From Flavobacterium swingsii (GTDB taxonomy: Bacteria; Bacteroidota; Bacteroidia; Flavobacteriales; Flavobacteriaceae), in assembly GCF_900111965.1 (NCBI RefSeq), contig NZ_FOJT01000004.1, forward strand, positions 372,001 through 436,000: DNA of 64,000 bases. The letters run 5' to 3'. The notes under the pieces are model-generated. The model did no database searches. It had not been told where the DNA came from and saw nothing but the letters and a program-made list of their open reading frames with translations. The translations under genes were made by a program, and so were the position numbers. Positions 1 through 64,000 of this stretch are shown here, piece after piece. How positions within the stretch are numbered: the stretch's first letter is position 1; the number at the start of each line of letters is the position of its first letter.

Positions 1-24
1 AAAAAAGACGCACAATGGCGTCTT
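1..24 (-). terminator. Intrinsic terminator of the desaturase gene
   Basis: A 7-bp stem (AAGACGC at 5-11, GCGTCTT at 18-24) is preceded on the + strand by a run of six A. On the minus strand this reads as a hairpin followed by T residues, just past the desaturase stop codon. Confidence 0.75.
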
Positions 25-29
25 AAGTA

Positions 30-1127
30 TTATGCAAATTGGGGTTTTTGTCCCAAATCTTTTAAATGACGAAAGTGAGCCAAAACAGCGCTTGTCATTG
101 TTTTGTATTCGTGATATGGTAATTCACATTCTTGTGCAGTTTGTTTTACAATTTCTGCAATTTTGCCATAATGAACATGGCTAATGTGTGGAAAAATGTG
201 GTGTTCTATCTGATGGTTCAAGCCGCCTGTGTACCAGTTTACAATCCAGTTTTTTGGAGCAAAATTTACGGTAGTAAATAATTGGTGTATCGCCCAGGTG
301 TTTTCTATTTCACCTTCTTCGTTAGGATTTGGGTTTGTAGTATCATCTATAATATGTGCTAGTTGAAAAACGATACTTAATATGAGTCCAGCAGTATAAT
401 GCATTACGGTAAATCCTATTAAAACTTTCCACCAAGTAATTCCCAATACAAGCGGTGTTACAATCCAGAATCCAAAATAAACTATTTTAGAAATGACTAA
501 TCCTGTCCATAAATTAGTAGGGTTTGGTTCATCACCGTAAGATAATTTTCTTTTTAAGTACCCCCCCATTTGTTTAAAATCGGTAGTCAAACACCAGTTG
601 AAGGTTAGTAATCCGTAAAGAAAAACAGAATAATAATGTTGAAAAGCATGAAATTTGTACCATGTTGCTTCTTTAGTAAAACGAATAACACGTCCTGCAT
701 CTAAATCTTCGTCGTGACCAGGAATATTAGTGTAAGTATGGTGCAAAACATTGTGCTGTACTTGCCAGTTGTAAACATTTCCTGCTAAAATATAAATGCT
801 TCCACCCATGATTTTGTTTAGCCATGTTTTCGAAGAGTAAGAACCGTGATTTCCGTCATGCATCACATTCATTCCTACGCCAGCCATTCCGATTCCTATG
901 ACTATAGAGGATAAGAAATAAGCCCAAAAAGGCATATTAGTAAAATAAAGAATTGCAAAAAACGGTAAGAAAAACAAAGAAAACATAATTACAGTTTTTA
1001 GGTGTAGTTTCCAGTTTCCAGTTTTTTGAATATTATTGTCTTTAAAATAAGAGTTAACACGAGAATTTAAAGTTCTAAAGAACTTCATCGAATCGTTACG
1101 GGCAAATGTTGGGGCTGTTGTATTCAT
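30..1127 (-). CDS. Membrane fatty acid (acyl-CoA/lipid) desaturase
   Basis: This is a 365-residue integral membrane di-iron desaturase that introduces a double bond into fatty acyl chains. Three histidine boxes are visible: HDGNH at about 90-94, HNVLHH at 125-130 and QIEHH at 306-310. The Q in the last box is typical of front-end/linoleoyl-CoA-type desaturases, although bacterial relatives vary in regioselectivity. Hydrophobic segments lie at about 45-85, 105-120 and 205-255. No fused cytochrome b5 domain is present. The gene has its own TAnnTTTG promoter and a terminator, so it is probably monocistronic. It is divergent from rsmG. The exact double-bond position cannot be read from sequence. 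Confidence 0.9.
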   Translation of the reverse strand: MNTTAPTFARNDSMKFFRTLNSRVNSYFKDNNIQKTGNWKLHLKTVIMFSLFFLPFFAILYFTNMPFWAYFLSSIVIGIGMAGVGMNVMHDGNHGSYSSKTWLNKIMGGSIYILAGNVYNWQVQHNVLHHTYTNIPGHDEDLDAGRVIRFTKEATWYKFHAFQHYYSVFLYGLLTFNWCLTTDFKQMGGYLKRKLSYGDEPNPTNLWTGLVISKIVYFGFWIVTPLVLGITWWKVLIGFTVMHYTAGLILSIVFQLAHIIDDTTNPNPNEEGEIENTWAIHQLFTTVNFAPKNWIVNWYTGGLNHQIEHHIFPHISHVHYGKIAEIVKQTAQECELPYHEYKTMTSAVLAHFRHLKDLGQKPQFA

Positions 1128-1146
1128 AATAGTAATGTATAATTTG

Positions 1147-1154
1147 CAAAGGTA
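1147..1154 (-). promoter_or_regulatory. -7 promoter element for the desaturase
   Basis: The minus strand reads TACCTTTG followed by C, a perfect match to the Bacteroidota -7 element TAnnTTTG. It lies 20 bp upstream of the ATG. Confidence 0.7.
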
Positions 1155-1210
1155 ATTATTAAAAAACTTTAATAGTTAAAATTGAGATAAATATTTCGAT
1201 TGTAAAGTAT

Positions 1211-1218
1211 TACTTTTG
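1211..1218 (+). promoter_or_regulatory. -7 promoter element for rsmG
   Basis: TACTTTTG matches TAnnTTTG and ends 14 bp before the rsmG ATG. The predicted leader is therefore only about 10 nt. Confidence 0.65.
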
Positions 1219-1232
1219 TTAAAAAAATAAGA

Positions 1233-1862
1233 ATGAAAGAGATTTTGAAACATTTCCCTGATTTAACAGACACTCAAATTAGTCAATTTGAAAAACTAGA
1301 AGCCTTATATCAGGATTGGAATGCAAAAATTAACGTTATTTCTCGTAAAGATATCGACGAATTATATACTAAACACGTTTTGCATTCTTTGGCTATTGCC
1401 AAAATTCAAAAATTTGAGCCAGGAACTTACATTCTCGATGTTGGAACAGGTGGTGGTTTTCCAGGAATTCCGTTAGCGATTTTGTTTCCAGAAACCCGTT
1501 TTTATTTGATAGATGTTATTCTAAAAAAAATAAAAGTGGTTCAGGCTGTTGCCGAAGCGTTAGAACTTAAAAACGTAAAAGCAGAACAAATTCGTGCCGA
1601 AAACGTAAAAGGAGATTTCGATTTTATAGTAAGTCGTGCCGTAACAAATATGCCGGATTTTGTTTCTTGGATAAAAGACAAAATCAAAAAAACTAACAAA
1701 CACGAACTAAAAAATGGAATTTTGTATTTAAAAGGTGGCGACTTGACGGAAGAACTACAAGATTTCCCTAAAGCCACGGAATATAATATCTCAGCATTTT
1801 TTGAAGATGAATTTTTCGAAACTAAGAAAGTAGTTCACGTACCGTTGAAGTATAAAGTATAA
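1233..1862 (+). CDS. rsmG: 16S rRNA (guanine-N7) methyltransferase RsmG
   Basis: RsmG (GidB) methylates N7 of G527 in 16S rRNA using S-adenosylmethionine. The 209-residue length is normal for the family. The SAM-binding glycine-rich motif GTGGGFPGIPLAIL sits at about residues 72-85, and FIVSRAV is the typical downstream family motif. The start is supported by a TAnnTTTG promoter 14 bp upstream. The gene stands alone between the divergent desaturase and the convergent T9SS protein, with which it shares a bidirectional terminator. Confidence 0.95.
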   Translation: MKEILKHFPDLTDTQISQFEKLEALYQDWNAKINVISRKDIDELYTKHVLHSLAIAKIQKFEPGTYILDVGTGGGFPGIPLAILFPETRFYLIDVILKKIKVVQAVAEALELKNVKAEQIRAENVKGDFDFIVSRAVTNMPDFVSWIKDKIKKTNKHELKNGILYLKGGDLTEELQDFPKATEYNISAFFEDEFFETKKVVHVPLKYKV

Positions 1863-1868
1863 ACAAAA

Positions 1869-1894
1869 AGCTCCGAAAATCTCGGAGCTTTTTT
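1869..1894. terminator. Bidirectional terminator between rsmG and the T9SS hydrolase
   Basis: An 8-bp stem, AGCTCCGA at 1869-1876 and TCGGAGCT at 1882-1889, has a 5-nt loop. It is flanked by A-rich sequence on the left and a T run on the right, so it can serve both convergent genes. Confidence 0.85.
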
Positions 1895-1903
1895 GTTTAA
1901 AAT

Positions 1904-4900
1904 CTATTGTTTTATAATTTGTTTCACGGTTCTATTACTATCGTTTTCTAAGATTAAAAAATAAGAACCTTGCGATAAGTTTGAAATGTCTATTTGCAGA
2001 TTATTCGGATTTAAAACAATTGGCTTTTTATCTAAAATTGTTCGTCCTCTTAAATCGACAATTCGAGCATTTGCATCAGACAAATTACTACTACTTGAAA
2101 TTGTAATTATTCTGTTACTTGGGTTTGGATAAATTGACAATCCTTTAAATTCATTATTATTTATTCCCAAAATATTATCTACAATAACCTGATAAGGAAC
2201 GCTAGTTATTGCCATTCTTGCACAATCGTTTGTAAAAGTAACTCTTGCATTCCAAATACCTTCATCATTACTATTGTCTTGAATATTAGTAATTATAGGA
2301 TTTGTAGTTCCTCTTGAAGCATTTGTAGGATCAAACCATTCGATAGTTCCTGCATATAAACTTGTAGGTAAATTTAATTCTAGATTAGCGCCTTGGTTAA
2401 CAGTTACACTTGTTCCAGAAATAAAACTCGCACTGTTTACACTTGATTGTGTTTGCCCGTTTAAGCTAGGATTACTAGGGTAAATTGTTATTGTAACAGG
2501 AACTGTTTTTGTAGGATTATTGTTTGCAGAAACCATAATTGTATAAGTTCCGGGAGCAATATTCGTTACATTCATAGTTACGGTTCCGCTTGTAGAAATG
2601 CTTGCGGGACTAAATGTAACTGTCGAACCCGCTGGTGCTCCAGTTGTAGAAAATGTTGTTGTAGACAAACATCCGTGTAAATTATTGTGATTGAACGTAA
2701 ATGAAGCATTACTTCCATTACAAGCCACAATAGAACTTGCTGTACTTAATGCAAAATTGAAATCTGGTTTTACAATTTCGCACCAAATAAAATCAACATT
2801 ACCTTGTGTGATTTTAACATGACCTTCGTTTGTAGGAGGCATGAACCAGTTTTTGAAAGGTGTCGTGTTTGATGTTGCGGTATTTATTCCGTCCCAAGGC
2901 GTGTCTTTTGTCCCTAAATTAATGTTAAAATAATAATTAGGTTGATTGGCAGTAATCACACCACCTACATTAAGAGCCATAGCACTAACTGTCGGGATAA
3001 AACTAAAATAATCAGATTTCATAGCGCCAAGAAAATTTGTAAGAACCGCATTTCCAGTCCCTAAGGAAGCGGCTAAACCGCCCATGTCAAATAAACCGCC
3101 AGGTGCTGAATCTACACCAGCTGTGCCTGCACTTTGTGTTGCTCTAGCAATAAAAGTGTCTTGGGTTACCCAAAAGAAAATTTGAGCTTGAATAGCTACA
3201 TTTACTATTTCTTCATTTACACCAGCATTAGGCATAAATTCGCAAAAAGTTAATGCTCTTGTATTTATAAAACCAATTACATCTCCAGTATCTATGTTAG
3301 CAGGGCTTGCTGCCGTTCCTATTACATCGAATCCTGGAAGTATATCTGTTCCAGTTTTTGATTTAAATTTTGCATTTACACCACTTCCGTTAGTCATAGA
3401 AACATTTCTAGTCGTTTGTGGAAAGCCCATTGCATTCATTCTATTTTGAAAATTATTTCTATAATTTGGCGCACCAGCTGGAGTTAACGGTAATCCTGTC
3501 GTGGGTGCTCTTGGATCGTCTACTCCAACAATGCTTGTGGTGTGTGCATCAAAATGATCTACAAGCATTTGTCGTGCTGCAGGAGAGCGTAACATGCCAT
3601 CTACTAATGGTTTTACTGCATCGGAATCTCCATAGCCATAAGCGAAATAATTAAATAAATGTTGCAAACCAATAGGCACATTAGCACCATAATGAGGAGA
3701 ATCGAAGGATACCCAAAGTCTTGTTTGATGATTTAGAGTATTTTGTTCCATATAACGCAAAGCATATCTAGAAATTAATCCGCCCATACTTGGTCCTATA
3801 ATGACATTTTGTTCCGTACCAGTTTTTTGGGAGTTAATTAATTCTATAACAGTTACGACTGATAATGCATTTCTTTCTATAAAATCGGCACCACCATCTA
3901 TAATATTATTGGCGGCATTGGTGTAATTTGGAAAATTTACAATAACAACATCAAAGCCTTCTTCGGTTCTTACTTTATCCCCTAAGTTTCTGGTTACGCC
4001 ACCAGCATCAGTATAAGTTAGTAAATTATATACGGCTGCCGTGTTTCTAGAATCTGATGGGTCGAAACCGTCAATTACAAAAATTGGTTTGTCAAGAATT
4101 CCGTCGGTACTTAAAAAAACTTCATATTCGCATTTCCCTGGTGATAAATCGGTAACGCCATAAATTGCTAAGTCGGGATTTCTTGTTGCCGTGATTAATG
4201 ATGGCGCTCGTCTAAATAATCTTAAAGTATCTTCATTCGAATAAGTAACGGTTAATGAAGATTTTCTAATTTTCAAATCTCCATTTTCAAATAAAATATT
4301 AAAAACTATTTGTTTTTGACCTTCATTTGGGTAAACGACTGAAATATTTTTGTCGAAAGATACATTAATCAGTCCTTTTCCATCTCCGAAATCTGCTTTT
4401 ACTGAAGCAATTTTGTTTGAAGTGGTGTTTACAAACATTTTACTATCTAACAAAAAAGTAGTTTCAACTCCTTTTTTTCGTAACGTAAGTGGTGCAATTA
4501 TCGTATTTGAGTATTCGTCAAAAATATAATTATTAGAATTGCGAGTTACTACATTATTAGTAATTTTTATTAATCCTTCGTCGTAAGCTTTTTTGCTTAT
4601 AATTTCGAAGTCTGTATGAATTAAACCTATTTTAACAGCTTGAGAAGTTGTTTCTAATCTCATTTCAGATTTAATTAAATCCCCATTTAAAAATCTTTTT
4701 TGAGTATCCGACAATCCTAATTCTTTGTAAGATTGATGAAAACCATACATTCCGTATGTTTCGTTTTTTTGTGCTAATACAGAAAATGGTTTTACATCTG
4801 TGAGAAGCAAAGATGTTTTCATTCCGCTTCGATCTAATTTTGAAAAATCTACTTTTTTCTTTTCTTGAGCTTGTGAAATTCCTGCAGAAAGCAGGAAAAG

Positions 4901-4921
4901 TAATAAGTATTTTAATTTCAT
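1904..4921 (-). CDS. Secreted alpha/beta-hydrolase-like protein with T9SS sorting domain
   Basis: This is a large secreted protein of about 1005 residues. An upstream in-frame ATG exists at 4975, but the start at 4921 is preferred because it puts a signal peptide (MKLKYLLLFLLSAGISQAQ) at the N-terminus. The motif GPSMGGLISRY near residue 375 is a nucleophile elbow of the GxSxG class, as in lipases and PGAP1-like esterases. This is followed by a DSPHYGA segment typical of such folds. The region around residues 740-820 resembles Ig-like or PKD-like modules. The C-terminal 75 residues (IYPNPSN..., ending in a basic VKQIIKQ) are a type A T9SS sorting signal, so cell-surface or extracellular location is likely. 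The substrate is unknown. Confidence 0.8.
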   Translation of the reverse strand: MKLKYLLLFLLSAGISQAQEKKKVDFSKLDRSGMKTSLLLTDVKPFSVLAQKNETYGMYGFHQSYKELGLSDTQKRFLNGDLIKSEMRLETTSQAVKIGLIHTDFEIISKKAYDEGLIKITNNVVTRNSNNYIFDEYSNTIIAPLTLRKKGVETTFLLDSKMFVNTTSNKIASVKADFGDGKGLINVSFDKNISVVYPNEGQKQIVFNILFENGDLKIRKSSLTVTYSNEDTLRLFRRAPSLITATRNPDLAIYGVTDLSPGKCEYEVFLSTDGILDKPIFVIDGFDPSDSRNTAAVYNLLTYTDAGGVTRNLGDKVRTEEGFDVVIVNFPNYTNAANNIIDGGADFIERNALSVVTVIELINSQKTGTEQNVIIGPSMGGLISRYALRYMEQNTLNHQTRLWVSFDSPHYGANVPIGLQHLFNYFAYGYGDSDAVKPLVDGMLRSPAARQMLVDHFDAHTTSIVGVDDPRAPTTGLPLTPAGAPNYRNNFQNRMNAMGFPQTTRNVSMTNGSGVNAKFKSKTGTDILPGFDVIGTAASPANIDTGDVIGFINTRALTFCEFMPNAGVNEEIVNVAIQAQIFFWVTQDTFIARATQSAGTAGVDSAPGGLFDMGGLAASLGTGNAVLTNFLGAMKSDYFSFIPTVSAMALNVGGVITANQPNYYFNINLGTKDTPWDGINTATSNTTPFKNWFMPPTNEGHVKITQGNVDFIWCEIVKPDFNFALSTASSIVACNGSNASFTFNHNNLHGCLSTTTFSTTGAPAGSTVTFSPASISTSGTVTMNVTNIAPGTYTIMVSANNNPTKTVPVTITIYPSNPSLNGQTQSSVNSASFISGTSVTVNQGANLELNLPTSLYAGTIEWFDPTNASRGTTNPIITNIQDNSNDEGIWNARVTFTNDCARMAITSVPYQVIVDNILGINNNEFKGLSIYPNPSNRIITISSSSNLSDANARIVDLRGRTILDKKPIVLNPNNLQIDISNLSQGSYFLILENDSNRTVKQIIKQ

Positions 4922-5050
4922 AATGTCAACTGGTTTTTTGGTTTTTGGTTGTTTTTTAGTTAAAATATTATGCATGCATAATAAATTTCTTACACAATAT
5001 ATAAATTATTTAATAATTAACAAGTTTTTATATACATATTTAATTTGTGT

Positions 5051-5081
5051 AAAATAAAAAAGCCACGCAAATTGCGTGGCT
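5051..5081 (-). terminator. Terminator of pruA
   Basis: A near-perfect inverted repeat (AGCCACGCAA / TTGCGTGGCT) at 5061-5081 is preceded by an A-rich run at 5051-5060. On the minus strand this gives a strong hairpin followed by T residues downstream of pruA. Confidence 0.85.
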
Positions 5082-5106
5082 CGGGGTTTAATTTTTTTGT
5101 ATGAAA

Positions 5107-6732
5107 TTATCCCAAAAATGGATAGCTATAATGTTCTGGAGTAACAAAAGTTTCTTTGATAGTTCTAGGCGAAACCCAACGTAATAAGTTTTGTGCGGAA
5201 CCTGCTTTGTCATTTGTTCCTGAAGCACGAGCGCCACCAAATGGTTGCATTCCTACCACAGCTCCTGTTGGTTTGTCATTGATATAGAAATTACCAGCAG
5301 CGTTTTGTAAAGCTACCGTAGCTTCTTCGATTGCATAACGATCTTGACTTAAAATCGCACCAGTCAAAGCATATTCTGAAGTTGAATCAACTAATTTTAA
5401 TGTTTCTGACCAGTTTTTATCCTCATATACATAAATAGTCATTACTGGACCAAAAAGTTCGGTTTCCATAGTGGCATATTTAGGATTTGTAGTTACGATT
5501 ACTGTTGGTTCTACAAAATAACCTTTCGATTTGTCGTAATTTCCACCAACAATAATTTCAGCATCAGTATCTTTTTTAGCTTGGTCTATAAAACTTGCCA
5601 ATTTATCAAATGAACCTTCGTGAATTACTGCTGTGATAAAGTTACCAAAATCTTCTGGAGAACCCATTTTCATTGATTTTACATCGGTAATTAATTGTTC
5701 TTTCACTGCTGACCACATACTTTGTGGGATATAAGCTCTTGAAGCTGCTGAACATTTTTGACCTTGGAATTCAAAAGCACCACGAGTAATCGCAGTTGTA
5801 ACTTGTTTTACGTTTGCCGATGGATGTGCGATAATGAAATCTTTTCCACCAGTTTCACCAACAATTCTTGGATACGTTTTATAATTGTGAATGTTAGTTC
5901 CAATTTTTTTCCAAATTTCTTTGAAAATAAATGTCGAACCTGTATAGTGAATTCCAGCAAAATCTGGAGAAGCTAAAACGGTATCAGTAATCATAACTGG
6001 ATCACCAAAAACAACATTAATTACACCATCTGGAACTCCAGCTTCTTTGAAGACATCGATAATGATTTTTGCAGAAAATACTTGGCTATCACTTGGTTTC
6101 CAAACGACAACATTACCCATTAATGCTGCACTTGCAGGAAGATTTGCTGCAATTGCCGTAAAGTTGAATGGTGTTACAGCGTAAACAAAACCTTCTAAAG
6201 GTCTGTATTCGACTCTGTTCCACATATCTGAATTTGAGGCTGGTTGGTCTTGGTAAATTTGTGTCATAAACTCTACGTTGAAACGTAAAAAGTCGATTAA
6301 TTCGCAAGAGGCATCAATTTCTGCTTGGTGAATCGTTTTAGATTGCGCAATCATTGTTGCTGCATTTATTCTTGCTCTGTATGGTCCAGCGATTAATTCA
6401 GCTGCTTTTAGAAAAATCGCTGCGCGTTGTTCCCACGCCATGCTTGCCCATTTTGTTCTGCTTTCTAAAGCGTTGGCGATGGCTTTTTCGATATGAGATT
6501 TTTCAGCTAAATGGTACGTTCCAACAATGTGTTGGTGGTCGTGTGGCGCTGACATGTTTTTTGTGTTTCCTGTACGAATTTCTTCTGAACCGATGTATAA
6601 TGGCACATCGATGGTTTCGTTCCACATTTTTTTGTAGGCTGCCTGAACTGCTGATTTTTCGGGTGAGTTAGGTGCGTATGATTTTACGGGTTCGTTTACC
6701 GCTTTTGGTATATTGAAAAATCCTTTTAACAT
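5107..6732 (-). CDS. pruA: L-glutamate gamma-semialdehyde (P5C) dehydrogenase
   Basis: This enzyme oxidises glutamate-5-semialdehyde (in equilibrium with 1-pyrroline-5-carboxylate) to glutamate with NAD+, the second step of proline degradation. At 541 residues it is the stand-alone form. The aldehyde dehydrogenase fold is clear: TPFNF at about 187-191, the general-base Glu in VGETGGK (E293) and the catalytic Cys in GQKCSAASRAY (C327). The C-terminal PFGGARASGTNDKAG block is typical of the P5CDH group. No proline dehydrogenase gene is adjacent. A TAnnTTTG promoter lies 39 bp upstream. Confidence 0.95.
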   Translation of the reverse strand: MLKGFFNIPKAVNEPVKSYAPNSPEKSAVQAAYKKMWNETIDVPLYIGSEEIRTGNTKNMSAPHDHQHIVGTYHLAEKSHIEKAIANALESRTKWASMAWEQRAAIFLKAAELIAGPYRARINAATMIAQSKTIHQAEIDASCELIDFLRFNVEFMTQIYQDQPASNSDMWNRVEYRPLEGFVYAVTPFNFTAIAANLPASAALMGNVVVWKPSDSQVFSAKIIIDVFKEAGVPDGVINVVFGDPVMITDTVLASPDFAGIHYTGSTFIFKEIWKKIGTNIHNYKTYPRIVGETGGKDFIIAHPSANVKQVTTAITRGAFEFQGQKCSAASRAYIPQSMWSAVKEQLITDVKSMKMGSPEDFGNFITAVIHEGSFDKLASFIDQAKKDTDAEIIVGGNYDKSKGYFVEPTVIVTTNPKYATMETELFGPVMTIYVYEDKNWSETLKLVDSTSEYALTGAILSQDRYAIEEATVALQNAAGNFYINDKPTGAVVGMQPFGGARASGTNDKAGSAQNLLRWVSPRTIKETFVTPEHYSYPFLG

Positions 6733-6770
6733 GAGGTATAATTTTAAGTTTGAATGATTAAAAATCTACA

Positions 6771-6778
6771 CAAAAGTA
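6771..6778 (-). promoter_or_regulatory. -7 promoter element for pruA
   Basis: The minus strand reads TACTTTTG, a match to TAnnTTTG, 39 bp upstream of the pruA start. Confidence 0.6.
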
Positions 6779-6866
6779 CAAAGGAAAATTTGATAATAGA
6801 AATTTTTAAATCATATATAACGCCATTCTTGTTTTGATTTTACTGGAATGAATAATTTATATTATT

Positions 6867-6922
6867 GTCTTCCTGAGCGGAGTCGAAGGACAGAATGGTT
6901 TCGACTTCGCTCAACCTGACAA
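6867..6922. repeat. Intergenic inverted repeat, CTGAGCG-AGTCGAA family
   Basis: An imperfect palindrome reads TGTCTTCCTGAGCGGAGTCGAA, then a 12-nt loop, then TTCGACTTCGCTCAACCTGACA. A second full copy lies at 17789-17844 and half copies lie at 10614-10636 and 22294-22313. All are intergenic. It resembles a REP-like element or a bidirectional terminator. Together with the neighbouring repeat it fills most of the 358-bp gap between apaG and pruA, in which no gene is supported. Confidence 0.75.
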
Positions 6923-6948
6923 AAAAATATGATTGTAGTTTCGATTTT

Positions 6949-7095
6949 TAGCCCAGATGGGAATGGAAAGCTTTTTGAGGTCTTGTTGCATTTTTTCTTG
7001 TGAAAAAAGAGCGACGATAGGAGCTCCTTTTTTTGCTTAGAAAAAAGCAAACAAGACAAGAAAACTTGCAATGGACAGCTGGAATGGCTTCTAGT
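6949..7095. repeat. Degenerate copy of the AGCCCCGAT/GGAAATCC intergenic repeat
   Basis: The copy begins TAGCCCAGATGGGAATGG and ends ACAGCTGGAATGGCTTCTA, with an internal hairpin near GAGCTCC. It is related to the copies at 10533, 17602, 24437, 27064 and 50713 but has a longer centre. Its right end overlaps the apaG stop codon. Confidence 0.6.
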
Positions 7096-7477
7096 TTAAT
7101 GCAAACGGTGCATTTAGTCTGAAGGCAGGAACGATTACTTTGAATGATTTTGTGGTGGTGAAATTGATCATTTCGAAATGCCCTTTCATCGTGCCAAATG
7201 GTGCGCAAAGCAAACAGCCTGAGCTATAGGTGTGTGTTTCTCCTGGTTTCAGGACTGGTTTTTTACCTATTACGCCTTCGCCATCTACAATTTCGAGATA
7301 ATTTAGGGCGTCGTATATTTCCCAGTGTCTGGTTGTGAGTTGTACAGAGTCTTTGCTGTGATTTTCGATAGTAATATGGTAACTGAAAGCAAAGTGCATT
7401 TTGTTATTTTTGAAGTAAGTGCCTTCAAAAGTTGTTAAGACCGAAATCTTGATACCTCTTGTAATTTGAATTACCAT
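7091..7477 (-). CDS. apaG: ApaG domain protein
   Basis: This is a small beta-sandwich protein of the ApaG (DUF525) family, 128 residues long, the usual family length. Family landmarks include the conserved RHWEI block near residue 49 and GxVGxxPVLxPGExHxYxSGC around residues 66-88, followed by GTMxGHFE. The biochemical function is not settled; E. coli mutants have been linked to Co2+ resistance and Mg2+ efflux. The start is supported by a TAACTTTG promoter 19 bp upstream. The stop codon lies inside a dispersed intergenic repeat. Confidence 0.9.
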   Translation of the reverse strand: MVIQITRGIKISVLTTFEGTYFKNNKMHFAFSYHITIENHSKDSVQLTTRHWEIYDALNYLEIVDGEGVIGKKPVLKPGETHTYSSGCLLCAPFGTMKGHFEMINFTTTKSFKVIVPAFRLNAPFALN

Positions 7478-7496
7478 AACTGTTTGTCTACTTGCA

Positions 7497-7504
7497 CAAA
7501 GTTA
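7497..7504 (-). promoter_or_regulatory. -7 promoter element for apaG
   Basis: The minus strand reads TAACTTTG, matching TAnnTTTG, 19 bp upstream of the apaG ATG. Confidence 0.65.
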
Positions 7505-7547
7505 TAAATTTTATAAAAGCAAATGTGTTATTGTAGTGTTATTTTTT

Positions 7548-8801
7548 TTAGTTGGTAATATTTACAGAATTTGCATCGCCTTTACCAATAACTCTGTCAT
7601 ACAATTCTCCGTTTTGACGATAATAAACAATGGCTGTGTATTGGTTTTCGGTTTCGTAAAAATTGCCATCGATGGCATCTTTGTCTGAAATGTTATTTTG
7701 TGAATCTAAAATGGTGTAATTGTAATTTGTGAATCCTTGTTTTATTAGAATTGCTTTTTCGAAAATCCCTTTGTCTGCATTATAATCCATTTTATTTTCG
7801 GGCGAAAGTATGTTGTTGTTAAACATTCCTGTTACATAAATATTACTATTTGCTGGAGAATCTATTGCAAAAAGCGTAAAATAAACCCATGAATAATCGG
7901 CTTCGACTTCATTGTTTTGAGCAGTTAGATTTCGAACTCTGAAATTTCCGTTTACATCAGGATAAAAAGTGTATGATTTGTATTTTCGAGCAGTATCGGT
8001 ATATAGATGCGAATTGTACAAACCACTGTTAGAATCGACTCTAGCAATTGTATTTGTTGCTACTCGAATTTCTTTGTTGTCAAAATATAAATATTCGTTT
8101 CCTGCAAAAAACTGCGTTTCTTTATCGTATTTGAAAATTAAATCGTTGCCAATAGTATATTGTGGTTTTACATTTACAATGGCGTTGTCCCATTTCCCGT
8201 TTTGTAGCAAAATAACTTTTACGTTTTGAACTGGATTTTGAAACAGAATTTGATTCGATTTGATACTGAAATCAAGATTGTGTTTGTACTTATTATCGGC
8301 CACATTTCGTGCTCTTTTTACTTGCATTTCTACATCGACAATGTCTTCGTAAACAATGAATTTTTTAGTAAACACAAGTTCTCGATTACTGTTAAATATG
8401 GAAACCAGATAATTCCCGCTTTTTGTTATTTGACTATAATTATTTGGAAAATTTAGTCGGTAATGAGAATAAATTTGTAGTGTATTGAACGAGTTTTCGT
8501 AGTCTTGAATTCTCTGATTATCGGTTCCGTTTAGGTATTGATTTTTAGATAATACGGTTGGTGTCCAATTGTAATTGTATTGCTCGATGGTGTAATAATA
8601 ATCTTCTTCGGTGCCAAATAAATCATCAAAACTCAGTTGAAATTGTTCGCCTAATCTAAAAACTGGAATTACATTATTGGTGCTTTGTGTGAAAGTAACC
8701 GTTTTTATATTAAATGGCGGAAAGGTTTCGGAAATTGTTTGACCAATAACTGAATTCACAAAAAAGATTGTTATAAAAAAGAAAAATACTCTTTTTGCCA
8801 T
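7548..8801 (-). CDS. Type IX secretion system plug-family protein (DUF5103)
   Basis: This is a 417-residue exported protein with a signal peptide (residues 1-20, cleavage after VIGQ). The sequence matches the DUF5103 family in length and landmarks, including an early LGEQFQLSFDDL block and a DFSIKSN motif in the middle. In Flavobacterium johnsoniae a family member is the plug that closes the SprA translocon of the T9SS, and the presence of T9SS substrates in this window fits. The periplasmic role is by family inference. A variant promoter (TACTTTCG at 8816-8823, minus strand) lies 14 bp upstream of the ATG. Confidence 0.8.
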   Translation of the reverse strand: MAKRVFFFFITIFFVNSVIGQTISETFPPFNIKTVTFTQSTNNVIPVFRLGEQFQLSFDDLFGTEEDYYYTIEQYNYNWTPTVLSKNQYLNGTDNQRIQDYENSFNTLQIYSHYRLNFPNNYSQITKSGNYLVSIFNSNRELVFTKKFIVYEDIVDVEMQVKRARNVADNKYKHNLDFSIKSNQILFQNPVQNVKVILLQNGKWDNAIVNVKPQYTIGNDLIFKYDKETQFFAGNEYLYFDNKEIRVATNTIARVDSNSGLYNSHLYTDTARKYKSYTFYPDVNGNFRVRNLTAQNNEVEADYSWVYFTLFAIDSPANSNIYVTGMFNNNILSPENKMDYNADKGIFEKAILIKQGFTNYNYTILDSQNNISDKDAIDGNFYETENQYTAIVYYRQNGELYDRVIGKGDANSVNITN

Positions 8802-8859
8802 GATTTTAATTTCAACGAAAGTAAATATATGATTTTAGAACGAATATTGTGCCAGTTTA

Positions 8860-9633
8860 TTATTTTTTGAAACAAACAGGAATAATTTCGCCTTTTGCCA
8901 AACAATATTTTTCGACTAATTCGAGAGATATTTTGTTTGTGTAATCTTCTTCAATTACTGTAAAACCAATGCTTCTTAGTTTATCGAAATAATCTCGACC
9001 GTAAATGCGAACATGATCATATTGTCCAAATATTTTAGCACGTTCTTTTTGGTCAACAATAGTATCGTCCGAAAAAGTAGTTGCTCGAGATAAATCTTGT
9101 GGAATCTGCAAAATTGCCATTCCGTTAGGTTTTAATACTCGAAATAATTCTTGCATGGCTTTTGTGTCGTCAGGAATATGTTCTAAAACATGATTACACA
9201 AAATGATATCATATTGATTGTCTTGGAAAGGTAAATTACAAATATCTGCTTTTACATCGGCCAAAGGCGAAAACAAATCGGTTGTAGTATATTCTAGATT
9301 TTTCTGATTCCGGAATAATTTGTAAAACGCTTGTTCTGGCGCAAAATGCAGTACTTTTTTCTTTTCTTTTGATGTAAAAAAATCAGTTTCATTTAGAAGA
9401 TACAACCACAATAATCGATGTCTTTCTAACGAAAGTGTGCTTGGAGATAATACATTGTTTCGTTGTGTTCCGTAGCCATAAGGCAAAAACATGCGGAAAC
9501 TTTTTCCGTCGATTGGGTCGGTAAATTTGCTTCCTTTTAATAGTAATGCTAAAATAGGACGTGCTAAATAACTCAATCTGATTAAGATTGGACGTGGGAT
9601 TGTATTGAGGATTAGTTTAAAGAGTTTTTTCAT
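8860..9633 (-). CDS. Class I SAM-dependent methyltransferase
   Basis: This 257-residue protein belongs to the Methyltransf_11 type. Motif I is modified (LHFAPEQAFYKLF at about 94-106), followed by the acidic post-I residues in YTTTDLF, the motif IV stretch YDIILCNHVLEHIPD at about 141-155 and VLKPNG at about 166-171. The N-terminus has an amphipathic/hydrophobic stretch before the catalytic core. The start codon overlaps the map stop by one base, so the two genes are translationally coupled. The substrate is unknown. Confidence 0.8.
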   Translation of the reverse strand: MKKLFKLILNTIPRPILIRLSYLARPILALLLKGSKFTDPIDGKSFRMFLPYGYGTQRNNVLSPSTLSLERHRLLWLYLLNETDFFTSKEKKKVLHFAPEQAFYKLFRNQKNLEYTTTDLFSPLADVKADICNLPFQDNQYDIILCNHVLEHIPDDTKAMQELFRVLKPNGMAILQIPQDLSRATTFSDDTIVDQKERAKIFGQYDHVRIYGRDYFDKLRSIGFTVIEEDYTNKISLELVEKYCLAKGEIIPVCFKK

Positions 9634-10451
9634 TATATGACAAACGGCACTTTTCTAAATTCATCTTCTTCATTACTCACAATTCCTAAAGCTTTGTAAA
9701 CATAGGCAAATGTTGAAAGTAATTCTGGTTTACCGTCGATAATTGCGACATCGTGTTCGAAGTGTGCAGATGGTTTTCCGTCGGCAGTAGTAATTGTCCA
9801 ACCGTCTTTGTGCTGTTTGATGTTTTTGGTTCCCATATTTATCATTGGCTCGATAGCAACTACCATACCTTCGATAAATAATTTTCCGCGACCACGTTTT
9901 CCGTAGTTTGGCATTTCGGGATCTTCGTGCATTTTTTGACCCAAACCGTGACCTACTAATTCGCGAACAACTCCATAACCATGAGATTCGGTATATTTTT
10001 GAATGGCATTCCCGACATCTTCAACTCTGTTTCCAATTTTGAATTCTCGGATTCCCATGTACAATGATTCCTTAGTAACTTGTAATAATTTTTTGGTTTC
10101 TGGCGCTACTTCTCCAATTTCGAAAGAATAGGCGTGATCGCCATGATAACCATTTTTGAAAGCACCACAATCGACCGAAATGACATCGCCACTTTGTAAA
10201 GGAGTGTTATTTGGTATTCCGTGAACAACCTGCGAGTTTGGGCTCATACAAAGTGAGTTCGGAAAATCATATAATCCCAAGAAACTTGGAACTGCTCCGT
10301 GATCTCTAATGAATTCTTCGGCGAGTTTGTCTAGGTACAAAGTGGTAACTCCTTCCTTTATTTCGGAAGCAATCATTCCTAATGTTTTGGATACGATTAA
10401 GGCGCTTTCACGCATTAATTCTATTTCTTCACGGGTTTTTGCGATTATCAT
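9633..10451 (-). CDS. map: Type I methionine aminopeptidase
   Basis: This enzyme removes the N-terminal methionine from nascent proteins. The 272-residue length is normal for the type I enzyme without the zinc-finger extension. The five metal ligands are visible: D94, D105, H168, E201 and E232, together with H78 of the substrate pocket. A TACTTTTG promoter 20 bp upstream drives map and the overlapping downstream methyltransferase gene. Confidence 0.97.
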   Translation of the reverse strand: MIIAKTREEIELMRESALIVSKTLGMIASEIKEGVTTLYLDKLAEEFIRDHGAVPSFLGLYDFPNSLCMSPNSQVVHGIPNNTPLQSGDVISVDCGAFKNGYHGDHAYSFEIGEVAPETKKLLQVTKESLYMGIREFKIGNRVEDVGNAIQKYTESHGYGVVRELVGHGLGQKMHEDPEMPNYGKRGRGKLFIEGMVVAIEPMINMGTKNIKQHKDGWTITTADGKPSAHFEHDVAIIDGKPELLSTFAYVYKALGIVSNEEDEFRKVPFVI

Positions 10452-10470
10452 ATGGGCATTTTTCAGGTTG

Positions 10471-10478
10471 CAAAAGTA
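10471..10478 (-). promoter_or_regulatory. -7 promoter element for map
   Basis: The minus strand reads TACTTTTG, a match to TAnnTTTG, 20 bp before the map ATG. Confidence 0.7.
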
Positions 10479-10532
10479 AGAATTTTTATTTGATTGATAG
10501 GAGAAATTTGGATTTTAGAACAATGTGCTTTC

Positions 10533-10636
10533 TAGCCCAGATTGCAACGGAAATCCTTTTGCTTTTTTCTTTAGAAAGCAAAAGATTGAAGAGGAAAGCT
10601 GGAAATAGCTCCTCACTTCGACAAGCTCAGTGTAAG
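10533..10636. repeat. AGCCCCGAT/GGAAATCC repeat plus half CTTCGA element
   Basis: The left half reads TAGCCCAGATTGCAACGG then AAATCCTTTTGC. The right half reads GCAAAAGATTGAAGAGG then AAAGCTGGAAATAGCTCC. CTTTTGC pairs with GCAAAAG across a short TTTTTCTTTAGAAA centre. A half copy of the other repeat (ACTTCGACAAGCTCAGTG) is attached on the right. Confidence 0.75.
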
Positions 10637-10670
10637 AAAAAAACCCAACAAAATTGCTTCTGTTGGGTTT
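10634..10670 (-). terminator. Terminator of the rimP-nusA-infB operon
   Basis: A 10-bp perfect stem, AAACCCAACA at 10641-10650 and TGTTGGGTTT at 10661-10670, has a 10-nt loop. It is preceded by an A run on the + strand and lies 20 bp past the infB stop. Confidence 0.85.
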
Positions 10671-10690
10671 TAGATTTATAGTTTTGAATA

Positions 10691-13567
10691 TTATTTCAGT
10701 TTACGTTTTACAGCTACTTCTGTAAATCCTTCGATAATATCGTCGATTTCGATTTCGTTGAATCCTTTTATTTGGATACCACAATCGTAACCTTTTGCTA
10801 CTTCTTTTACATCGTCTTTGAAACGTTTCAGTGCAATAATATCACCTGTGTGAATAACTACATTGTCACGGATTACGCGAACTTTGTTTGCTCTTAATAT
10901 TTTACCATCGGTAATCATACATCCTGCAATAGTTCCTACTTTAGAGATTTTGAAAAGCTCTCTAACTCCTGCAAGACCTGTAATTTCTTCTTTCATTTCT
11001 GGAGAAAGCATGCCTTCCATTGCATCACGTAAATCGTCGATTGCGGCGTAGATAATAGAATAATGACGGATGTCGATTTCTTCTTTATCGGCTAATTGCT
11101 TAGCATTTCCTGCTGGACGAACGTTAAATCCAATAATAATTGCATCTGATGCTGAAGCCAACATAACGTCAGTTTCTGTAATGGCTCCAACTCCTTTGTG
11201 AATGATGTTGATTTGTATTTCTGGTGTAGATAATTTTGAGAATGAATCTGATAATGCTTCTACCGAACCATCAACGTCTCCTTTAAGGATAATATTCAAT
11301 TCTTTAAATTGTCCCAATGCGATACGACGACCAATTTCATCAAGTGTAATATGACGTTGTACACGTACTGATTGCTCACGCATTAATTGGGTACGTTTTG
11401 CTGCAATGGCTTTTGCTTCTCTTTCGTCGGCAAAAATATTGAACTTGTCACCTGCTGTTGGTGCACCAGCCAAACCTAATATAGATATTGGTGTTGATGG
11501 ACCTGCTTCTGTAACATTATTTCCACGTTCATCTTGCATTGCTTTGATTTTTCCATGGTTTTTTCCTGCAAGGATATAATCTCCTACACGCATGGTTCCA
11601 GATTGTACTAATACTGTTGATACATATCCACGACCTTTGTCAAGGAATGCTTCAACTACTGTTCCAGTTGCTGGTTTATTCGGGTTTGCTTTCAGGTCTA
11701 AAACTTCTGCTTCAAGCAATACTTTTTCTAATAATTCTTTCATACCAATACCTGTTTTTGCAGATATATCTTGCGATTGGTATTTTCCTCCCCAGTCTTC
11801 TACAAGGAAATTCATTGCTGCTAATTTTTCCTTTATTTTTTCAGGATTAGCATTTTGCTTGTCTACCTTATTGATAGCAAATATAATTGGCACATTTGCC
11901 GCTTGTGCGTGAGATATTGCTTCTTTTGTTTGAGGCATGATATCATCATCGGCAGCAACTACAATAATAGCGATATCGGTAACTTGAGCTCCACGTGCAC
12001 GCATCGCGGTAAACGCCTCGTGACCTGGTGTATCTAAGAATGCGATCTTTTGACCGTTTTCTAATTCTACTCCGTAAGCACCAATATGTTGTGTGATTCC
12101 TCCAGATTCTCCTGCAATTACGTTTGTTTTACGAACATAATCCAGTAAAGATGTTTTTCCGTGATCGACGTGTCCCATTACGGTAACAATCGGTGCGCGG
12201 TGAACTAAATCTTCGGCAGCATCTTCAATAACTTCGATATTTTCTTCTAGATCGGTAGTAATAAATTCTACTTCAAATCCAAATTCATCACAAACGATTG
12301 TCAATGTTTCTGCATCTAAACGTTGGTTCATGGTAACCATGATTCCAAGTGACATACAAGTTCCAATTACTTTGGTAATCGGCACATCCATCATGGTTGC
12401 AACCTCACCAACGGTAACAAATTCTGTTACTTTGATAGTTTTACTTCCAGCTTCGATTTCTCTTTGCTCATCATCAGATTTCTGACGGTGTGTATCTCTT
12501 TTGTCACGACGGTATTTTGCCGCTTTCGATTTGCTTCCTTTTCCTTGCAAACGCTCAAGAGTTTCTTTGATTTGGTTTTTTACTTCCTCTTCGGTAGGCT
12601 CAACTTTAGCTACAATAGCTGGTCTTGCTCCTTTTACGAAACCTGGTTTATTTGCACGATTAAAACTTCCACCAGTCGCGTTTCCGCCACCTGTGTTTGG
12701 TCTAATTAAGTTTGTTCCTGGTGTTCTAGGCGTTGCATTTGCTTCGCCTGGCTTAGTAGGAATTCTTTTGCGTTTATTTTTGTTTGCGTTATTGTTATTT
12801 CCCGCTCCTGCTGGTTTTACTGCTCCTTTATTAGGCTCAATTACTTTTTTAGGCTTGTTAAACTGCGATAAATCGATAGTTTGACCTGAAAAAGTGGGTC
12901 CAGAAAGTTTTGTGTATTTAGTTTCGTGTGTCTCATCAACAACTGGAGTTTCTTCAACTGAAGGATTTGAAGTTACTTCTGGTGTTTTTTCGACAACTGG
13001 TTTTGCTGTTTCTTTAACAGGCGCTTTAGCAATAGGAGTCTCTTTTATAGGAGCCTCTTTTACTACGTTTTGTTTTGGTTGCTCTGTTTTTTCAGGAGTT
13101 TTTGCAACTGGTGTTTCAGTTTTTGGCTCGGCTTTTACTTCTACTTTTGGTTCAGTTTTTACCTCTGCTTTTACTTCTGGAGCAATTGTTGGTTTGATAG
13201 TCGTTTTAGGCGATAAATCAATTGTTCCAACTTGTTTAGGTCCGGTTACAACAGCTTTTGCTTTAATAACTTCTTGACGTTGACGCTCTTCATCATGTTT
13301 GCGTTTTTCCTCTATTTCGTGTTCTCTTTCTACACGCAAAGCTTCTTTTTCTTTTCGCTTTTCTTCGCCAACTTCTTTTGAAGCGTCTTTATTTCCTTTG
13401 TCTCCAGCAAATTGATTAGACAGGACATTATACACTTCGTCAGAGATTTTCGTATTAGGATTAGACTCAATTACGTGTCCTTTATCCTTTAGATAATCTA
13501 CGGCTCTTTCTAACGAGATATTAAATTCCCTTAAAACTTTGTTTATTCTTATTGTACCTTCAGACAT
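10691..13567 (-). CDS. infB: Translation initiation factor IF-2
   Basis: IF-2 is the GTPase that places initiator tRNA on the 30S subunit. At 958 residues it is the long Bacteroidota form. The order is an N-terminal IF2_N-like helix domain (1-50), a charged coiled segment (60-105), a low-complexity K/E/P/A/T linker with repeated AEVKxEPK-type units (about 125-260), and an Asn/Gly/Arg-rich stretch. The G domain follows, with GHVDHGKTS near residue 463, DTPGHE and NKVD, and then the C-terminal domains. It is the last gene of the rimP-nusA-infB operon. Confidence 0.97.
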
Positions 13568-13620
13568 AAAATCTTTTTATATTATCTTTTTATTGTGGTA
13601 TGCGTATGCTGATCAAGAAT

Positions 13621-14862
13621 TTATTCTTCAAATTCTTCTTTCAATATTCTAACTACTTCAAGAATAGTTTCTTCTTCTAAATCGGTTCTTCTTACTAAGT
13701 CGTTTACATCTTGACTTAGGATGCTTTTTGCTGTATCCAAACCAATTTTCGCAAATTCTTCGATAACCCAAGCTTCGATTTCGTCTGAGAATTCTGTTAA
13801 TTCTACATCATCGTCGGCGGCAACGGTTCCTTCTCTAATTACATCAAGTTCATAGCCAGTTAATTGTCCAGCTAGTTTGATATTGTGTCCTCCACGACCA
13901 ATTGCTTTTGAAACTTCTTCTAATTTCAAGAAAACTTCGGCACGTTTTGTCTCTTCATTAATTTTGATAGAAGATACTTTTGCAGGACTTAACGCTCTTG
14001 TAATATACAATTGTATGTTAGTCGTATAATTGATAACATCGATATTTTCGTTTCCTAATTCGCGAACAATTCCGTGAATACGTGATCCTTTCATTCCGAC
14101 ACAAGCTCCAACTGGATCGATACGATCATCGTAAGAATCGACAGCTACTTTTGCTTTTTCGCCAGGAATACGAACTACGTTTTTCACCATAATTAATCCG
14201 TCGAAAACTTCTGGAATTTCTTGTTCAAATAATTTTTCTAGGAACTTTTCTGAAGTTCTAGACATAATAATTTGTGGTTTGTTTCCTTTTAATTCAACAG
14301 ATTCAATAATTCCACGAACGTTATCTCCTTTACGGAAAAAGTCAGACGGAATTTGTTTTTCTTTTGGCAAGATGATTTCATTTCCTTCGTCGTCTACAAG
14401 AATTACTACTCTTGGACGTACGTGGTGCACTTCTCCTGTATATATATCTCCAATTAAATCTTTAAATTGTTTGTAAAGATTTGTATTGTCATGTTCGTGA
14501 ATTTTTGAAATAAGATTTTGACGCAATGCCAAAATTGCTCTTCTTCCAAGATCGATTAATTTTACTTCTTCAGAAACTTCTTCGCCAATTTCGAAATCGG
14601 GTTCGATTTTTCTTGCATCGGTAAGTGTAATCTCAAGGTGATCTAAATCTAAATCATCATCAGCTACAATTACTCTTCTCTGCCAGATTTCCATATCACC
14701 TTTATCAGGATTGATAATGATATCAAAATTATCGTCTGAACCGTATTTTTTCTTCAATGCGTTTCTAAACACATCTTCCAAAATCGCCATAAGCGTTGGG
14801 CGATCTATCGATTTGTCGTCCTTAAATTCTGAAAATGAATCTATTAATGCTAAATTCTCCAT
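13621..14862 (-). CDS. nusA: Transcription termination/antitermination factor NusA
   Basis: NusA binds RNA polymerase and nascent RNA and modulates pausing, termination and antitermination. The 413-residue protein has the N-terminal polymerase-binding domain, an S1 domain (about 130-195) and two KH domains (about 225-340, including GRGGHNIKLA). It lacks the C-terminal acidic repeats found in E. coli NusA, as is usual in Bacteroidota. The gene lies 15 bp downstream of rimP and 53 bp upstream of infB. Confidence 0.97.
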   Translation of the reverse strand: MENLALIDSFSEFKDDKSIDRPTLMAILEDVFRNALKKKYGSDDNFDIIINPDKGDMEIWQRRVIVADDDLDLDHLEITLTDARKIEPDFEIGEEVSEEVKLIDLGRRAILALRQNLISKIHEHDNTNLYKQFKDLIGDIYTGEVHHVRPRVVILVDDEGNEIILPKEKQIPSDFFRKGDNVRGIIESVELKGNKPQIIMSRTSEKFLEKLFEQEIPEVFDGLIMVKNVVRIPGEKAKVAVDSYDDRIDPVGACVGMKGSRIHGIVRELGNENIDVINYTTNIQLYITRALSPAKVSSIKINEETKRAEVFLKLEEVSKAIGRGGHNIKLAGQLTGYELDVIREGTVAADDDVELTEFSDEIEAWVIEEFAKIGLDTAKSILSQDVNDLVRRTDLEEETILEVVRILKEEFEE

Positions 14863-14877
14863 GCCAACTCTTTTAAT

Positions 14878-15342
14878 TTAAAATATGATTATAACTATAG
14901 CTTCTTGAATATCCGCGTAAGCGATTTTTTCGTTATGCACTACTGTTTCTTTTCCTTTTCCTACCTTTTTTGGTTCTCTCGAACTCCATTCTACTGTAAT
15001 ATCCTCGTCCGAAACTTCTAAAAGCAAAGCTTCGATGGTTTGAGCTGCCGTTTTTATTTTTAAAGTTCTTCCAATATTTTTTTTGTATTGACGAACTAAC
15101 TTTAATGGTAATGAAACGCCTGCCGAAGCAACTTCTAAAGCAAAATCTACTTCTTCTCGGTCTAAATTATTATCGATTGCTCTACTAATGTTGATACAAT
15201 CTTGTAATTGAACGCCATTGTCACCATCTAAAGTTATAACAATTTTGTTTGCATCGTTGATATTTAAATCAATTAAAAATAAGCTTGGATATTCTGCCAA
15301 ACCTTGTTCTAACAACTCTTTTACTTTTTCTTTAAATGCCAT
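14878..15342 (-). CDS. rimP: Ribosome maturation factor RimP
   Basis: RimP assists 30S subunit maturation. The 154-residue length and the pattern fit the family: ALEVASAG(V)[16 protein letters not shown] around 107-134, with an N-terminal ferredoxin-like half and a C-terminal SH3-like half. It is the first gene of the conserved rimP-nusA-infB operon. A terminator-like hairpin lies directly before its start codon. Confidence 0.95.
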
Positions 15343-15349
15343 ATTGTAT

Positions 15350-15375
15350 AAAAAGAGGGAAGCAGTGCTTCCCTC
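15350..15375 (-). promoter_or_regulatory. Terminator-like hairpin in the rimP-nusA-infB leader
   Basis: On the minus strand a 9-bp perfect stem (GAGGGAAGC / GCTTCCCTC, loop ACT) is followed by TTTTTATA and then, within 12 nt, by the rimP ATG. It lies between the operon's predicted promoter (15405-15412) and its first gene, so it looks like a leader attenuator. The other strand has no T tract. Confidence 0.7.
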
Positions 15376-15404
15376 ATTATTTAGATAAACTGCTTAATAA
15401 TGTG

Positions 15405-15412
15405 CAAATATA
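15405..15412 (-). promoter_or_regulatory. -7 promoter element for rimP-nusA-infB
   Basis: The minus strand reads TATATTTG followed by C, a match to TAnnTTTG. The predicted leader is about 55 nt and contains the hairpin at 15350-15375. Confidence 0.65.
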
Positions 15413-15436
15413 CTACTTTTTTTTAATTTACGAAAT

Positions 15437-15468
15437 TTTGATTTATGTTAAATAATTTCCTACCTTTA
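15437..15468 (+). promoter_or_regulatory. Promoter of the universal stress protein gene
   Basis: A -33 TTTG at 15437-15440 is followed after 20 bp by TACCTTTA (15461-15468), one mismatch from TAnnTTTG. The spacing is the expected one. Confidence 0.55.
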
Positions 15469-15516
15469 ATAAATAATTAAAAGATTAACCATTATTAACC
15501 CTAAAAACCAACGACT

Positions 15517-16341
15517 ATGAAACGAATATTAGTTCCTACCGATTTTTCAGAAAATGCTGAACACGCTCTAAAAGTGGCTGCGCAAATAGCAAGAGATACA
15601 AACGGAGAAATTTTTTTAGTACACATGTTAGAGATTCCTTCGCAAATGGCAGATGCTGTGAGCGGTGGTGCAGCAATTCCAGAAATTGCCTTTTTTATTA
15701 ATAAAGCGCACGAAAAATTAGAAGAAGTTCTGACTCGTGATTATCTGGAAGGAATTAATGTTAGCGAAGCAGTTAAGCTTGAAAGTGCTTTTGAAGGGAT
15801 TATAAAATCTAGCAAAAAACACGATATAGATCTTGTGGTAATGGGTTCTCATGGTACATCAGGTTTCCAAGAATTGCTTATAGGTTCTACTACCGAAAAG
15901 ATAGTGAGAACATCGGAAGCTCCGGTTTTAGTAATTAAGCATGATACAAATAATTTTAAGACTGATCGTTTTGTATTTGCTTCAGATTTTTCTAAAGAAG
16001 TAAAAAAACCTTTCGAAAAAATTATTGCTTTTGCTAATGTTTTTGGTTCACACCTAGACTTAGTGATGATAAATACTCCAAATAGTTTTAAAACCTCTCA
16101 TGCGGCACAAAAAATAATGAAGGAGTTTGTTTCAGATTTTTCAATTACAAATTATTCGTTACATATATATAATGATGCAAATATTGAAACTGGCGTTTTG
16201 AATTTTGCAAGTAGTGTTAATGCGGATTTAATAGGCATGTGCACACACGGAAGAACAAGTTTGTATCATTTCTTTAACGGAAGTATTAGCGAGGGCTTAG
16301 TAAATCATGCTAGTAAACCAGTTGTTACTTTTAAAATTTAA
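15517..16341 (+). CDS. Universal stress protein, tandem UspA domains
   Basis: This is a cytoplasmic stress protein of 274 residues with two UspA domains. The first (1-147) starts RILVPTDFSENAEHAL and ends with the nucleotide-binding pattern GSHGTSGFQELLIGS then APVLVIK, so ATP binding is likely. The second (about 150-274) keeps FASDFS and MCTHGRTS...GSISEGLV and looks similarly built. It is a single gene with its own promoter and a strong bidirectional terminator. Confidence 0.9.
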   Translation: MKRILVPTDFSENAEHALKVAAQIARDTNGEIFLVHMLEIPSQMADAVSGGAAIPEIAFFINKAHEKLEEVLTRDYLEGINVSEAVKLESAFEGIIKSSKKHDIDLVVMGSHGTSGFQELLIGSTTEKIVRTSEAPVLVIKHDTNNFKTDRFVFASDFSKEVKKPFEKIIAFANVFGSHLDLVMINTPNSFKTSHAAQKIMKEFVSDFSITNYSLHIYNDANIETGVLNFASSVNADLIGMCTHGRTSLYHFFNGSISEGLVNHASKPVVTFKI

Positions 16342-16370
16342 TTTTAATAGAAATTAATCTTTATAATAAA

Positions 16371-16398
16371 AAAACCACCGCAATTTGCGGTGGTTTTT
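16371..16398. terminator. Bidirectional terminator between usp and terB-like gene
   Basis: AACCACCGCA and TGCGGTGGTT form a stem of at least 10 bp with a tiny loop, flanked by A7 on the left and T8 on the right. It serves the two convergent genes. Confidence 0.9.
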
Positions 16399-16420
16399 TT
16401 TGAAATTATAACAACTTTTT

Positions 16421-16852
16421 TTATTTGTTCATGTGTTGCATTTCGTACAAAAATGTATCTAAATCTACATTTAACATAAGAAGTGAAAAAGCTTTATCTA
16501 CTATATAGCTTACATTTCCTGGCGTAAATCCTAGTGCTAATGTGAATTTAATAAGAATCTCTTTTTGTTTAGGTCCAAGAATATGATCGGCATAAACCAT
16601 TCTAGATAAATCGTACAAACGCTCTAATCTTTGTGTGTGTAATACTGGTGGATTAATAGGATATTTTAGAGGATTTTCTAAAATTTCTTCATATTCGGCA
16701 TCAGAAATTTCTAAACGTGTTTTTAGTTTGTCTAAAAATTGTTTTTCTTCTGTACTCAAATCACCATCAGCAATTGCTACACGAACAATGGCAGAAAAAT
16801 GACCTTTATTTCTTGTTTTAAATTCGCTATCGAATAAATCTGAAAAAGACAT
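16421..16852 (-). CDS. TerB-family protein
   Basis: This is a 143-residue, mostly helical protein. The start at 16852 (MSFSDLFDSEF) is preferred to the longer reading from 16960, because the extra N-terminal residues are atypical and overlap the promoter region of the divergent gene. ARVAIADGDLSTEEKQFLDK-type sequence near residues 22-42 is the acidic TerB signature, known from tellurite-resistance and phage-defence operons. No other ter genes are nearby, so a specific tellurite role is not implied. Confidence 0.75.
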   Translation of the reverse strand: MSFSDLFDSEFKTRNKGHFSAIVRVAIADGDLSTEEKQFLDKLKTRLEISDAEYEEILENPLKYPINPPVLHTQRLERLYDLSRMVYADHILGPKQKEILIKFTLALGFTPGNVSYIVDKAFSLLMLNVDLDTFLYEMQHMNK

Positions 16853-16971
16853 AATGTTATAGTTTATATTTACACAAAGATACTCATATTCTTTTTTCTT
16901 TAAAATCATTTTCAAAATTGTTTTCAAAACAATCAAATCTAAAAAAGCAGTCAGAAACAAAAAATAATTTG

Positions 16972-16979
16972 TAAGTTTG
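16972..16979 (+). promoter_or_regulatory. -7 promoter element for the HupE/UreJ-like gene
   Basis: TAAGTTTG matches TAnnTTTG. It overlaps an upstream in-frame start at 16977, so translation must begin at the ATG at 17001. Confidence 0.6.
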
Positions 16980-17000
16980 GTAAACCCAAACCTTATTGTT

Positions 17001-17594
17001 ATGTCTGAATTCTGGTTATATTTTAATATCGGCTTAAAACACGTACTCGATATAAATGCTTACGATCACGTTTTATTTCTAATCGCACTAACTGTCCCGT
17101 ATGCTTTCAAAGATTGGCGAAGACTGTTACTACTCATCTCGCTTTTTACACTAGGACACACATTAGCCTTAATTCTTTCGGTATTTGGAGTCGTTTATAT
17201 CAAAGCCAATCTTATAGAGTTTATAATTCCCATCACAATCCTATTGGTAGCATTATTTAATCTTTTTACAGCAGGAAAAAATAACAAAGGCGAAGGAATT
17301 AGCCTTTTAGCTTTTATAACATTATTCTTCGGAATCATTCACGGATTAGGATTCTCCAACTATTTCAAGACCATTTTACCAGGAAACGCAACGGACAAAT
17401 TACTTCCTTTGTCAGAATTTGCTTTAGGAATAGAAACCGCTCAAGTAATCGTCGTTTTTGTCATTCTAATTATTTCCTATATTGTACAAACCGTTTTCAG
17501 ATTCTCCAAAAGAGACTGGACGCTCGTCATGTCGGCATTTATAATAGGAGTAGTTATTCCGCTAATCATTCAAAGTCCAGTTTGGAGCAGATAA
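17001..17594 (+). CDS. HupE/UreJ-family membrane protein
   Basis: This is an integral membrane protein of about 197 residues with five to six hydrophobic helices. The N-terminal GLKHVLDINAYDHVLFL and the histidine-containing TLGHTLAL and IIHGLGFSNYF motifs are typical of HupE/UreJ proteins, several of which move nickel or cobalt. No hydrogenase or urease genes are nearby, so the substrate is open. The start at 17001 is set by the promoter element at 16972-16979. Confidence 0.8.
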   Translation: MSEFWLYFNIGLKHVLDINAYDHVLFLIALTVPYAFKDWRRLLLLISLFTLGHTLALILSVFGVVYIKANLIEFIIPITILLVALFNLFTAGKNNKGEGISLLAFITLFFGIIHGLGFSNYFKTILPGNATDKLLPLSEFALGIETAQVIVVFVILIISYIVQTVFRFSKRDWTLVMSAFIIGVVIPLIIQSPVWSR

Positions 17595-17601
17595 TTCATT
17601 T

Positions 17602-17733
17602 TTAGGAGCGAAAAGCTTGGGCATTTTTGCAAACCCTATTCCTGCTTTTCATTACAATCTTTTTCTTGTTCTCGATACGCTCTTCGAGCTACTCGAACTG
17701 ACGAAAAAGGATTTCCATTTCAATCAGGGCTAT
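17602..17733. repeat. AGCCCCGAT/GGAAATCC intergenic repeat, inverted copy
   Basis: This copy reads from TAGGAGCGAAAAGCTTGGGC through ATTACAATCTTTTTC to AAAAAGGATTTCCATTTC then AATCAGGGCTATTA, the reverse orientation of the copy at 24437. The centre holds an unrelated hairpin, CTCGATACGCTCTTCGAG. With the repeat at 17789 it fills the 343-bp gap before the deaminase gene, in which no other gene is seen. Confidence 0.7.
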
Positions 17734-17788
17734 TAGAGAAACCATTTTAACTTCAGTAAATATTTTTTGAAATAAATAACAACTAATT

Positions 17789-17844
17789 GTCTTCCTGAGC
17801 GAAGTCGAAGGATTCATGAGGTTTCGACTCCGCTCAACCTGACA
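17789..17844. repeat. Intergenic inverted repeat, CTGAGCG-AGTCGAA family
   Basis: TGTCTTCCTGAGCGAAGTCG... pairs with ...CGACTCCGCTCAACCTGACA around a short loop. It differs from the copy at 6867-6922 at only a few positions outside the loop. Confidence 0.8.
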
Positions 17845-17911
17845 ACTCCACATTTTTTAGTTAAATCTTTGTCAAATTCACCCAATTCATCATTCAACTC
17901 AAAAAATGATT

Positions 17912-17919
17912 TACTTTTG
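17912..17919 (+). promoter_or_regulatory. -7 promoter element for the dCMP deaminase gene
   Basis: TACTTTTG matches TAnnTTTG and lies 18 bp before the ATG at 17938. This excludes the longer reading starting at 17869. Confidence 0.6.
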
Positions 17920-17937
17920 TCTCGTTCAAAAAACGAG

Positions 17938-18366
17938 ATGAAAGAGAAAAAACAAAACAAATACGATAAAGCCTATTTGCGATTAGCAAAAGAATGGGGC
18001 AAACTTTCCTATTGCAAACGCAAACAAGTTGGCGCGATTATTGTGCGTGACAGAATGATAATTTCCGATGGGTACAATGGTTCGCCATCAGGTTTCGAAA
18101 ATTGTTGCGAAGACGAAGAAGGACTTACAAAATGGTATGTACTTCATGCCGAGGCAAATGCAATACTAAAAGTAGCTCGTTCGACACAAACCTGCGAAGG
18201 CGCCACTTTATATATTACGCTTTCGCCATGCAAAGAATGTAGCAAATTAATACACCAATCGGGAATAAAAAGAGTTGTGTATCTAGAAGGCTACAAAGAT
18301 AATTCTGGATTAGAATTTCTAGAAAAAGCGGGTGTTCAAGTAGATCATATTCAAGAAATTGAATAA
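17938..18366 (+). CDS. dCMP deaminase/ComEB-family zinc deaminase
   Basis: This is a 142-residue zinc-dependent deaminase that most likely converts dCMP to dUMP for dTTP synthesis. The catalytic zinc motif is complete: HAEAN supplies the His and the proton-shuttling Glu, and SPCKECSKL supplies the two Cys. An early NGSPSGFENC block, typical of dCMP deaminases, supports substrate assignment. The start at 17938 follows the promoter. A perfect palindrome, probably a terminator, follows the stop. Confidence 0.9.
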   Translation: MKEKKQNKYDKAYLRLAKEWGKLSYCKRKQVGAIIVRDRMIISDGYNGSPSGFENCCEDEEGLTKWYVLHAEANAILKVARSTQTCEGATLYITLSPCKECSKLIHQSGIKRVVYLEGYKDNSGLEFLEKAGVQVDHIQEIE

Positions 18367-18378
18367 ATAATACGAAAT

Positions 18379-18410
18379 ATACCTGACAGGTTTTTAAACC
18401 TGTCAGGTAT
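18379..18410. repeat. Perfect palindrome ACCTGACAGG repeat
   Basis: ATACCTGACAGGTTT and its exact complement are separated by TT, giving a 15-bp stem. A diverged copy lies at 50673-50706. It sits between the deaminase and protease genes and could act as a terminator, but there is no clear T tract. Confidence 0.75.
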
Positions 18411-18471
18411 AATAAATGAATATCAGCGTTCTATTTCAAGCCTTGATTCGCATAAATAATACATTTTCTAA

Positions 18472-20046
18472 ATGAAAGTTGATAAAGTATATTTTCCGTT
18501 ACTCATTTTTACAGCAATAGCTGTTGGTTTTTTGTTGGGCGGAATTTTTGTTAGAATTCCGGTTTCGGCAAAGCTAAATACTGAGAATCAATCCAAACAA
18601 AAACTCAATAAACTTATCGATTTTATAAACGACGAATATGTAGACAATGTAAATACTGATTCGATTGTAGACCAAACCGTAAACGGAATTTTAGGTAAAC
18701 TCGACCCACATTCGGTATATATCGCAAAAAACGAAGCGCAAGGTGTTGCCGAAAGTATGAAAGGTGATTTTGTAGGTATTGGTGTCAACTTTTTTGTCGA
18801 TAATGATACTGTTGCAGTCATCAAACCTGTAGAAGGTGGTCCTTCTGAAAAAGCAGGAATCAAGGCTGGTGACAGGATTTTGTCTGCCAATAACGAAAAA
18901 CTTTTTGGTAAAAAAATTACCACCGAAAAATTGTATTCAAAATTAAAAGGAGAACCAAACTCCGAAGTAATTTTGTCAATTTTTAGAAAATCGACAAACA
19001 AAAAATTCAATCTAAAAGTAATCCGCAATGTTATTCCGCTAAAAAGCGTCGATATTGCTATTATGCTCAATAAAAAAACAGGATATATTAAAGTAAATCG
19101 CTTTTCCGAAACCACTTATAAGGAATTTAAAGTTGGGTTAAATAAATTAGTAAAACAAGGCGCAAATTCTTTAGTTATAGACCTTCGGGACAATGGTGGT
19201 GGTTATCTTGACCAGGCAGTTTCTATAGCCGATGAGTTTCTGAAAGACAAAAAACTTATTGTTTTTACTAAAAATAAGAAAAAACGCATCGACAAAACTT
19301 TCGCTACAAGCGATGGTGTTTTCGAGAACGGAAAAGTAACGTTGCTAATTAACGAAAATTCTGCTTCGGCAAGCGAAATTCTAGCTGGCGCCATACAAGA
19401 TAATGACAGAGGTTTGGTCGTTGGTCGTCGTTCTTTTGGTAAAGGATTAGTGCAAAGAGAAATGCCTTTCCAAGACGGAAGTACAGTAAGATTAACTGTT
19501 GCGAGATATTATACGCCAACTGGAAGATCTATTCAGAAATCGTATAAAGAAGGAAGCGAAGAATATCTAAACGAGTTTATGAATCGCTACAAAAACGGCG
19601 AATTATACGCTAAAGACAGTATAAAAATTGCCGACACATTAAAATTTAAAACACCAAAAGGAAGAATTGTATATGGCGGTGGCGGTATTGTACCAGATGT
19701 TTTTGTTCCGTTAGAATCTACAAAAGGAAACGAAGTAATTCCTATGATTATGCAGTCTGGATTGGTTTCCAACTTTGTTTTTAAAGAATTAGACCGTCAC
19801 AGAAACCAGTTTTCTAACTTAAATTTCGCCCAAATTATTACTAAAATAGAAGGTTCGGATTTGTATTATAATCAATTCAAAAAAATGATCGAATTGAATG
19901 ATTCCTTCATTGATTTAGATTCGAGTAAAAACTACATCAAACGTTATATTGCTGCTGAGTTTTGCCGACAATTATTAGGAGAAAGCCAATATTATCAGGT
20001 TGTTCTAAAAGACGATGTAATGATTAAGGAAGCTTTGAAGAATTAA
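18472..20046 (+). CDS. S41-family C-terminal processing peptidase
   Basis: This is a 524-residue envelope protease of the CtpA/Prc group. A single N-terminal membrane anchor (residues 7-27) is followed by a PDZ domain (about 85-175) that binds the substrate C-terminus. The S41 core has the serine in NSASASEI (S299) and the general-base lysine in SFGKG (K324), separated by the expected 25 residues. The C-terminal 130 residues are less conserved. The variant promoter TACATTTT at 18460-18467 ends only 4 bp before the ATG, so the mRNA may be leaderless. Confidence 0.92.
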   Translation: MKVDKVYFPLLIFTAIAVGFLLGGIFVRIPVSAKLNTENQSKQKLNKLIDFINDEYVDNVNTDSIVDQTVNGILGKLDPHSVYIAKNEAQGVAESMKGDFVGIGVNFFVDNDTVAVIKPVEGGPSEKAGIKAGDRILSANNEKLFGKKITTEKLYSKLKGEPNSEVILSIFRKSTNKKFNLKVIRNVIPLKSVDIAIMLNKKTGYIKVNRFSETTYKEFKVGLNKLVKQGANSLVIDLRDNGGGYLDQAVSIADEFLKDKKLIVFTKNKKKRIDKTFATSDGVFENGKVTLLINENSASASEILAGAIQDNDRGLVVGRRSFGKGLVQREMPFQDGSTVRLTVARYYTPTGRSIQKSYKEGSEEYLNEFMNRYKNGELYAKDSIKIADTLKFKTPKGRIVYGGGGIVPDVFVPLESTKGNEVIPMIMQSGLVSNFVFKELDRHRNQFSNLNFAQIITKIEGSDLYYNQFKKMIELNDSFIDLDSSKNYIKRYIAAEFCRQLLGESQYYQVVLKDDVMIKEALKN

Positions 20047-20135
20047 GGCTTTGACTTGATTTTTTTAACTATAACTTACACAAGTTTATTAGTTAGCACT
20101 AATTTTAAACCAACTAAACTTAATACTTATAATAT

Positions 20136-20708
20136 ATGAAGAATGTAAAATATTTATTCTTTTTACTTTTTATTATTTCCAATTACGGTTGTTCTCAAGA
20201 AAAGAATAATAAAGAGTTAAATTTTAAAAATTCTATTGAATTTTCTATTGAAACTTCTAGCAATAGTATAAATCCTTTAATTAAAAAAATAAACACTATT
20301 CTTAATAATGGAGATATAGAAAGTTTATCAATGAACGAATACAATAATTGTAAATCTACTTTAAAAGCAAATAAAGAACTTCTGAATCAATTAGTTGAAA
20401 TTGATAATAAAATCAACCTTAAACAAAAAACAATAAAGTATTTGGAAATTGTTGAGAAAATATCAGACGATTTTATACTGCCAATTATTAAACACATAAA
20501 TGATCCGAATCAAAGTGAAATATTCGATCGAGAAAAACTAAAAGGAGGAATCGTATTAGTTGAGTCTTTAGTTAGCGAAACATCTGACTTAAATAATTCT
20601 CTTGACGAGTTTTGTGTAAAATATAAATTACCAAAAAAAATGAGTGATTTTGAAAAGAAAGATTACGCTGAAAAAATTAAAGCATTGAAATCAAAAACTA
20701 GTGGCTAA
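20136..20708 (+). CDS. Hypothetical lipoprotein
   Basis: This is a 190-residue protein of unknown function. The N-terminus has a hydrophobic signal followed by a lipobox-like NYGC at residues 16-19, so lipidation at Cys19 is likely. The remainder is highly Lys/Asn-rich and predicted mostly helical, with no family I recognise. No promoter match is obvious upstream and it is convergent with the FAD oxidoreductase gene. Confidence 0.7.
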   Translation: MKNVKYLFFLLFIISNYGCSQEKNNKELNFKNSIEFSIETSSNSINPLIKKINTILNNGDIESLSMNEYNNCKSTLKANKELLNQLVEIDNKINLKQKTIKYLEIVEKISDDFILPIIKHINDPNQSEIFDREKLKGGIVLVESLVSETSDLNNSLDEFCVKYKLPKKMSDFEKKDYAEKIKALKSKTSG

Positions 20709-20732
20709 TAGCGGTTTGTTGTAAATAAAAAC

Positions 20733-21341
20733 CTACTCCCTCACACTATCATGAACATGCGTTTCAATGCCGTTATTCCATAAAGTAAGAATATCTGTAG
20801 CAACCGCAGCACCACTTCCGGCGGCAATAGCGAGCTGACTTCTGTGTCCGGCTAAAGTGCCAACAACATAAATTCCATCAGCGACTTTTTGGTCGTTATT
20901 TTGTAGTTGAATCCTATTTTTTTCTACCAATGACTTTTTGTGGGGCTCAATATAGTGTTGCAAACCTTCAATCGAAAATAAACTGGAAGAACCTACGCCT
21001 ATTACAATGATTCTAGTTTGGTACGTGTTTTTATTGGTAACAACCACAAAATTTCCCGCTTCGCCAGAAACCGAAACTACTTTTTCGTCTTCTATTTGCG
21101 TAATATGAGGATAATTTTCTTGTAATTGTGTGGTGGTTTCGGTAAGGATTTCGGAGCCTAATTTCCCAGAAGAAATACCATAAGCATTATAAAAAATAGC
21201 ATCTTGAAGTGACGATGCTTTTTGATGTGTAATAATGGCAATATTTTTGTCCTGAGCAAAAACTTTTTTGTGAGCAGAACCTAAAACTAAAGCGCACGAA
21301 ACTCCCGAAACGCCTCCGCCAATAATTAAAACATCAAACAC
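20733..21341 (-). CDS. Short FAD-dependent oxidoreductase, thioredoxin-reductase-like
   Basis: This 202-residue flavoprotein has an N-terminal FAD-binding GGGVSG motif (residues 8-13) and a C-terminal second flavin motif (GIYVVGTLAGHRSQLAIAAG, split here as GIYVVG and GSGAAVA). It looks like the FAD half of thioredoxin reductase-like proteins. The central NAD(P)-binding domain with a CxxC disulfide is missing, so an NADPH-linked thiol reductase role is unlikely. The gene lies 2 bp downstream of a small membrane protein gene. The electron donor and substrate are unknown. Confidence 0.75.
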   Translation of the reverse strand: MFDVLIIGGGVSGVSCALVLGSAHKKVFAQDKNIAIITHQKASSLQDAIFYNAYGISSGKLGSEILTETTTQLQENYPHITQIEDEKVVSVSGEAGNFVVVTNKNTYQTRIIVIGVGSSSLFSIEGLQHYIEPHKKSLVEKNRIQLQNNDQKVADGIYVVGTLAGHRSQLAIAAGSGAAVATDILTLWNNGIETHVHDSVRE

Positions 21342-21343
21342 GA

Positions 21344-21544
21344 TTATTGATTTTTTAATTTCTCTTCGATAGATTTAGACAATCTAAAAATAAGTAAAAT
21401 AACTACGGCACAAACTATAGCGATAATTCCGATAAGTGCAATTAGACTTTCGCCTTCAAGTAAATTGTTAAAATCTAATCTAGTAAAATTGATACCAATA
21501 AAAACAATGGCTAACGCAATAATAATATATGTGAAAATTTTCAT
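21344..21544 (-). CDS. Small two-helix membrane protein
   Basis: This is a 66-residue protein of unknown function with two hydrophobic segments (about 3-19 and 34-54) and a charged C-terminal tail (SIEEKLKNQ). It lies 2 bp upstream of the short FAD oxidoreductase in the same direction, so co-expression is probable. It might anchor the flavoprotein at the membrane, but this is only an inference from position. Confidence 0.6.
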   Translation of the reverse strand: MKIFTYIIIALAIVFIGINFTRLDFNNLLEGESLIALIGIIAIVCAVVILLIFRLSKSIEEKLKNQ

Positions 21545-21674
21545 ATGTAGATAATATTTTTTGTTATTGGAATATGGTATATTTATGAGGAAATCTTCGT
21601 TTGTGTTCGCGATTTAGGAATCATAAATATTTCATGTCAAATTTATTTATAGGTCAAAAATACTAAAATTTCGG

Positions 21675-22253
21675 TTATAGGAACAAGCCTTTAACATTAG
21701 CCGCAAATAATTTAACAGCAATAGCCAATAAAACGACTCCAAATACTTTTCTAATAATTCCCAAACCAGTAACACCTAGCATTTTTTCGATTTTAGAAGA
21801 CGATTTCAAAACCGCATAAACCAAAATTATGTTCAGTAAAATTGCAATAATAATATTAATAGTATGAAACTGAGATTTCAGCGAAAGCAAAGTCGTCATC
21901 GTTCCTGCGCCAGCAATTAGCGGAAAAGCAATAGGTACGATTGAAGCCGTTTTTGCTTCCTCATCGCGATACAATCTAATACCCAAAATCATTTCTAACG
22001 CCAGAAAAAACAAGACAAACGAACCTGCAACAGCAAACGAATTCACGTCAATTCCTATTATATGTAGCAATTCTTCACCCACAAAAAGAAACGTAATCAT
22101 AATAAACATCGCAACAATCGACGCTTTTTCCGAATGAATATGTCCCACTTTACTACGCAAATCAACAATTACAGGAATACTCCCAATAATATCAATCACG
22201 GCAAACAAAACCATACTTACCGTTACAATTTCTTTTAGACTAAGTTCAAACAT
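21675..22253 (-). CDS. MarC-family integral membrane protein
   Basis: This is a 192-residue membrane protein with six predicted helices. The MarC pattern is clear: IDIIGSIPV near residue 20 and PIAFPLIAGAGTMTTLL around 106-122. The family was once linked to antibiotic resistance, but this is not supported and its function is unclear. A TACTTTTG promoter lies on the minus strand at 22273-22280, 20 bp before the ATG. Confidence 0.9.
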   Translation of the reverse strand: MFELSLKEIVTVSMVLFAVIDIIGSIPVIVDLRSKVGHIHSEKASIVAMFIMITFLFVGEELLHIIGIDVNSFAVAGSFVLFFLALEMILGIRLYRDEEAKTASIVPIAFPLIAGAGTMTTLLSLKSQFHTINIIIAILLNIILVYAVLKSSSKIEKMLGVTGLGIIRKVFGVVLLAIAVKLFAANVKGLFL

Positions 22254-22272
22254 AGTAGTAATTTTTATGCCA

Positions 22273-22280
22273 CAAAAGTA
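22273..22280 (-). promoter_or_regulatory. -7 promoter element for the MarC gene
   Basis: The minus strand reads TACTTTTG, matching TAnnTTTG, 20 bp upstream of the MarC ATG. Confidence 0.65.
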
Positions 22281-22293
22281 CGATTAAATTTTT

Positions 22294-22410
22294 ATACTGA
22301 GCGTAGTCGAAGTATGGGCGTGACCCTCGCGGAAAAACTCGGGTCGTGCTATCCGTTACAATCTTTAGCTCGTTCCTCGCAAAAGGATTTCCGCTACTAT
22401 CACTCACGCA
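22294..22410. repeat. Composite intergenic repeat (CTGAGCG half plus GGGCGT...ACGC element)
   Basis: A half element TACTGAGCGTAGTCGAAGTA is followed by GGGCGTGACCC..., GCTATCCGTTACAATCTTT, a variable centre, AAAAGGATTTCCGCTACTAT and CACTCACGC. The same architecture occurs at 38313-38431. It occupies most of the 319-bp space between marC and the DUF3109 gene, which has no other gene. Confidence 0.7.
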
Positions 22411-22560
22411 ATCAACCCGAAAATCAGTATTTAACAATTAGTAAAAATCCGCGTATCTCTGTGTAAACTCCGTGAATCTTTGTGTAATAACCATAATGAA
22501 AAGACTTGCGAAGCAAGTCGACTATTAACAATAAATTTTTGTAACTCAAAAACTTTAAAC

Positions 22561-22568
22561 TACCTTTG
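22561..22568 (+). promoter_or_regulatory. -7 promoter element almost touching the DUF3109 start codon
   Basis: TACCTTTG matches TAnnTTTG and ends only 4 bp before the ATG at 22573. Transcription is therefore expected to start at or next to the ATG, giving a leaderless message. Confidence 0.65.
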
Positions 22569-22572
22569 CAAA

Positions 22573-23142
22573 ATGTTTCAACTAGGAAAAACCATCGTAT
22601 CGGAAGACATTCTTCAAAAAGAATTTGTATGCAACTTATCAGCTTGCAAAGGCGCTTGTTGTGTCGATGGAGATGCTGGCGCACCTTTATTAGAAGACGA
22701 AGTTAGAATCTTAGAAGAAATATATCCAAAAGTAAAACGATTTCTTCGCAAAGAAGGCATCGCTGCTATCGAAGCGCTAGGAACATCAGTTATTGGGACT
22801 GACGGAACACTCGAAACTACATTAATAGACAATAAAGATTGTGCTTATGTCATTTTCGATGGTAAAACCGCACTTTGCGGCATCGAACAAGCGTACAATC
22901 AAGGAATAATCGATTGGAAAAAACCAGTTTCGTGTCATTTGTATCCAATACGTGTCAAAGATTTTACCGAATTTGCAGCTGTAAATTATGATAAATGGGA
23001 CATTTGCTCTCCAGCTTGTTCCTTAGGAAAAGAACTCGAAGTTCCAGTTTACAAATTTGTAAAAGAAGCACTTATTCGTCGCTTTGGCGAAAACTGGTAT
23101 GCCGAACTTGAGAAGGTTGCCGAAGAGCTAAAAAACGAATAA
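22573..23142 (+). CDS. DUF3109-family cysteine-rich protein
   Basis: This is a cytoplasmic protein of 189 residues with the family's N-terminal FVCNLSACKGACCVDGDAG block and further Cys in NKDCAYVIFDGKTALCGIEQA, CHLYPIRV and CSPAC. The cysteine pattern resembles that of YkgJ-like zinc/iron-binding proteins, so metal binding is probable. The function is unknown. The start at 22573 is set by the promoter immediately upstream; the longer reading from 22480 runs into the promoter. Confidence 0.85.
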   Translation: MFQLGKTIVSEDILQKEFVCNLSACKGACCVDGDAGAPLLEDEVRILEEIYPKVKRFLRKEGIAAIEALGTSVIGTDGTLETTLIDNKDCAYVIFDGKTALCGIEQAYNQGIIDWKKPVSCHLYPIRVKDFTEFAAVNYDKWDICSPACSLGKELEVPVYKFVKEALIRRFGENWYAELEKVAEELKNE

Positions 23143-23390
23143 TTTTTAGTTTTTAAAATTAAAATAAAATCCCTTATTCTACAATACCTTGCCTTTTTTT
23201 ACGTTTTTAAATAAGTGATTTACAGTTATTTAATAATTTTACAGAAAGTGTTTACAAAACCGTGCTTTGTTAAAAACTCAAGGCAATTGTGAATAACTAT
23301 CTCTTTCATTTATAGATTCAAATTCCAATCTTTGTAAACCCCAATCGTTGCAAAAATCAATTTTTATAATACAATAAAAACCAATACACT

Positions 23391-24368
23391 ATGTCTTTCG
23401 TAGAACCAATTTTACAAGAAAACAAAAATCGCTTTGTGATTTTTCCGATAAAGCACCACGATATTTGGGAATGGTACAAAAAAATGGAAGCTAGTTTCTG
23501 GACGGCCGAAGAAATCGACTTGTCTCAAGATTTAAACGATTGGAATAATAAACTCTCTGATGACGAACGTTATTTTGTAAAACATATTTTAGCATTTTTT
23601 GCTGCGTCGGACGGAATTGTAAACGAAAATCTAGCAGAAAACTTCGTCAATGAAGTGCAATATGCTGAAGCAAAATTCTTTTATGGTTTTCAAATCATGA
23701 TGGAAAATATTCATTCTGAAACATATTCATTATTAATCGATACTTATGTAAAAGATGAAACTGAAAAAGATGAATTATTCAATGCTTTAGAAGTTTTTCC
23801 TGCGATTAAGAAAAAAGCAGATTGGGCTTTGAAATGGATTGAATCTGACTCATTCGCAGAACGTTTAATTGCTTTTGCAGCTGTAGAAGGAATTTTCTTT
23901 TCTGGTGCGTTTTGTTCTATTTATTGGTTAAAAAAGCGTGGCTTAATGCCAGGATTAACCTTTTCGAACGAATTAATTTCGCGTGACGAAGGTGTTCACT
24001 GTGATTTTGCAGTGCATTTGCACAACCATCATTTAGTAAACAAAGTGCCGAAAGAAAGAATTAGAAGTATTATTGTTGATGCTTTAAACATAGAAAGAGA
24101 ATTTATTACTGAATCACTTCCAGTTTCGTTAATTGGTATGAATGCAGTTTTAATGACACAATATTTAGAATTCGTTGCCGATAGATTGTTAGTAGAATTA
24201 GGCTGTGATAGAGAATACAATACAGCAAATCCGTTCGACTTTATGGATATGATTTCGTTGCAAGGAAAAACAAACTTCTTCGAGAAGAAAGTTGCCGAAT
24301 ATCAGAAAGCAGGAGTTATGAATACCGATTCTGAAGCGCAAAAAATTAGTTTTGACGCTGATTTTTAG
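23391..24368 (+). CDS. nrdB: Class I ribonucleotide reductase, beta (radical) subunit
   Basis: NrdB holds the di-metal centre and tyrosyl radical needed for reduction of ribonucleotides to deoxyribonucleotides. The 325-residue sequence closely resembles the eukaryotic-type R2 group ([35 protein letters not shown]). Metal ligands D43, E105 and H108 and the radical tyrosine Y112 (in [10 protein letters not shown]) are present, as are EGIFFSG and the EGVHCDFA ligands. A 248-bp upstream region contains no gene. nrdA follows but is separated by 216 bp holding a dispersed repeat. Confidence 0.97.
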
Positions 24369-24436
24369 AAAAAAATCAAATACCACTAAATAAATACCAA
24401 AATTTTCAGTAAAGCCCCCAAATCTGAAAATTAGCT

Positions 24437-24525
24437 TAGCCCCGATGGAAGGGAAAATCCTTTTGTCTCGTTTTTTGGAACGAGACAAAAGATTTGGAAT
24501 GACAGCGGGATTAGCTTCCTAAAAT
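24437..24525. repeat. AGCCCCGAT/GGAAATCC intergenic repeat
   Basis: TAGCCCCGATGGAAGGG then AAAATCCTTTTG, a CTCG...CGAG loop region, then CAAAAGATTTGGAATG and ACAGCGGGATTAGCTTCC. CTTTTGTCTCG pairs with CGAGACAAAAG. It separates nrdB from nrdA. Confidence 0.8.
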
Positions 24526-24584
24526 TATAATACAAATAACCCGAAAGAGCAAAGGGATTTGCTTTTTTACAAAACAAACAAATT

Positions 24585-27008
24585 ATGTACGTAGTAAAAA
24601 GAGATGGGCACAAAGAGCCTGTAATGTTCGACAAAATCACAGAAAGAATTAAAAAACTGTGTTACGGATTGAATGATTTAGTAGATGCTGTAAAAGTAGC
24701 TATGCGAGTAATTGAGGGGCTTTACGACGGTGTTTCGACATCAGAATTAGATAATTTAGCGGCAGAAACCGCGGCTTCTATGACCATTGCGCATCCAGAT
24801 TACGCACAACTAGCGGCGAGAATTGCAATTTCGAATTTGCACTCTAATACGAACAAATCTTTCTCGGAAACGATGAACGAAATGTATCATTACGTAAATC
24901 CTAGAAATGGGCAAGAAGCACCACTTTTGTCGGAAGAAGTACATAATGTTATCCAAGAAAATGCTGAATTTTTAAATTCACACATTATATATACAAGAGA
25001 TTTTAATTATGATTATTTTGGTTTCAAAACGCTAGAACGTTCTTATTTGCTAAAAATAAACGGAAAAATCGTAGAGCGTCCGCAACACATGTTAATGCGT
25101 GTTTCGGTTGGAATTCACTTAAACGATTTAAAATCGGTGATAGAAACTTACGACTTAATGTCGAAAAAGTTCTTTACTCACGCTACGCCAACATTATTCA
25201 ATGCGGGAACACCAAAACCTCAAATGTCATCTTGTTTCCTTTTGGCAATGCAAGACGATAGTATCGACGGGATTTACGATACGTTAAAACAAACGGCAAA
25301 AATATCACAATCGGCTGGAGGAATTGGACTTTCTATTCACAATGTTCGTGCAACAGGTTCTTATATTCGTGGAACAAACGGAACATCGAACGGGATTGTG
25401 CCAATGTTACGTGTTTTCAACGATACGGCTCGTTATGTAGATCAAGGTGGAGGAAAACGTAAAGGAAGTTTTGCGATTTATATCGAGACTTGGCATGCTG
25501 ATATTTTCGATTTCTTGGATTTGAAAAAGAATACAGGAAAAGAGGAAATGCGTGCTAGAGATTTGTTTTTCGCTATGTGGACATCGGATTTATTCATGAA
25601 ACGTGTCGAGGAAAATGGTAACTGGACTTTGATGTGTCCTAACGAATGTCCAGGTTTGTATGATGTGCACGGCGAAGAATTCGAAGCACTTTACACATCG
25701 TATGAAGCAGCTGGAAAAGGAAGAAAAACCATCAAAGCGCACGAATTGTGGGAAAAAATTCTAGAATCGCAAATCGAAACTGGAACGCCATATATGTTGT
25801 ACAAAGATGCAGCAAACCGTAAATCGAACCAAAAAAATCTAGGAACCATTCGTTCGTCGAATTTGTGTACCGAGATTATGGAATATACATCGAAAGATGA
25901 AATTGCCGTTTGTAACTTGGCTTCACTTTCGTTGCCAATGTTCGTTGAAGGCGGAAAATTCAATCATGATTTGTTATTTACCGTAACTAAACGAGTAACA
26001 AGAAACTTAAATAAAGTTATCGACAGAAATTATTATCCAGTAATTGAAGGAGAAAATTCTAACAAACGCCACCGTCCAATTGGACTTGGTGTGCAAGGTT
26101 TGGCAGATGCTTTTATCATGTTGCGTTTGCCATTTACAAGCGATGAGGCAAAAAAATTGAATGAAGAAATTTTCGAAACTTTATATTTCGCAGCTGTAAC
26201 CGCATCTATGGAAATGGCGATTGAAGAAGGACCGTATTCTACTTTTGCAGGTTCGCCAATTTCTCAAGGGGAATTTCAATACAACCTTTGGGGACTGAAA
26301 GACGAAGACCTTTCTGGTCGTTGGGATTGGGCAAGTTTGCGTAAGGAAGTAATGAAAAACGGAGTGAGAAATTCACTTTTGGTTGCGCCAATGCCAACAG
26401 CATCAACTTCACAAATTTTGGGTAATAACGAAGCATTCGAACCATATACTTCAAATATTTACACACGTCGTGTTTTATCTGGCGAATTTATCGTAGTGAA
26501 CAAACATTTACTCGAGGATTTAGTAAAATTAGGCTTGTGGACAGAAGATTTGAAACAGCAATTAATGCGTGAAAACGGTTCAGTTCAGAATCTTGATATT
26601 CCGCAAGACTTGAAAGATTTGTACAAAACCGTTTGGGAAATGTCTATGAAAGATATTATCGATATGTCACGCCACAGAGGTTATTTCGTAGATCAATCAC
26701 AGTCGTTAAACCTGTTTATGCAAGACGCAAATTATTCGAAACTAACATCGATGCACTTTTACGCTTGGAAATCAGGTTTAAAAACAGGAATGTATTATTT
26801 GAGAACAAAAGCGGCTGTCGATGCGATAAAATTCACGCTAAACAACGACAAAAAAGCCGAGCCAATTGCTGCTATCGAAGTGAAAGAGCAACCAGTTTTA
26901 GCTGAGGTCGAAGTGGTAACTACCGCAATGACAAACGAAGAATACCGCGCCATGATCGAGCTAGCCAAAAATGCTGGCCCTGAAGATTGTGAAATGTGTG
27001 GATCGTAA
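24585..27008 (+). CDS. nrdA: Class I ribonucleotide reductase, alpha (catalytic) subunit
   Basis: NrdA is the catalytic and allosteric subunit that reduces ribonucleoside diphosphates with NrdB. The 807-residue protein starts with an ATP-cone domain (about 1-90), then the RNR all-alpha domain and the barrel core. Visible landmarks include SSCFLL (active-site Cys near 218), NLCTEI and [10 protein letters not shown] (radical Cys and second redox Cys), and [15 protein letters not shown]-terminal CEMCGS tail carries the shuttle cysteines that exchange with thioredoxin. Confidence 0.97.
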
Positions 27009-27025
27009 TTAATTAAAAATTAAAA

Positions 27026-27064
27026 ACAAATACAGCTGTCAAATTTGATGGCTGTATTTGTTTT
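27026..27064 (+). terminator. Terminator of nrdA
   Basis: ACAAATACAGC at 27026-27036 pairs with GCTGTATTTGT at 27051-27061 around a 14-nt loop, followed by TTTT. It lies 17 bp past the nrdA stop. Confidence 0.8.
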
Positions 27065-27148
27065 AGGAGCTAATCCCGCTTTACGTTGCAATCTTTTCTT
27101 CGGCGAAAAGCCTCAAAAAAGGATTTCCACTGCAATCGGGGCTAAAAA
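27064..27148. repeat. AGCCCCGAT/GGAAATCC intergenic repeat, inverted copy
   Basis: TAGGAGCTAATCCCGCTTTA..., GCAATCTTTTCTTCGGCG, CAAAAAAGGATTTCCACTGC and AATCGGGGCTA are the reverse of the copy at 24437. The two copies bracket nrdA in opposite orientation. Confidence 0.8.
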
Positions 27149-27156
27149 ATAAAGAA

Positions 27157-27747
27157 ATGAGAAAAATAATTTATTTTACATTCATATTATTATTTCTAAG
27201 TTGTAAAAACGACAACTCAAAATTGAGTGAGGAAATCTTATCAAAAACATTTTATGATTTTGATAAAGTTGAATATTATAAAATCAATTTATCAATTTCA
27301 GAAATAGATAAAATATGTTCTCCTCCACTACCTTCAAAAAGCATAAAAGATTCAATAGAAAATAGTAAAAAAGGAGAATGGAATTCTTTTTTAAAATTGT
27401 ATTCGCCAGAAAAAACAGATGATGTCAGATTCCTAAAAATGTTTAATGAAATCAAAAAAACTAAAATTTTAATTGAGAGTAAATACTACGACGTTCTTAA
27501 GTCAAAAATTTTAATTGAAAAAAAATGTGATTTCGATCAAGATATGATACCTTCAGTTGCGCCTTTGTATACTGACGTATTTATATTCTCGAAGAATAAT
27601 AAGATAATTGGAATAGCAAAATTAAATTCAATGGGAAATTTTTCACATGTCTTTGTAGGAACAAATATGCGTACGACTTGCTTTGGTCAAAACGGCGAAA
27701 TGAATTATCTAAAGAAAATATTAAATACAAAATCGTTTCTTAAATAA
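27157..27747 (+). CDS. Hypothetical lipoprotein
   Basis: This is a 196-residue exported protein with a lipobox-like LFLSC at residues 12-16, so lipid attachment at Cys16 is likely. The rest is Lys-rich with no recognised domain. A second half (about 120-190) has a strand-rich pattern (DVFIFSKNNKIIGIAKLN) and two Cys. It lies 9 bp upstream of an acetyltransferase gene in the same direction and may be co-transcribed with it. Confidence 0.65.
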   Translation: MRKIIYFTFILLFLSCKNDNSKLSEEILSKTFYDFDKVEYYKINLSISEIDKICSPPLPSKSIKDSIENSKKGEWNSFLKLYSPEKTDDVRFLKMFNEIKKTKILIESKYYDVLKSKILIEKKCDFDQDMIPSVAPLYTDVFIFSKNNKIIGIAKLNSMGNFSHVFVGTNMRTTCFGQNGEMNYLKKILNTKSFLK

Positions 27748-27756
27748 TTTTTAAAT

Positions 27757-28209
27757 ATGCAAACACTAACTCGTACAACTTCCGAAAATCAAGATTTCAC
27801 AAATCTCGTACTATTATTAGACGCGGATTTAAAAATTCGTGATGGCGAAGAGCATGAATTTTATGCTCAGATAAATAAAACTGCTGTTTTAAAAAATGTA
27901 ATTGTATGTTACGAAAACGACATTGCAGTTGGTTGCGGTGCTTTTAGAGAAATAGATTCTCAAACAGCCGAAATAAAACGAATGTTTGTACTTCCTGATT
28001 ATCGAGGAAAAGGAATTGCTTCAAAAATATTAGCGGAACTCGAGCTTTGGGTTTTGGAATTAAACTATACTCAAACGATTCTCGAAACAGGAATAAATCA
28101 GCCCGAAGCGATTGCATTGTACAAAAAAACAGGATATTCAATTACCAAAAATTATGGGCAATACACTAATATGGAAAATAGTGTTTGCATGAAGAAAGTC
28201 TTAAGATAA
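27757..28209 (+). CDS. GNAT-family N-acetyltransferase
   Basis: This is a 150-residue acetyl-CoA-dependent acetyltransferase. The GNAT core is visible: the beta4 stretch AEIKRMFVLPDYRGKGIASKIL (about 71-92) includes the acetyl-CoA pyrophosphate-binding loop RGKGIA, and EAIALYKKTGYSI near 111-123 is the motif B helix. The acceptor substrate is unknown. Confidence 0.88.
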   Translation: MQTLTRTTSENQDFTNLVLLLDADLKIRDGEEHEFYAQINKTAVLKNVIVCYENDIAVGCGAFREIDSQTAEIKRMFVLPDYRGKGIASKILAELELWVLELNYTQTILETGINQPEAIALYKKTGYSITKNYGQYTNMENSVCMKKVLR

Positions 28210-28259
28210 AGAAAATGTTATACCAGTAACTGCCATTTTTTTTATTAAAATAAAAGAGA

Positions 28260-28267
28260 TACTTTTG
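28260..28267 (+). promoter_or_regulatory. -7 promoter element for the T9SS BNR-repeat protein
   Basis: TACTTTTG matches TAnnTTTG and is followed by CGC; it lies 29 bp upstream of the ATG at 28297. Confidence 0.65.
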
Positions 28268-28296
28268 CGCAAAATTTTTAACTCCCAAAAAATTAA

Positions 28297-31149
28297 ATGA
28301 AAAAAAATCTACTACTATCATTGTGTGCCTTTTTAGTTTTTACATATGGTAATTCGCAAACGACTGAAAATCAGAAATTAGCTGAAAACAACTCAAAAAC
28401 AACTGCTTCTGCAAGTGTTAAAACTGATCGCAAAACAAAAATTTTAAGAAAAAAGCATGCTAAATTTTTAGCAAATAGCCCTTTCAAAAAGACACTTCAA
28501 TTGTCAAAGGAAGATAGAAAAGCGGCAGGATTACCTCCTAATAAGTATTACGAAAGACAATGGGAATTATCTATTAACCCAGCAACTGGAAATACAGAAC
28601 AAACAAATGTATTGCAATTGCAAAAACAATTAGACGAAGAGCGATTAACAAATAGAACGCCTGGAGATGCATCTGACAACAATTGGGTTGAAAGAGGGCC
28701 TACAAATGTGGGAGGAAGAACTAGAGTTTTATTATTTGATCCAAACGACGCAACCAATAAAAGAGTTTTTGCTGGAGCAGCTAGTGGTGGTCTTTGGGTA
28801 AAAACAGACATAACAACTACAACAGCTTGGACAAGAGTAGCAGGTGTTCCGGGAAACTTAAATGTATCTTGTATTACTGTAGATCCAAACAATTCTAATA
28901 TTTGGTATTTAGGAACTGGAGAACAATATACAAGTGGAGATGCAGTAGGTAACGGGGTTTATAAAACTAGTGATGGTGGTACAACATGGGTAAATGTTCC
29001 TGTTAGTTATGCTGGAACGACATTTACTTCTGGCGATTTATTTCTTGCTGGAATATTTTACGTACAAGATATTATTGCGTGGAATAATGCGGGAAATACC
29101 GAAATTTTTATTGGAGTAGGATCGGCTATATATGGATCAGCTTCTCCAAATCAATGGTCAGGAGCAGAACAAGCAGGGTTGTATAAATCAGTAAATGGAG
29201 GAACAACTTGGACTAGAAACCAAGATGCAAATATGGTTGCAACAGCATCAGGAGGTAAAAACTATTATGTTATACCAAATGATTTAGAAAAAGATGCTTT
29301 GGGTAATTTATGGTTTTCATCTACTCGTACTATTTTTGGTACGGGAGGTGGTAGAATCTACAAATCTACAAACGGAACCACATGGACACTAGAAGAAACA
29401 ATAGCAAATGCTCGAAGAACCGAACTAGAACCTTCTTCAACTAATGCAAATAAATTCTATGTTCTATATCAAACAAATGCAACCGTACCAGCAATAGGAG
29501 TAACAACAGATGCTTTCGCTACAGCGCCAACAACAATAACACAACCTGATGATGCAGATACGGGAATTGCGGCAACCGATTTTACAAGAGGTCAAGCATT
29601 TTATGATTTAATGATTGAGTGCGATCCAACTAATGATGCTATTCTTTATATAGGTGGTATCGATTTGTTTAGATCTACAAATAGTGGTGGTGCTTGGACT
29701 CAAATTTCTAAATGGTCTAACAATAATAATTTAGCTGCTTTAACATGTTCGTTAGTTCATGCAGATCAGCATGTAATGTCTTTTAGACCAGGAGCTTCAA
29801 ACGAGGCGGTTTTTGGAAATGATGGAGGAGTGTTTTATGCTTCAAATCTATCTTCAGCAGGTACTTCGGCGGTAATTCCTTCTAGAAATGCGAGTTATAA
29901 TGTAACTCAGTTTTATAGCATAGGAGTTGCGCCAACAACAAACGGTATGGCTGGGGATAATTTTGTAGCGGGAGCTCAAGACAATGGTTCTCAGATGTTT
30001 TTAAATGCAGGAGCAGGAGCAGGAGCGAGCGCGCAAGCGCAAGGTGGAGATGGGGCTTATAGTTTTTTTGATCAAAATATAGTAGGAACAGATAGATATC
30101 GTATTACAAACTATGTTTATAATTTAAGTATAAACTTATATAATTATGCAACGTCAACTAGTACAGTGATTAACAATGCGACTATTGATCCTACAGGAAA
30201 TAGTTACGGAGATTTTATTTGTCCTATGGGATTAGATTCAAGTTTAGATATTTTATACTCTGATTATACAACTGGTTCTACTTACCAAATAAGAAGGTAT
30301 GCAGATGTGAAAGGTCCTACTATAACAAGAACTACATTAACAAATGCACTCCTAACAGGAGAGCCTACTGCATTTAGAGTGTCTAAATACACAACTGCGT
30401 CAACAACATTGTTAGTGGGTTGTCAAAACGGAAGGTTATTATTAGTAACAAATGCAGATGGAGCAGCGCCAACTTGGACAAATATAACTGGAGCAAGTTT
30501 TGTAGGAAGTATTTCTGATGTAGAGTTTGGAGCAACCGAAAACGATATTTTTGTTACTTTCCATAACTACGGAGTAGTAAGCGTGTGGTATAGCGCTAAT
30601 AGAGGAGTTACTTGGCAAAATAAAGAAGGAAATTTTCCTAATATTCCTGTAAAATGTATTTTACAAAACCCATTAAATCCGCTTGAAGTTATTATAGGGA
30701 CAGATTTGGGAGTTTGGTACACAAATACTTTTAGTGCAGCTTCGCCAACTTGGAATCAGTCTTATAACGGTATGAGTGATGTAAAAGTAACCGACTTACA
30801 AGTTAGAAATGATAATGCAGTTTACGCCGCGACTTATGGTAGAGGTGTGTTTTCTGGAGTGTTTACAAGCGCTGTGTTGTCTGTTAATGAAAATGAGATT
30901 ACTGCCGGTGAGTTTAATGTGTATCCAACGGTAAACAACGGAAATGTAACTATTTCGTCAAGCAAATATTTTGGTTCAACAAAACTAAATTTATTTGATA
31001 TGACTGGTAAAAATGTGTATTCAAATACAATTAGTTTAGATAATTCTGAACAAAAAATCAACTTAGGAAATTTGAGTTCAGGTAATTATATTTTAAAAAT
31101 ATCGGGAAATAATTTCGAAGCAACTAAAAAATTAATTATAAATAATTAA
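28297..31149 (+). CDS. Secreted BNR/sortilin-like beta-propeller protein with T9SS sorting domain
   Basis: This is a 950-residue secreted protein. A signal peptide (1-20) is followed by a charged propeptide-like stretch (about 25-120). Repeated units of the type SxDGGTTWxxV (for example near residues 226-232, 296-302 and 357-363) are Asp-box/BNR repeats of VPS10- or sialidase-like propellers, though catalytic sialidase residues are not evident. The C-terminal 70 residues (VYPTVNNGNVTISSS..., ending ATKKLIINN) are a T9SS type A sorting signal. The ligand or substrate is unknown. Confidence 0.85.
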   Translation: MKKNLLLSLCAFLVFTYGNSQTTENQKLAENNSKTTASASVKTDRKTKILRKKHAKFLANSPFKKTLQLSKEDRKAAGLPPNKYYERQWELSINPATGNTEQTNVLQLQKQLDEERLTNRTPGDASDNNWVERGPTNVGGRTRVLLFDPNDATNKRVFAGAASGGLWVKTDITTTTAWTRVAGVPGNLNVSCITVDPNNSNIWYLGTGEQYTSGDAVGNGVYKTSDGGTTWVNVPVSYAGTTFTSGDLFLAGIFYVQDIIAWNNAGNTEIFIGVGSAIYGSASPNQWSGAEQAGLYKSVNGGTTWTRNQDANMVATASGGKNYYVIPNDLEKDALGNLWFSSTRTIFGTGGGRIYKSTNGTTWTLEETIANARRTELEPSSTNANKFYVLYQTNATVPAIGVTTDAFATAPTTITQPDDADTGIAATDFTRGQAFYDLMIECDPTNDAILYIGGIDLFRSTNSGGAWTQISKWSNNNNLAALTCSLVHADQHVMSFRPGASNEAVFGNDGGVFYASNLSSAGTSAVIPSRNASYNVTQFYSIGVAPTTNGMAGDNFVAGAQDNGSQMFLNAGAGAGASAQAQGGDGAYSFFDQNIVGTDRYRITNYVYNLSINLYNYATSTSTVINNATIDPTGNSYGDFICPMGLDSSLDILYSDYTTGSTYQIRRYADVKGPTITRTTLTNALLTGEPTAFRVSKYTTASTTLLVGCQNGRLLLVTNADGAAPTWTNITGASFVGSISDVEFGATENDIFVTFHNYGVVSVWYSANRGVTWQNKEGNFPNIPVKCILQNPLNPLEVIIGTDLGVWYTNTFSAASPTWNQSYNGMSDVKVTDLQVRNDNAVYAATYGRGVFSGVFTSAVLSVNENEITAGEFNVYPTVNNGNVTISSSKYFGSTKLNLFDMTGKNVYSNTISLDNSEQKINLGNLSSGNYILKISGNNFEATKKLIINN

Positions 31150-31169
31150 TACAGTGTAATTCAATTTTT

Positions 31170-31243
31170 GGAATAAATTTTCTTTAGTTCTAATGGTTTT
31201 TAATAAAAAAGCAGGAAGAGCAGAAAATTTATTCCATTTTTTT
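31170..31243 (+). terminator. Possible long-loop terminator after the BNR protein
   Basis: GGAATAAATTTTCT at 31170-31183 is perfectly complementary to AGAAAATTTATTCC at 31222-31235, followed by a run of eight T. The 38-nt loop makes it weaker than the others. Confidence 0.45.
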
Positions 31244-31327
31244 TATGTTTTTAGAGTAACTAGAAATCAATTTTAAAACCCTTTGTAACTCATTGAAAAG
31301 CAAAGAAAAAGAATTTTTACTTTCCTA

Positions 31328-31358
31328 TTTGCATTTAAAATAAATAATCGTACTTTTG
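31328..31358 (+). promoter_or_regulatory. Promoter of rplM-rpsI
   Basis: A -33 TTTG (31328-31331) and a -7 TACTTTTG (31351-31358) are separated by 19 bp, the ideal Bacteroidota spacing. Confidence 0.75.
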
Positions 31359-31401
31359 CACTCCCTTTATTGGGAATGGAATGTTTAATTAAAATAATAT
31401 T

Positions 31402-31857
31402 ATGGACGCATTAAGCTACAAGACACAATCAGCAAGCAAAGCCACCGTTACAAAAGAGTGGATTGTTGTAGATGCTGATGGTCATAACTTAGGTCGTCTT
31501 GCATCAAAGGTCGCAATGATTCTTAGAGGCAAGTACAAGCCAAGTTACACACCACACGTGGACTGCGGAGATAACGTAATCGTTATCAACTCAGAAAAAA
31601 TCAACCTTACAGGTAACAAAATGGACGAGAAGACTTACATCCGTCACACAGGTTACCCAGGAGGACAAAGAAGTTTGACTGCAAAAGTTTTGCAATCAAA
31701 AAATCCTGCTCTACTAGTAGAAAAGGCAGTAAAAGGAATGTTACCTAAAAACAAATTAGGAGCAGAGCTTTTTAGAAATTTAAATGTTGTTGTAGGATCA
31801 GAGCACAAACAAGGCGCTCAAAAACCTAAAACAGTTAACCTAAACGATCTTAAGTAA
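31402..31857 (+). CDS. rplM: 50S ribosomal protein L13
   Basis: Ribosomal protein uL13, 151 residues, the normal length. Typical motifs are WIVVDADGHNLGRLASKVA near 22-40, HVDCGDNVIVINSEKI and RHTGYPGG. The gene starts the rplM-rpsI pair and its stop overlaps the rpsI start by one base. The predicted leader is about 38 nt. Confidence 0.98.
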   Translation: MDALSYKTQSASKATVTKEWIVVDADGHNLGRLASKVAMILRGKYKPSYTPHVDCGDNVIVINSEKINLTGNKMDEKTYIRHTGYPGGQRSLTAKVLQSKNPALLVEKAVKGMLPKNKLGAELFRNLNVVVGSEHKQGAQKPKTVNLNDLK

Positions 31858-32243
31858 TGGGAGCAATTCACAAAATCGGTAGAAGAAAATGTGCAGTTGC
31901 ACGTGTTTATGTATCGGAAGGAACAGGAGTAATCACTGTTAACAAAAAAGCGTTTGCAACTTATTTCCCAACAGCTACTTTACAGTACAAAGTTTTACAA
32001 CCTATGTCTATGACAGAAAATGTAACTAACTATGACGTAAAAGTAAATGTTTACGGAGGTGGAAGCACAGGACAAGCAGAAGCAGTAAGAATGGCTTTAG
32101 CAAGAGTAATGTGTGAAGTTGGAGAAGGAAACAGAGCAATCTTGAAACCAGAAGGATTACTAACGAGAGACCCAAGAATGGTTGAACGTAAAAAATTCGG
32201 TCAGAAGAAAGCTCGTAAGAGATTCCAATTCTCTAAACGTTAA
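31857..32243 (+). CDS. rpsI: 30S ribosomal protein S9
   Basis: Ribosomal protein uS9, 128 residues, with the conserved GRRKCAVARVYV at the N-terminus, GGGSTGQAEAVRMALAR in the middle and the basic tail KKARKRFQFSKR that contacts P-site tRNA. It is translationally coupled to rplM. Confidence 0.98.
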   Translation: MGAIHKIGRRKCAVARVYVSEGTGVITVNKKAFATYFPTATLQYKVLQPMSMTENVTNYDVKVNVYGGGSTGQAEAVRMALARVMCEVGEGNRAILKPEGLLTRDPRMVERKKFGQKKARKRFQFSKR

Positions 32244-32382
32244 TATTTTTTTATTAAAAACTAAGTTATTGTTGCTCTTCCGGCTGAGGCTGGAAACTAG
32301 TTTAGCATCTAAATGGTTAAGACCTGATTGCACAATCGCTACTTAATCATTGCTAATACAACAGAACGTAAACTATTACAAA
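32244..32382 (+). promoter_or_regulatory. Structured leader region upstream of rpsB
   Basis: The 139-bp gap between rpsI and rpsB contains a GC-rich hairpin (TTCCGGC 32278-32284, loop TGAG, GCTGGAA 32289-32295) in otherwise AT-rich sequence, and a second inverted repeat GATTG-CA-CAATC at 32326-32337. No gene fits. S2 autoregulatory leaders are known in other bacteria, so an rpsB control element is plausible. Confidence 0.45.
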
Positions 32383-33183
32383 ATGGCAAATAAAATAGAA
32401 GTTAAAGACTTACTAGAAGCAGGTGTTCACTTCGGACACATGACTAGAAAATGGGATCCAAACATGGCTCCTTACATCTATATGGAGCGTAATGGAATTC
32501 ACATTATCAATCTATATAAAACTGCAGCAAAAATTGAAGAAGCTAATGAAGCTCTTAAAAAAATTGCTGCATCAGGTAGAAAAATACTTTTCGTAGCTAC
32601 CAAAAAACAAGCTAAAGACATCGTAGCTGAAAAAGCTGCTGCTGCAAATATGCCGTACATCACTGAAAGATGGCCTGGTGGAATGTTAACAAACTTTGTT
32701 ACAATCCGTAAAGCTGTTAAGAAGATGTCGACTATCGACCGCATGAAAAAAGACGGAACTTTTATGACTTTGTCTAAAAAAGAACGTTTACAAGTGGATC
32801 GTTTGCGTGCAAAATTAGAGAAAAACTTAGGTTCTATCTCTGATATGTCAAGATTACCTGCTGCATTATTTGTAGTAGATATCAAAGCTGAACACATCGC
32901 AATTAAAGAAGCTCAAAAATTAAACATTCCAGTTTTCGCAATGGTAGATACCAACTCTGACCCACGTCTTGTTGAGTACGTTATCCCTGCAAACGATGAT
33001 GCTTCTAAATCAATCGATAAAATTTTAACATTAGTAACTGAAGCTATTATTGATGGTCTTGCAAACAGAACATCAGATAAAGAAGCGGACGCTACTACTG
33101 AAGAAGTTGCTCCAGAAGAAGCTGCTGATACAATCGCTGAAGAAAAAGCAATTGTAGCTGAAGCTGCTAAAACAGAAGAGTAA
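32383..33183 (+). CDS. rpsB: 30S ribosomal protein S2
   Basis: Ribosomal protein uS2 with about 266 residues. The start at 32383 (MANKIEVKDLLEAGVHFGH) fits the family; an upstream in-frame start at 32350 would add 11 atypical residues. Diagnostic motifs include GHMTRKWDPNM, RWPGGMLTN and AIKEAQKLNIPVFAMVDTN (shortened here). The C-terminal Ala/Glu-rich tail of about 40 residues is common in Bacteroidota. tsf follows. Confidence 0.98.
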   Translation: MANKIEVKDLLEAGVHFGHMTRKWDPNMAPYIYMERNGIHIINLYKTAAKIEEANEALKKIAASGRKILFVATKKQAKDIVAEKAAAANMPYITERWPGGMLTNFVTIRKAVKKMSTIDRMKKDGTFMTLSKKERLQVDRLRAKLEKNLGSISDMSRLPAALFVVDIKAEHIAIKEAQKLNIPVFAMVDTNSDPRLVEYVIPANDDASKSIDKILTLVTEAIIDGLANRTSDKEADATTEEVAPEEAADTIAEEKAIVAEAAKTEE

Positions 33184-33189
33184 TTATTT

Positions 33190-33260
33190 AATTACGAATT
33201 ACGAATTATCAATTACGCTTTTTTTAGCCTAATTCGTAATTTGTAATTCGTAATTTTTTT
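33190..33260 (+). promoter_or_regulatory. Long hairpin with T tract between rpsB and tsf
   Basis: Left arm 33190-33215, built of AATTACG units, pairs with right arm 33230-33255 over about 26 bp with a few mismatches. A T7 tract follows at 33254-33260. It has the form of an intrinsic terminator inside the rpsB-tsf unit and could reduce read-through into tsf. Confidence 0.6.
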
Positions 33261-33282
33261 TATAACCTAAAAAATAAACAAT

Positions 33283-34107
33283 ATGGCAACTATCACTGCT
33301 GCAGACGTAAATAAATTAAGAACCATCACCGGAGCTGGAATGATGGATTGTAAAAAAGCTTTAGTTGAATCAGATGGAGATTTTGATTTAGCAATCGAAA
33401 ACTTACGTAAAAAAGGACAAAAAGTAGCTGCAAACCGTTCAGATAGAGAATCTACTGAAGGGGCTGCTATCGCTGTTGTAAACGCTGACAATACCGCTGG
33501 AGTTGTTATCACATTAAACTGTGAGACTGACTTCGTAGGAATGAACGAAAACTTCGTGAAAATGGCTGTTGAAATGGCAAATCTTGCTTTAAACTTCAAC
33601 AACAAAGAAGAATTTTTAGCTTCTGATTTTAATGGTATTACTATTGCTGATAAACTAATCGAGCAAACAGGAGTTATCGGAGAAAAATTAGAAATTAGAA
33701 CTTTCGAAAAATTAGAAGGTGCTTTTGTTGGATCTTACATTCACTCAGGAAACAAAATTGCAACTTTAACTTCATTCTCTGCAAAAGCAGAAGGTATTGA
33801 AGAAGCTTCTAGAAACGTAGCAATGCAAGCGGCTGCAATGAATCCAATCGCATTAGACGAAGCTGGAGTTAACGCAGAAGTTATTGCTAAAGAAATAGAA
33901 ATTGCTAAAGACATGCTTCGTCAAGAAGGAAAACCAGAAGCAATGATCGAAAATATTGCAAAAGGGAAATTAGGTCGTTTCTTTAAAGATAACACACTAG
34001 TAAACCAAGATTATATTAAAGATAGCTCTATGAGCGTTGCTAATTATGTTAAATCTATCGATGCTAACTTAGTTGTAACAGGTTTCAAAAGAGCAGCTTT
34101 AGGATAA
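33283..34107 (+). CDS. tsf: Translation elongation factor Ts
   Basis: EF-Ts recycles EF-Tu by exchanging GDP for GTP. The 274-residue length is normal. The N-terminal UBA-like domain (VNKLRTITGAGMMDCKKAL, about 9-27) and the TDFV signature (CETDFVGMNENFV, about 79-91) are present. It lies in the conserved order rpsB-tsf and ends at a strong terminator. Confidence 0.97.
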   Translation: MATITAADVNKLRTITGAGMMDCKKALVESDGDFDLAIENLRKKGQKVAANRSDRESTEGAAIAVVNADNTAGVVITLNCETDFVGMNENFVKMAVEMANLALNFNNKEEFLASDFNGITIADKLIEQTGVIGEKLEIRTFEKLEGAFVGSYIHSGNKIATLTSFSAKAEGIEEASRNVAMQAAAMNPIALDEAGVNAEVIAKEIEIAKDMLRQEGKPEAMIENIAKGKLGRFFKDNTLVNQDYIKDSSMSVANYVKSIDANLVVTGFKRAALG

Positions 34108-34130
34108 TCTTATTCTAAAACTTAAATACA

Positions 34131-34168
34131 AAATCCCATTTCATTTAGTTGAAATGGGATTTTTTTTA
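34131..34168 (+). terminator. Terminator of tsf
   Basis: AAATCCCATTTCA at 34131-34143 pairs with TGAAATGGGATTT at 34150-34162 around a 6-nt loop, followed by T8. It is a strong bidirectional terminator between convergent genes. Confidence 0.9.
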
Positions 34169-34182
34169 TGAAAATAATTTGC

Positions 34183-35259
34183 CTATTCTTTTATTAGTTT
34201 TTTAGTTCCAAATTTCCCATCAATAGTTTTTATCTGCATCAGATATATTCCGTTTGATAAATCTGAAATATCGATTTTCGCTTCATTAGAAGATTTTATT
34301 TTTCTTCCTTCTAATGAAAGAATTTCAATATTTTCGATATTTTCTACGCTTCTTACAGACACTATTCCATTTGTTGGATTTGGATAGATACTAAAATTAG
34401 AAAATGAATTGAAATCGTTTCTACTTAATGGAGCAGATTCGTTGAATAAACTCGTAACGTTTGCAGGAGTTAATGTAGTTTTATAAAATCGAATATCATC
34501 AATCGTATCTGTATATCTATTTGCAGCAGCTAAATTACCATAACTATTATTTCCTATTACAACATTGTTATTTGGTAAAAAGTCGGGAGAACTAGTGCCG
34601 TTTCCACCTGTAGCGGTAGTTGCATTATAAGTTCGTGTTATTGTATTTTTAAGCACATTGTCCACATAAATTTTATATACATTTTCAAATGCCCAGTTTG
34701 GTGCCCCAGCATAATTGTAATAGCTTCTTCCGGTTATAGTTATTGTCACATGATGCCAATTGTTATCAGCAATATTGGTGTTTGAAGTGCAATCCCACCA
34801 ACCTGTATGGCCTGTGTAGGTATTTAAACCTCCATTAGCAGTCCATCGCCATAAATAATTACACGATAAGCTAACAATTCCGTTTCGTAAATAAACATAC
34901 CAACCTCTCGAAGATGAGTCATTTGCTGTATTAACTCGTTGCGATTGTTCCATTATAGTTCTGTAATTAGCATCGTTAGTACTCGTTTTTACCCAAAAAC
35001 TCATACTAAGACTTGTTGCTGATTGTACTGGAACACGACTCAAATTGTCGCCAGCTAGATTTATAGCATTTGATGCTGCTCCAAATCTATCGGTTGTAAA
35101 GGTAGCTGCACTTCCTGTTCGTGTCAAATTTTCGGCTGTGCCAAAAGTGTCTAAAATATTGTTTGTAAATTTATACTCACTATCTAAATTAGTAGTAGGT
35201 ATTTGTGCTAATGCTTTTAAAGAGCATAAAAGGACTAAAAAAAATAGTTTTGATTTCAT
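34183..35259 (-). CDS. Secreted LamG-domain protein with T9SS sorting domain
   Basis: This is a 358-residue secreted protein. A signal peptide (1-18) is followed by a concanavalin A-like LamG/laminin-G-3 domain (about 25-265) with the typical SMSFWVKTS, WHHVTITI and IDDIRFYKTTLT motifs. The C-terminal 70 residues (IYPNPTNGIVSV..., ending KFGTKKLIKE) are a T9SS type A sorting signal. It probably binds a carbohydrate or glycoprotein at the cell surface. It is divergent from the hybrid kinase/AraC regulator, which may control it. Confidence 0.85.
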   Translation of the reverse strand: MKSKLFFLVLLCSLKALAQIPTTNLDSEYKFTNNILDTFGTAENLTRTGSAATFTTDRFGAASNAINLAGDNLSRVPVQSATSLSMSFWVKTSTNDANYRTIMEQSQRVNTANDSSSRGWYVYLRNGIVSLSCNYLWRWTANGGLNTYTGHTGWWDCTSNTNIADNNWHHVTITITGRSYYNYAGAPNWAFENVYKIYVDNVLKNTITRTYNATTATGGNGTSSPDFLPNNNVVIGNNSYGNLAAANRYTDTIDDIRFYKTTLTPANVTSLFNESAPLSRNDFNSFSNFSIYPNPTNGIVSVRSVENIENIEILSLEGRKIKSSNEAKIDISDLSNGIYLMQIKTIDGKFGTKKLIKE

Positions 35260-35312
35260 AAGATTTGATTAATAGTTTATGAAACAAATTTGCAGGATTT
35301 GATAATTCGATA

Positions 35313-35379
35313 TGAATCAAAATAGAATCATTTGATTCATTTGGCTTTTATTTGTGTCTCAAAACTTCCATTTGATTCA
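35313..35379. promoter_or_regulatory. Candidate operator, repeated TTTGATTCA motif
   Basis: Three copies of the 9-mer occur in the divergent intergenic region: TGAATCAAA at 35313-35321, TTTGATTCA at 35331-35339 and TTTGATTCA at 35371-35379. GAATCATTTGATTC at 35325-35338 is a perfect inverted repeat. They could bind the AraC-type domain of the adjacent regulator. Confidence 0.4.
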
Positions 35380-35448
35380 AAATTGAGTTTTCTCACATAA
35401 AAAGTATATTTTTGATTAAAATTGGATCCAATTATTTGAAATAATAAA

Positions 35449-37563
35449 ATGAATAAAAGTAGGTTTGACACATTCGTGTCATTAGGAATTCGTAATTCAA
35501 TACAATCCAATTCGGAAGTTAAAAGAATCAAGCTGTTCAATGCATTTTGCTATTGTTGGTATGTTACTGCGGTAATTTTACTTTTAAATTATTTAATCAA
35601 AACGCCCATTCTTTACTTGAATGTTGTTGTGCATTTTTTACAATTAATGGTTATTATTTTAGCTCAATACTTGCACGCCAGAGGAAAGTATGAAACTGCG
35701 CGATTTATGTTTGCTATGATGCTCATTGTTAATAGTTTTGTTTTTGGAAATTTTCTCAAAAAAGGACAATTGCTAGAATTTTACTTAATTTTAGCGCCTG
35801 CCGTAAGTTTAGTACTAACTGATAATAAGAAAATAAATTACAGCATTTTTACTCTTGCACTTTTGTGTTTTGCTATTCCAAATTCTTTTTTCAAACATTA
35901 CGCTACTATTAATTTTTATAGTCCAGCTTTAGTTTGCTTATTCATTTTGTTTTATATTTTGACTAATTATTTTAAAAAGCAAAATATAAAAACAGAAAAT
36001 CTATTGAAAGTAGAGCGAGATAAAGTTATTGCTGATAAAGTTGTTTTAGAAGAGCAAAAAAATAAACTCGATAAACTGAATGAATTCAAATCGCATTTTT
36101 TTGTCAATTTTTCACACGAAATCAGAACACCATTAACTTTAATTCAAGGAAATGCATCAAGAATTAATTTAAAAGGTTCTGTCGAAGAAAATCAAGAAAA
36201 AATTAGCGTCATTAATAGTCAAATCCAACAGATTCAAGGTATTATAAGCGATATTATTAATTTGAGTAAAATTGATTCTAATGAATTTACAATTGATGCT
36301 AAAATGGTTTCTTTGCAGCCTTTCTTAAAAAAGCATTATGTAGAATTTAAAGAAGTATTTCAAAAAAAGGAAATTCAATTTAATTTAAAAATGAATATCC
36401 CTGAAATTTATGTTTTTATAGATGAGGATTTGATGTCGAAATCTATCAATAATTTACTGTCCAATGCTTTAAAGTTTACGCCTAAAAAAGGAATTGTTGA
36501 AATCGAAGTTCTTTTAGAAGAAGATTTGATTATCACAATAAAGGATTCAGGAATTGGAATCCCAAAATATGATTTAGAAAGAGTATTTGATCGTTTTTTT
36601 CAATCTAAAAACGACATCACCAAGAGTCAGGGTAGTGGGATAGGCTTGTCTTTTACTCAAAATATAGTAGAGGCGCATCAGTTTGAAATTTCGTTGTCTA
36701 GTGTTCCAAACGAAGCAACAATATTTTCGATTACCATTCCCAAAAAAGCTATTGAATACGGTGCAACAAAAGCGAAAATGAGTACGAATAGTACTAAAAA
36801 AAGCATTTCGAAAGAAATATGTATCAATAAATCAAATACTTTAAACAGATCCGTTTTGATTGTAGAAGACAATTCACAAATGAGAAATTATTTGAAAGAA
36901 GTTTTAGAAAATTATCAAATAACCGAAGCCGAAAATGGTCAAGAGGCAATTGAAATTCTTCAAAAACAATCATTTGATATTATTATTACCGATTATATGA
37001 TGCCGGTTTTAGATGGGGAAGGATTGGTTATAAAAATCAAAGAATTGGAGCTAAAAACACCAATAATTGTATTAACGGCAAGAAGCGATCAAGAAGGAAA
37101 GCTCAATATGCTTCGATTGGGGATTGATGGCTATTTAAATAAACCTTTCGTAGAAGAAGAGTTGCATTTAATGATAAAAAAATCGTTGCAATCATTAGAT
37201 ATTTTGCAATCATTTGAAACTACTTTGGCTACAGAAGAAAAGGAAAGTTTGTCCGTTTTTGCAAATAAATTTAATCTTGAATTAAATGAACTTATTTATA
37301 CTCACATGCATTCATCAACTTTTGGAGTCGAGGATATTGCTTTACACCTAAATATTTCTAAAAGTACTTTAAACCGAAAAACGAAAGCAATTTTAGGGCA
37401 AACGACACAAGAACTGATTATGGAAGCTCGTTTTCAAAAAGCAAAAATAGTATTATTAGAGAATCCTTATGCTACAAAAAAAGAAATAGCCGAGAGTATT
37501 GGAATTACGAATGCAACTTACTTTTTTTCAAAATTAAACGAGCGTTTTGGGAATTTGATTTAA
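35449..37563 (+). CDS. Hybrid histidine kinase/response regulator with AraC-type DNA-binding domain
   Basis: This 704-residue one-protein two-component system has six hydrophobic helices at the N-terminus (about 34-175) instead of a large periplasmic sensor. The order is a coiled linker, HisKA with phosphorylation His223 (NFSHEIRTPL), HATPase (NNLLSNALKF 334-343; DSGIGIP 366-372; GSGIGLSF 395-402), a receiver domain with phosphoacceptor Asp515 and Lys565, and a C-terminal AraC HTH (about 620-704). It is expected to sense a membrane signal and bind DNA directly. The divergent LamG/T9SS gene is the likeliest nearby target. Confidence 0.92.
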   Translation: MNKSRFDTFVSLGIRNSIQSNSEVKRIKLFNAFCYCWYVTAVILLLNYLIKTPILYLNVVVHFLQLMVIILAQYLHARGKYETARFMFAMMLIVNSFVFGNFLKKGQLLEFYLILAPAVSLVLTDNKKINYSIFTLALLCFAIPNSFFKHYATINFYSPALVCLFILFYILTNYFKKQNIKTENLLKVERDKVIADKVVLEEQKNKLDKLNEFKSHFFVNFSHEIRTPLTLIQGNASRINLKGSVEENQEKISVINSQIQQIQGIISDIINLSKIDSNEFTIDAKMVSLQPFLKKHYVEFKEVFQKKEIQFNLKMNIPEIYVFIDEDLMSKSINNLLSNALKFTPKKGIVEIEVLLEEDLIITIKDSGIGIPKYDLERVFDRFFQSKNDITKSQGSGIGLSFTQNIVEAHQFEISLSSVPNEATIFSITIPKKAIEYGATKAKMSTNSTKKSISKEICINKSNTLNRSVLIVEDNSQMRNYLKEVLENYQITEAENGQEAIEILQKQSFDIIITDYMMPVLDGEGLVIKIKELELKTPIIVLTARSDQEGKLNMLRLGIDGYLNKPFVEEELHLMIKKSLQSLDILQSFETTLATEEKESLSVFANKFNLELNELIYTHMHSSTFGVEDIALHLNISKSTLNRKTKAILGQTTQELIMEARFQKAKIVLLENPYATKKEIAESIGITNATYFFSKLNERFGNLI

Positions 37564-37619
37564 AAATTAATGTTTTCATTAATTAACTTTTGTTCAATTA
37601 CTAAAAACAATAAAATCCC

Positions 37620-37627
37620 TAACTTTG
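37620..37627 (+). promoter_or_regulatory. -7 promoter element for the queuosine precursor transporter
   Basis: TAACTTTG matches TAnnTTTG. It overlaps the TTG codon at 37625, so translation starts at the ATG at 37643. Confidence 0.6.
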
Positions 37628-37642
37628 GTAAAACACCAATCT

Positions 37643-38290
37643 ATGTTCAAAACCAAAAGAGAACTTATTTTTGTAATTCTAGCAGGAATATTCATTACCA
37701 ATGCCGTTGTTGCAGAACTTATTGGCGGAAAATTAATACAAATTGGCCCATTTGTTATGAGTATCGGAATATTGCCTTGGCCAATCGTTTTTATCACCAC
37801 CGATTTAATAAACGAATATTTCGGAGAAAAAGGAGTGCGAAAACTATCTTTTATAACCGCTTGTTTAATCACTTATGCCTTTATTGTTTTATTATTTGCA
37901 ATCGCAATTCCAGCAGCCAAAGGAATTAGTCCTGTAAGTGATAATCAGTTTCAAGCCGTTTTCGGGCAAAGTATGTGGATTATCGCGGGAAGTATCATCG
38001 CTTTTTTAATTTCACAGTTAATAGATTCGGCGCTATTTCATTTCTTCAAAAACAAAACTGGAAACAAAATGATTTGGCTAAGAAGCACTGGATCAACCGT
38101 AATTTCGCAATTATTCGATTCCTTTATCGTTTTAGGAATCGCATTTTGGTTACCTGGAAAAATAAATTTCGAAACATTTATCACTTCTGCGCTCACAGGA
38201 TATACGTTCAAATTAATTATTGCAATCGCCTTAACACCGCTAATTTATTTGGGGCACGACATTATTAAAAAACATATTTCGGAAGATTAA
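37643..38290 (+). CDS. Queuosine precursor transporter (YhhQ/DUF165 family)
   Basis: This is a 215-residue inner-membrane protein with about six helices. The YhhQ signature is visible: ITNAVVAELIGGK near 16-28, ITTDLINEYFGEKGVRK near 51-67 and LISQLIDSALFHFFK near 122-136. Family members import queuosine precursors such as preQ0/preQ1 for tRNA modification. The start at 37643 is set by the promoter at 37620-37627. No other queuosine genes are nearby. Confidence 0.9.
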   Translation: MFKTKRELIFVILAGIFITNAVVAELIGGKLIQIGPFVMSIGILPWPIVFITTDLINEYFGEKGVRKLSFITACLITYAFIVLLFAIAIPAAKGISPVSDNQFQAVFGQSMWIIAGSIIAFLISQLIDSALFHFFKNKTGNKMIWLRSTGSTVISQLFDSFIVLGIAFWLPGKINFETFITSALTGYTFKLIIAIALTPLIYLGHDIIKKHISED

Positions 38291-38312
38291 TAATTTATTC
38301 TAAAACCCAAAT

Positions 38313-38431
38313 TTGGGCGTTACCACAAGGGTCGGGCTATTCGTTACAATCTTTTTTTGGGAGACACGAATGATAGCGAACTGACCAAGAAAAAACCCAA
38401 AAAAAGGATTTTCACTACTATCCCTAACGCA
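38313..38431. repeat. Intergenic repeat, GGGCGT...ACGC subtype
   Basis: GGGCGTTACCACAAGGGTCG, GGCTATTCGTTACAATCTTT, a variable centre, AAAAAGGATTTTCACTACTA and TCCCTAACGC match the copy at 22313-22410 element by element while the centre differs. It lies between the transporter and pyrH. Confidence 0.7.
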
Positions 38432-38500
38432 AAATTCCACACTAAATAGAATTCATCTATAAATAATAAAAACCATTTTTATAAAACGGAAGAATATCTT

Positions 38501-38508
38501 TATATTTG
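38501..38508 (+). promoter_or_regulatory. -7 promoter element for pyrH-frr
   Basis: TATATTTG followed by C matches TAnnTTTG, 26 bp upstream of the pyrH ATG. Confidence 0.7.
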
Positions 38509-38534
38509 CAGGACGAAACAACCACAAAATTGCA

Positions 38535-39242
38535 ATGAAATACAAAAGAATTCTTCTAAAATTAAGCGGCGAAGCACTAATGGGAGACCGTCAATACGGA
38601 ATAGATCCAAAACGTTTAGCAGAATATGCCGATGAAATAAAACAAATTCATGAGTTAGGAGTTCAAATTGCCATAGTTATTGGAGGAGGAAATATTTTTA
38701 GAGGTATCGCAGGAGCAAGTAATGGTATGGACAGAGTTCAGGGCGATTACATGGGAATGCTTGCCACAGTTATAAACGGAATGGCATTGCAAGGCGCACT
38801 CGAAGAAAAAGGAATGCTTACTCGTTTGCAAACGGCCTTAAAAATTGAAGCCATTGCCGAGCCTTACATCAAAAGAAGGGCTGTAAGACATTTAGAAAAA
38901 AATAGAATTGTAATTTTTGGTGCAGGAACAGGAAATCCTTATTTTACAACCGATACCGCAGCCGTTTTAAGAGGAGTCGAGGTAAATGCTGACGTTATTC
39001 TGAAAGGAACTCGTGTAGATGGTATTTATTCTGAAGATCCAGAAAAAAACAAAGATGCCGTAAAATTTGATTATATTTCGTTCGAAGATGTGCTTAAAAA
39101 AGGACTAAACGTAATGGATACAACAGCTTTCACCTTAAGTCAAGAAAATAAATTGCCAATCATTGTTTTTGATATGAACAAAGAAGGAAATTTACTTAAA
39201 ATTTGCAAAGGAGACAACATAGGAACAGTAGTAAATATATAA
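38535..39242 (+). CDS. pyrH: UMP kinase
   Basis: UMP kinase phosphorylates UMP to UDP in pyrimidine nucleotide synthesis. The 235-residue length is normal and the amino acid kinase fold is clear: [12 protein letters not shown] at the N-terminus, [11 protein letters not shown] near 47-57, [13 protein letters not shown] near 135-147 and TRVDGIY near 159-165. It forms a conserved pair with frr, separated by a 104-bp repetitive spacer. Confidence 0.97.
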
Positions 39243-39340
39243 GTTTAGACATCTTAGACCAATTAGATATTTTAGACAGAAAATCTAAAAATCTAAGTAA
39301 GTCTAAAAAATCTAAGTAAGTCTTAAAATCTAACAATTTA
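39243..39340. repeat. Repetitive, hairpin-forming spacer between pyrH and frr
   Basis: The spacer is built from the short units TTTAGAC and AATCTAA. TCTAAGTAAGTCT occurs twice in tandem (39292-39304 and 39311-39323). The left half (TTTAGACATCTTAGACC...) is imperfectly complementary to the right half (...AATCTAAGTAAGTCTAAA). No gene is present. Confidence 0.65.
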
Positions 39341-39346
39341 AAAAAA

Positions 39347-39910
39347 ATGACTGAAGAAATTGATTTTATTCTCGATAGTACCAAGGAATCTATGGAAGGT
39401 TCTATTGCTCATTTAGAAAAAGAATTTTTAAATATTCGTGCCGGAAAAGCTTCTCCAGCCATGCTAGGAAGTGTTTTTGTGGATTATTATGGCTCGGCAA
39501 CACCACTTTCTCAAGTAGCAAAAATTAGTGTGCCTGATGCTAGAACAATCACATTACAGCCTTTCGAGAAAAACATGTTGCAAGTAATTGAAAAAGCAAT
39601 TATGATAGCCAATATTGGTTTTAACCCAATGAATAACGGAGATGTAATCATAATTAGCGTTCCGCCACTTACCGAAGAAAGAAGACGTGATCTTGCTAAA
39701 CAAGCTAAAACCGAAGCAGAAGACGCTAAAATAGGTGTTCGTAACGTTCGTAAAGATGCTAATTCGGATATCAAAAAATTAGAAAAAGACGGAACCTCTG
39801 AAGATATTTGCAAAAGTGCAGAAGAAAGTGTTCAGAAACTAACCGATACTTTTATTAGAAAAATAGATGAGCTATTAGTAGTAAAAGAAGCCGAGATAAT
39901 GAAGGTCTAA
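39347..39910 (+). CDS. frr: Ribosome recycling factor
   Basis: RRF splits post-termination ribosomes together with EF-G. At 187 residues it is of normal length. Typical motifs are HLEKEFLNIRAGKASPAML near 22-40, DARTITLQPFEKNML near 64-78, PPLTEERRRDLAKQAK near 105-120 and the C-terminal three-helix bundle. It is the second gene of the pyrH-frr unit and ends in a strong terminator. Confidence 0.97.
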   Translation: MTEEIDFILDSTKESMEGSIAHLEKEFLNIRAGKASPAMLGSVFVDYYGSATPLSQVAKISVPDARTITLQPFEKNMLQVIEKAIMIANIGFNPMNNGDVIIISVPPLTEERRRDLAKQAKTEAEDAKIGVRNVRKDANSDIKKLEKDGTSEDICKSAEESVQKLTDTFIRKIDELLVVKEAEIMKV

Positions 39911-39932
39911 CTTTCGTTAAATAAAACCTAAA

Positions 39933-39967
39933 AATCCGTTAAGTTTCTTAAACTTAACGGATTTTTT
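39933..39967 (+). terminator. Terminator of pyrH-frr
   Basis: AATCCGTTAAGTT at 39933-39945 pairs exactly with AACTTAACGGATT at 39951-39963 around a 5-nt loop, followed by T6. Confidence 0.9.
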
Positions 39968-40065
39968 CATATTTAAAAGAATTTAAGGTGTTTGTATTAT
40001 TTTTTTTGATATTTTTACTGGCTAGATAAACTAAAAACTATTTTTTAATTTAAACTTAACCTACG

Positions 40066-41148
40066 ATGAACATTAGAAAAATACTTCTTAGCACTTTTGT
40101 TTTTTTATTCTTTTTACCAAATACATTGTTCTCTCAGGAAACTCCCGAAAACCTATTTGCAGGAATAGAAATAGGTAGTAAAGGAATCAAAATGTCTGTT
40201 TTAGATGTTAAAAACATCAAAAGAGGAGATTTTGTTATTAAATCATATTGGTCTGAAAATGTTGGTATCGCAAAAGGAATCGCCATCGATGGTAATTTAG
40301 CTAAAGAAGATATAGACAAAGCTGCTGCGGTAGTTTACTCTAATTACATAAAAATAAAAAATGAGTTTAAAGTGACTGAGGACAACATATTTATAGTTGG
40401 GTCTTCTGGTGTTGCTATGGCGAAAAATACACAAGAATTAATTGATAAAGTAAAACTGTCAACAAATAAAAATCTAGATTTTATTGATGCTCAGACAGAA
40501 GGAAAAATGTTGCTAAAAGGTTGTGTTCCTCCTTCGGATTATAAAGATTCTATGATTTTAGATATAGGTGGCGGAAACACTAAGGGCGGATATATCGATG
40601 TAAAAAACAATGATAATTTTGTGTTTTTCCCTTTAAGCGTTAGCTACGGAACCATAACGCTTACAGAAGCAGTAATTAAAAAAACAAGAAAAGAGGATAT
40701 TTCAGAATACAATGAAAAATCATTCGGTTTTCTTCCTACATTAAGAGATCAAATAAATGCTATGTACGGAACAAGTCCGGTTGCTTTAGAAAAAGAAAAA
40801 GTATTTATGTCAGGTGGTGCTGTATGGGCTTTTTATACACTTTATAATGGTGCAGCAAAGGAAACTTTTAATCAATTTAATTTAGAAGACGTTCTTAATT
40901 ATGATGCGGTTTTGAAAAATAATTTTAAAAGATTTGAGGAATTAGCTAAAACAGATAAAGATGTAGAGCGTGTACTAAAAACTTATTCTCAAAAATATCT
41001 AATTTCAGGTAGTAACATTCTTCTAGTTTGTCTTGAAGCAATTCCAGGAATAAATGATAAAAAATTATACTTCGCTAAGGAAGGGCAAATAGCATGGTTA
41101 GTGTCTTATATTGCTGACCGATCTAAAAAAATTAAAAAGATTTACTAA
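40066..41148 (+). CDS. Exported Ppx/GppA-like (ASKHA-fold) protein
   Basis: This 360-residue protein has a convincing signal peptide (residues 1-24, ending LFSQ). After it comes an actin-like ATPase fold reminiscent of exopolyphosphatase/GppA: a phosphate-1-type AGIEIGSKGIKMSVLDV near 32-48, an SSGVAMA block near 112-118, a phosphate-2-type ILDIGGGNTKGGY near 165-177 and a late MSGGAVWA motif near 248-255. ATP-dependent members normally work in the cytoplasm, so an exported one is odd. Polyphosphate or another phosphorylated substrate in the periplasm is possible. The function is not established. Confidence 0.65.
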   Translation: MNIRKILLSTFVFLFFLPNTLFSQETPENLFAGIEIGSKGIKMSVLDVKNIKRGDFVIKSYWSENVGIAKGIAIDGNLAKEDIDKAAAVVYSNYIKIKNEFKVTEDNIFIVGSSGVAMAKNTQELIDKVKLSTNKNLDFIDAQTEGKMLLKGCVPPSDYKDSMILDIGGGNTKGGYIDVKNNDNFVFFPLSVSYGTITLTEAVIKKTRKEDISEYNEKSFGFLPTLRDQINAMYGTSPVALEKEKVFMSGGAVWAFYTLYNGAAKETFNQFNLEDVLNYDAVLKNNFKRFEELAKTDKDVERVLKTYSQKYLISGSNILLVCLEAIPGINDKKLYFAKEGQIAWLVSYIADRSKKIKKIY

Positions 41149-41230
41149 ATTCATTTTTATATATAAAAAAAGAAAATCATCAATATTGATATTTCCCCAA
41201 TAGTTTCATATTGATAAAAAAATTATTTAA

Positions 41231-42469
41231 ATGAAAAATTATTTAAATGCCTACTTTGATAATTTTAGAGGCTTTTCGCAAGAAGTCTGGGTCTTGACAT
41301 TGATAACTTATATCAATCGCGCAGGGGCGATGGTAATGTTATTTTTGACCAAATATTTGCACGACAATCTCTTTTTCAATTTAACGCAAATAGGTTGGAT
41401 GCTTTTCTGTATAGGAGTTGGCGCTTTATTTGGCAACTGGATAGGAGGGAAATTAACAGATCGATTGGGATTTTATACAGTTATGTTAGGTAGCCTTTTT
41501 CTAACAGGGTTTGGTATTATTTCCTTAATGTTTTTGTATGATTTTGTAGAAATATGTATCGGTTTGTTTCTAGTAACAGCAATTGCCGACACGTATAAAC
41601 CCGCAATGTATATAGCGGTATCTAATTTTACCAACAAAAAAAATAGAACTAGAGCATTAACCTTAGTCAGACTAGCAGTAAATCTTGGTATTGTATCAGG
41701 GCCAATTATCGCAGGATTAGTGATACAAAAAGATAATTATGACATGCTTTTCTGGATAGACGGACTAACCTGTATCATTGCAATTTCAGTTTTTATGTTA
41801 CTAATTGATGAAAGTAAAATATACAAAGCCAGAAGAAAAATTCATAGAGAAAGAAAACTCAATAAAGTAATAACTACGAATCAAAAAATCGATATAAATT
41901 TTGTTATTTTCTTATTCGCTAGTTTTTTAACAGCCTTTTTGTTTTTTCAATTATTTACAACAATACCGCTGTACAACTCTGATAAATTGAAGCTTGATGA
42001 ATTTCAAATAGGAATGCTCTTAGCACTAAACGGATTATTGATATTCCTTTTCGAGATGCCACTAATAGGTTTTCTAGAAAGAAAAACCTTCGAAGCGACT
42101 AAGATAATATTACTAGGTTCTGTATTTATGACTTCTGGTTTCTTCTTTTTGTTGTTTTCAAAATCAGTATTTATATTAGTTGTCAGTATTTTTCTAATAA
42201 CGTTAGGGCAAATATTGCTTTTTTCATTTTCCAACAGTTTTGCGTTTACTCGAGCTGTTCATGGGCAAGAAGGAAAATATATGGCTTTTTATGCCATGAG
42301 TTTTAGTGCCGCGCAAATATTAAGTCCAAAAATAGGTTTTAGCGTCATCGAAAATTTTAATTATTTTTCAAATTGGTTGCTAATGGGAGTTATAGGGCTT
42401 ATAGGAATCATGCTCTATTACAAATTAGATAAAAATGTTAGATTTGAAACGCTCGCTAAAGAAGTTTAA
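41231..42469 (+). CDS. MFS transporter
   Basis: This is a 412-residue major facilitator protein with 12 predicted membrane helices in two halves joined by a basic cytoplasmic loop (about 196-216). The GNWIGGKLTDRLGFY sequence in the loop between helices 2 and 3 (near 69-83) is the MFS motif A. Its general shape is like drug-efflux (DHA1) members, but the substrate cannot be assigned. Confidence 0.85.
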   Translation: MKNYLNAYFDNFRGFSQEVWVLTLITYINRAGAMVMLFLTKYLHDNLFFNLTQIGWMLFCIGVGALFGNWIGGKLTDRLGFYTVMLGSLFLTGFGIISLMFLYDFVEICIGLFLVTAIADTYKPAMYIAVSNFTNKKNRTRALTLVRLAVNLGIVSGPIIAGLVIQKDNYDMLFWIDGLTCIIAISVFMLLIDESKIYKARRKIHRERKLNKVITTNQKIDINFVIFLFASFLTAFLFFQLFTTIPLYNSDKLKLDEFQIGMLLALNGLLIFLFEMPLIGFLERKTFEATKIILLGSVFMTSGFFFLLFSKSVFILVVSIFLITLGQILLFSFSNSFAFTRAVHGQEGKYMAFYAMSFSAAQILSPKIGFSVIENFNYFSNWLLMGVIGLIGIMLYYKLDKNVRFETLAKEV

Positions 42470-42533
42470 TAATATGCTTTAAATTAGCGATTAAAATAAT
42501 CGCCGTACTATAAAAAAAAACAGCTTAAAAATA

Positions 42534-43442
42534 ATGTCGAAAAAAAATAAAAAACAACAAAACAACAAAAGTTTTAAAATTATAATTATTCTGTTAGCTT
42601 TTACAATGCTGGGTAGTCTTTTTTATATCTATAAAATGTCTAGCAAATCAAAAAAAGAGATTATCTCTCTTAGAGAAGAAAAAGAGAATATGCTAAAAGA
42701 TTTAGAAAAATCTCAATTGTTTTTAACTCAAGTAATGACTTCAAATAGATCATTATCTAGCAAATTAGTTTCAGAACAAGGCAAAGTAAAACAACTTATA
42801 CTGGATTTGAATTCGAAAAACATAACCGAAAAAAATATTGTAGATTATAAACAAACAGCAGACGATGTAGATAATAGAATTAAATTACTACTTAATGAAA
42901 TAAGCTCTTACAAAAACAAAATAGACAGTACCAATGTCGTTTTAGCAAAAACCAATGTCAACTTAACAAAAACGAGTGCTAGCCTGACTAAAGAAAAAAC
43001 AAAAAATGACACGCTAACAGTTTCTAACAAGAAGTTAGTAAAGAAAATTACCGAGGCTTCAAAATTGTATTTTTATGATTTTAAAACAAATTTCTATAAA
43101 TCAAAAGGCTCCGGAAAACTAACCGAAACAGATAAAGCCAGTAAAATAGATTTAATAAAAGTTAGTTTTATAATTGCCGAAAACAATTTAATAAAATCGA
43201 CTAGCAAAGATTTTTATATTCAAATTATTGACAGCAAAAATAATGTTTTGGGAGGTAAAAATGTCGAAAAATTCGGTAAAGAAACTTTAAATTACAGTGC
43301 TTCACGAAAAGTTAATTATAAAAATAAAACTATAAAAGTAGAATGTGAAATACCAGTAACTGATTTACAAGATGGTATTTTATTCATAAATGTTTTCGAT
43401 AAGTCTAAACTAATTCTAAATTCGGCAGTTACTTTGTCGTAA
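42534..43442 (+). CDS. Membrane-anchored coiled-coil protein of unknown function
   Basis: This 302-residue protein has a basic N-terminus, one membrane segment (about 14-34), then a long coiled-coil region (about 38-190) rich in Lys, Glu, Asn and Leu. A C-terminal strand-rich domain follows (about 195-302), ending in a VNVFDKSKL-type sequence that may be Ig-like. It probably projects into the periplasm. I do not recognise a family. It could share transcription with the upstream transporter or stand alone. Confidence 0.65.
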   Translation: MSKKNKKQQNNKSFKIIIILLAFTMLGSLFYIYKMSSKSKKEIISLREEKENMLKDLEKSQLFLTQVMTSNRSLSSKLVSEQGKVKQLILDLNSKNITEKNIVDYKQTADDVDNRIKLLLNEISSYKNKIDSTNVVLAKTNVNLTKTSASLTKEKTKNDTLTVSNKKLVKKITEASKLYFYDFKTNFYKSKGSGKLTETDKASKIDLIKVSFIIAENNLIKSTSKDFYIQIIDSKNNVLGGKNVEKFGKETLNYSASRKVNYKNKTIKVECEIPVTDLQDGILFINVFDKSKLILNSAVTLS

Positions 43443-43544
43443 CTAGTTTTTGTTTTAAAAGATATAACTAATCCGATTTGTTCGGATTTTTTATTTAATA
43501 AAACTATATTTGTAAGTATTCCTGAAAAAAGGAACAAAAAAGTT

Positions 43545-45797
43545 ATGGTTTCAAAAAGACAACTTTCTTATATATGTTTTTTTATTCTGCTCTTTGTTAA
43601 TATAAAAACTATTGCGCAAGAAAATTCATTTACGGGCGATACTATTATCAAGAAAGTAATTCTTTATAAACCTGTAAACAATTCTAAAAATTACGAATTT
43701 ACAGCATATAATAAACTTATAATAACTGCAAATCCGGACTTAATTGAAGGAAGAATAGATTCTGTTTTTGTTAGCAAACGCAAGAAAAAAGTATTATCGA
43801 AGATAGATTCTTCCGACTATTTTTTTAAAAAAATTATAGCAAAACAGCATTTATATCAAACAGAAAAAATTTCAAAATTTCAAGTTGTAAATAACCACCG
43901 AAAAGAAAGAATTCTGGCTACAAAAATGGCAGGTTTCAAAGAGCCTATTTTCGAATATTTTGCATTACAATTACAACCATTTTCGGTTTATGATAATAAA
44001 TATTCGTTAGTAGAAAAAGAATACACAAGCCCAATTTCCGATAAAGGAACTCGAAAATACAATTACACTTTTTTAGAAACTACTGTTTTAGATGGTCGAA
44101 AAGCTTACAAAGTTTTATTTCAACCCAAACAAAAATCTAAAACCGATCAGTTGGAGGGTGTTTTGTTTATTGATGCCAAAAAATATAGCATCGCCAAAAT
44201 CGAGTTAAAAGTTTCGGGATTAGTACAAATAAAATTCAATCATTATTTTCAGTACGATAAAGAATTAGGCAATTGGTTTCCTACAAAAAGTAATCTTTCT
44301 ATAAAAAAAGGAAATAGTAAAGCACCTATAAAAATACTTGGCGAAACCATTACTTTTGAAGGAAATGATTCTAAATTAAATCCAAAAGGAAAAAAATATG
44401 CTTCAGATTTTGTCGAAATAAAATCTAATACAACTTATTTTGAACCAAGATTTAATGAAACTCCAAAAATAAAAAATCCAGATATTGCCATCACAATAAG
44501 CGAAAATGCTATTTCGAAAAAAGAACCACTTTGGTATAATTATTTTAATGATTCGACTGATGTGAGAAGCAGTACAACCTATTTTTCGTTAGATAGTTTG
44601 ATTCAGAAAAGAAAGTACGAAAATAAAATTAAAATTGGGCGAAAGGTGCTAAAAGGCTATTATCCAGTTGGTTTTTTCGATGTCGATTTACGTTACATTT
44701 TTAGTTACAACAACTACGAAGGATTTAGATTAGGATTGGGTGGTGTTACTAACGAAAAGTTATCTAAAAATTACAAATTAGAAGGGTATTATGTTTACGG
44801 AACAAAAGACGGCTTTTTTAAAGGATATGTTGCAAATTCATTTCGTGTAGACAATCGCTCGGAAACTTGGTTGGGTTTTTCGTACAAGGACGACGTAAAC
44901 GAAATAGCAAGCACTTCTTTTGAAGTAGACAAACGAACTTTCAAAATTTACGATCCACGACCATTTAATATTAGTACTTTTTATAATCATGTGACTTGGA
45001 GAGGGTTTGTAGAAACTAAAATTATCCCCAAAACCGAAAGTATTTGGCAAATTTCCCAAAGCGATATTATCCCGAGATTTGATTATTTGTACAAACTAAA
45101 TGATAATTTGTATAACGATTTTAAGACAACTTTACTAACCGTTTCCTTGCAATGGAATCCGTTTAGCAAGTATATGCAAACTCCAAATAAAACAATCGAA
45201 ATTGATAAAAATTATCCAAAATTTACTTTTCAGTTCTCAAAAACGATTTCTAAATTAGGTCAAAATGATTTCGATTTTGGTAAAGTAGATTTTCGATTTG
45301 ATTACCAAAAAAAGTTTAACTCCAACCACAAACTAATGTTTCTGATGGAAGGTGGTTACGCTTTTGGCGATATTCCGATAACGCATGTTTACAACCATTC
45401 ACCAAATAATTTGACCAAAGATAAAATCATACAAAGGATCACGTTTGCAGGAAGAGATAGTTTTGAAACTATGTATTATAATGAGTTTTTCTCTAATAAG
45501 TATGCCTTTTTTCAGTTAGAACATCAGTTTCCTAAATTTGAAATCAGCAAAAAAATTAAACCTGTTTTTTCTCTTGTTACCAAATACGGAATTGGAAGTT
45601 TACAGAATCTAGACAGGCATTTAAATCTAAACTTTAAAACCTTAGAAAAAGGTTATATGGAATCTGGCTTCGAGTTAAATCAAATATATCAAGGATTGGG
45701 ATTCGTGGCTTTTTACAGATACGGACAAAATCAATTACCGGATTTTGAAGATAATATTGCTGTAAAATTAAGTATTAAAATAGATTTAGGATTTTAA
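43545..45797 (+). CDS. DUF5686-family outer-membrane protein
   Basis: This is a 750-residue protein with a signal peptide (1-25, ending IAQ). It corresponds to DUF5686 in length and pattern, including the YNYTFLETTVLDGRK-like strand, an EGVLFIDAKKYSIAKIELKV strand around 205-224 (shortened here) and a long C-terminal set of amphipathic strands (about 350-750), ending in the aromatic-type FDLGF pattern of beta barrels. Many relatives carry an N-terminal carboxypeptidase-like domain, which is missing here. A TonB-free outer-membrane barrel role is inferred. Confidence 0.8.
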   Translation: MVSKRQLSYICFFILLFVNIKTIAQENSFTGDTIIKKVILYKPVNNSKNYEFTAYNKLIITANPDLIEGRIDSVFVSKRKKKVLSKIDSSDYFFKKIIAKQHLYQTEKISKFQVVNNHRKERILATKMAGFKEPIFEYFALQLQPFSVYDNKYSLVEKEYTSPISDKGTRKYNYTFLETTVLDGRKAYKVLFQPKQKSKTDQLEGVLFIDAKKYSIAKIELKVSGLVQIKFNHYFQYDKELGNWFPTKSNLSIKKGNSKAPIKILGETITFEGNDSKLNPKGKKYASDFVEIKSNTTYFEPRFNETPKIKNPDIAITISENAISKKEPLWYNYFNDSTDVRSSTTYFSLDSLIQKRKYENKIKIGRKVLKGYYPVGFFDVDLRYIFSYNNYEGFRLGLGGVTNEKLSKNYKLEGYYVYGTKDGFFKGYVANSFRVDNRSETWLGFSYKDDVNEIASTSFEVDKRTFKIYDPRPFNISTFYNHVTWRGFVETKIIPKTESIWQISQSDIIPRFDYLYKLNDNLYNDFKTTLLTVSLQWNPFSKYMQTPNKTIEIDKNYPKFTFQFSKTISKLGQNDFDFGKVDFRFDYQKKFNSNHKLMFLMEGGYAFGDIPITHVYNHSPNNLTKDKIIQRITFAGRDSFETMYYNEFFSNKYAFFQLEHQFPKFEISKKIKPVFSLVTKYGIGSLQNLDRHLNLNFKTLEKGYMESGFELNQIYQGLGFVAFYRYGQNQLPDFEDNIAVKLSIKIDLGF

Positions 45798-45799
45798 AC

Positions 45800-48070
45800 T
45801 TAAGGCTTAATAATTAATACCGAAGGCAAATTACTTAGCCAAACACTTTGCGAATCGACTAGCTTTTTCCAGCTATCTAAACTAATCATCATTAAATCTT
45901 GTTTGATTAAAAATGGTTTCAAAATCTGATAATCACTAACTAAAGTAATGTTATCTGGATACGTTTTTTCTAAAGTTTGAATAGCATTTTTTATCAAAAA
46001 GTTATTTTCAATTTGATTGTTTACATCAATAATTTTTATTTTCGAATTGTTATTGTAAACAAATTTCTGGATATAATCTACTAAAAAAGCGTCTTCAGTT
46101 CCGAAAAAGGGAACAAAAATTTTGTCAGTATAATTCAATTCATTATCTACAAGAATACCTAATGGTGTTTTGTTTTTTGCAATAATCTGACGTGTTCTTT
46201 CATCAAAAATCGAATTGGCAAACAAACCTTCTTTTCCTGTTATTTTATCTAATAATCGGTCTGGATTTATGATTCTTGTGGTAAATCCTAATACTTTTCC
46301 AAGTAATGTTCCTTCAAAAATAGATTTTCCTAAACCTACCAAAAGTAAGTCATAATCGCCATGATTGGCTACTTCTGCAATATCGGTTTCAATATCTATA
46401 GTGGCTTTAAATATGGTGTTTATTTCTTGATTTAATACTTTAGATTCTTCGAGGATAGGAACAAAAGTTTCTTTTTCATAATCTTCTAAATTAAATCCGT
46501 GCATCTCATCACTTACAGATAAATGCATCGCCGTTATGGTAGAAACATCTTTTTGTTTTTTGACCAAACTATTTGCCAGTCGAAGTAATGATTTCCCTTT
46601 TTCGTAGTTGCCAAACGAAATAAGAATTTTATATTTATTGGTTTCAATTTCTTCTTCAGGAGTTAATACTTCTTTCGATTTAAAAACATAATTTATCAAA
46701 TCTAACGCTGGACCAGTCATGAATGTAGTTACTAATGCCATGATAACCAACATGGTAAATATTTCAGAATTTAAAACACCCAAATCGTAACCAATATTTA
46801 GTACCACAAGCTCCATCAATCCACGGGTGTTCATTAAGGCGCCAATGGTTAGACTATCTTTCCAACTTTGTCCTACAAATCTAGCGGCAAGTGCACTTCC
46901 TACAAATTTCCCAACGACTGCAACTAAAATAATAATTCCCGTAATTTTCCATAAATACGGATCATTAATTAATCCTATTTGGGTGCGCAATCCTGTAAAA
47001 ACAAAGAATAAAGGAAGTAATAGTATTAAGGCAACATCTTCAATTTTTTCTATAAAAATATTTCTAAATTTAGCTACATCTGGCATGATAACACCTGTCA
47101 TAAAAGCACCAAAAAGTGCGTGAATTCCTATAACTTCGGTTGCATAAGAAGATAAAATAAGTGTTAGAAAAAAAATGGCAACAACGGGTTTGCTTAAATT
47201 TTCGTTGTTCGAATACAAATCGCCCACTCGTTTGAAGAATGGTTTTACCAGAAATAACATTAATAAAACATAAGATATTGCTAAACCAATAACGTAAAGG
47301 GAACTTACAAATGTTCCTGCTTTTACAATAGCAATAACGGCCGCAAGCAAACACCAAGCGGTAATGTCATCTGCAGCGGCACAAGTAATAACGATACTTC
47401 CTAATCTTGTTTTGTGAATACCTCTTTCTTGTACAATTCTTGCCAAAACAGGAAATGCAGTAATACTCATTGCAATTCCCATAAATAAACTAAAAGACAG
47501 AAACTCGACACCTTGTGGGGCAAACCTGTAATAAACAAAATAGGCCAAAGAAATTCCTAGTGCAAATGGAAAAACTATACTGGCATGACTTATAACTACA
47601 GCTTCATTGGCTTTATTTTTCAGGACTTTCATATCTAATTCCATTCCTATGACAAACATAAATAGGATTAGTCCAATTTGACTTAAAAATTGAAGATTTC
47701 CAAGGGATTCTGTTGGGAATAATGCCAGTGAAAACTCAGGAAAATACATTCCTACAACCGATGGTCCTAGGAAAATACCAGCAATTATTTCTCCAATTAC
47801 CGATGGTTGACCAATTTTTTTGAAAATCCAACCAAAAAAACGAGCTATGATAATTATGGTAATTATTTGTCCTAATAAAATGGCTAAAGGATGGTGTAAA
47901 TTGTGTGTGAGCGAATCTAAAAACTGGTTCCACTGTGTGTTTTTTGTAGAAGGAGTAATAACTTTTCTGCCTATTTCTAGGTTTTTGCCTTGTCCAACAA
48001 CCCAGTACATTAAAGCCGTAAAACCACCAGTAACAGTGAAATAAAATAAGGCATTCTTTAATTTTTTCAT
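45800..48070 (-). CDS. CPA2-type cation:proton antiporter with cytoplasmic nucleotide-binding-like domain
   Basis: This is a 756-residue antiporter. The start at 48070 (MKKLKNALFYF) is preferred over the ATG at 48085. One N-terminal helix is followed by the KefB/NhaP-like Na+/H+ exchanger domain (about 75-455) with 12 helices and motifs such as GEIIAGIFLGPSVVGM and ACAADDITAWCLLA, the two Asp of which are the likely ion-binding site. The C-terminal 280 residues resemble Usp-type domains (LLVGLGKS) that may bind nucleotides. The stop is 2 bp from the stop of the convergent DUF5686 gene, leaving no room for an intergenic terminator. Confidence 0.9.
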   Translation of the reverse strand: MKKLKNALFYFTVTGGFTALMYWVVGQGKNLEIGRKVITPSTKNTQWNQFLDSLTHNLHHPLAILLGQIITIIIIARFFGWIFKKIGQPSVIGEIIAGIFLGPSVVGMYFPEFSLALFPTESLGNLQFLSQIGLILFMFVIGMELDMKVLKNKANEAVVISHASIVFPFALGISLAYFVYYRFAPQGVEFLSFSLFMGIAMSITAFPVLARIVQERGIHKTRLGSIVITCAAADDITAWCLLAAVIAIVKAGTFVSSLYVIGLAISYVLLMLFLVKPFFKRVGDLYSNNENLSKPVVAIFFLTLILSSYATEVIGIHALFGAFMTGVIMPDVAKFRNIFIEKIEDVALILLLPLFFVFTGLRTQIGLINDPYLWKITGIIILVAVVGKFVGSALAARFVGQSWKDSLTIGALMNTRGLMELVVLNIGYDLGVLNSEIFTMLVIMALVTTFMTGPALDLINYVFKSKEVLTPEEEIETNKYKILISFGNYEKGKSLLRLANSLVKKQKDVSTITAMHLSVSDEMHGFNLEDYEKETFVPILEESKVLNQEINTIFKATIDIETDIAEVANHGDYDLLLVGLGKSIFEGTLLGKVLGFTTRIINPDRLLDKITGKEGLFANSIFDERTRQIIAKNKTPLGILVDNELNYTDKIFVPFFGTEDAFLVDYIQKFVYNNNSKIKIIDVNNQIENNFLIKNAIQTLEKTYPDNITLVSDYQILKPFLIKQDLMMISLDSWKKLVDSQSVWLSNLPSVLIIKP

Positions 48071-48218
48071 ATCCGAAATAAGCAATTTTCTCTCACAAAG
48101 ATGGCAAAATAACCATACAAATAAAAGTATTAAATAAATTAATCATATTAATTTAATATTAAGACCATAAATCCATCAAAACTTTTTGTTTAAACCGTTA
48201 AATTTTATAGGTTTTAAT

Positions 48219-48226
48219 TACCTTTG
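48219..48226 (+). promoter_or_regulatory. -7 promoter element for the MMPL/RND transporter
   Basis: TACCTTTG matches TAnnTTTG. It overlaps the in-frame TTG at 48224, so the ATG at 48245 is the first plausible start. Confidence 0.65.
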
Positions 48227-48244
48227 CTTTCCATTTTAGGTTTT

Positions 48245-50662
48245 ATGAAAAAAATGTTTAGCATAGGGTTTTGGGAGTTTATTGCCCGAGTAATTCTAAG
48301 AAATAGAGTTGTTTTTTTATCAGGAATTGTAATCATTACAATCCTGTTTTCCATGCAATGGAAAAATATAAAATTCACACAAACAGAAGCCAACCTTATC
48401 CCGTTTGATGATCAGATAAATGTTGATTATAGATCTTTCTTAAAAAACTTTGGAGAAGAAGGAAATCTTGTTGTCATTGCTACAAAAGATCCAAAATTAT
48501 TCACTCCAAAAGTTTATAAAGCATGGGATAATTTGATGACTACAATTCAATCTAACAAAGAGGTCGATTTAGTTATTTCTATTAGTAACTTAAAGAAATT
48601 GGTTAAAAATGATTCTTTAGAAAGTTTTGAATTAAAACCATTAATAAATACCAATAAAACCCAAAATTTAGACTATTTATCTCAAGTAAAATCCGAATTG
48701 TTAAATAATTTGCCGTTTTATGAGGGTTTGTTGTTTAATAAAAAATCGGGTGCAATTCGGTCGGCAATATATTTAGACAAAAAAATAATCAACACAAAAG
48801 CAAGAAAAGATTTTGTATTAAATAAACTAATTCCTCAAATAGCAAAGTTCGAAACTGAAACTGGTGTCGATCTTCGAACCTCAGGAATGCCATACATAAG
48901 AACGCTTAACGCAAAAACAATTCTAGACGAAATTGGTTTGTTTATTGGAGCAGCATTACTAATTACAGGGCTTATTTTCTTCTTTTTTTTCCGATCATTT
49001 AGAGCAACAATTATTTCATTAATAATTGTGATTATTGGTGTAATGTGGTCTTTTGGGTTGTTAGGATTATTAGGTTACGAAATCACAGTATTAACAGCAC
49101 TTGTCCCAACATTAGTTATTGTTATTGGAATTCCTAACTGTATTTTCTTGACTAACAAATACCATCAAGAATACAAAATTCACGCCAATAAAGCCAAAGC
49201 CCTACAACGTGTTATTACAAAAACAGGAACGGCAACACTAATGACAAACCTGACAACAGCGTTAGGATTTGCAACGTTTATTGCAACTAATAATGTTTTA
49301 CTAACAGAGTTCGGTGTCGTGACTTCGATAAATATTATTGCGCTTTATGTTTTGTGTTTAATTATTATTCCAATATTTCACAGTTACATTCCTGCGCCAA
49401 TTCCAAGGCATTTAGGGCATTTAGAACGAGAATATCTTACCTCATTTATGGATTGGATTTTGCGAACCGTAAAGTACAATCGAGTTGGAGTTTACATCAC
49501 TACTATTTTATTATTAATTTTTGGAATAATTGGTATTTATGAAATGAGAATTTCTGGAAGTATTATCGAAGATATGCCTAAGAAAACTGCTTTTTTTGAT
49601 GATATTCGATTTTTCGAAAAAGAGTTCGATGGGGTAATGCCATTAGAAATTATGATTGATACCAAACGCAAAAAAGGTGTCATGAAATTATCGATGCTAA
49701 AACGCATGGAAGAACTCGAAGAAACCATTCAAGAAATTCCTGAGCTAGCAAAACCATTATCGATAGTAAATTTAGTTAAATATTCGAAGCAAGCCTATTA
49801 TAACGGAAATCCAGAATATTACGAATTGCCAACGCAACAAGAACAAGCTTTTATCTTGTCGTATGCGAAAAATGCTACGCAAAACTCGAAAGAAAACTTG
49901 ATGAAAAGTTATGTAGATTCGACAGGACAATTTGCCAGAATTACGACTTTTATTAAAGACGAAAACGGCGAAAAAATGAATGCTATTGAAGCTCAAATCA
50001 GAGCTAAAGCCAATAAATTATTCCCATCGCCACAATACAATGTGATTATCACAGGAAAAGCTTCGGTTTTTCAGAAAGGAACACAGTATTTGTTAGATAA
50101 TTTACTATCCTCATTAGCTTTTGCTTTTGTTATTACTTCTTTGTTGGTTTTAATTATGTTTCGTTCTGTCAAAATGGTAATGGTATCGTTAATTCCCAAT
50201 TTATTGCCACTGGTTCTTACAGCAGGATTAATGGGTTTTTTAGGAATTCCGCTAAAACCATCAACTATATTAGTTTTCGGAATCGCTTACGGACTTTCGG
50301 TCGATGATACTTTGCGTTTCCTTGCTCAATACAGATTGGAACTCGCACGAAACGATTGGAAGATAAAAAAATCAGTTATTGCCACATTTAACGATGCTGG
50401 AATTAGTATGTTTTACACTTCTATTGTGTTATTTTTCGGATTTTCGGTGTTTATGTTATCCAGTTTTGGAGGTACAGTAGCTCTTGGTGGATTAGTTGCC
50501 ATAACTTTGTTTTTCGGAATGTTGTCTAACTTAGTTTTACTTCCAGCACTTGTATTATCGCTGAACAAAACATTGTCGAACGAACAAGAATTTATAAAAC
50601 CAACCATCGATATTTTGGAACATACAGATGAAGAAGTTGATGCTATGGAAAATAAAAAATAG
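48245..50662 (+). CDS. MMPL/RND-family exporter
   Basis: This is an inner-membrane transporter of about 805 residues. It has 12 predicted helices in two repeats. Each half has one helix, a large periplasmic loop (about 45-225 and 430-620) and five helices. The pattern resembles hopanoid/MmpL-type RND exporters, with RSFRATIISL and RSVKMVMVSLIPNLLPL segments. The GIAYGLSVDDTLRFL sequence near 687-701 carries the central acidic residues typical of proton-driven RND pumps. No membrane-fusion or outer-membrane partner is adjacent, so lipid or small-molecule export is only a guess. Confidence 0.85.
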   Translation: MKKMFSIGFWEFIARVILRNRVVFLSGIVIITILFSMQWKNIKFTQTEANLIPFDDQINVDYRSFLKNFGEEGNLVVIATKDPKLFTPKVYKAWDNLMTTIQSNKEVDLVISISNLKKLVKNDSLESFELKPLINTNKTQNLDYLSQVKSELLNNLPFYEGLLFNKKSGAIRSAIYLDKKIINTKARKDFVLNKLIPQIAKFETETGVDLRTSGMPYIRTLNAKTILDEIGLFIGAALLITGLIFFFFFRSFRATIISLIIVIIGVMWSFGLLGLLGYEITVLTALVPTLVIVIGIPNCIFLTNKYHQEYKIHANKAKALQRVITKTGTATLMTNLTTALGFATFIATNNVLLTEFGVVTSINIIALYVLCLIIIPIFHSYIPAPIPRHLGHLEREYLTSFMDWILRTVKYNRVGVYITTILLLIFGIIGIYEMRISGSIIEDMPKKTAFFDDIRFFEKEFDGVMPLEIMIDTKRKKGVMKLSMLKRMEELEETIQEIPELAKPLSIVNLVKYSKQAYYNGNPEYYELPTQQEQAFILSYAKNATQNSKENLMKSYVDSTGQFARITTFIKDENGEKMNAIEAQIRAKANKLFPSPQYNVIITGKASVFQKGTQYLLDNLLSSLAFAFVITSLLVLIMFRSVKMVMVSLIPNLLPLVLTAGLMGFLGIPLKPSTILVFGIAYGLSVDDTLRFLAQYRLELARNDWKIKKSVIATFNDAGISMFYTSIVLFFGFSVFMLSSFGGTVALGGLVAITLFFGMLSNLVLLPALVLSLNKTLSNEQEFIKPTIDILEHTDEEVDAMENKK

Positions 50663-50672
50663 GAATTAATAT

Positions 50673-50706
50673 ATACCTGATAGGTTTAAAAAAAACTGTC
50701 AGGTAT
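50673..50706. repeat. Diverged ACCTGACAGG palindrome
   Basis: ATACCTGATAGGTTT pairs with ...AAACTGTCAGGTAT, a degenerate copy of the perfect palindrome at 18379-18410. It is just past the MMPL transporter stop and may act as its terminator. Confidence 0.65.
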
Positions 50707-50712
50707 AACTTT

Positions 50713-50800
50713 ATAGCCCCGATAGAAGTGGAAATCCTTTTGATTTTTCCTTTAAAAAGCAAAAGATTGTAACGGATAGCGGGAAAAAGCTTCTGAAAAT
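50713..50800. repeat. AGCCCCGAT/GGAAATCC intergenic repeat
   Basis: TAGCCCCGATAGAAGTGG then AAATCCTTTTG, a TTTTTCCTTTAAAAAG centre, then CAAAAGATTGTAACGG and ATAGCGGGAAAAAGCTTC. This is the cleanest copy in the window. Confidence 0.8.
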
Positions 50801-50814
50801 TATAACAAATCAAT

Positions 50815-50822
50815 TATATTTG
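50815..50822 (+). promoter_or_regulatory. -7 promoter element for asnS
   Basis: TATATTTG followed by C matches TAnnTTTG, 29 bp upstream of the asnS ATG and right after the dispersed repeat. Confidence 0.65.
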
Positions 50823-50851
50823 CAACTATATATTACAATTATCAAATTACA

Positions 50852-52285
50852 ATGAAACATACAAGAATAAAAGACTTACTAAATAGTACAAAAACGCTTC
50901 AAGAAGTAAATGCAAAAGGTTGGGTAAGAACTTTTAGAAACAATCAGTTTATAGCATTAAACGACGGTTCGACGATACATAATATTCAGTGTGTAGTCGA
51001 TTTTGAAAACACGCCAGAAGAAACCTTAAAAAGAATTACAACTGGAGCAGCAGTTTCAGTAACAGGAAATTTGGTAGAAAGCCAAGGTGCTGGACAAAAA
51101 TATGAAATACAAGTAGTTAAATTAGAAATTCTGGGAGATTCTGATGCTGAGAAATTTCCAATGCAACCAAAGAAACATTCATTGGAATTTTTGCGTGAAA
51201 ATGCACATTTGCGTGTTCGTACCAATGCTTTTGGAGCGATTATGAGAGTACGTTCGGTACTGTCATTTGCGGTGCATAATTATTTTCAAGAAAAAGGTTT
51301 TGTGTATGTAAATACGCCAATTATTACAGGTTCAGATGCTGAAGGTGCTGGAGAAATGTTTAAAGTTACCGCTTTGCCTTTCGATAACACACCAAGAACC
51401 GAAGACGGAAAAATAGATTACAAAAAAGATTTCTTCGGAAAAGAAACCAATCTAACGGTTTCAGGACAATTAGAAGGCGAAACTTTTGCGATGGCTTTGG
51501 GTCAGATTTATACTTTTGGACCAACATTTAGAGCCGAAAATTCAAATACTTCTCGCCATTTGGCTGAGTTTTGGATGATCGAACCAGAAGTAGCTTTCAA
51601 TGATTTGAATGATAATATGGACTTGGCGGAAGATTTTATTCAGTATGTGATTAAATATACGATAGATAAATGTCAGGACGATTTAAAATTCCTAGAAAGT
51701 CGTTTGACAGAAGAAGAAAAGCAAAAACCACAAGCAGAACGTAGTGAAATGGCTTTGTTAGAAAAACTAAATTTTGTTTTAGAAAACAATTTCAAACGTG
51801 TTTCTTATACCGAAGCGATAGATATTTTAAGAGATTGTGCTCCAAACAAAAAGAAAAAATTCAACTATATTATTAACGAATGGGGAGCTGATTTACAATC
51901 AGAACACGAACGTTATTTAGTTGAAAAACATTTCAAATGTCCAGTAATTTTGTTTGATTATCCAGCAAATATCAAAGCATTTTATATGCGTTTGAACGAA
52001 GACGGAAAAACAGTTCGTGCGATGGATATCCTTTTTCCAGGAATTGGAGAAATCGTAGGGGGTTCACAAAGAGAAGAGCGTTTTGATGTTCTTGTCGAAA
52101 AAATGAAAGCCTTAGGAATCGATGAAGAAGAATTGTGGTGGTATTTAGATACACGTCGTTTCGGAAGCGCCGTTCACTCAGGTTTCGGACTTGGTTTCGA
52201 AAGATTGGTGTTGTTTGTAACAGGAATGACAAACATTCGTGACGTAATTCCTTTTCCTAGAACACCTATGAATGCAGAATTTTAA
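50852..52285 (+). CDS. asnS: Asparagine--tRNA ligase
   Basis: AsnRS charges tRNA-Asn with asparagine. The 477-residue protein has an N-terminal OB-fold anticodon-binding domain (about 15-115) and a class II catalytic core. Motif 2 is around [21 protein letters not shown] (residues 227-247; shortened in reading) and motif 3 is [12 protein letters not shown] near 449-460. It is followed after 81 bp by rpoN. Confidence 0.97.
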
Positions 52286-52299
52286 TTGAATGTTGATTC

Positions 52300-52363
52300 G
52301 GTTAATCGTTAATTCGATTAATCGATTAAACAAATAAACGATTAACCGAATTAACGATTAAAC
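52300..52363 (+). promoter_or_regulatory. 25-bp hairpin abutting the rpoN start codon
   Basis: GGTTAATCGTTAATTCG... at 52300-52324 pairs with ...CGAATTAACGATTAAAC at 52339-52363 over 25 bp with about two mismatches and a 14-nt loop. It ends 3 bp before the rpoN ATG. It is built from TTAATCG units and leaves no unpaired ribosome-binding region. Confidence 0.65.
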
Positions 52364-52366
52364 TCA

Positions 52367-53833
52367 ATGCTCAAGCAGTTTCTAAATTTCAAATTATCTC
52401 AAAAATTATCTCCACAACAAATCCAGTTGATGAAGTTAATTCAATTGCCTACGCAAGCTTTCGAACAACGTTTGTTGGAAGAAATGAACGAAAATCCAGC
52501 ATTGGAAGGCGGTGATGACCAAGAAGAAATTTACGAAAAAGATGAGTTTGACAACAATGATGAATACGATGATTATGACGACAATGAGAATATTGACTCT
52601 GGCGACATAAATATAGACGAATATTTAAGCAACGACGAAACACCAGATTACAAAACCCAAGCTAATAATTATAGCGATGATGATGAAGATCGAGAATCAC
52701 CATTGTCGGCACCAGTTAGTTTTCATCAAGATTTAATCAATCAATTAAATACTTTTATCTTGACTGATGAGCAGCGTGATATTGCGGAGTTTCTTGTGGG
52801 AAGTATCGACGATATGGGTTATATTAGACGCACAATACAAGATATTGTCGATGATATGGCGTTTACACAAGGTATTTATACCGATGAAAAAACAGTCGAA
52901 AAAATACTACATATTGTTCACGAATTAGAACCTTCAGGTGTAGGAGCAAGAGATTTGCAAGAATGTTTGTTGTTGCAATTAAAGCATAAAACACCTACTG
53001 AATCTGTTGCTTTGGCGATGAATATTATTCAGGATCAGTTTGAAGCTTTTACTAAAAAACATTACGACAAATTGATGTTGAAATTTTCAATTTCGAGAGA
53101 ACAACTCAAAAACGGAATCGACGAAATTGAACGATTAAACCCAAAACCAGGTGGCGCTTATACAGGAAGTAACAAAATGACAGAGCACGTTGTTCCTGAT
53201 TTTGCTATAAAAATTGTAGATGACGAATTAGAATTGACCTTAAACGGAAGAAATGCGCCCGAACTTCATGTTTCGAAAGATTATCAGGACATGATGAAAA
53301 CCTACAAGGATTCTAAAGATAAATCGACAGCTCAGAAAGATGCTGTTCAGTTTATCAAACAAAAATTAGATTCAGCAAAATGGTTTATCGATGCTATAAA
53401 ACAACGTCAGGAAACATTGTATGTTACGATGAATGCTATCATGCATTTTCAACGCGACTATTTTCTTGATGGAGACGAGGCGAACCTAAAGCCAATGATT
53501 CTAAAGGATATTGCCGATATGATTGGGTTGGATATTTCGACCGTTTCTAGAGTTGCCAATAGTAAATATGTAGATACACCTTACGGAACCAAGCTAATTA
53601 AAGAATTCTTCTCGGAAGCGATGACCAATGATCAAGGCGAAGAAGTTTCTACTATCGAAATTAAAAATATCCTTCAATCTGTCATTGCAGAAGAAGACAA
53701 AAATAAACCTTTGCCAGACGACCAATTGGCTGATATTCTTAAAGAAAAAGGCTATCCTATTGCCAGAAGAACCATTGCAAAATATCGTGAGCAATTGGAT
53801 ATTCCTGTGGCGAGAATGAGAAAAAAAATGTAA
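52367..53833 (+). CDS. rpoN: RNA polymerase sigma-54 factor
   Basis: Sigma-54 directs RNA polymerase to -24/-12 promoters that need AAA+ activators. The 488-residue protein has the Gln/Leu-rich region I (about 1-50: QQIQLMKLIQLP), a very acidic region II (about 53-110), the core-binding region and a C-terminal RpoN box of the ARRTIAKYRE type (467-476). No dedicated activator is nearby. It is the last core gene before the cassette array. Confidence 0.97.
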   Translation: MLKQFLNFKLSQKLSPQQIQLMKLIQLPTQAFEQRLLEEMNENPALEGGDDQEEIYEKDEFDNNDEYDDYDDNENIDSGDINIDEYLSNDETPDYKTQANNYSDDDEDRESPLSAPVSFHQDLINQLNTFILTDEQRDIAEFLVGSIDDMGYIRRTIQDIVDDMAFTQGIYTDEKTVEKILHIVHELEPSGVGARDLQECLLLQLKHKTPTESVALAMNIIQDQFEAFTKKHYDKLMLKFSISREQLKNGIDEIERLNPKPGGAYTGSNKMTEHVVPDFAIKIVDDELELTLNGRNAPELHVSKDYQDMMKTYKDSKDKSTAQKDAVQFIKQKLDSAKWFIDAIKQRQETLYVTMNAIMHFQRDYFLDGDEANLKPMILKDIADMIGLDISTVSRVANSKYVDTPYGTKLIKEFFSEAMTNDQGEEVSTIEIKNILQSVIAEEDKNKPLPDDQLADILKEKGYPIARRTIAKYREQLDIPVARMRKKM

Positions 53834-54149
53834 TTCTATTTCCCTGAATAAGCTTTGGTAAATCATTTTATTTAGAGGGGAATCAAACACATATGATTAA
53901 CACAAACCACTATTGTCGTGGGGTTGTGACACACAAAGAGAAAAATGAGTTTTTTGCTGCGTGTTTTGCCGTTTCTATTGCACAACGTTTCTCATTCTTT
54001 TTTACAGGGATTTGACAAGTGTTAAACTCATAAACATAAAAAAAAATCGAGCTTCGCTCGTATTGAGTTTTGTTGCGCCAGTTTTTGGATTTCATTTTCC
54101 GAATCGATATGACTTTATTTACCCATTCGTATTTTTATGAATTTTCACT
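53834..54149. other. Intergenic junction between rpoN and the cassette array
   Basis: There is no convincing gene here. A 61-codon minus-strand reading frame (53910-54095) could be the end of an eroded cassette, since it starts about 55 bp from the AAC of the first site. A short GC-rich hairpin (CGAGC-TTC-GCTCG at 54048-54060) next to an A9 run (minus-strand T9) at 54038-54046 lies inside that frame and looks like a terminator for minus-strand transcription coming out of the array. Confidence 0.5.
54038..54060 (-). terminator. Possible terminator at the downstream end of the array
   Basis: On the minus strand CGAGC-GAA-GCTCG is followed by A then T9. The stem is only 5 bp but GC-rich. It would stop transcripts running out of the array toward rpoN. 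Confidence 0.5.
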
Positions 54150-54274
54150 AACGTCTTGGCACTACAGCGGGTTTGGGACTAAATTAAGCCCTATCTTCGG
54201 ATTTGCCAAATCATCCCAAATACAAAACCATCTTTCCATTAAGCCCAATGCCCAAATCCGTTGTAGTGGCTGTT
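54150..54274 (-). repeat. attC-like site 1, long type A (125 bp)
   Basis: It starts AAC-GTCTTGG-CACTACAGCGG and ends CCGTTGTAGTG-GCT-GTT. The L-box arms pair (CACTACAGCGG with CCGTTGTAGTG) and the spacer is longer on the left. The loop contains a small hairpin, GATTTG-C-CAAATC. Outside it, the left arm is CACTAAC and the right arm GTTACCTGCAGG. Confidence 0.75.
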
Positions 54275-54292
54275 ACCTGCAGGCTTTTTTAT

Positions 54293-54664
54293 TTATGGTT
54301 TGCTTATTTCTTTTTTGCTGTAATAAATTAAAATATCACTCACAATTTTGTCAAAGTCAGTTTCGTTAAAATATAATTTTGAAAGCTCGATCATTTCGGC
54401 AATTGAACTTCCTGATTCAATTCGCCAAAAATTCACTTCGTCAATTTCATTTCTGTTTTTAGCGTCAATTTTTTCAAGTGTCAAAGGTGAACCAAAATAT
54501 TCTTTTACTTCTTTAATAAAGTCTGTAATTTCATTTAGGTTAAATGTTGGCCAATCATTCATCGCTGTTAAAAACAGTTCGGCAATTTGCTTTATTTTGT
54601 TGCTTGTAGTATGAAGTTCGACCAAATCATAAAGTTCCAAATTTGTCGTGATTTTGTTTTCCAT
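54293..54664 (-). CDS. Cassette protein of unknown function
   Basis: This is a 123-residue, acidic, probably cytoplasmic and helical protein with no family I recognise. An in-frame start further upstream at 54811 would read through two recombination sites; the ATG at 54664 (MENKITTNLELYDL) is preferred because it lies 26 bp inside the cassette's GTT core. The stop is 18 bp from the opposite core. The cassette arms are GTTACCTGCAGGCTT and AAGCTTGCAGGTAAC. Confidence 0.7.
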   Translation of the reverse strand: MENKITTNLELYDLVELHTTSNKIKQIAELFLTAMNDWPTFNLNEITDFIKEVKEYFGSPLTLEKIDAKNRNEIDEVNFWRIESGSSIAEMIELSKLYFNETDFDKIVSDILIYYSKKEISKP

Positions 54665-54689
54665 CGTGATTTCTTTTAAGCTTGCAGGT

Positions 54690-54784
54690 AACGATAGGGG
54701 GATTTGCGAAGGGATTTGCTTTTGCAAATCTCTGGTTGGAGGAAGTCCGTTTTCGGGCTTTCCGACGCAAATCCCCCTATCGTT
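54690..54784 (-). repeat. attC-like site 2, perfect 19-bp ends (95 bp)
   Basis: AACGATAGGGGGATTTGCG at the left end is the exact complement of CGCAAATCCCCCTATCGTT at the right end. Unlike other sites it has no longer left spacer, and its loop contains ATTTGC-TTTT-GCAAAT. The outer arms are TGCAGGTAAC and GTTGGAG. Confidence 0.7.
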
Positions 54785-54812
54785 GGAGGAAAGCCGAAGG
54801 ATTTTCTCCAAC
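54782..54812. mobile_element. Gene-less mini-cassette (31 bp)
   Basis: GTTGGAG and CTCCAAC arms face each other across only 17 bp (54789-54805). There is no reading frame. It is bounded by attC-like sites on both sides and looks like a cassette reduced to its arms. Confidence 0.6.
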
Positions 54813-54938
54813 GTCCCGCCGGCTTTGTCGCCGTTGCGTAAATTTAGCTAAAACTTTCCAAGTACAAAACCCAGATTGGAAAAAACGGAGTTTTTTCCAA
54901 AGGAAGCCCAAGCCTAGCAATGGCACAAAACCGCTGTT
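54810..54938 (-). repeat. attC-like site 3, type B (129 bp)
   Basis: It starts AAC-GTCCCGC-CGGCTTTGTCGCCGTTGC and ends GCAATGGCACAAAACCG-CT-GTT. CGGCTTTGT...C-GTTGC pairs with GCAATG-GCACAAAACCG. As in type A sites, the spacer is longer on the left. The loop includes GTAAATTTAGCTA, shared with site 5. Confidence 0.65.
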
Positions 54939-54951
54939 GTGTGCTGGTTTT

Positions 54952-55617
54952 TTACATGAAATTTTTTTGATAATTCATTAGTATATTATTAAATTCTTCT
55001 TCTTGTTCTAAAGTAAACTTTTTGTTCTCTTTTTCTGCTATTAAAGCAATAACATGGCTAGGTATTACTTCGGTTTTCTTTAATACCATTGAGATTTTTG
55101 CTAATAGAAATAAAATATTTATATCTTTTTCATATAGTAGATTTGCAAAAGAAAGAATTTTATACCCTTCATCTAGATTTCCAATATTGATTTGTTCAGT
55201 TGCATCAAACAAAGCTTTATCACTTGGTTTCATCTCTACTTTTTTGATTTCACTTTTACCAAAAGGTTCGTGTTCTTGAGGAGAAAAGACATTTGCAGAA
55301 ATATCTTTATAATTTTCATTGAAATATAAGATTGTTTTAAATTTTAAATTTTCAAATTTTAGAAAATCAATTTCCCATTTCTCTTTTTGCTTAATGAATT
55401 CATTTAGTTTGTCAAAAAAACCATTTATTGCATATTCTATAACCTCATTGCTTGTGTATGAGAAATGTGTTTTATAACTAAAGAATTTCCATTCCTTGAA
55501 TTCAAATAAATAACTTTTGTTATTAGTTTTATGAATGAAAATATGTAGTAGAGAACTCATTTTTATTTGCCAACTTTCAGAATTGAATTGATTTTTGTCT
55601 GTAATTTTTATTATCAT
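54952..55617 (-). CDS. Cassette protein of unknown function
   Basis: This is a 221-residue, Lys/Glu/Phe-rich cytoplasmic protein. The N-terminal half (1-105) is strand-rich with aromatic residues, the C-terminal half (about 125-221) looks helical and TPR-like. No family is recognised. It lies 24 bp downstream of the transglutaminase-like gene and 13 bp from the GTT core of site 3. A short AACGTTTTTAGTT sequence upstream (55625-55637) could be a collapsed attC, but this is weak. Confidence 0.65.
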   Translation of the reverse strand: MIIKITDKNQFNSESWQIKMSSLLHIFIHKTNNKSYLFEFKEWKFFSYKTHFSYTSNEVIEYAINGFFDKLNEFIKQKEKWEIDFLKFENLKFKTILYFNENYKDISANVFSPQEHEPFGKSEIKKVEMKPSDKALFDATEQINIGNLDEGYKILSFANLLYEKDINILFLLAKISMVLKKTEVIPSHVIALIAEKENKKFTLEQEEEFNNILMNYQKNFM

Positions 55618-55641
55618 TTTTCATAACGTTTTTAGTTAATA

Positions 55642-56808
55642 CTAAATTCTAGAAACCATACTATAAACAGCAACAGTTTCATAACCACCTTTTCTGTATC
55701 GTTTAACACAAATTTGAATTTTCTTTCCTTTTGGTTTGTGTTTTATAGAATATACGCTGTCTTTTTTAGTGAATTTAAGCCATTTGTTATTATCTATCAA
55801 TACTATTTCATGAGCATAAAGGGATTTAATCTGAAAATTTAAAGTGTCTGTTTTAATTAGGTTTTTGGTGTAAGGTAAATTGATGAATTTTAAAGATGGG
55901 TCAGAGGTTGAATATGTTGGGACAAATTTAGTGAAATTGTTGTCTATTGCTTCTTCAAATATTTTGTTTGAATCATAACCAATTTTAAAAAAATCACTCA
56001 TTAACCAGGGCATTGTTTCATATTTTTCTAAAGTAATTAATTTACCTGTTTTTTGCCATTTCTCTTCTTCTGGGAAATGAGAAAAAATAAACTCTTTTGG
56101 ATTTACGTCAAACCAATAGGAATCAAATTTTTTCACAGAAACTAACTTCCCTTTTCTTGTTATCGCGGGTCCTTCACTCCAAGTAACATCGAATAATTTC
56201 CATTTTTTTTCTATTTTAACTGCATTCCAAGCATGGTCAACTTTTTTGAATTTGTCTCCAATTTTATAACCATATCCTTTTGCGTACCCTGTTACTTTTT
56301 CAGCTTCAAGACCAGCTTCAACACACATTGATTTGAATAAACTACTAAAATCATCGCAAACTCCTTTTCTGTATTTTAAAATATTTGCATCTGAATAAGC
56401 TTTATATTTTCCTGTGTTATAAGCATAATCATCATAGTTTATGTTTTTGGTAATCCAAACGAAAATGAGGCGTGTTTTCTCTAAATCAGTTTTGGCCGGA
56501 GCAATTAAATATTGAGTCAATGTTTTAATGTCTTTTTCGTATTCTTTTGGAGTATTTCTTGCGTAGGTGTCAAGAATATAAAATTTGTCTGGTTTTACAA
56601 CTACTGGAATTGTTTTTTTAACTGAAATTGTAGATTTCTTTTTGGGAATAGATTTCTTTTTCGGATTTAAAATTCGGTCAACAACATCACTATTTTTATA
56701 TTCCTGAAAAATTTCAATAGTACTGCTAGAAAAAACATCTTTTGAGTAACTAAAAGTTGAGATTAAAACTAATATTATGGAAAATTTAAATGTTATTAGT
56801 TTACTCAT
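55642..56808 (-). CDS. Secreted transglutaminase-like protein
   Basis: This is a 388-residue exported protein with a signal peptide (1-22). The transglutaminase-like core (about 95-215) has the cysteine in KGVCDDFSSL, the histidine in VDHAWNAV and the aspartate in LFDVTWSEG, so the Cys-His-Asp triad is complete. Members may be peptidases or cross-linking enzymes. The C-terminal 120 residues are strand-rich. It belongs to the multi-gene cassette that runs from 54936 to 57285. The substrate is unknown. Confidence 0.85.
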   Translation of the reverse strand: MSKLITFKFSIILVLISTFSYSKDVFSSSTIEIFQEYKNSDVVDRILNPKKKSIPKKKSTISVKKTIPVVVKPDKFYILDTYARNTPKEYEKDIKTLTQYLIAPAKTDLEKTRLIFVWITKNINYDDYAYNTGKYKAYSDANILKYRKGVCDDFSSLFKSMCVEAGLEAEKVTGYAKGYGYKIGDKFKKVDHAWNAVKIEKKWKLFDVTWSEGPAITRKGKLVSVKKFDSYWFDVNPKEFIFSHFPEEEKWQKTGKLITLEKYETMPWLMSDFFKIGYDSNKIFEEAIDNNFTKFVPTYSTSDPSLKFINLPYTKNLIKTDTLNFQIKSLYAHEIVLIDNNKWLKFTKKDSVYSIKHKPKGKKIQICVKRYRKGGYETVAVYSMVSRI

Positions 56809-56831
56809 AATTAAGAATGTTTAATATTACT

Positions 56832-56840
56832 GTTGTGTGC
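56832..56840 (-). repeat. Extra GTTGTGTGC core copy inside a cassette
   Basis: The same 9-mer as the cassette arm at 54936-54944, and the complement of the arm at 57277-57285. No attC body is attached on the left, where the ATG of the transglutaminase-like gene follows after about 23 bp. It suggests an internal site lost by deletion. Confidence 0.5.
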
Positions 56841-56843
56841 AGA

Positions 56844-57248
56844 TTATTCTTTTAAATCATTACTCATTTCGAACTGAAAAATTACACCTTGCTTTTTTTC
56901 TGCAAGCATGAACATAAATAGGCTGTTTTCCAATTGATTTAATACATAATAATTGACGTTACTACTGTCTTTCATATACCACATTCCATTTGGCTGTTTG
57001 CTAACAAATGATAGCCTTTTTGCTACACGCTCAAATTCATTGGTTGTATATAAGATTTCAATACTTTTCAGAAATTGGTCATAAATAATTTCAACATCTC
57101 TAGCCCATGGTTTTATAAATGAATTACTAGAAGCATCTGTGACCCTGACGTAGCAGTAATTAAAATTATAGGTTTTAATATCCTGTTTTGTTTGTCCTTT
57201 AACGTTGTAACACAGAAAAAGAAAAGTTATCAAAATTATTCTTGTCAT
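56844..57248 (-). CDS. Small secreted cassette protein
   Basis: This is a 134-residue exported protein of unknown function with a signal peptide (MTRIILITFLFLCYNVKGQ). The ATG at 57248 is preferred over the frame beginning at 57284 because the latter starts inside the cassette core and destroys the signal. It lies 35 bp from the cassette core at 57283-57285. A second GTTGTGTGC core copy lies just past its stop (56832). Confidence 0.65.
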   Translation of the reverse strand: MTRIILITFLFLCYNVKGQTKQDIKTYNFNYCYVRVTDASSNSFIKPWARDVEIIYDQFLKSIEILYTTNEFERVAKRLSFVSKQPNGMWYMKDSSNVNYYVLNQLENSLFMFMLAEKKQGVIFQFEMSNDLKE

Positions 57249-57261
57249 ATTTTTACGATTT

Positions 57262-57275
57262 TGTTCGGTTAAACT
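57262..57275 (-). promoter_or_regulatory. Shared leader motif AGTTTnACCGAACA (copy 1)
   Basis: On the minus strand AGTTTAACCGAACA lies at a fixed distance of about 10 bp from the GTT core. The same motif, with one substitution, lies at the same distance in the cassette at 61902-61915. Confidence 0.5.
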
Positions 57276-57282
57276 AGCACAC

Positions 57283-57408
57283 AACGTTCCGCGGCTTGGC
57301 GCAGTAGCGGCTTCGTGAACGATTATTTTCTTGCTAATATAAGATTTTCCAGCGGAAAATCGAACGTGATGCTTATTGTAAATTTAGCTATTGAGCCAAA
57401 CCGTTGTT
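57283..57408 (-). repeat. attC-like site 5, type B (126 bp)
   Basis: It starts AAC-GTTCCGC-GGCTTGGCGCAGTAGC and ends GCTATTGAGCCAAACCG-TT-GTT. The L arms pair with a longer left spacer. GTAAATTTAGCTA at 57378-57390 is shared with site 3. Outer arms are GCACACAAC and GTTAGCGG. Confidence 0.65.
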
Positions 57409-57418
57409 AGCGGTAGTA

Positions 57419-57490
57419 TTATTTGACTCGCTCATATGTTTTTGTTTCATTACCACAAACAGTCTCCCATTCTGAGCCATCTTTAAATTC
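57419..57490 (-). pseudogene. 3' remnant of a cassette gene
   Basis: On the minus strand 23 codons (EFKDGSEWETVCGNETKTYE...RVK stop) are open up to a scar at about 57490, where sequence switches into half an attC-like site; the next codons contain a stop. The 5' part of this gene is gone. The stop lies 11 bp from site 5. Confidence 0.6.
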
Positions 57491-57492
57491 AA

Positions 57493-57523
57493 CCTAATGC
57501 CCAAATCTCGTGTAACGGCTGTT
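57493..57523 (-). repeat. Half attC-like site 6 (right half only)
   Basis: CCTAATGCCCAAATCTCGTG...GGCTGTT matches the right half of type A sites. The left half is missing, fused to the gene remnant, so this site cannot fold normally. Confidence 0.65.
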
Positions 57524-57531
57524 GGCGGTAG

Positions 57532-57930
57532 TTATTTTGTTATTATTTGATCATTTTCCCCACTCCAAGAAAGAATTTTATAATTTACATTTGGCTCTTT
57601 TTCAATTTTTGTTATGTCATTAGTCAAAGTGGTTTCATACCAATTTCCATTCTTATTTGCAATGACCCAAAATATTTCTTCATTAGTAATTTTTTCAATT
57701 AACATTTCAAGTTCATCAATATTATCAACTGAATATGACGAATTTGGAATATGATTTTGAATCCATATTGAATTATCTTCTGTAGTTCTTATTGCAATTC
57801 CGCCAATTTCGGCTGTATTTGAATTTTTACAATGAATCAATAAAAAATCATCATCAGTTTCATCTTCAAAATTCAAACTTGGAAATTTAAGAAGAATCTC
57901 AATATAAATATTTTTTGAAAAATTGTTCAT
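57532..57930 (-). CDS. Cassette protein of unknown function
   Basis: This is a 132-residue, acidic cytoplasmic protein. The sequence alternates short strands with acidic loops, with GNWYETT near 94-100. The general look is that of small immunity-type proteins, but no family is recognised. The ATG lies 27 bp inside the cassette core and the stop 9 bp from the other core. Arms: GTTGGCGGTA (57521) and TACCGCCAAC (57951). Confidence 0.65.
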   Translation of the reverse strand: MNNFSKNIYIEILLKFPSLNFEDETDDDFLLIHCKNSNTAEIGGIAIRTTEDNSIWIQNHIPNSSYSVDNIDELEMLIEKITNEEIFWVIANKNGNWYETTLTNDITKIEKEPNVNYKILSWSGENDQIITK

Positions 57931-57957
57931 TTTTATGTCTGTTGTATAATTACCGCC

Positions 57958-58081
57958 AACGTTCTCGCGCTACAAGCAGTTTGGGATTAAGGAAGCCAAA
58001 TCTTCGGATAAACACAAATCTTCCAAATACAAACCAATTTTTCCATTAAGCCAAATGCCCAAATTGCTTGTAGCGTGTGTT
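57958..58081 (-). repeat. attC-like site 7, type A (124 bp)
   Basis: It starts AAC-GTTCTCG-CGCTACAAGC-AGTTTGGG and ends CCCAAATT-GCTTGTAGCG-TGT-GTT. The 10-bp L box is a perfect match and the spacer is 7 nt on the left and 3 nt on the right. Confidence 0.8.
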
Positions 58082-58102
58082 GGCAGTAGTACCTATCGGT
58101 TT

Positions 58103-59503
58103 CTATTTCAGATAAATTTCATTTTTTACATAAGTATTGTTCAGCCAAAAACAATGTTTAGTGTATTCATTTTGCTTTGTTAATTTGTCTTTTTTCGGCA
58201 GTTCAAAAGTGTCGGAAGAATCTTTTGCGTGAGGACGAACGTGAGAAACAGAACTAAATTTCTTGCTAGGAAAATTCGTGAAACGAATTTCCTTGCCATT
58301 TTTGTTAGTTTTTATTTCTTTTACAATTTCGCCTTTCGCAACAATTTCTTTTGTTTTTGTCCAAACTTTTTCGGCTTCTAATATGTCAAGATATGGCATA
58401 TTCCAAAATTTAACTTTCTTCAAAACAAGTTTTTTGTTTTCGAATTGAAAGAATACAAAAAGGAATTTATGTTCTAAAACATCTTTGAAATCAGATTCTT
58501 CCCAATCTTCATTTACAATTTCTTCGTATTTAAAATTTGGAAATGAAATATCTTCTTTTGGTAAATCATTTTCTTTTAAACGAACTGTTTTTACAATAAT
58601 TTCTGCTTTTTCAAATTCTTCAATTTCTTTATCAAGTTCAATTCCGAGAATTGCTTTTGTTAAATTTGCGTAAAAACTTTTAGCTTTTGTATTGATTTTG
58701 ATTTTCAGAGTTTTTATAATTTCTTCTTCCGTTTTTCCATAAAACGGTTTAAATTTAGAAATTACAATTTCTTCAATGGTTTGTTTTTTAGCAACTTGAA
58801 CGTTTGGAATTAACTTTCCATAAATTTCTTTGCTTTCATTTGCAATCGAGGCAATTATATGATTTACATAACCTTGCTTAAAAGAATAGGCTCTTTGTTT
58901 TGCTGGTATTTCTGAAAAAGGTTGTTTTCTAACCGACAAAGCATTTGCGCCTTTGGTGCAAGCTCCAAGATAAAAAGTGTCGCCTTCTGAAAGTTCGTGT
59001 GCTTTTCCTTCGGCTATTTTCTTTGTGATTAATTCCCAATCTTTCTTGATAATTTCTAAATCTGTGGATGGAAAACTCCATTCATCAACAAGTTTTATCA
59101 AATAGTCCAAAATATCAAAACCCGCTTGGTGTAAATAGAATATCAAAAGAATGCTTGCATTCTTTTTGACAAAATCACTATTTTCAAAATTCTGATTAAC
59201 AACATTAACGTAGTTAATGATGTTTAAAACTAATCGCTCTTTAGAGCGATATTCATTGTTTTTTAATTGTTTTAAAGGTGAAGATTTTAACTCCATTCCA
59301 ATTTGAGCAAAATCTGCTTCTGCTAATGAGTTTGGCTCATATCCAAAATAAAATTTCTCCAAAACTTGTCCAAAGTTTCCCTTTCCTGAATAGGAATGTT
59401 CTAAAATTTTTGCATCACAAACTTGTCTTAAAGATTTTCCTTTTAGTTTTTTTGCATACTCAATTATGGAGTTTTTATCGCTTGGATTATACGGTAACTT
59501 CAT
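58103..59503 (-). CDS. Type II restriction endonuclease, Sau3AI/MutH family
   Basis: This is a 466-residue endonuclease. The first domain has the Sau3AI/MutH pattern GKGNFGQVLEK...FGYEPNS and the catalytic D64...E71-x-K73 (ADFAQIGMELKSSP). The length (about 470-490) and two-domain layout match Sau3AI, which cuts before GATC, so GATC is the likely target. The start overlaps the methyltransferase stop by 17 bp. It is the last gene of the C-M-R operon carried by one cassette. Confidence 0.85.
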   Translation of the reverse strand: MKLPYNPSDKNSIIEYAKKLKGKSLRQVCDAKILEHSYSGKGNFGQVLEKFYFGYEPNSLAEADFAQIGMELKSSPLKQLKNNEYRSKERLVLNIINYVNVVNQNFENSDFVKKNASILLIFYLHQAGFDILDYLIKLVDEWSFPSTDLEIIKKDWELITKKIAEGKAHELSEGDTFYLGACTKGANALSVRKQPFSEIPAKQRAYSFKQGYVNHIIASIANESKEIYGKLIPNVQVAKKQTIEEIVISKFKPFYGKTEEEIIKTLKIKINTKAKSFYANLTKAILGIELDKEIEEFEKAEIIVKTVRLKENDLPKEDISFPNFKYEEIVNEDWEESDFKDVLEHKFLFVFFQFENKKLVLKKVKFWNMPYLDILEAEKVWTKTKEIVAKGEIVKEIKTNKNGKEIRFTNFPSKKFSSVSHVRPHAKDSSDTFELPKKDKLTKQNEYTKHCFWLNNTYVKNEIYLK

Positions 59504-60773
59504 TATTTATTTTTTGGTTTAATGCGACACCTATTTTTTCTATAACTCCAACAACCAATGCGTTACCCATAAAAAAAGCACGTTTTGTGTCTGTTACTCC
59601 GTCAAATTTTGTGTGATTATCTGGAAACATATTTAATCTCTCCAATTCAACTGGCGATAATCTACGGTAACCTTTTTCAACTTTTATAACGTGTTTAAAT
59701 CTAGATGCGGATTTTCCGCCTTCGCCCGTTATTATTGTTCTTGATGGTTTATCTAATGAATCTGGAAAAATCATTCCGCCTTCACTATAATTGTACTCAA
59801 AACCTTGTGCGTTTTTGCGCATTTCCTTTTTTGCACCTTTTAGATAAAACCATTTGTCTAATTCTTCTTCTTTTATGTAGAATTCCTCGGTTACTTCTCC
59901 GTTTTGAATTATGTCTTTTAAGATTGTGAATTTGTCTTCGTAACTTGGTTTTGTTTTGATTGTCGTAACAATTCCATCAATCATTATTCCCGTATTTTCA
60001 AACATTCCTTTTTTGCCGTTTTTGTTGAAATTTTCTGAAATATCAACAATATCTCCTTTGAGTTTAAATTCGTTTGGGAATAAAATATCATCGGATTGAA
60101 CAGGAAAAGCGTTTGCTAAAGTTCCATCTTTTAGAATCCAATCTTTTGAAGTTGTTTCTTTTATTTCGTTATAAATCGTAGAATCTTTTAAATAAGCCAA
60201 AATGAAAATTCTTTTTCTTCGCTGTGGCATTCCATATTCTGATGCGTTTACAACTCGCCATTCAACGGCATAACCCAAGTCGTTTAGACTTTTTAGAATT
60301 ATTGCAAAATCTCTTCCTCGTTGTCCTGATGGCGAAATCAAAAGTCTATCCACGTTTTCAAGAAACAAATATTTTGTTTTGTTTTCTTTTTCGCTCAAAA
60401 TTTTGTGAATGCTCCACCATAAAACGCCTTTTTTTCCAATTAATCCTTTGGAATTTTTTAGCGTTGTCGCAACCGAATAATCTTGGCAAGGAAAACCGCC
60501 AACTAATAAATCGTGATCAGGAATTTCAGTAACTTCTACGGTTGAAATGTCTTGATTGCAATGACTTTTTTTGTCCCAACGAGTTTCATAAACCATTGAT
60601 GCGTGTTGCACTTTGGTTGACGGTTCCCACTGATTACTCCAAACTACTTCGTAAGGACTTTCGAAATTTTCTTTATAATTTGATGATGCAGATTTGTTAT
60701 TCCATCCTTCTAAACCAAGTCTAAAACCACCAACTCCTGCAAACAATTCGACTACTTTTATTTTATTTTCCAT
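59487..60773 (-). CDS. DNA (cytosine-5) methyltransferase
   Basis: This 428-residue m5C methyltransferase protects DNA from the partner endonuclease. The conserved motifs are in standard order: FAGVGGF (11-17), catalytic PCQ (Cys96 in GGFPCQDYS), ENV (139-141), QRRKR (184-188) and the C-terminal GNALVVGV. The target-recognition region lies between about 230 and 350. M.Sau3AI is also a cytosine-5 enzyme, fitting the partner. The start overlaps the regulator gene by 11 bp. Confidence 0.93.
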   Translation of the reverse strand: MENKIKVVELFAGVGGFRLGLEGWNNKSASSNYKENFESPYEVVWSNQWEPSTKVQHASMVYETRWDKKSHCNQDISTVEVTEIPDHDLLVGGFPCQDYSVATTLKNSKGLIGKKGVLWWSIHKILSEKENKTKYLFLENVDRLLISPSGQRGRDFAIILKSLNDLGYAVEWRVVNASEYGMPQRRKRIFILAYLKDSTIYNEIKETTSKDWILKDGTLANAFPVQSDDILFPNEFKLKGDIVDISENFNKNGKKGMFENTGIMIDGIVTTIKTKPSYEDKFTILKDIIQNGEVTEEFYIKEEELDKWFYLKGAKKEMRKNAQGFEYNYSEGGMIFPDSLDKPSRTIITGEGGKSASRFKHVIKVEKGYRRLSPVELERLNMFPDNHTKFDGVTDTKRAFFMGNALVVGVIEKIGVALNQKINNEVTV

Positions 60774-61071
60774 TGTGAATAGTTTTTAGGTATAATGCTT
60801 TTTCTTCGGCTACTTTTAGAACTTCTCCAATATTTTCTTCATAGAGAATTGTATTAGCGATTTGATCGCTTAACCAACTTGTGATTAATTTATTTTTGTC
60901 TAAATCGTAAAATTCAGCAAATTTTTCAACTTGTTCTTTTGTTGGTTTTCTTTCTCCACGCTCAAATTTGCTTATAATCGCTTGATCAATTTCGAGTGCA
61001 GAAGCAACTTGTCTTAATAAAAGACCTTTGCTTTCTCTTTCAGTTTTTATAATATCTCCAAATGTTTCCAT
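60763..61071 (-). CDS. XRE-family HTH regulator of the R-M system
   Basis: This is a 102-residue helix-turn-helix protein. The HTH (about 8-62) has the LLLRQVASALEIDQAIISKFERGERKP pattern of XRE/Cro proteins (shortened here). It lies upstream of, and overlaps, the methyltransferase gene, the position of controller (C) proteins that time expression of restriction relative to methylation. The C-terminal 40 residues are helical. There are 112 bp between its ATG and the cassette core, room for a promoter and operator. Confidence 0.85.
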   Translation of the reverse strand: METFGDIIKTERESKGLLLRQVASALEIDQAIISKFERGERKPTKEQVEKFAEFYDLDKNKLITSWLSDQIANTILYEENIGEVLKVAEEKALYLKTIHNGK

Positions 61072-61183
61072 AAGACAAAATTTGTTTTGACAAAAATAGT
61101 CAAATTAATTTTAGAAACAATTTTTCAAGGATTTATTTTTTCAGATTTCTCGTTTTCTGCAGATTTTTGGGGGTATTACTGCC

Positions 61184-61308
61184 AACGTTCTGGTACTACA
61201 GCGGGTTTGGGACTAAATTAAGCCCATTCTTCGGATTTGCCAAATCATCCCAAATACAAAACCAACTCTCCATTAAGCCAATTGTCCAAATCCGTTGTAG
61301 TAGCTGTT
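61184..61308 (-). repeat. attC-like site 8, type A (125 bp)
   Basis: It starts AAC-GTTCTGG-TACTACAGCGG and ends CCGTTGTAGTA-GCT-GTT. Outer arms are TACTGCCAAC and GTTAGGCG. The loop carries GATTTG-C-CAAATC. Confidence 0.8.
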
Positions 61309-61324
61309 AGGCGTTCGGTTTTTA

Positions 61325-61864
61325 TTAATCATTATCTAAGAATAATTTCCAGTATTCAATATCCATCCAATTATTATCATTTTTAGTTTTATTTAAAAAC
61401 AATTCTAATTCAGTTTCTGAAATCGGATTTTTCTCTATTTTAACTGGATTTTGTCTGTTGATTGATAAAATCTTTAAATCGTTTAAGATTGATGAAAATT
61501 TTTCAATTGAAATTGCAATGTAATTTTCTTCCCATTGCCCATTATCGTGTTCAGAAATAAAAACTGGCAAGTTTGGATTTTTAATATCGACAAATATTGG
61601 GTCATCCATATTATCTGTTGCAATTACAATCCAATTCTTTTTCCAATCTCCATTACTATTTCCGACTAGCGATTTTCCATTTTCTGTTACGCTGTATCCA
61701 ATTTGTTCTTTTTCAATATTTTCTAATTTGAATATATTTATTTCGCTATAGCCAATTGAGACATCTTCTGCTTTTGAAATGAATTTTTTGAAATTTTCAT
61801 TCTCGAACAATACATTTAAATTTGGCTTTTCGTTGCTATTAAATAGTTTACTGAAAATATTCAT
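61325..61864 (-). CDS. Probable SUKH/SMI1-KNR4-fold cassette protein
   Basis: This is a 179-residue acidic cytoplasmic protein. The segment at about 57-123 (IVIATDNMDDPIFVDIKN, PVFISEHDNGQWEENYIA) resembles the conserved core of SUKH/SMI1-KNR4 proteins, many of which are immunity proteins in toxin systems. No toxin gene is adjacent. The stop lies 16 bp from site 8. Assignment is by pattern only. Confidence 0.5.
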   Translation of the reverse strand: MNIFSKLFNSNEKPNLNVLFENENFKKFISKAEDVSIGYSEINIFKLENIEKEQIGYSVTENGKSLVGNSNGDWKKNWIVIATDNMDDPIFVDIKNPNLPVFISEHDNGQWEENYIAISIEKFSSILNDLKILSINRQNPVKIEKNPISETELELFLNKTKNDNNWMDIEYWKLFLDND

Positions 61865-61901
61865 TTATTTTTCGTTTAAAATCAACATTCTTATTGCATT
61901 C

Positions 61902-61915
61902 TGTTCGGTCAAACT
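61902..61915 (-). promoter_or_regulatory. Shared leader motif AGTTTnACCGAACA (copy 2)
   Basis: On the minus strand AGTTTGACCGAACA lies about 10 bp inside the GTT core, as in the cassette at 57262-57275. The genes of the two cassettes are unrelated. Confidence 0.5.
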
Positions 61916-61922
61916 GACGCCT

Positions 61923-61993
61923 AACAGGCGGGCGCTTGACGAAGTCGCTTGAGATTTTTTCAAGCGTCGAGTTAGGCGAAGTGCCCGCCTGTT
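61923..61993 (-). repeat. attC-like site 9, short type (71 bp)
   Basis: AACAGGCGGGC and GCCCGCCTGTT are perfect complements at the ends. The loop has a further hairpin (CGCTTGA...TCAAGCG). Outer arms are CGCCTAAC and GTTAGG. Confidence 0.7.
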
Positions 61994-62024
61994 AGGTGAA
62001 ATGCTTTCGGGCATTTTGCCTAAC
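61991..62024. mobile_element. Gene-less mini-cassette (34 bp)
   Basis: GTTAGGTGAAATGC and GCATTTTGCCTAAC pair over 14 bp (two wobbles) around TTTCGG. It is bounded by attC-like sites and contains no gene. Confidence 0.6.
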
Positions 62025-62145
62025 GTTCCCGCGCTACAAGTAGTTTGGGACTAAATTAAGCCCATTCTTCGGATTTGCCAAATCTTCCAAATACAAAACC
62101 ATTTTTCCATTAAGCCTAATACCCAAATTGCTTGTAGCGTGTGTT
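62022..62145 (-). repeat. attC-like site 10, type A (124 bp)
   Basis: It starts AAC-GTTCCCG-CGCTACAAG-TAGTTTGGG and ends CCCAAATTG-CTTGTAGCG-TGT-GTT. The L box pairs with 7 nt of left spacer and 3 nt of right spacer. The right core GTTAGGC fits the classical GTTRRRY consensus. Confidence 0.8.
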
Positions 62146-62154
62146 AGGCGATGT

Positions 62155-62775
62155 TTATTCGGTTCTAGTATTTGTAACTTCTCTATAAAATTTATCAAAA
62201 GATTTAGATTTAGTTCTGGATATATTTGGATCTATATTTTTATAAATTTTGACCCTATTTCTTCTGTTTTTTATATCTATATCCGATTTTAGTTTTGAAT
62301 GAAGCCATTGACTAGGATTAGGTATTTCTATATCAACATTTTCAAACTCCTCGACCAAAAGTACAGAATTAAAATTTTCATTATTTCTTAAGGAGATTAT
62401 ATCTGCACATATCCAACTTTCAAAAGTTCTATCAGCAATAACAACTACAATGCTCTCAGGCAGAATTAAACTTCCATTTTGTTGTGATTTAATAAAATCG
62501 TTGCAGTTTTGTGTTACAATTTCTTTTAGTTCAACACAATTATTAACCAATCCTTCTCGTAAAGCATCTCTATAATCTAGACTGATTACAATCTTTTTTG
62601 GAGCATAGAGTTTAATTATAGATAATAATTCTTCATGCGTATTTTTCATTATATTGCCAATTCCTCCAGCATTTACGATAGGCACGTAATATGGTGTATT
62701 TGGTATTTTTGATAATATAGAAGGGAATGAATCATATTCACAATGACCCTCAACAATGAGTCCTAAATCTACCAT
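62155..62775 (-). CDS. TOPRIM-like (DUF4276-type) protein, partner of an ATPase
   Basis: This 206-residue protein has a TOPRIM-style layout: LIVEGHCEYDSF with E9 and G10 near the start, SLDYRD near 66-70 (D67, D70), and a DRTFESWICAD motif (115-125) typical of DUF4276 proteins. It lies 3 bp downstream of an ABC-like ATPase gene, in the arrangement of two-gene defence systems that pair an ATPase with a TOPRIM effector. The nuclease activity is inferred only. The stop is 9 bp from site 10. Confidence 0.65.
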   Translation of the reverse strand: MVDLGLIVEGHCEYDSFPSILSKIPNTPYYVPIVNAGGIGNIMKNTHEELLSIIKLYAPKKIVISLDYRDALREGLVNNCVELKEIVTQNCNDFIKSQQNGSLILPESIVVVIADRTFESWICADIISLRNNENFNSVLLVEEFENVDIEIPNPSQWLHSKLKSDIDIKNRRNRVKIYKNIDPNISRTKSKSFDKFYREVTNTRTE

Positions 62776-62778
62776 ATC

Positions 62779-64000
62779 TTATATTGATTTAGGCACGCCA
62801 TTTAATAATCCTTTTGTCCAAAGGCTACCAATCTCTCCCATTGTAATATTTTCTTGACGAACAATGTCTTTTATTTTGTTATAATGAGTTCCTGTTTCAT
62901 CTCTTTCAGTAATTAATAATTCGTTTGGTTTTAGACATTCTAAAACTTGTTGTGAATGAGTTGTCAATATAACCTGAATATTCTTTTGTTCAATTGTACC
63001 TCTGATATGTTGCATCAAATCTTTTACCGCCCATGGATGTAAACCATGCTCTGGTTCTTCAATTAAAATGGTTGAGCCTTCATCATGTGATTCTAAACAT
63101 AATAAAATAGCTAAAGCTCTTAAAGTTCCATCAGATGCTTCCCAAGATTCTATAGGTCTTCCATCAAATATTTCTTCAAATACTAAATATTCTTTACCAG
63201 CCCTTAATGTTTCTGAATATACTTTGGTGAAATATGGAGAAATGTTACACATTGTATCAATGATTCTATTCCATGCAATCTTATTATCTTTTACAAACTT
63301 TTTAACAACGTTTGGAATATTATCTCCAGAAGTACTAACCTTATTTGTATTTGAAATACTTTGCTCTTGTCTTAATTCATTGATAAATAAATCATATCTC
63401 GATATTGATTTCATATCTTTAACTAATTTATTTAAATGTTGGCTAAAGTTTATTAAATGTCTATCAGTCGATAGTAAAGATGTCTGTTCTTGATGGTTTC
63501 TTATATTGCCTATTATGTTATCTATTAAGGTATCTACTTTTTTTATATTGATATCCTCAGAAAAAATCCCCCTTAAACCAATCCAATTAAGTAAAAGCCT
63601 TAAATTATCGGAATTTAATTCAAAATTTGTTTGGTATTTGAATTTATCTCTTGAATTTCTATAAAAACAAATAGAAGAATCTTTATAAGTGAGAAGAGTT
63701 TCTTCGTTAAGTTCTTCTTTTTCCTTGTTTTTAGAACTACTAATATTGCTATTATGCTCTAAATGATATGCTAATAAAAATACAGAATTTAAACTTAATT
63801 TTTCTTGACTTATTTTTATATTATTACCCCTTAATTTTTTAACAGTGATAGAATATTCTGCTATTAAGTTGCCATATTCAGTTGGCCATTTTTTTGGAGG
63901 GTTAATTTTAAATTCTAAATTTAATTTTATTTCCTTGCCTTTTAAATCTTTATATTGTTTTGGTAAAATTTCATCAAAGCCTCCTCTATTATAAATAGCA
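62779..64000 (-). CDS. AAA/ABC-like ATPase, partial (N-terminus beyond the window)
   Basis: The minus-strand frame is open without a stop from the window edge to 62779, giving at least 406 residues; an internal ATG at 63414 is therefore not the start. The visible part begins AIYNRGGFDEILP and ends with an SDGT signature (in WEASDGTLRAL), Walker B TILIEEPEHGLHP and the switch histidine ILTTHSQQ. This is the AAA_15/AAA_21 group related to OLD and SMC ATPases. The Walker A motif must be beyond 64000. It forms one unit with the TOPRIM-like gene. Confidence 0.85.
   Translation of the reverse strand, partial: AIYNRGGFDEILPKQYKDLKGKEIKLNLEFKINPPKKWPTEYGNLIAEYSITVKKLRGNNIKISQEKLSLNSVFLLAYHLEHNSNISSSKNKEKEELNEETLLTYKDSSICFYRNSRDKFKYQTNFELNSDNLRLLLNWIGLRGIFSEDINIKKVDTLIDNIIGNIRNHQEQTSLLSTDRHLINFSQHLNKLVKDMKSISRYDLFINELRQEQSISNTNKVSTSGDNIPNVVKKFVKDNKIAWNRIIDTMCNISPYFTKVYSETLRAGKEYLVFEEIFDGRPIESWEASDGTLRALAILLCLESHDEGSTILIEEPEHGLHPWAVKDLMQHIRGTIEQKNIQVILTTHSQQVLECLKPNELLITERDETGTHYNKIKDIVRQENITMGEIGSLWTKGLLNGVPKSI

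What the first reader, a model, noticed from the sequence alone, without database searches (positions are those of the whole stretch)
54150..64000. Integron-like gene-cassette array in a Flavobacterium-type genome
All genes in this 10-kb stretch are on one strand, and each is closely bracketed by palindromic sites running from AAC to GTT. Ten such sites or site parts are present. Stop codons lie 9-21 bp from the next site. The contents are unrelated genes, including defence functions. This is the layout of integron cassettes, but the sites do not follow the classical core consensus GTTRRRY in most cases (cores are GTTACCT, GTTGGAG, GTTGTGT, GTTAGCG, GTTGGCG, GTTGGCA, GTTAGGC, GTTAGGT). Integron systems in Bacteroidota are poorly known.
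Basis: partly seen in the sequence, partly recalled or inferred. Interest (0 to 1): 0.95.

Follow-up and report, generated by a model that had tools for sequence, protein, structure and literature searches.

The report
Bacteroidota integrons run by another recombinase
A Flavobacterium-like genome carries a row of gene cassettes, most of them closed by a DNA site that is predicted to fold into a hairpin, and the row likely starts beside a recombinase gene that lacks the hallmark domain of integron integrases; relatives of this recombinase sit beside arrays of the same kind of site in many other Bacteroidota, and they likely capture genes much as integrons do, with different parts.

Summary
The window's array runs into a contig end; exact 95-bp overlaps likely link it to a 16-kb contig that is all cassettes and to a tyrosine recombinase gene beside gpmI (about 28.3 kb, 28 long sites). 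Behind the recombinase lies an attI-like site; against F. psychrophilum the DNA matches up to its GTT and stops. Each cassette has private inverted ends: in 102 of 132 relatives' cassettes they pair over 15 nt, with a mismatch at position 11 (0 of 102 pair there; first-end base A in 102 of 102). The bottom strand folds better in 100 of 102. This is integron logic, but the recombinase is not IntI: below every curated cut-off, without the IntI domain (61 of 61), a clade of its own. It or distant relatives occur in 163 of 296 genomes of its class; true IntI in 1 of 73 sampled. A shorter relative sits beside divergent arrays with the same end code. I read it as a new variant of the integron kind. 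Against: 48 of 67 Flavobacterium genomes without a recombinase hit still have sites, and recombination was not tested. Ten literature searches listed no description; most subscription journals and preprints are not held.

The parts
54150..54274 (-). last attC-like site of the array (far end, next to rpoN)
   Evidence: R1 132.3 bits
54293..54811 (-). cassette ORF, no Pfam family (true start unclear)
54690..54784 (.). second-type site: perfect 19-bp palindrome arms
54782..54812 (.). tiny hairpin of the 120-bp mini-cassette; the unit occurs at three places of the array
54810..54938 (-). attC-like site
   Evidence: R1 62.5 bits
54952..55617 (-). cassette ORF, no Pfam family
55642..56808 (-). cassette ORF, transglutaminase-like
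   Evidence: PF01841 60.5 bits
56844..57284 (-). cassette ORF, no Pfam family
57283..57408 (-). attC-like site
   Evidence: R1 83 bits
57404..57520 (-). truncated site or cassette remnant
   Evidence: sequence reading, not scored
57532..57930 (-). cassette ORF, no Pfam family
57958..58081 (-). attC-like site of the restriction-modification cassette
   Evidence: R1 122.1 bits
58103..59503 (-). MutH-family restriction endonuclease
   Evidence: PF02976, REase_II
59487..60773 (-). cytosine-5 DNA methyltransferase
   Evidence: PF00145, MTase_II
60763..61071 (-). HTH regulator of the same cassette
   Evidence: PF01381
61184..61308 (-). attC-like site
   Evidence: R1 127 bits
61325..61864 (-). SMI1/KNR4-like cassette ORF (below Pfam cut-off)
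61923..61993 (.). second-type palindrome site
61991..62024 (.). tiny hairpin cassette
62022..62145 (-). attC-like site
   Evidence: R1 129.9 bits
62155..62775 (-). HEC-01B-like candidate defence gene (DUF4276, below Pfam cut-off)
62779..64000 (-). HEC-01A-like AAA ATPase, runs past the window to C7:436161

Best explanation
This is an array of gene cassettes that likely belongs to an integron-like gene-capture platform driven by a tyrosine recombinase that lacks the IntI-specific domain. Shown: cassettes in one direction; each begins at GTT and most end in a long imperfect palindrome. In the relatives fetched, a homologous recombinase gene is followed by such sites, with an attI-like site between; in the one pair aligned its conservation stops at GTT. 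In the window's genome the recombinase sits at the end of another contig; its link to the window array, through the 16-kb contig C3, is inferred from exact 95-bp overlaps. In most cassettes the two ends pair with each other over 15 nt, with position 11 never paired. Inferred: a free cassette circle folds on its bottom strand into a hairpin whose stem is completed only when the two ends of the same cassette are joined. The recombinase joins it to attI at G^TT, and later cassettes push earlier ones along. Predicted only: in the array the stem base mixes two cassettes and folds about 8.8 kcal/mol less stably, so integration should be favoured over excision.
For: Recombinase with PF13495 and PF00589 at C10:586369-587409. 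Contig overlaps C10-C3-C7 of 95 bp each; 28 sites over 28.3 kb. Own-cassette ends match 6.0 of 7 on average in 28 cassettes against 2.87 for shuffled pairing, reached by 0 of 2000 shuffles. In 38 relative loci 102 of 132 cassettes match at 6 or 7 of 7 (mean 5.71 against 2.83 shuffled); in these 102, positions 12-15, not used for the selection, pair in 86-94, position 11 in 0. From attI to the first site 26 of 36 match. Bottom strand more stable in 100 of 102, 29 of 30 loci; a 4-nt one-sided bulge beside the crossover in 94 of 102. Of 154 R1 hits in relatives (164 less 10 own) 150 are co-directional with and downstream of the recombinase (the 14 weakest by eye). Contigs end within 2.5 kb on the array side in 46 of 81 loci, on the other side in 6, as repeats would cause. 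Conservation with F. psychrophilum (79.7% over 1155 bp) ends within 3 nt of the attI G. A 120-bp mini-cassette sits at three array positions and a 585-bp unit occurs twice. The restriction-modification genes of one cassette (83 and 89% identical for the two enzymes) also lie between sites in another species' array.
Against: No recombination was observed. 30 of 132 relative cassettes do not match at their ends; some may span missed sites, which I did not resolve. 48 of 67 genomes of the genus without a recombinase hit (E<=1e-70) still carry sites, and 10 of 44 hits in this genome lie outside any cluster. One recombinase locus (L241) has no site within the 20 kb fetched. The attI motif was not found in 7 of 79 loci, and its palindromic arm in only 36. 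The loci were fetched by the recombinase, so they cannot show how often sites occur without it. The array join rests on contig overlaps, not on reads. The shared restriction-modification cassette does not align to its ends and has different end codes in the two species. Own-end pairing of 9-11 nt is already known from classical cassettes, so pairing alone does not set this system apart.
Confidence: 0.85

Rival explanations
1. A classical integron or CALIN of the IntI family whose sites have merely drifted.
For: GTT core, bottom-strand hairpin and cassette-own end pairing are shared; canonical cassettes pair 9-11 nt (PMC2727003, passages), and IntI loci of this phylum show similar pairing. NCBI's best-matching family is named 'site-specific tyrosine recombinase/integron integrase' and is missed by only 2.3 bits.
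Against: No protein of this genome passes TIGR02249. The IntI insert is absent in 61 of 61 family members and present in 7 of 7 IntI aligned. Separate clades, 100/99 and 100/100 (their mutual order is open). R1 gives no hit in 11 IntI loci.
Confidence: 0.06
2. Inert palindromic repeats (REP- or terminator-like) scattered between genes of a genomic island; the recombinase is unrelated.
For: 10 of 44 hits lie outside clusters and 48 of 67 genomes of the genus have sites without a recombinase hit.
Against: Private end pairing with a fixed mismatch, one orientation, position downstream of the recombinase in 150 of 154 hits of relatives, attI boundary.
Confidence: 0.04
3. Host XerC/XerD moves the modules, as with pdif modules, and the extra recombinase is incidental or only controls them.
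For: A XerD over its cut-off and a XerC-like protein below its own are present.
Against: Sites are about 125-nt imperfect palindromes with private ends, not short dif-like sites (dif and pdif recalled, not compared here). Sites lie beside the dedicated recombinase; but the loci were fetched by it, so this is not an independent test.
Confidence: 0.05

Closest known systems
Classical integrons (IntI, attI, attC cassettes)
   Same: Recombinase plus adjacent attI-like site, same-direction cassettes, GTT junction, predicted bottom-strand hairpin, cassette-own end pairing, variable content including defence-type genes
   Different: Recombinase lacks the IntI domain; ends pair over 15 nt with a fixed mismatch at 11 instead of 9-11 consecutive nt; R box not RRRY; a one-sided 4-nt bulge (predicted) in place of the two-sided central spacer; array downstream of and co-directional with the recombinase in the main family
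XerA / archaeal Xer recombinases (4a8e, 5hxy; NF040815)
   Different: Extra N-terminal domain of about 60 residues in the main family; below NF040815 cut-off by 2.3 bits; linked to cassette arrays
Integron integrase of PDB 2a3v (molecule name IntI4; I recall it as VchIntIA)
   Different: 58 IntI residues (185-242) face 16 query residues (254-269)

Membership tests
Classical integron | Integrase with IntI-specific additional domain, over TIGR02249 cut-off | tested here: not met
   205.3 bits against 265; 13 residues between two conserved positions in 61 of 61, insert seen in 7 of 7 IntI aligned
Classical integron | attI site next to the integrase where cassettes begin | tested here: met
   Motif in 72 of 79 loci; conservation stops at GTT in the one pair aligned; 26 of 36 first cassettes match. 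Sequence level only.
Classical integron | attC cores RYYYAAC and GTTRRRY | tested here: not met
   GTT is nearly invariant and A or G follows in 101 of 102; positions 5-10 and 12-15 are cassette-private
Classical integron | Site folds preferentially on the bottom strand | tested here: met
   100 of 102 in silico
Classical integron | Extrahelical bases on the R''-L'' arm | tested here: inconclusive
   Predicted folds show a 4-nt bulge on the other arm (94 of 102) and a 1x1 mismatch (80 of 102) instead
Classical integron | Cassettes with genes in one direction, site 3' of the gene | tested here: met
Classical integron | Integrase catalyses attI x attC recombination | not testable with these tools
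   no experiment
XerA/XerC/XerD | Passes the family's curated cut-off | tested here: not met
   NF040815 217.7/220, XerC 183.9/335.15, XerD 181.5/329.6
HARP-like N-terminal domain (hint) | Significant fold or sequence match to the HARP domain | tested here: inconclusive
   4o66 ranks first but E 0.48, TM 0.36; no significant Pfam or PDB sequence match

The most novel reading that the evidence does not exclude
A second kind of integron dominates Bacteroidia: a non-IntI recombinase captures cassettes through folded single strands. Each cassette carries a private 15-nt pairing key with an obligatory flaw at position 11, so a hairpin is complete only in the free circle. That makes capture easy and loss hard. 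An N-terminal domain (perhaps HARP-like, reading DNA structure) takes over part of the work of the missing IntI domain.
Probability: 0.35. Interest if true: 0.95.

Novelty: new variant of a known kind. Interest (0 to 1): 0.9.

Why it matters
Integrons are defined, and found by software, through IntI and classical attC (PMC9668308, PMC9024848, passages). In complete genomes Bacteroidetes looked almost empty by that definition: only In0 at first, then one complete integron in Salinibacter (PMC9024848, passage). True IntI does occur in the wider phylum (85 of 296 genomes), but hardly in the window's class (1 of 73). In that class a different recombinase family, with arrays of predicted hairpin sites, is common. 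If it works as inferred, cassette capture is a main route of gene flow there, the IntI domain gains a natural comparison for what it does, and arrays now filed as hypothetical islands or viral contigs could be read as cassette stores.

Tried and rejected
Direct join of C10 to C7 through their 585-bp overlap: rejected after one search showed that the 585 bp are a two-copy unit and that contig C3 fits between by 95-bp overlaps; site coordinates from the first join stand. Canonical site search by RYYYAAC...GTTRRRY plus L-box in IntI loci (ended in a script error) found too few sites; replaced by end-pairing scans. The chain method is noisy (it selects on the first 7 nt) and I use it only for the dip at position 11: 32 of 175 against 87-99 of 175 at positions 8-10 and 12-15 in the new family; IntI loci show a gradual fall instead. 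A first attI pattern found too few sites and was replaced; G057's attI still seems set wrongly there. HARP-like reading of the N-terminus: my guess from memory; Foldseek put it first but not significantly. Plasmid search with contig C3: no match. Absences seen: no site behind rpoN in F. psychrophilum, whose flank there differs; none of 32 own-array ORFs in the four F. psychrophilum stretches searched, out of a genome with 64 R1 hits. Eight rows from contigs that look identical were dropped before the pairing count (79 of 87 used). PMC4792948 could not be searched and was not read.
Full report
Where it lies. The window is G000:C7:372001-436000 and the contig ends 1,658 bases later. The array continues to that end. 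The right end of contig C10 carries gpmI, then a 347-aa tyrosine recombinase, then a 110-aa ORF and two sites. I first joined C10 to C7 by an exact 585-bp overlap. Contig C3 (15,927 bases) corrected this: C10 overlaps C3 by 95 bp and C3 overlaps C7 by 95 bp, so the 585-bp unit is a repeat with two identical copies. The order recombinase - attI - C3 - window - rpoN is inferred from these overlaps. It spans 28.3 kb with 28 long sites.

The sites. Nine sites align over about 125 nt; RNAalifold finds an 18-pair stem with compensatory changes in 14 pairs. The model R1 gives 44 hits in the genome. By my count of that list, 29 rows are in the main array, of which one is the cut copy of a site counted already, 5 form a cluster at C10:219-226 kb, and 10 are solitary.

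Private ends. For each cassette I compared its first bases (from GTT) with the bases before the AAC of its own site. In this array they match at 6.0 of 7 positions (4-10) on average. Bases on the two sides of the same site match at 2.63, shuffled pairing gives 2.87, and 0 of 2000 shuffles reach the observed value. Four cassettes that match poorly contain a mini-cassette or tiny hairpin in front; behind it the best GTT within 260 nt matches their own end at 10, 10, 10 and 11 of 12. In 38 relative loci 102 of 132 cassettes match at 6 or 7 of 7. In these 102, which lie in 30 loci, positions 1-9 pair in 99-102, position 10 in 73, position 11 in 0, positions 12-15 in 86-94, and from 16 on it falls to 11-23. 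Positions 4-10 were selected on; 11-15 were not. At position 11 the first end has A in 102 of 102, with C (88), G (12) or A (2) opposite. Canonical cassettes are known to pair 9-11 consecutive nt (PMC2727003, passages), and IntI loci of this phylum show the like. The longer key and the fixed flaw are what differs.

Folding. With DNA parameters, the site in circle form is more stable on the bottom strand in 100 of 102 cases (mean 4.4 kcal/mol; 29 of 30 loci) and 8.8 kcal/mol more stable than the array form of the same strand. The predicted bottom strand has a one-sided 4-nt bulge right beside the crossover in 94 of 102 and then a 1x1 mismatch in 80. The rows were selected for end pairing, so circle against array leans that way by construction; the strand comparison does not.

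attI. Behind the recombinase stop, 72 of 79 loci (own included) have a TATA...(AG or ACG)TT motif, with a palindromic arm directly before it in 36. The arm letters differ between species while the layout stays (my reading). Against F. psychrophilum at the same gpmI locus, 79.7% identity over 1155 bp from the recombinase start ends within 3 nt of the attI G, and the first cassettes differ. Elsewhere the gene upstream of the recombinase varies: gpmI only in F. psychrophilum among the loci searched, largest shared cluster 4 of 67 loci. So the platform sits at different chromosomal places.

The recombinase. Pfam gives PF13495 and PF00589, with a weaker PF02899 overlapping the former; residues 1-70 are unassigned. 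It scores 217.7 for NF040815 (cut-off 220) and 205.3 for TIGR02249 (265). Against 2a3v, 58 IntI residues face 16. All 61 aligned family members have 13 residues where IntI carries the insert. The tree of 47 rows, 21 of them from the family, gives one clade for the family (100/99) and one for IntI (100/100); their mutual order is open. The AlphaFold2 model (pLDDT 84.4) matches XerA and IntI folds. The N-terminal domain (pLDDT 81) has no significant match; the HARP domain of SMARCAL1 ranks first with E 0.48. A protein search returned 7998 relatives at E<=1e-40 among the 8000 candidates scored.

Distribution. At E<=1e-40 the recombinase or relatives near 40% identity occur in 163 of 296 genomes of the window's class. 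True IntI over cut-off occurs in 85 of 296 genomes of the phylum, but by my count in 1 of the 73 rows of the window's class (mostly the best 7 candidates per genome were scored). Contigs end within 2.5 kb of the recombinase in 46 of 81 loci on the array side and in 6 on the other side, as repeats would cause. Of the 154 R1 hits in relatives 150 are co-directional with and downstream of the recombinase: 138 of the 140 best by script, 12 of the 14 weakest by eye; the exceptions are in L014, L016, L021 and L071. In the genus, 54 of 121 genomes have it (E<=1e-70) and 101 of 121 have sites: 53 of 54 with, 48 of 67 without it (Fisher p 4.5e-5; counts typed from the tables). Arrays without a detected recombinase are thus common, as CALINs are for IntI.

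A second layout. In IMG/VR contigs 168 relatives were found; among the 80 kept the highest identity is 47%. R1 over these 80 gave 87 hits, all on the strand opposite to the recombinase, 85 of them upstream of it by my count. Sixteen recombinases examined have no IntI insert, and 14 of them, at 262-286 aa, are too short for the N-terminal domain. Of 44 bounded cassettes 18 match at their ends (mean 4.45 against 3.37 shuffled), position 11 in 0 of 18, A in 18 of 18. So the same end code exists in a divergent layout like that of class 1 integrons (layout of class 1 recalled). Two loci of the genus with 42-44% relatives are co-directional (L242, L243), and a third, L241, shows no site near it.

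Content and mobility. Cassettes carry a restriction-modification system, a HEC-01A/B pair, a TIR-SIR2 protein, an Abi_alpha protein and many unknowns. A 120-bp mini-cassette sits at three places. Two DUF3137-like ORFs (one scanned, below cut-off) look like near copies. The restriction-modification genes recur in G057's array between sites, 82% identical DNA over 2.86 kb, with other end codes and no alignment at the cassette ends. Of 32 own-array ORFs this was the only clear case of a defence cassette shared with the relatives fetched; weaker or short matches were a HEAT-repeat protein and a 61-aa ORF.

Literature. Ten searches listed nothing on such a system. I read passages of PMC8138268, PMC8618304, PMC9668308, PMC9024848, PMC2426708, PMC2727003 and PMC8400371; for the rest I saw listings only. 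PMC8618304 lists Bacteroidota among phyla with integrons. The library lacks preprints and most subscription journals, so prior description cannot be excluded.

Noticed in passing
window 50711-50790, 27068-27147, 10530-10609, 17634-17735, 38326-38435, 24434-24516, 6946-7089, 22338-22414: Eight Flavo-1 RNA copies above the Rfam gathering score in 64 kb.
   Followed up: no
L143-L222 (IMG/VR contigs): Contigs filed as viral carry cassette arrays beside a short recombinase; they may be host arrays mistaken for viruses, or phages with arrays.
   Followed up: partly
L137 (G000:C3) 12460-13818: Cassette-borne TIR-SIR2 protein with ThsA/ThsB-like matches.
   Followed up: partly
window 54690-54812 and two further places in the array on contig C3: Gene-less 120-bp mini-cassette with a perfect palindrome site of another type, three copies in the array.
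   Followed up: partly
genomes outside the window's class: True IntI genes are frequent in other classes of the phylum; 85 of 296 genomes pass the cut-off.
   Followed up: no
L011-L090, between recombinase stop and first GTT: attI arms are palindromes whose letters change between species while the layout stays; what reads them is unknown.
   Followed up: partly
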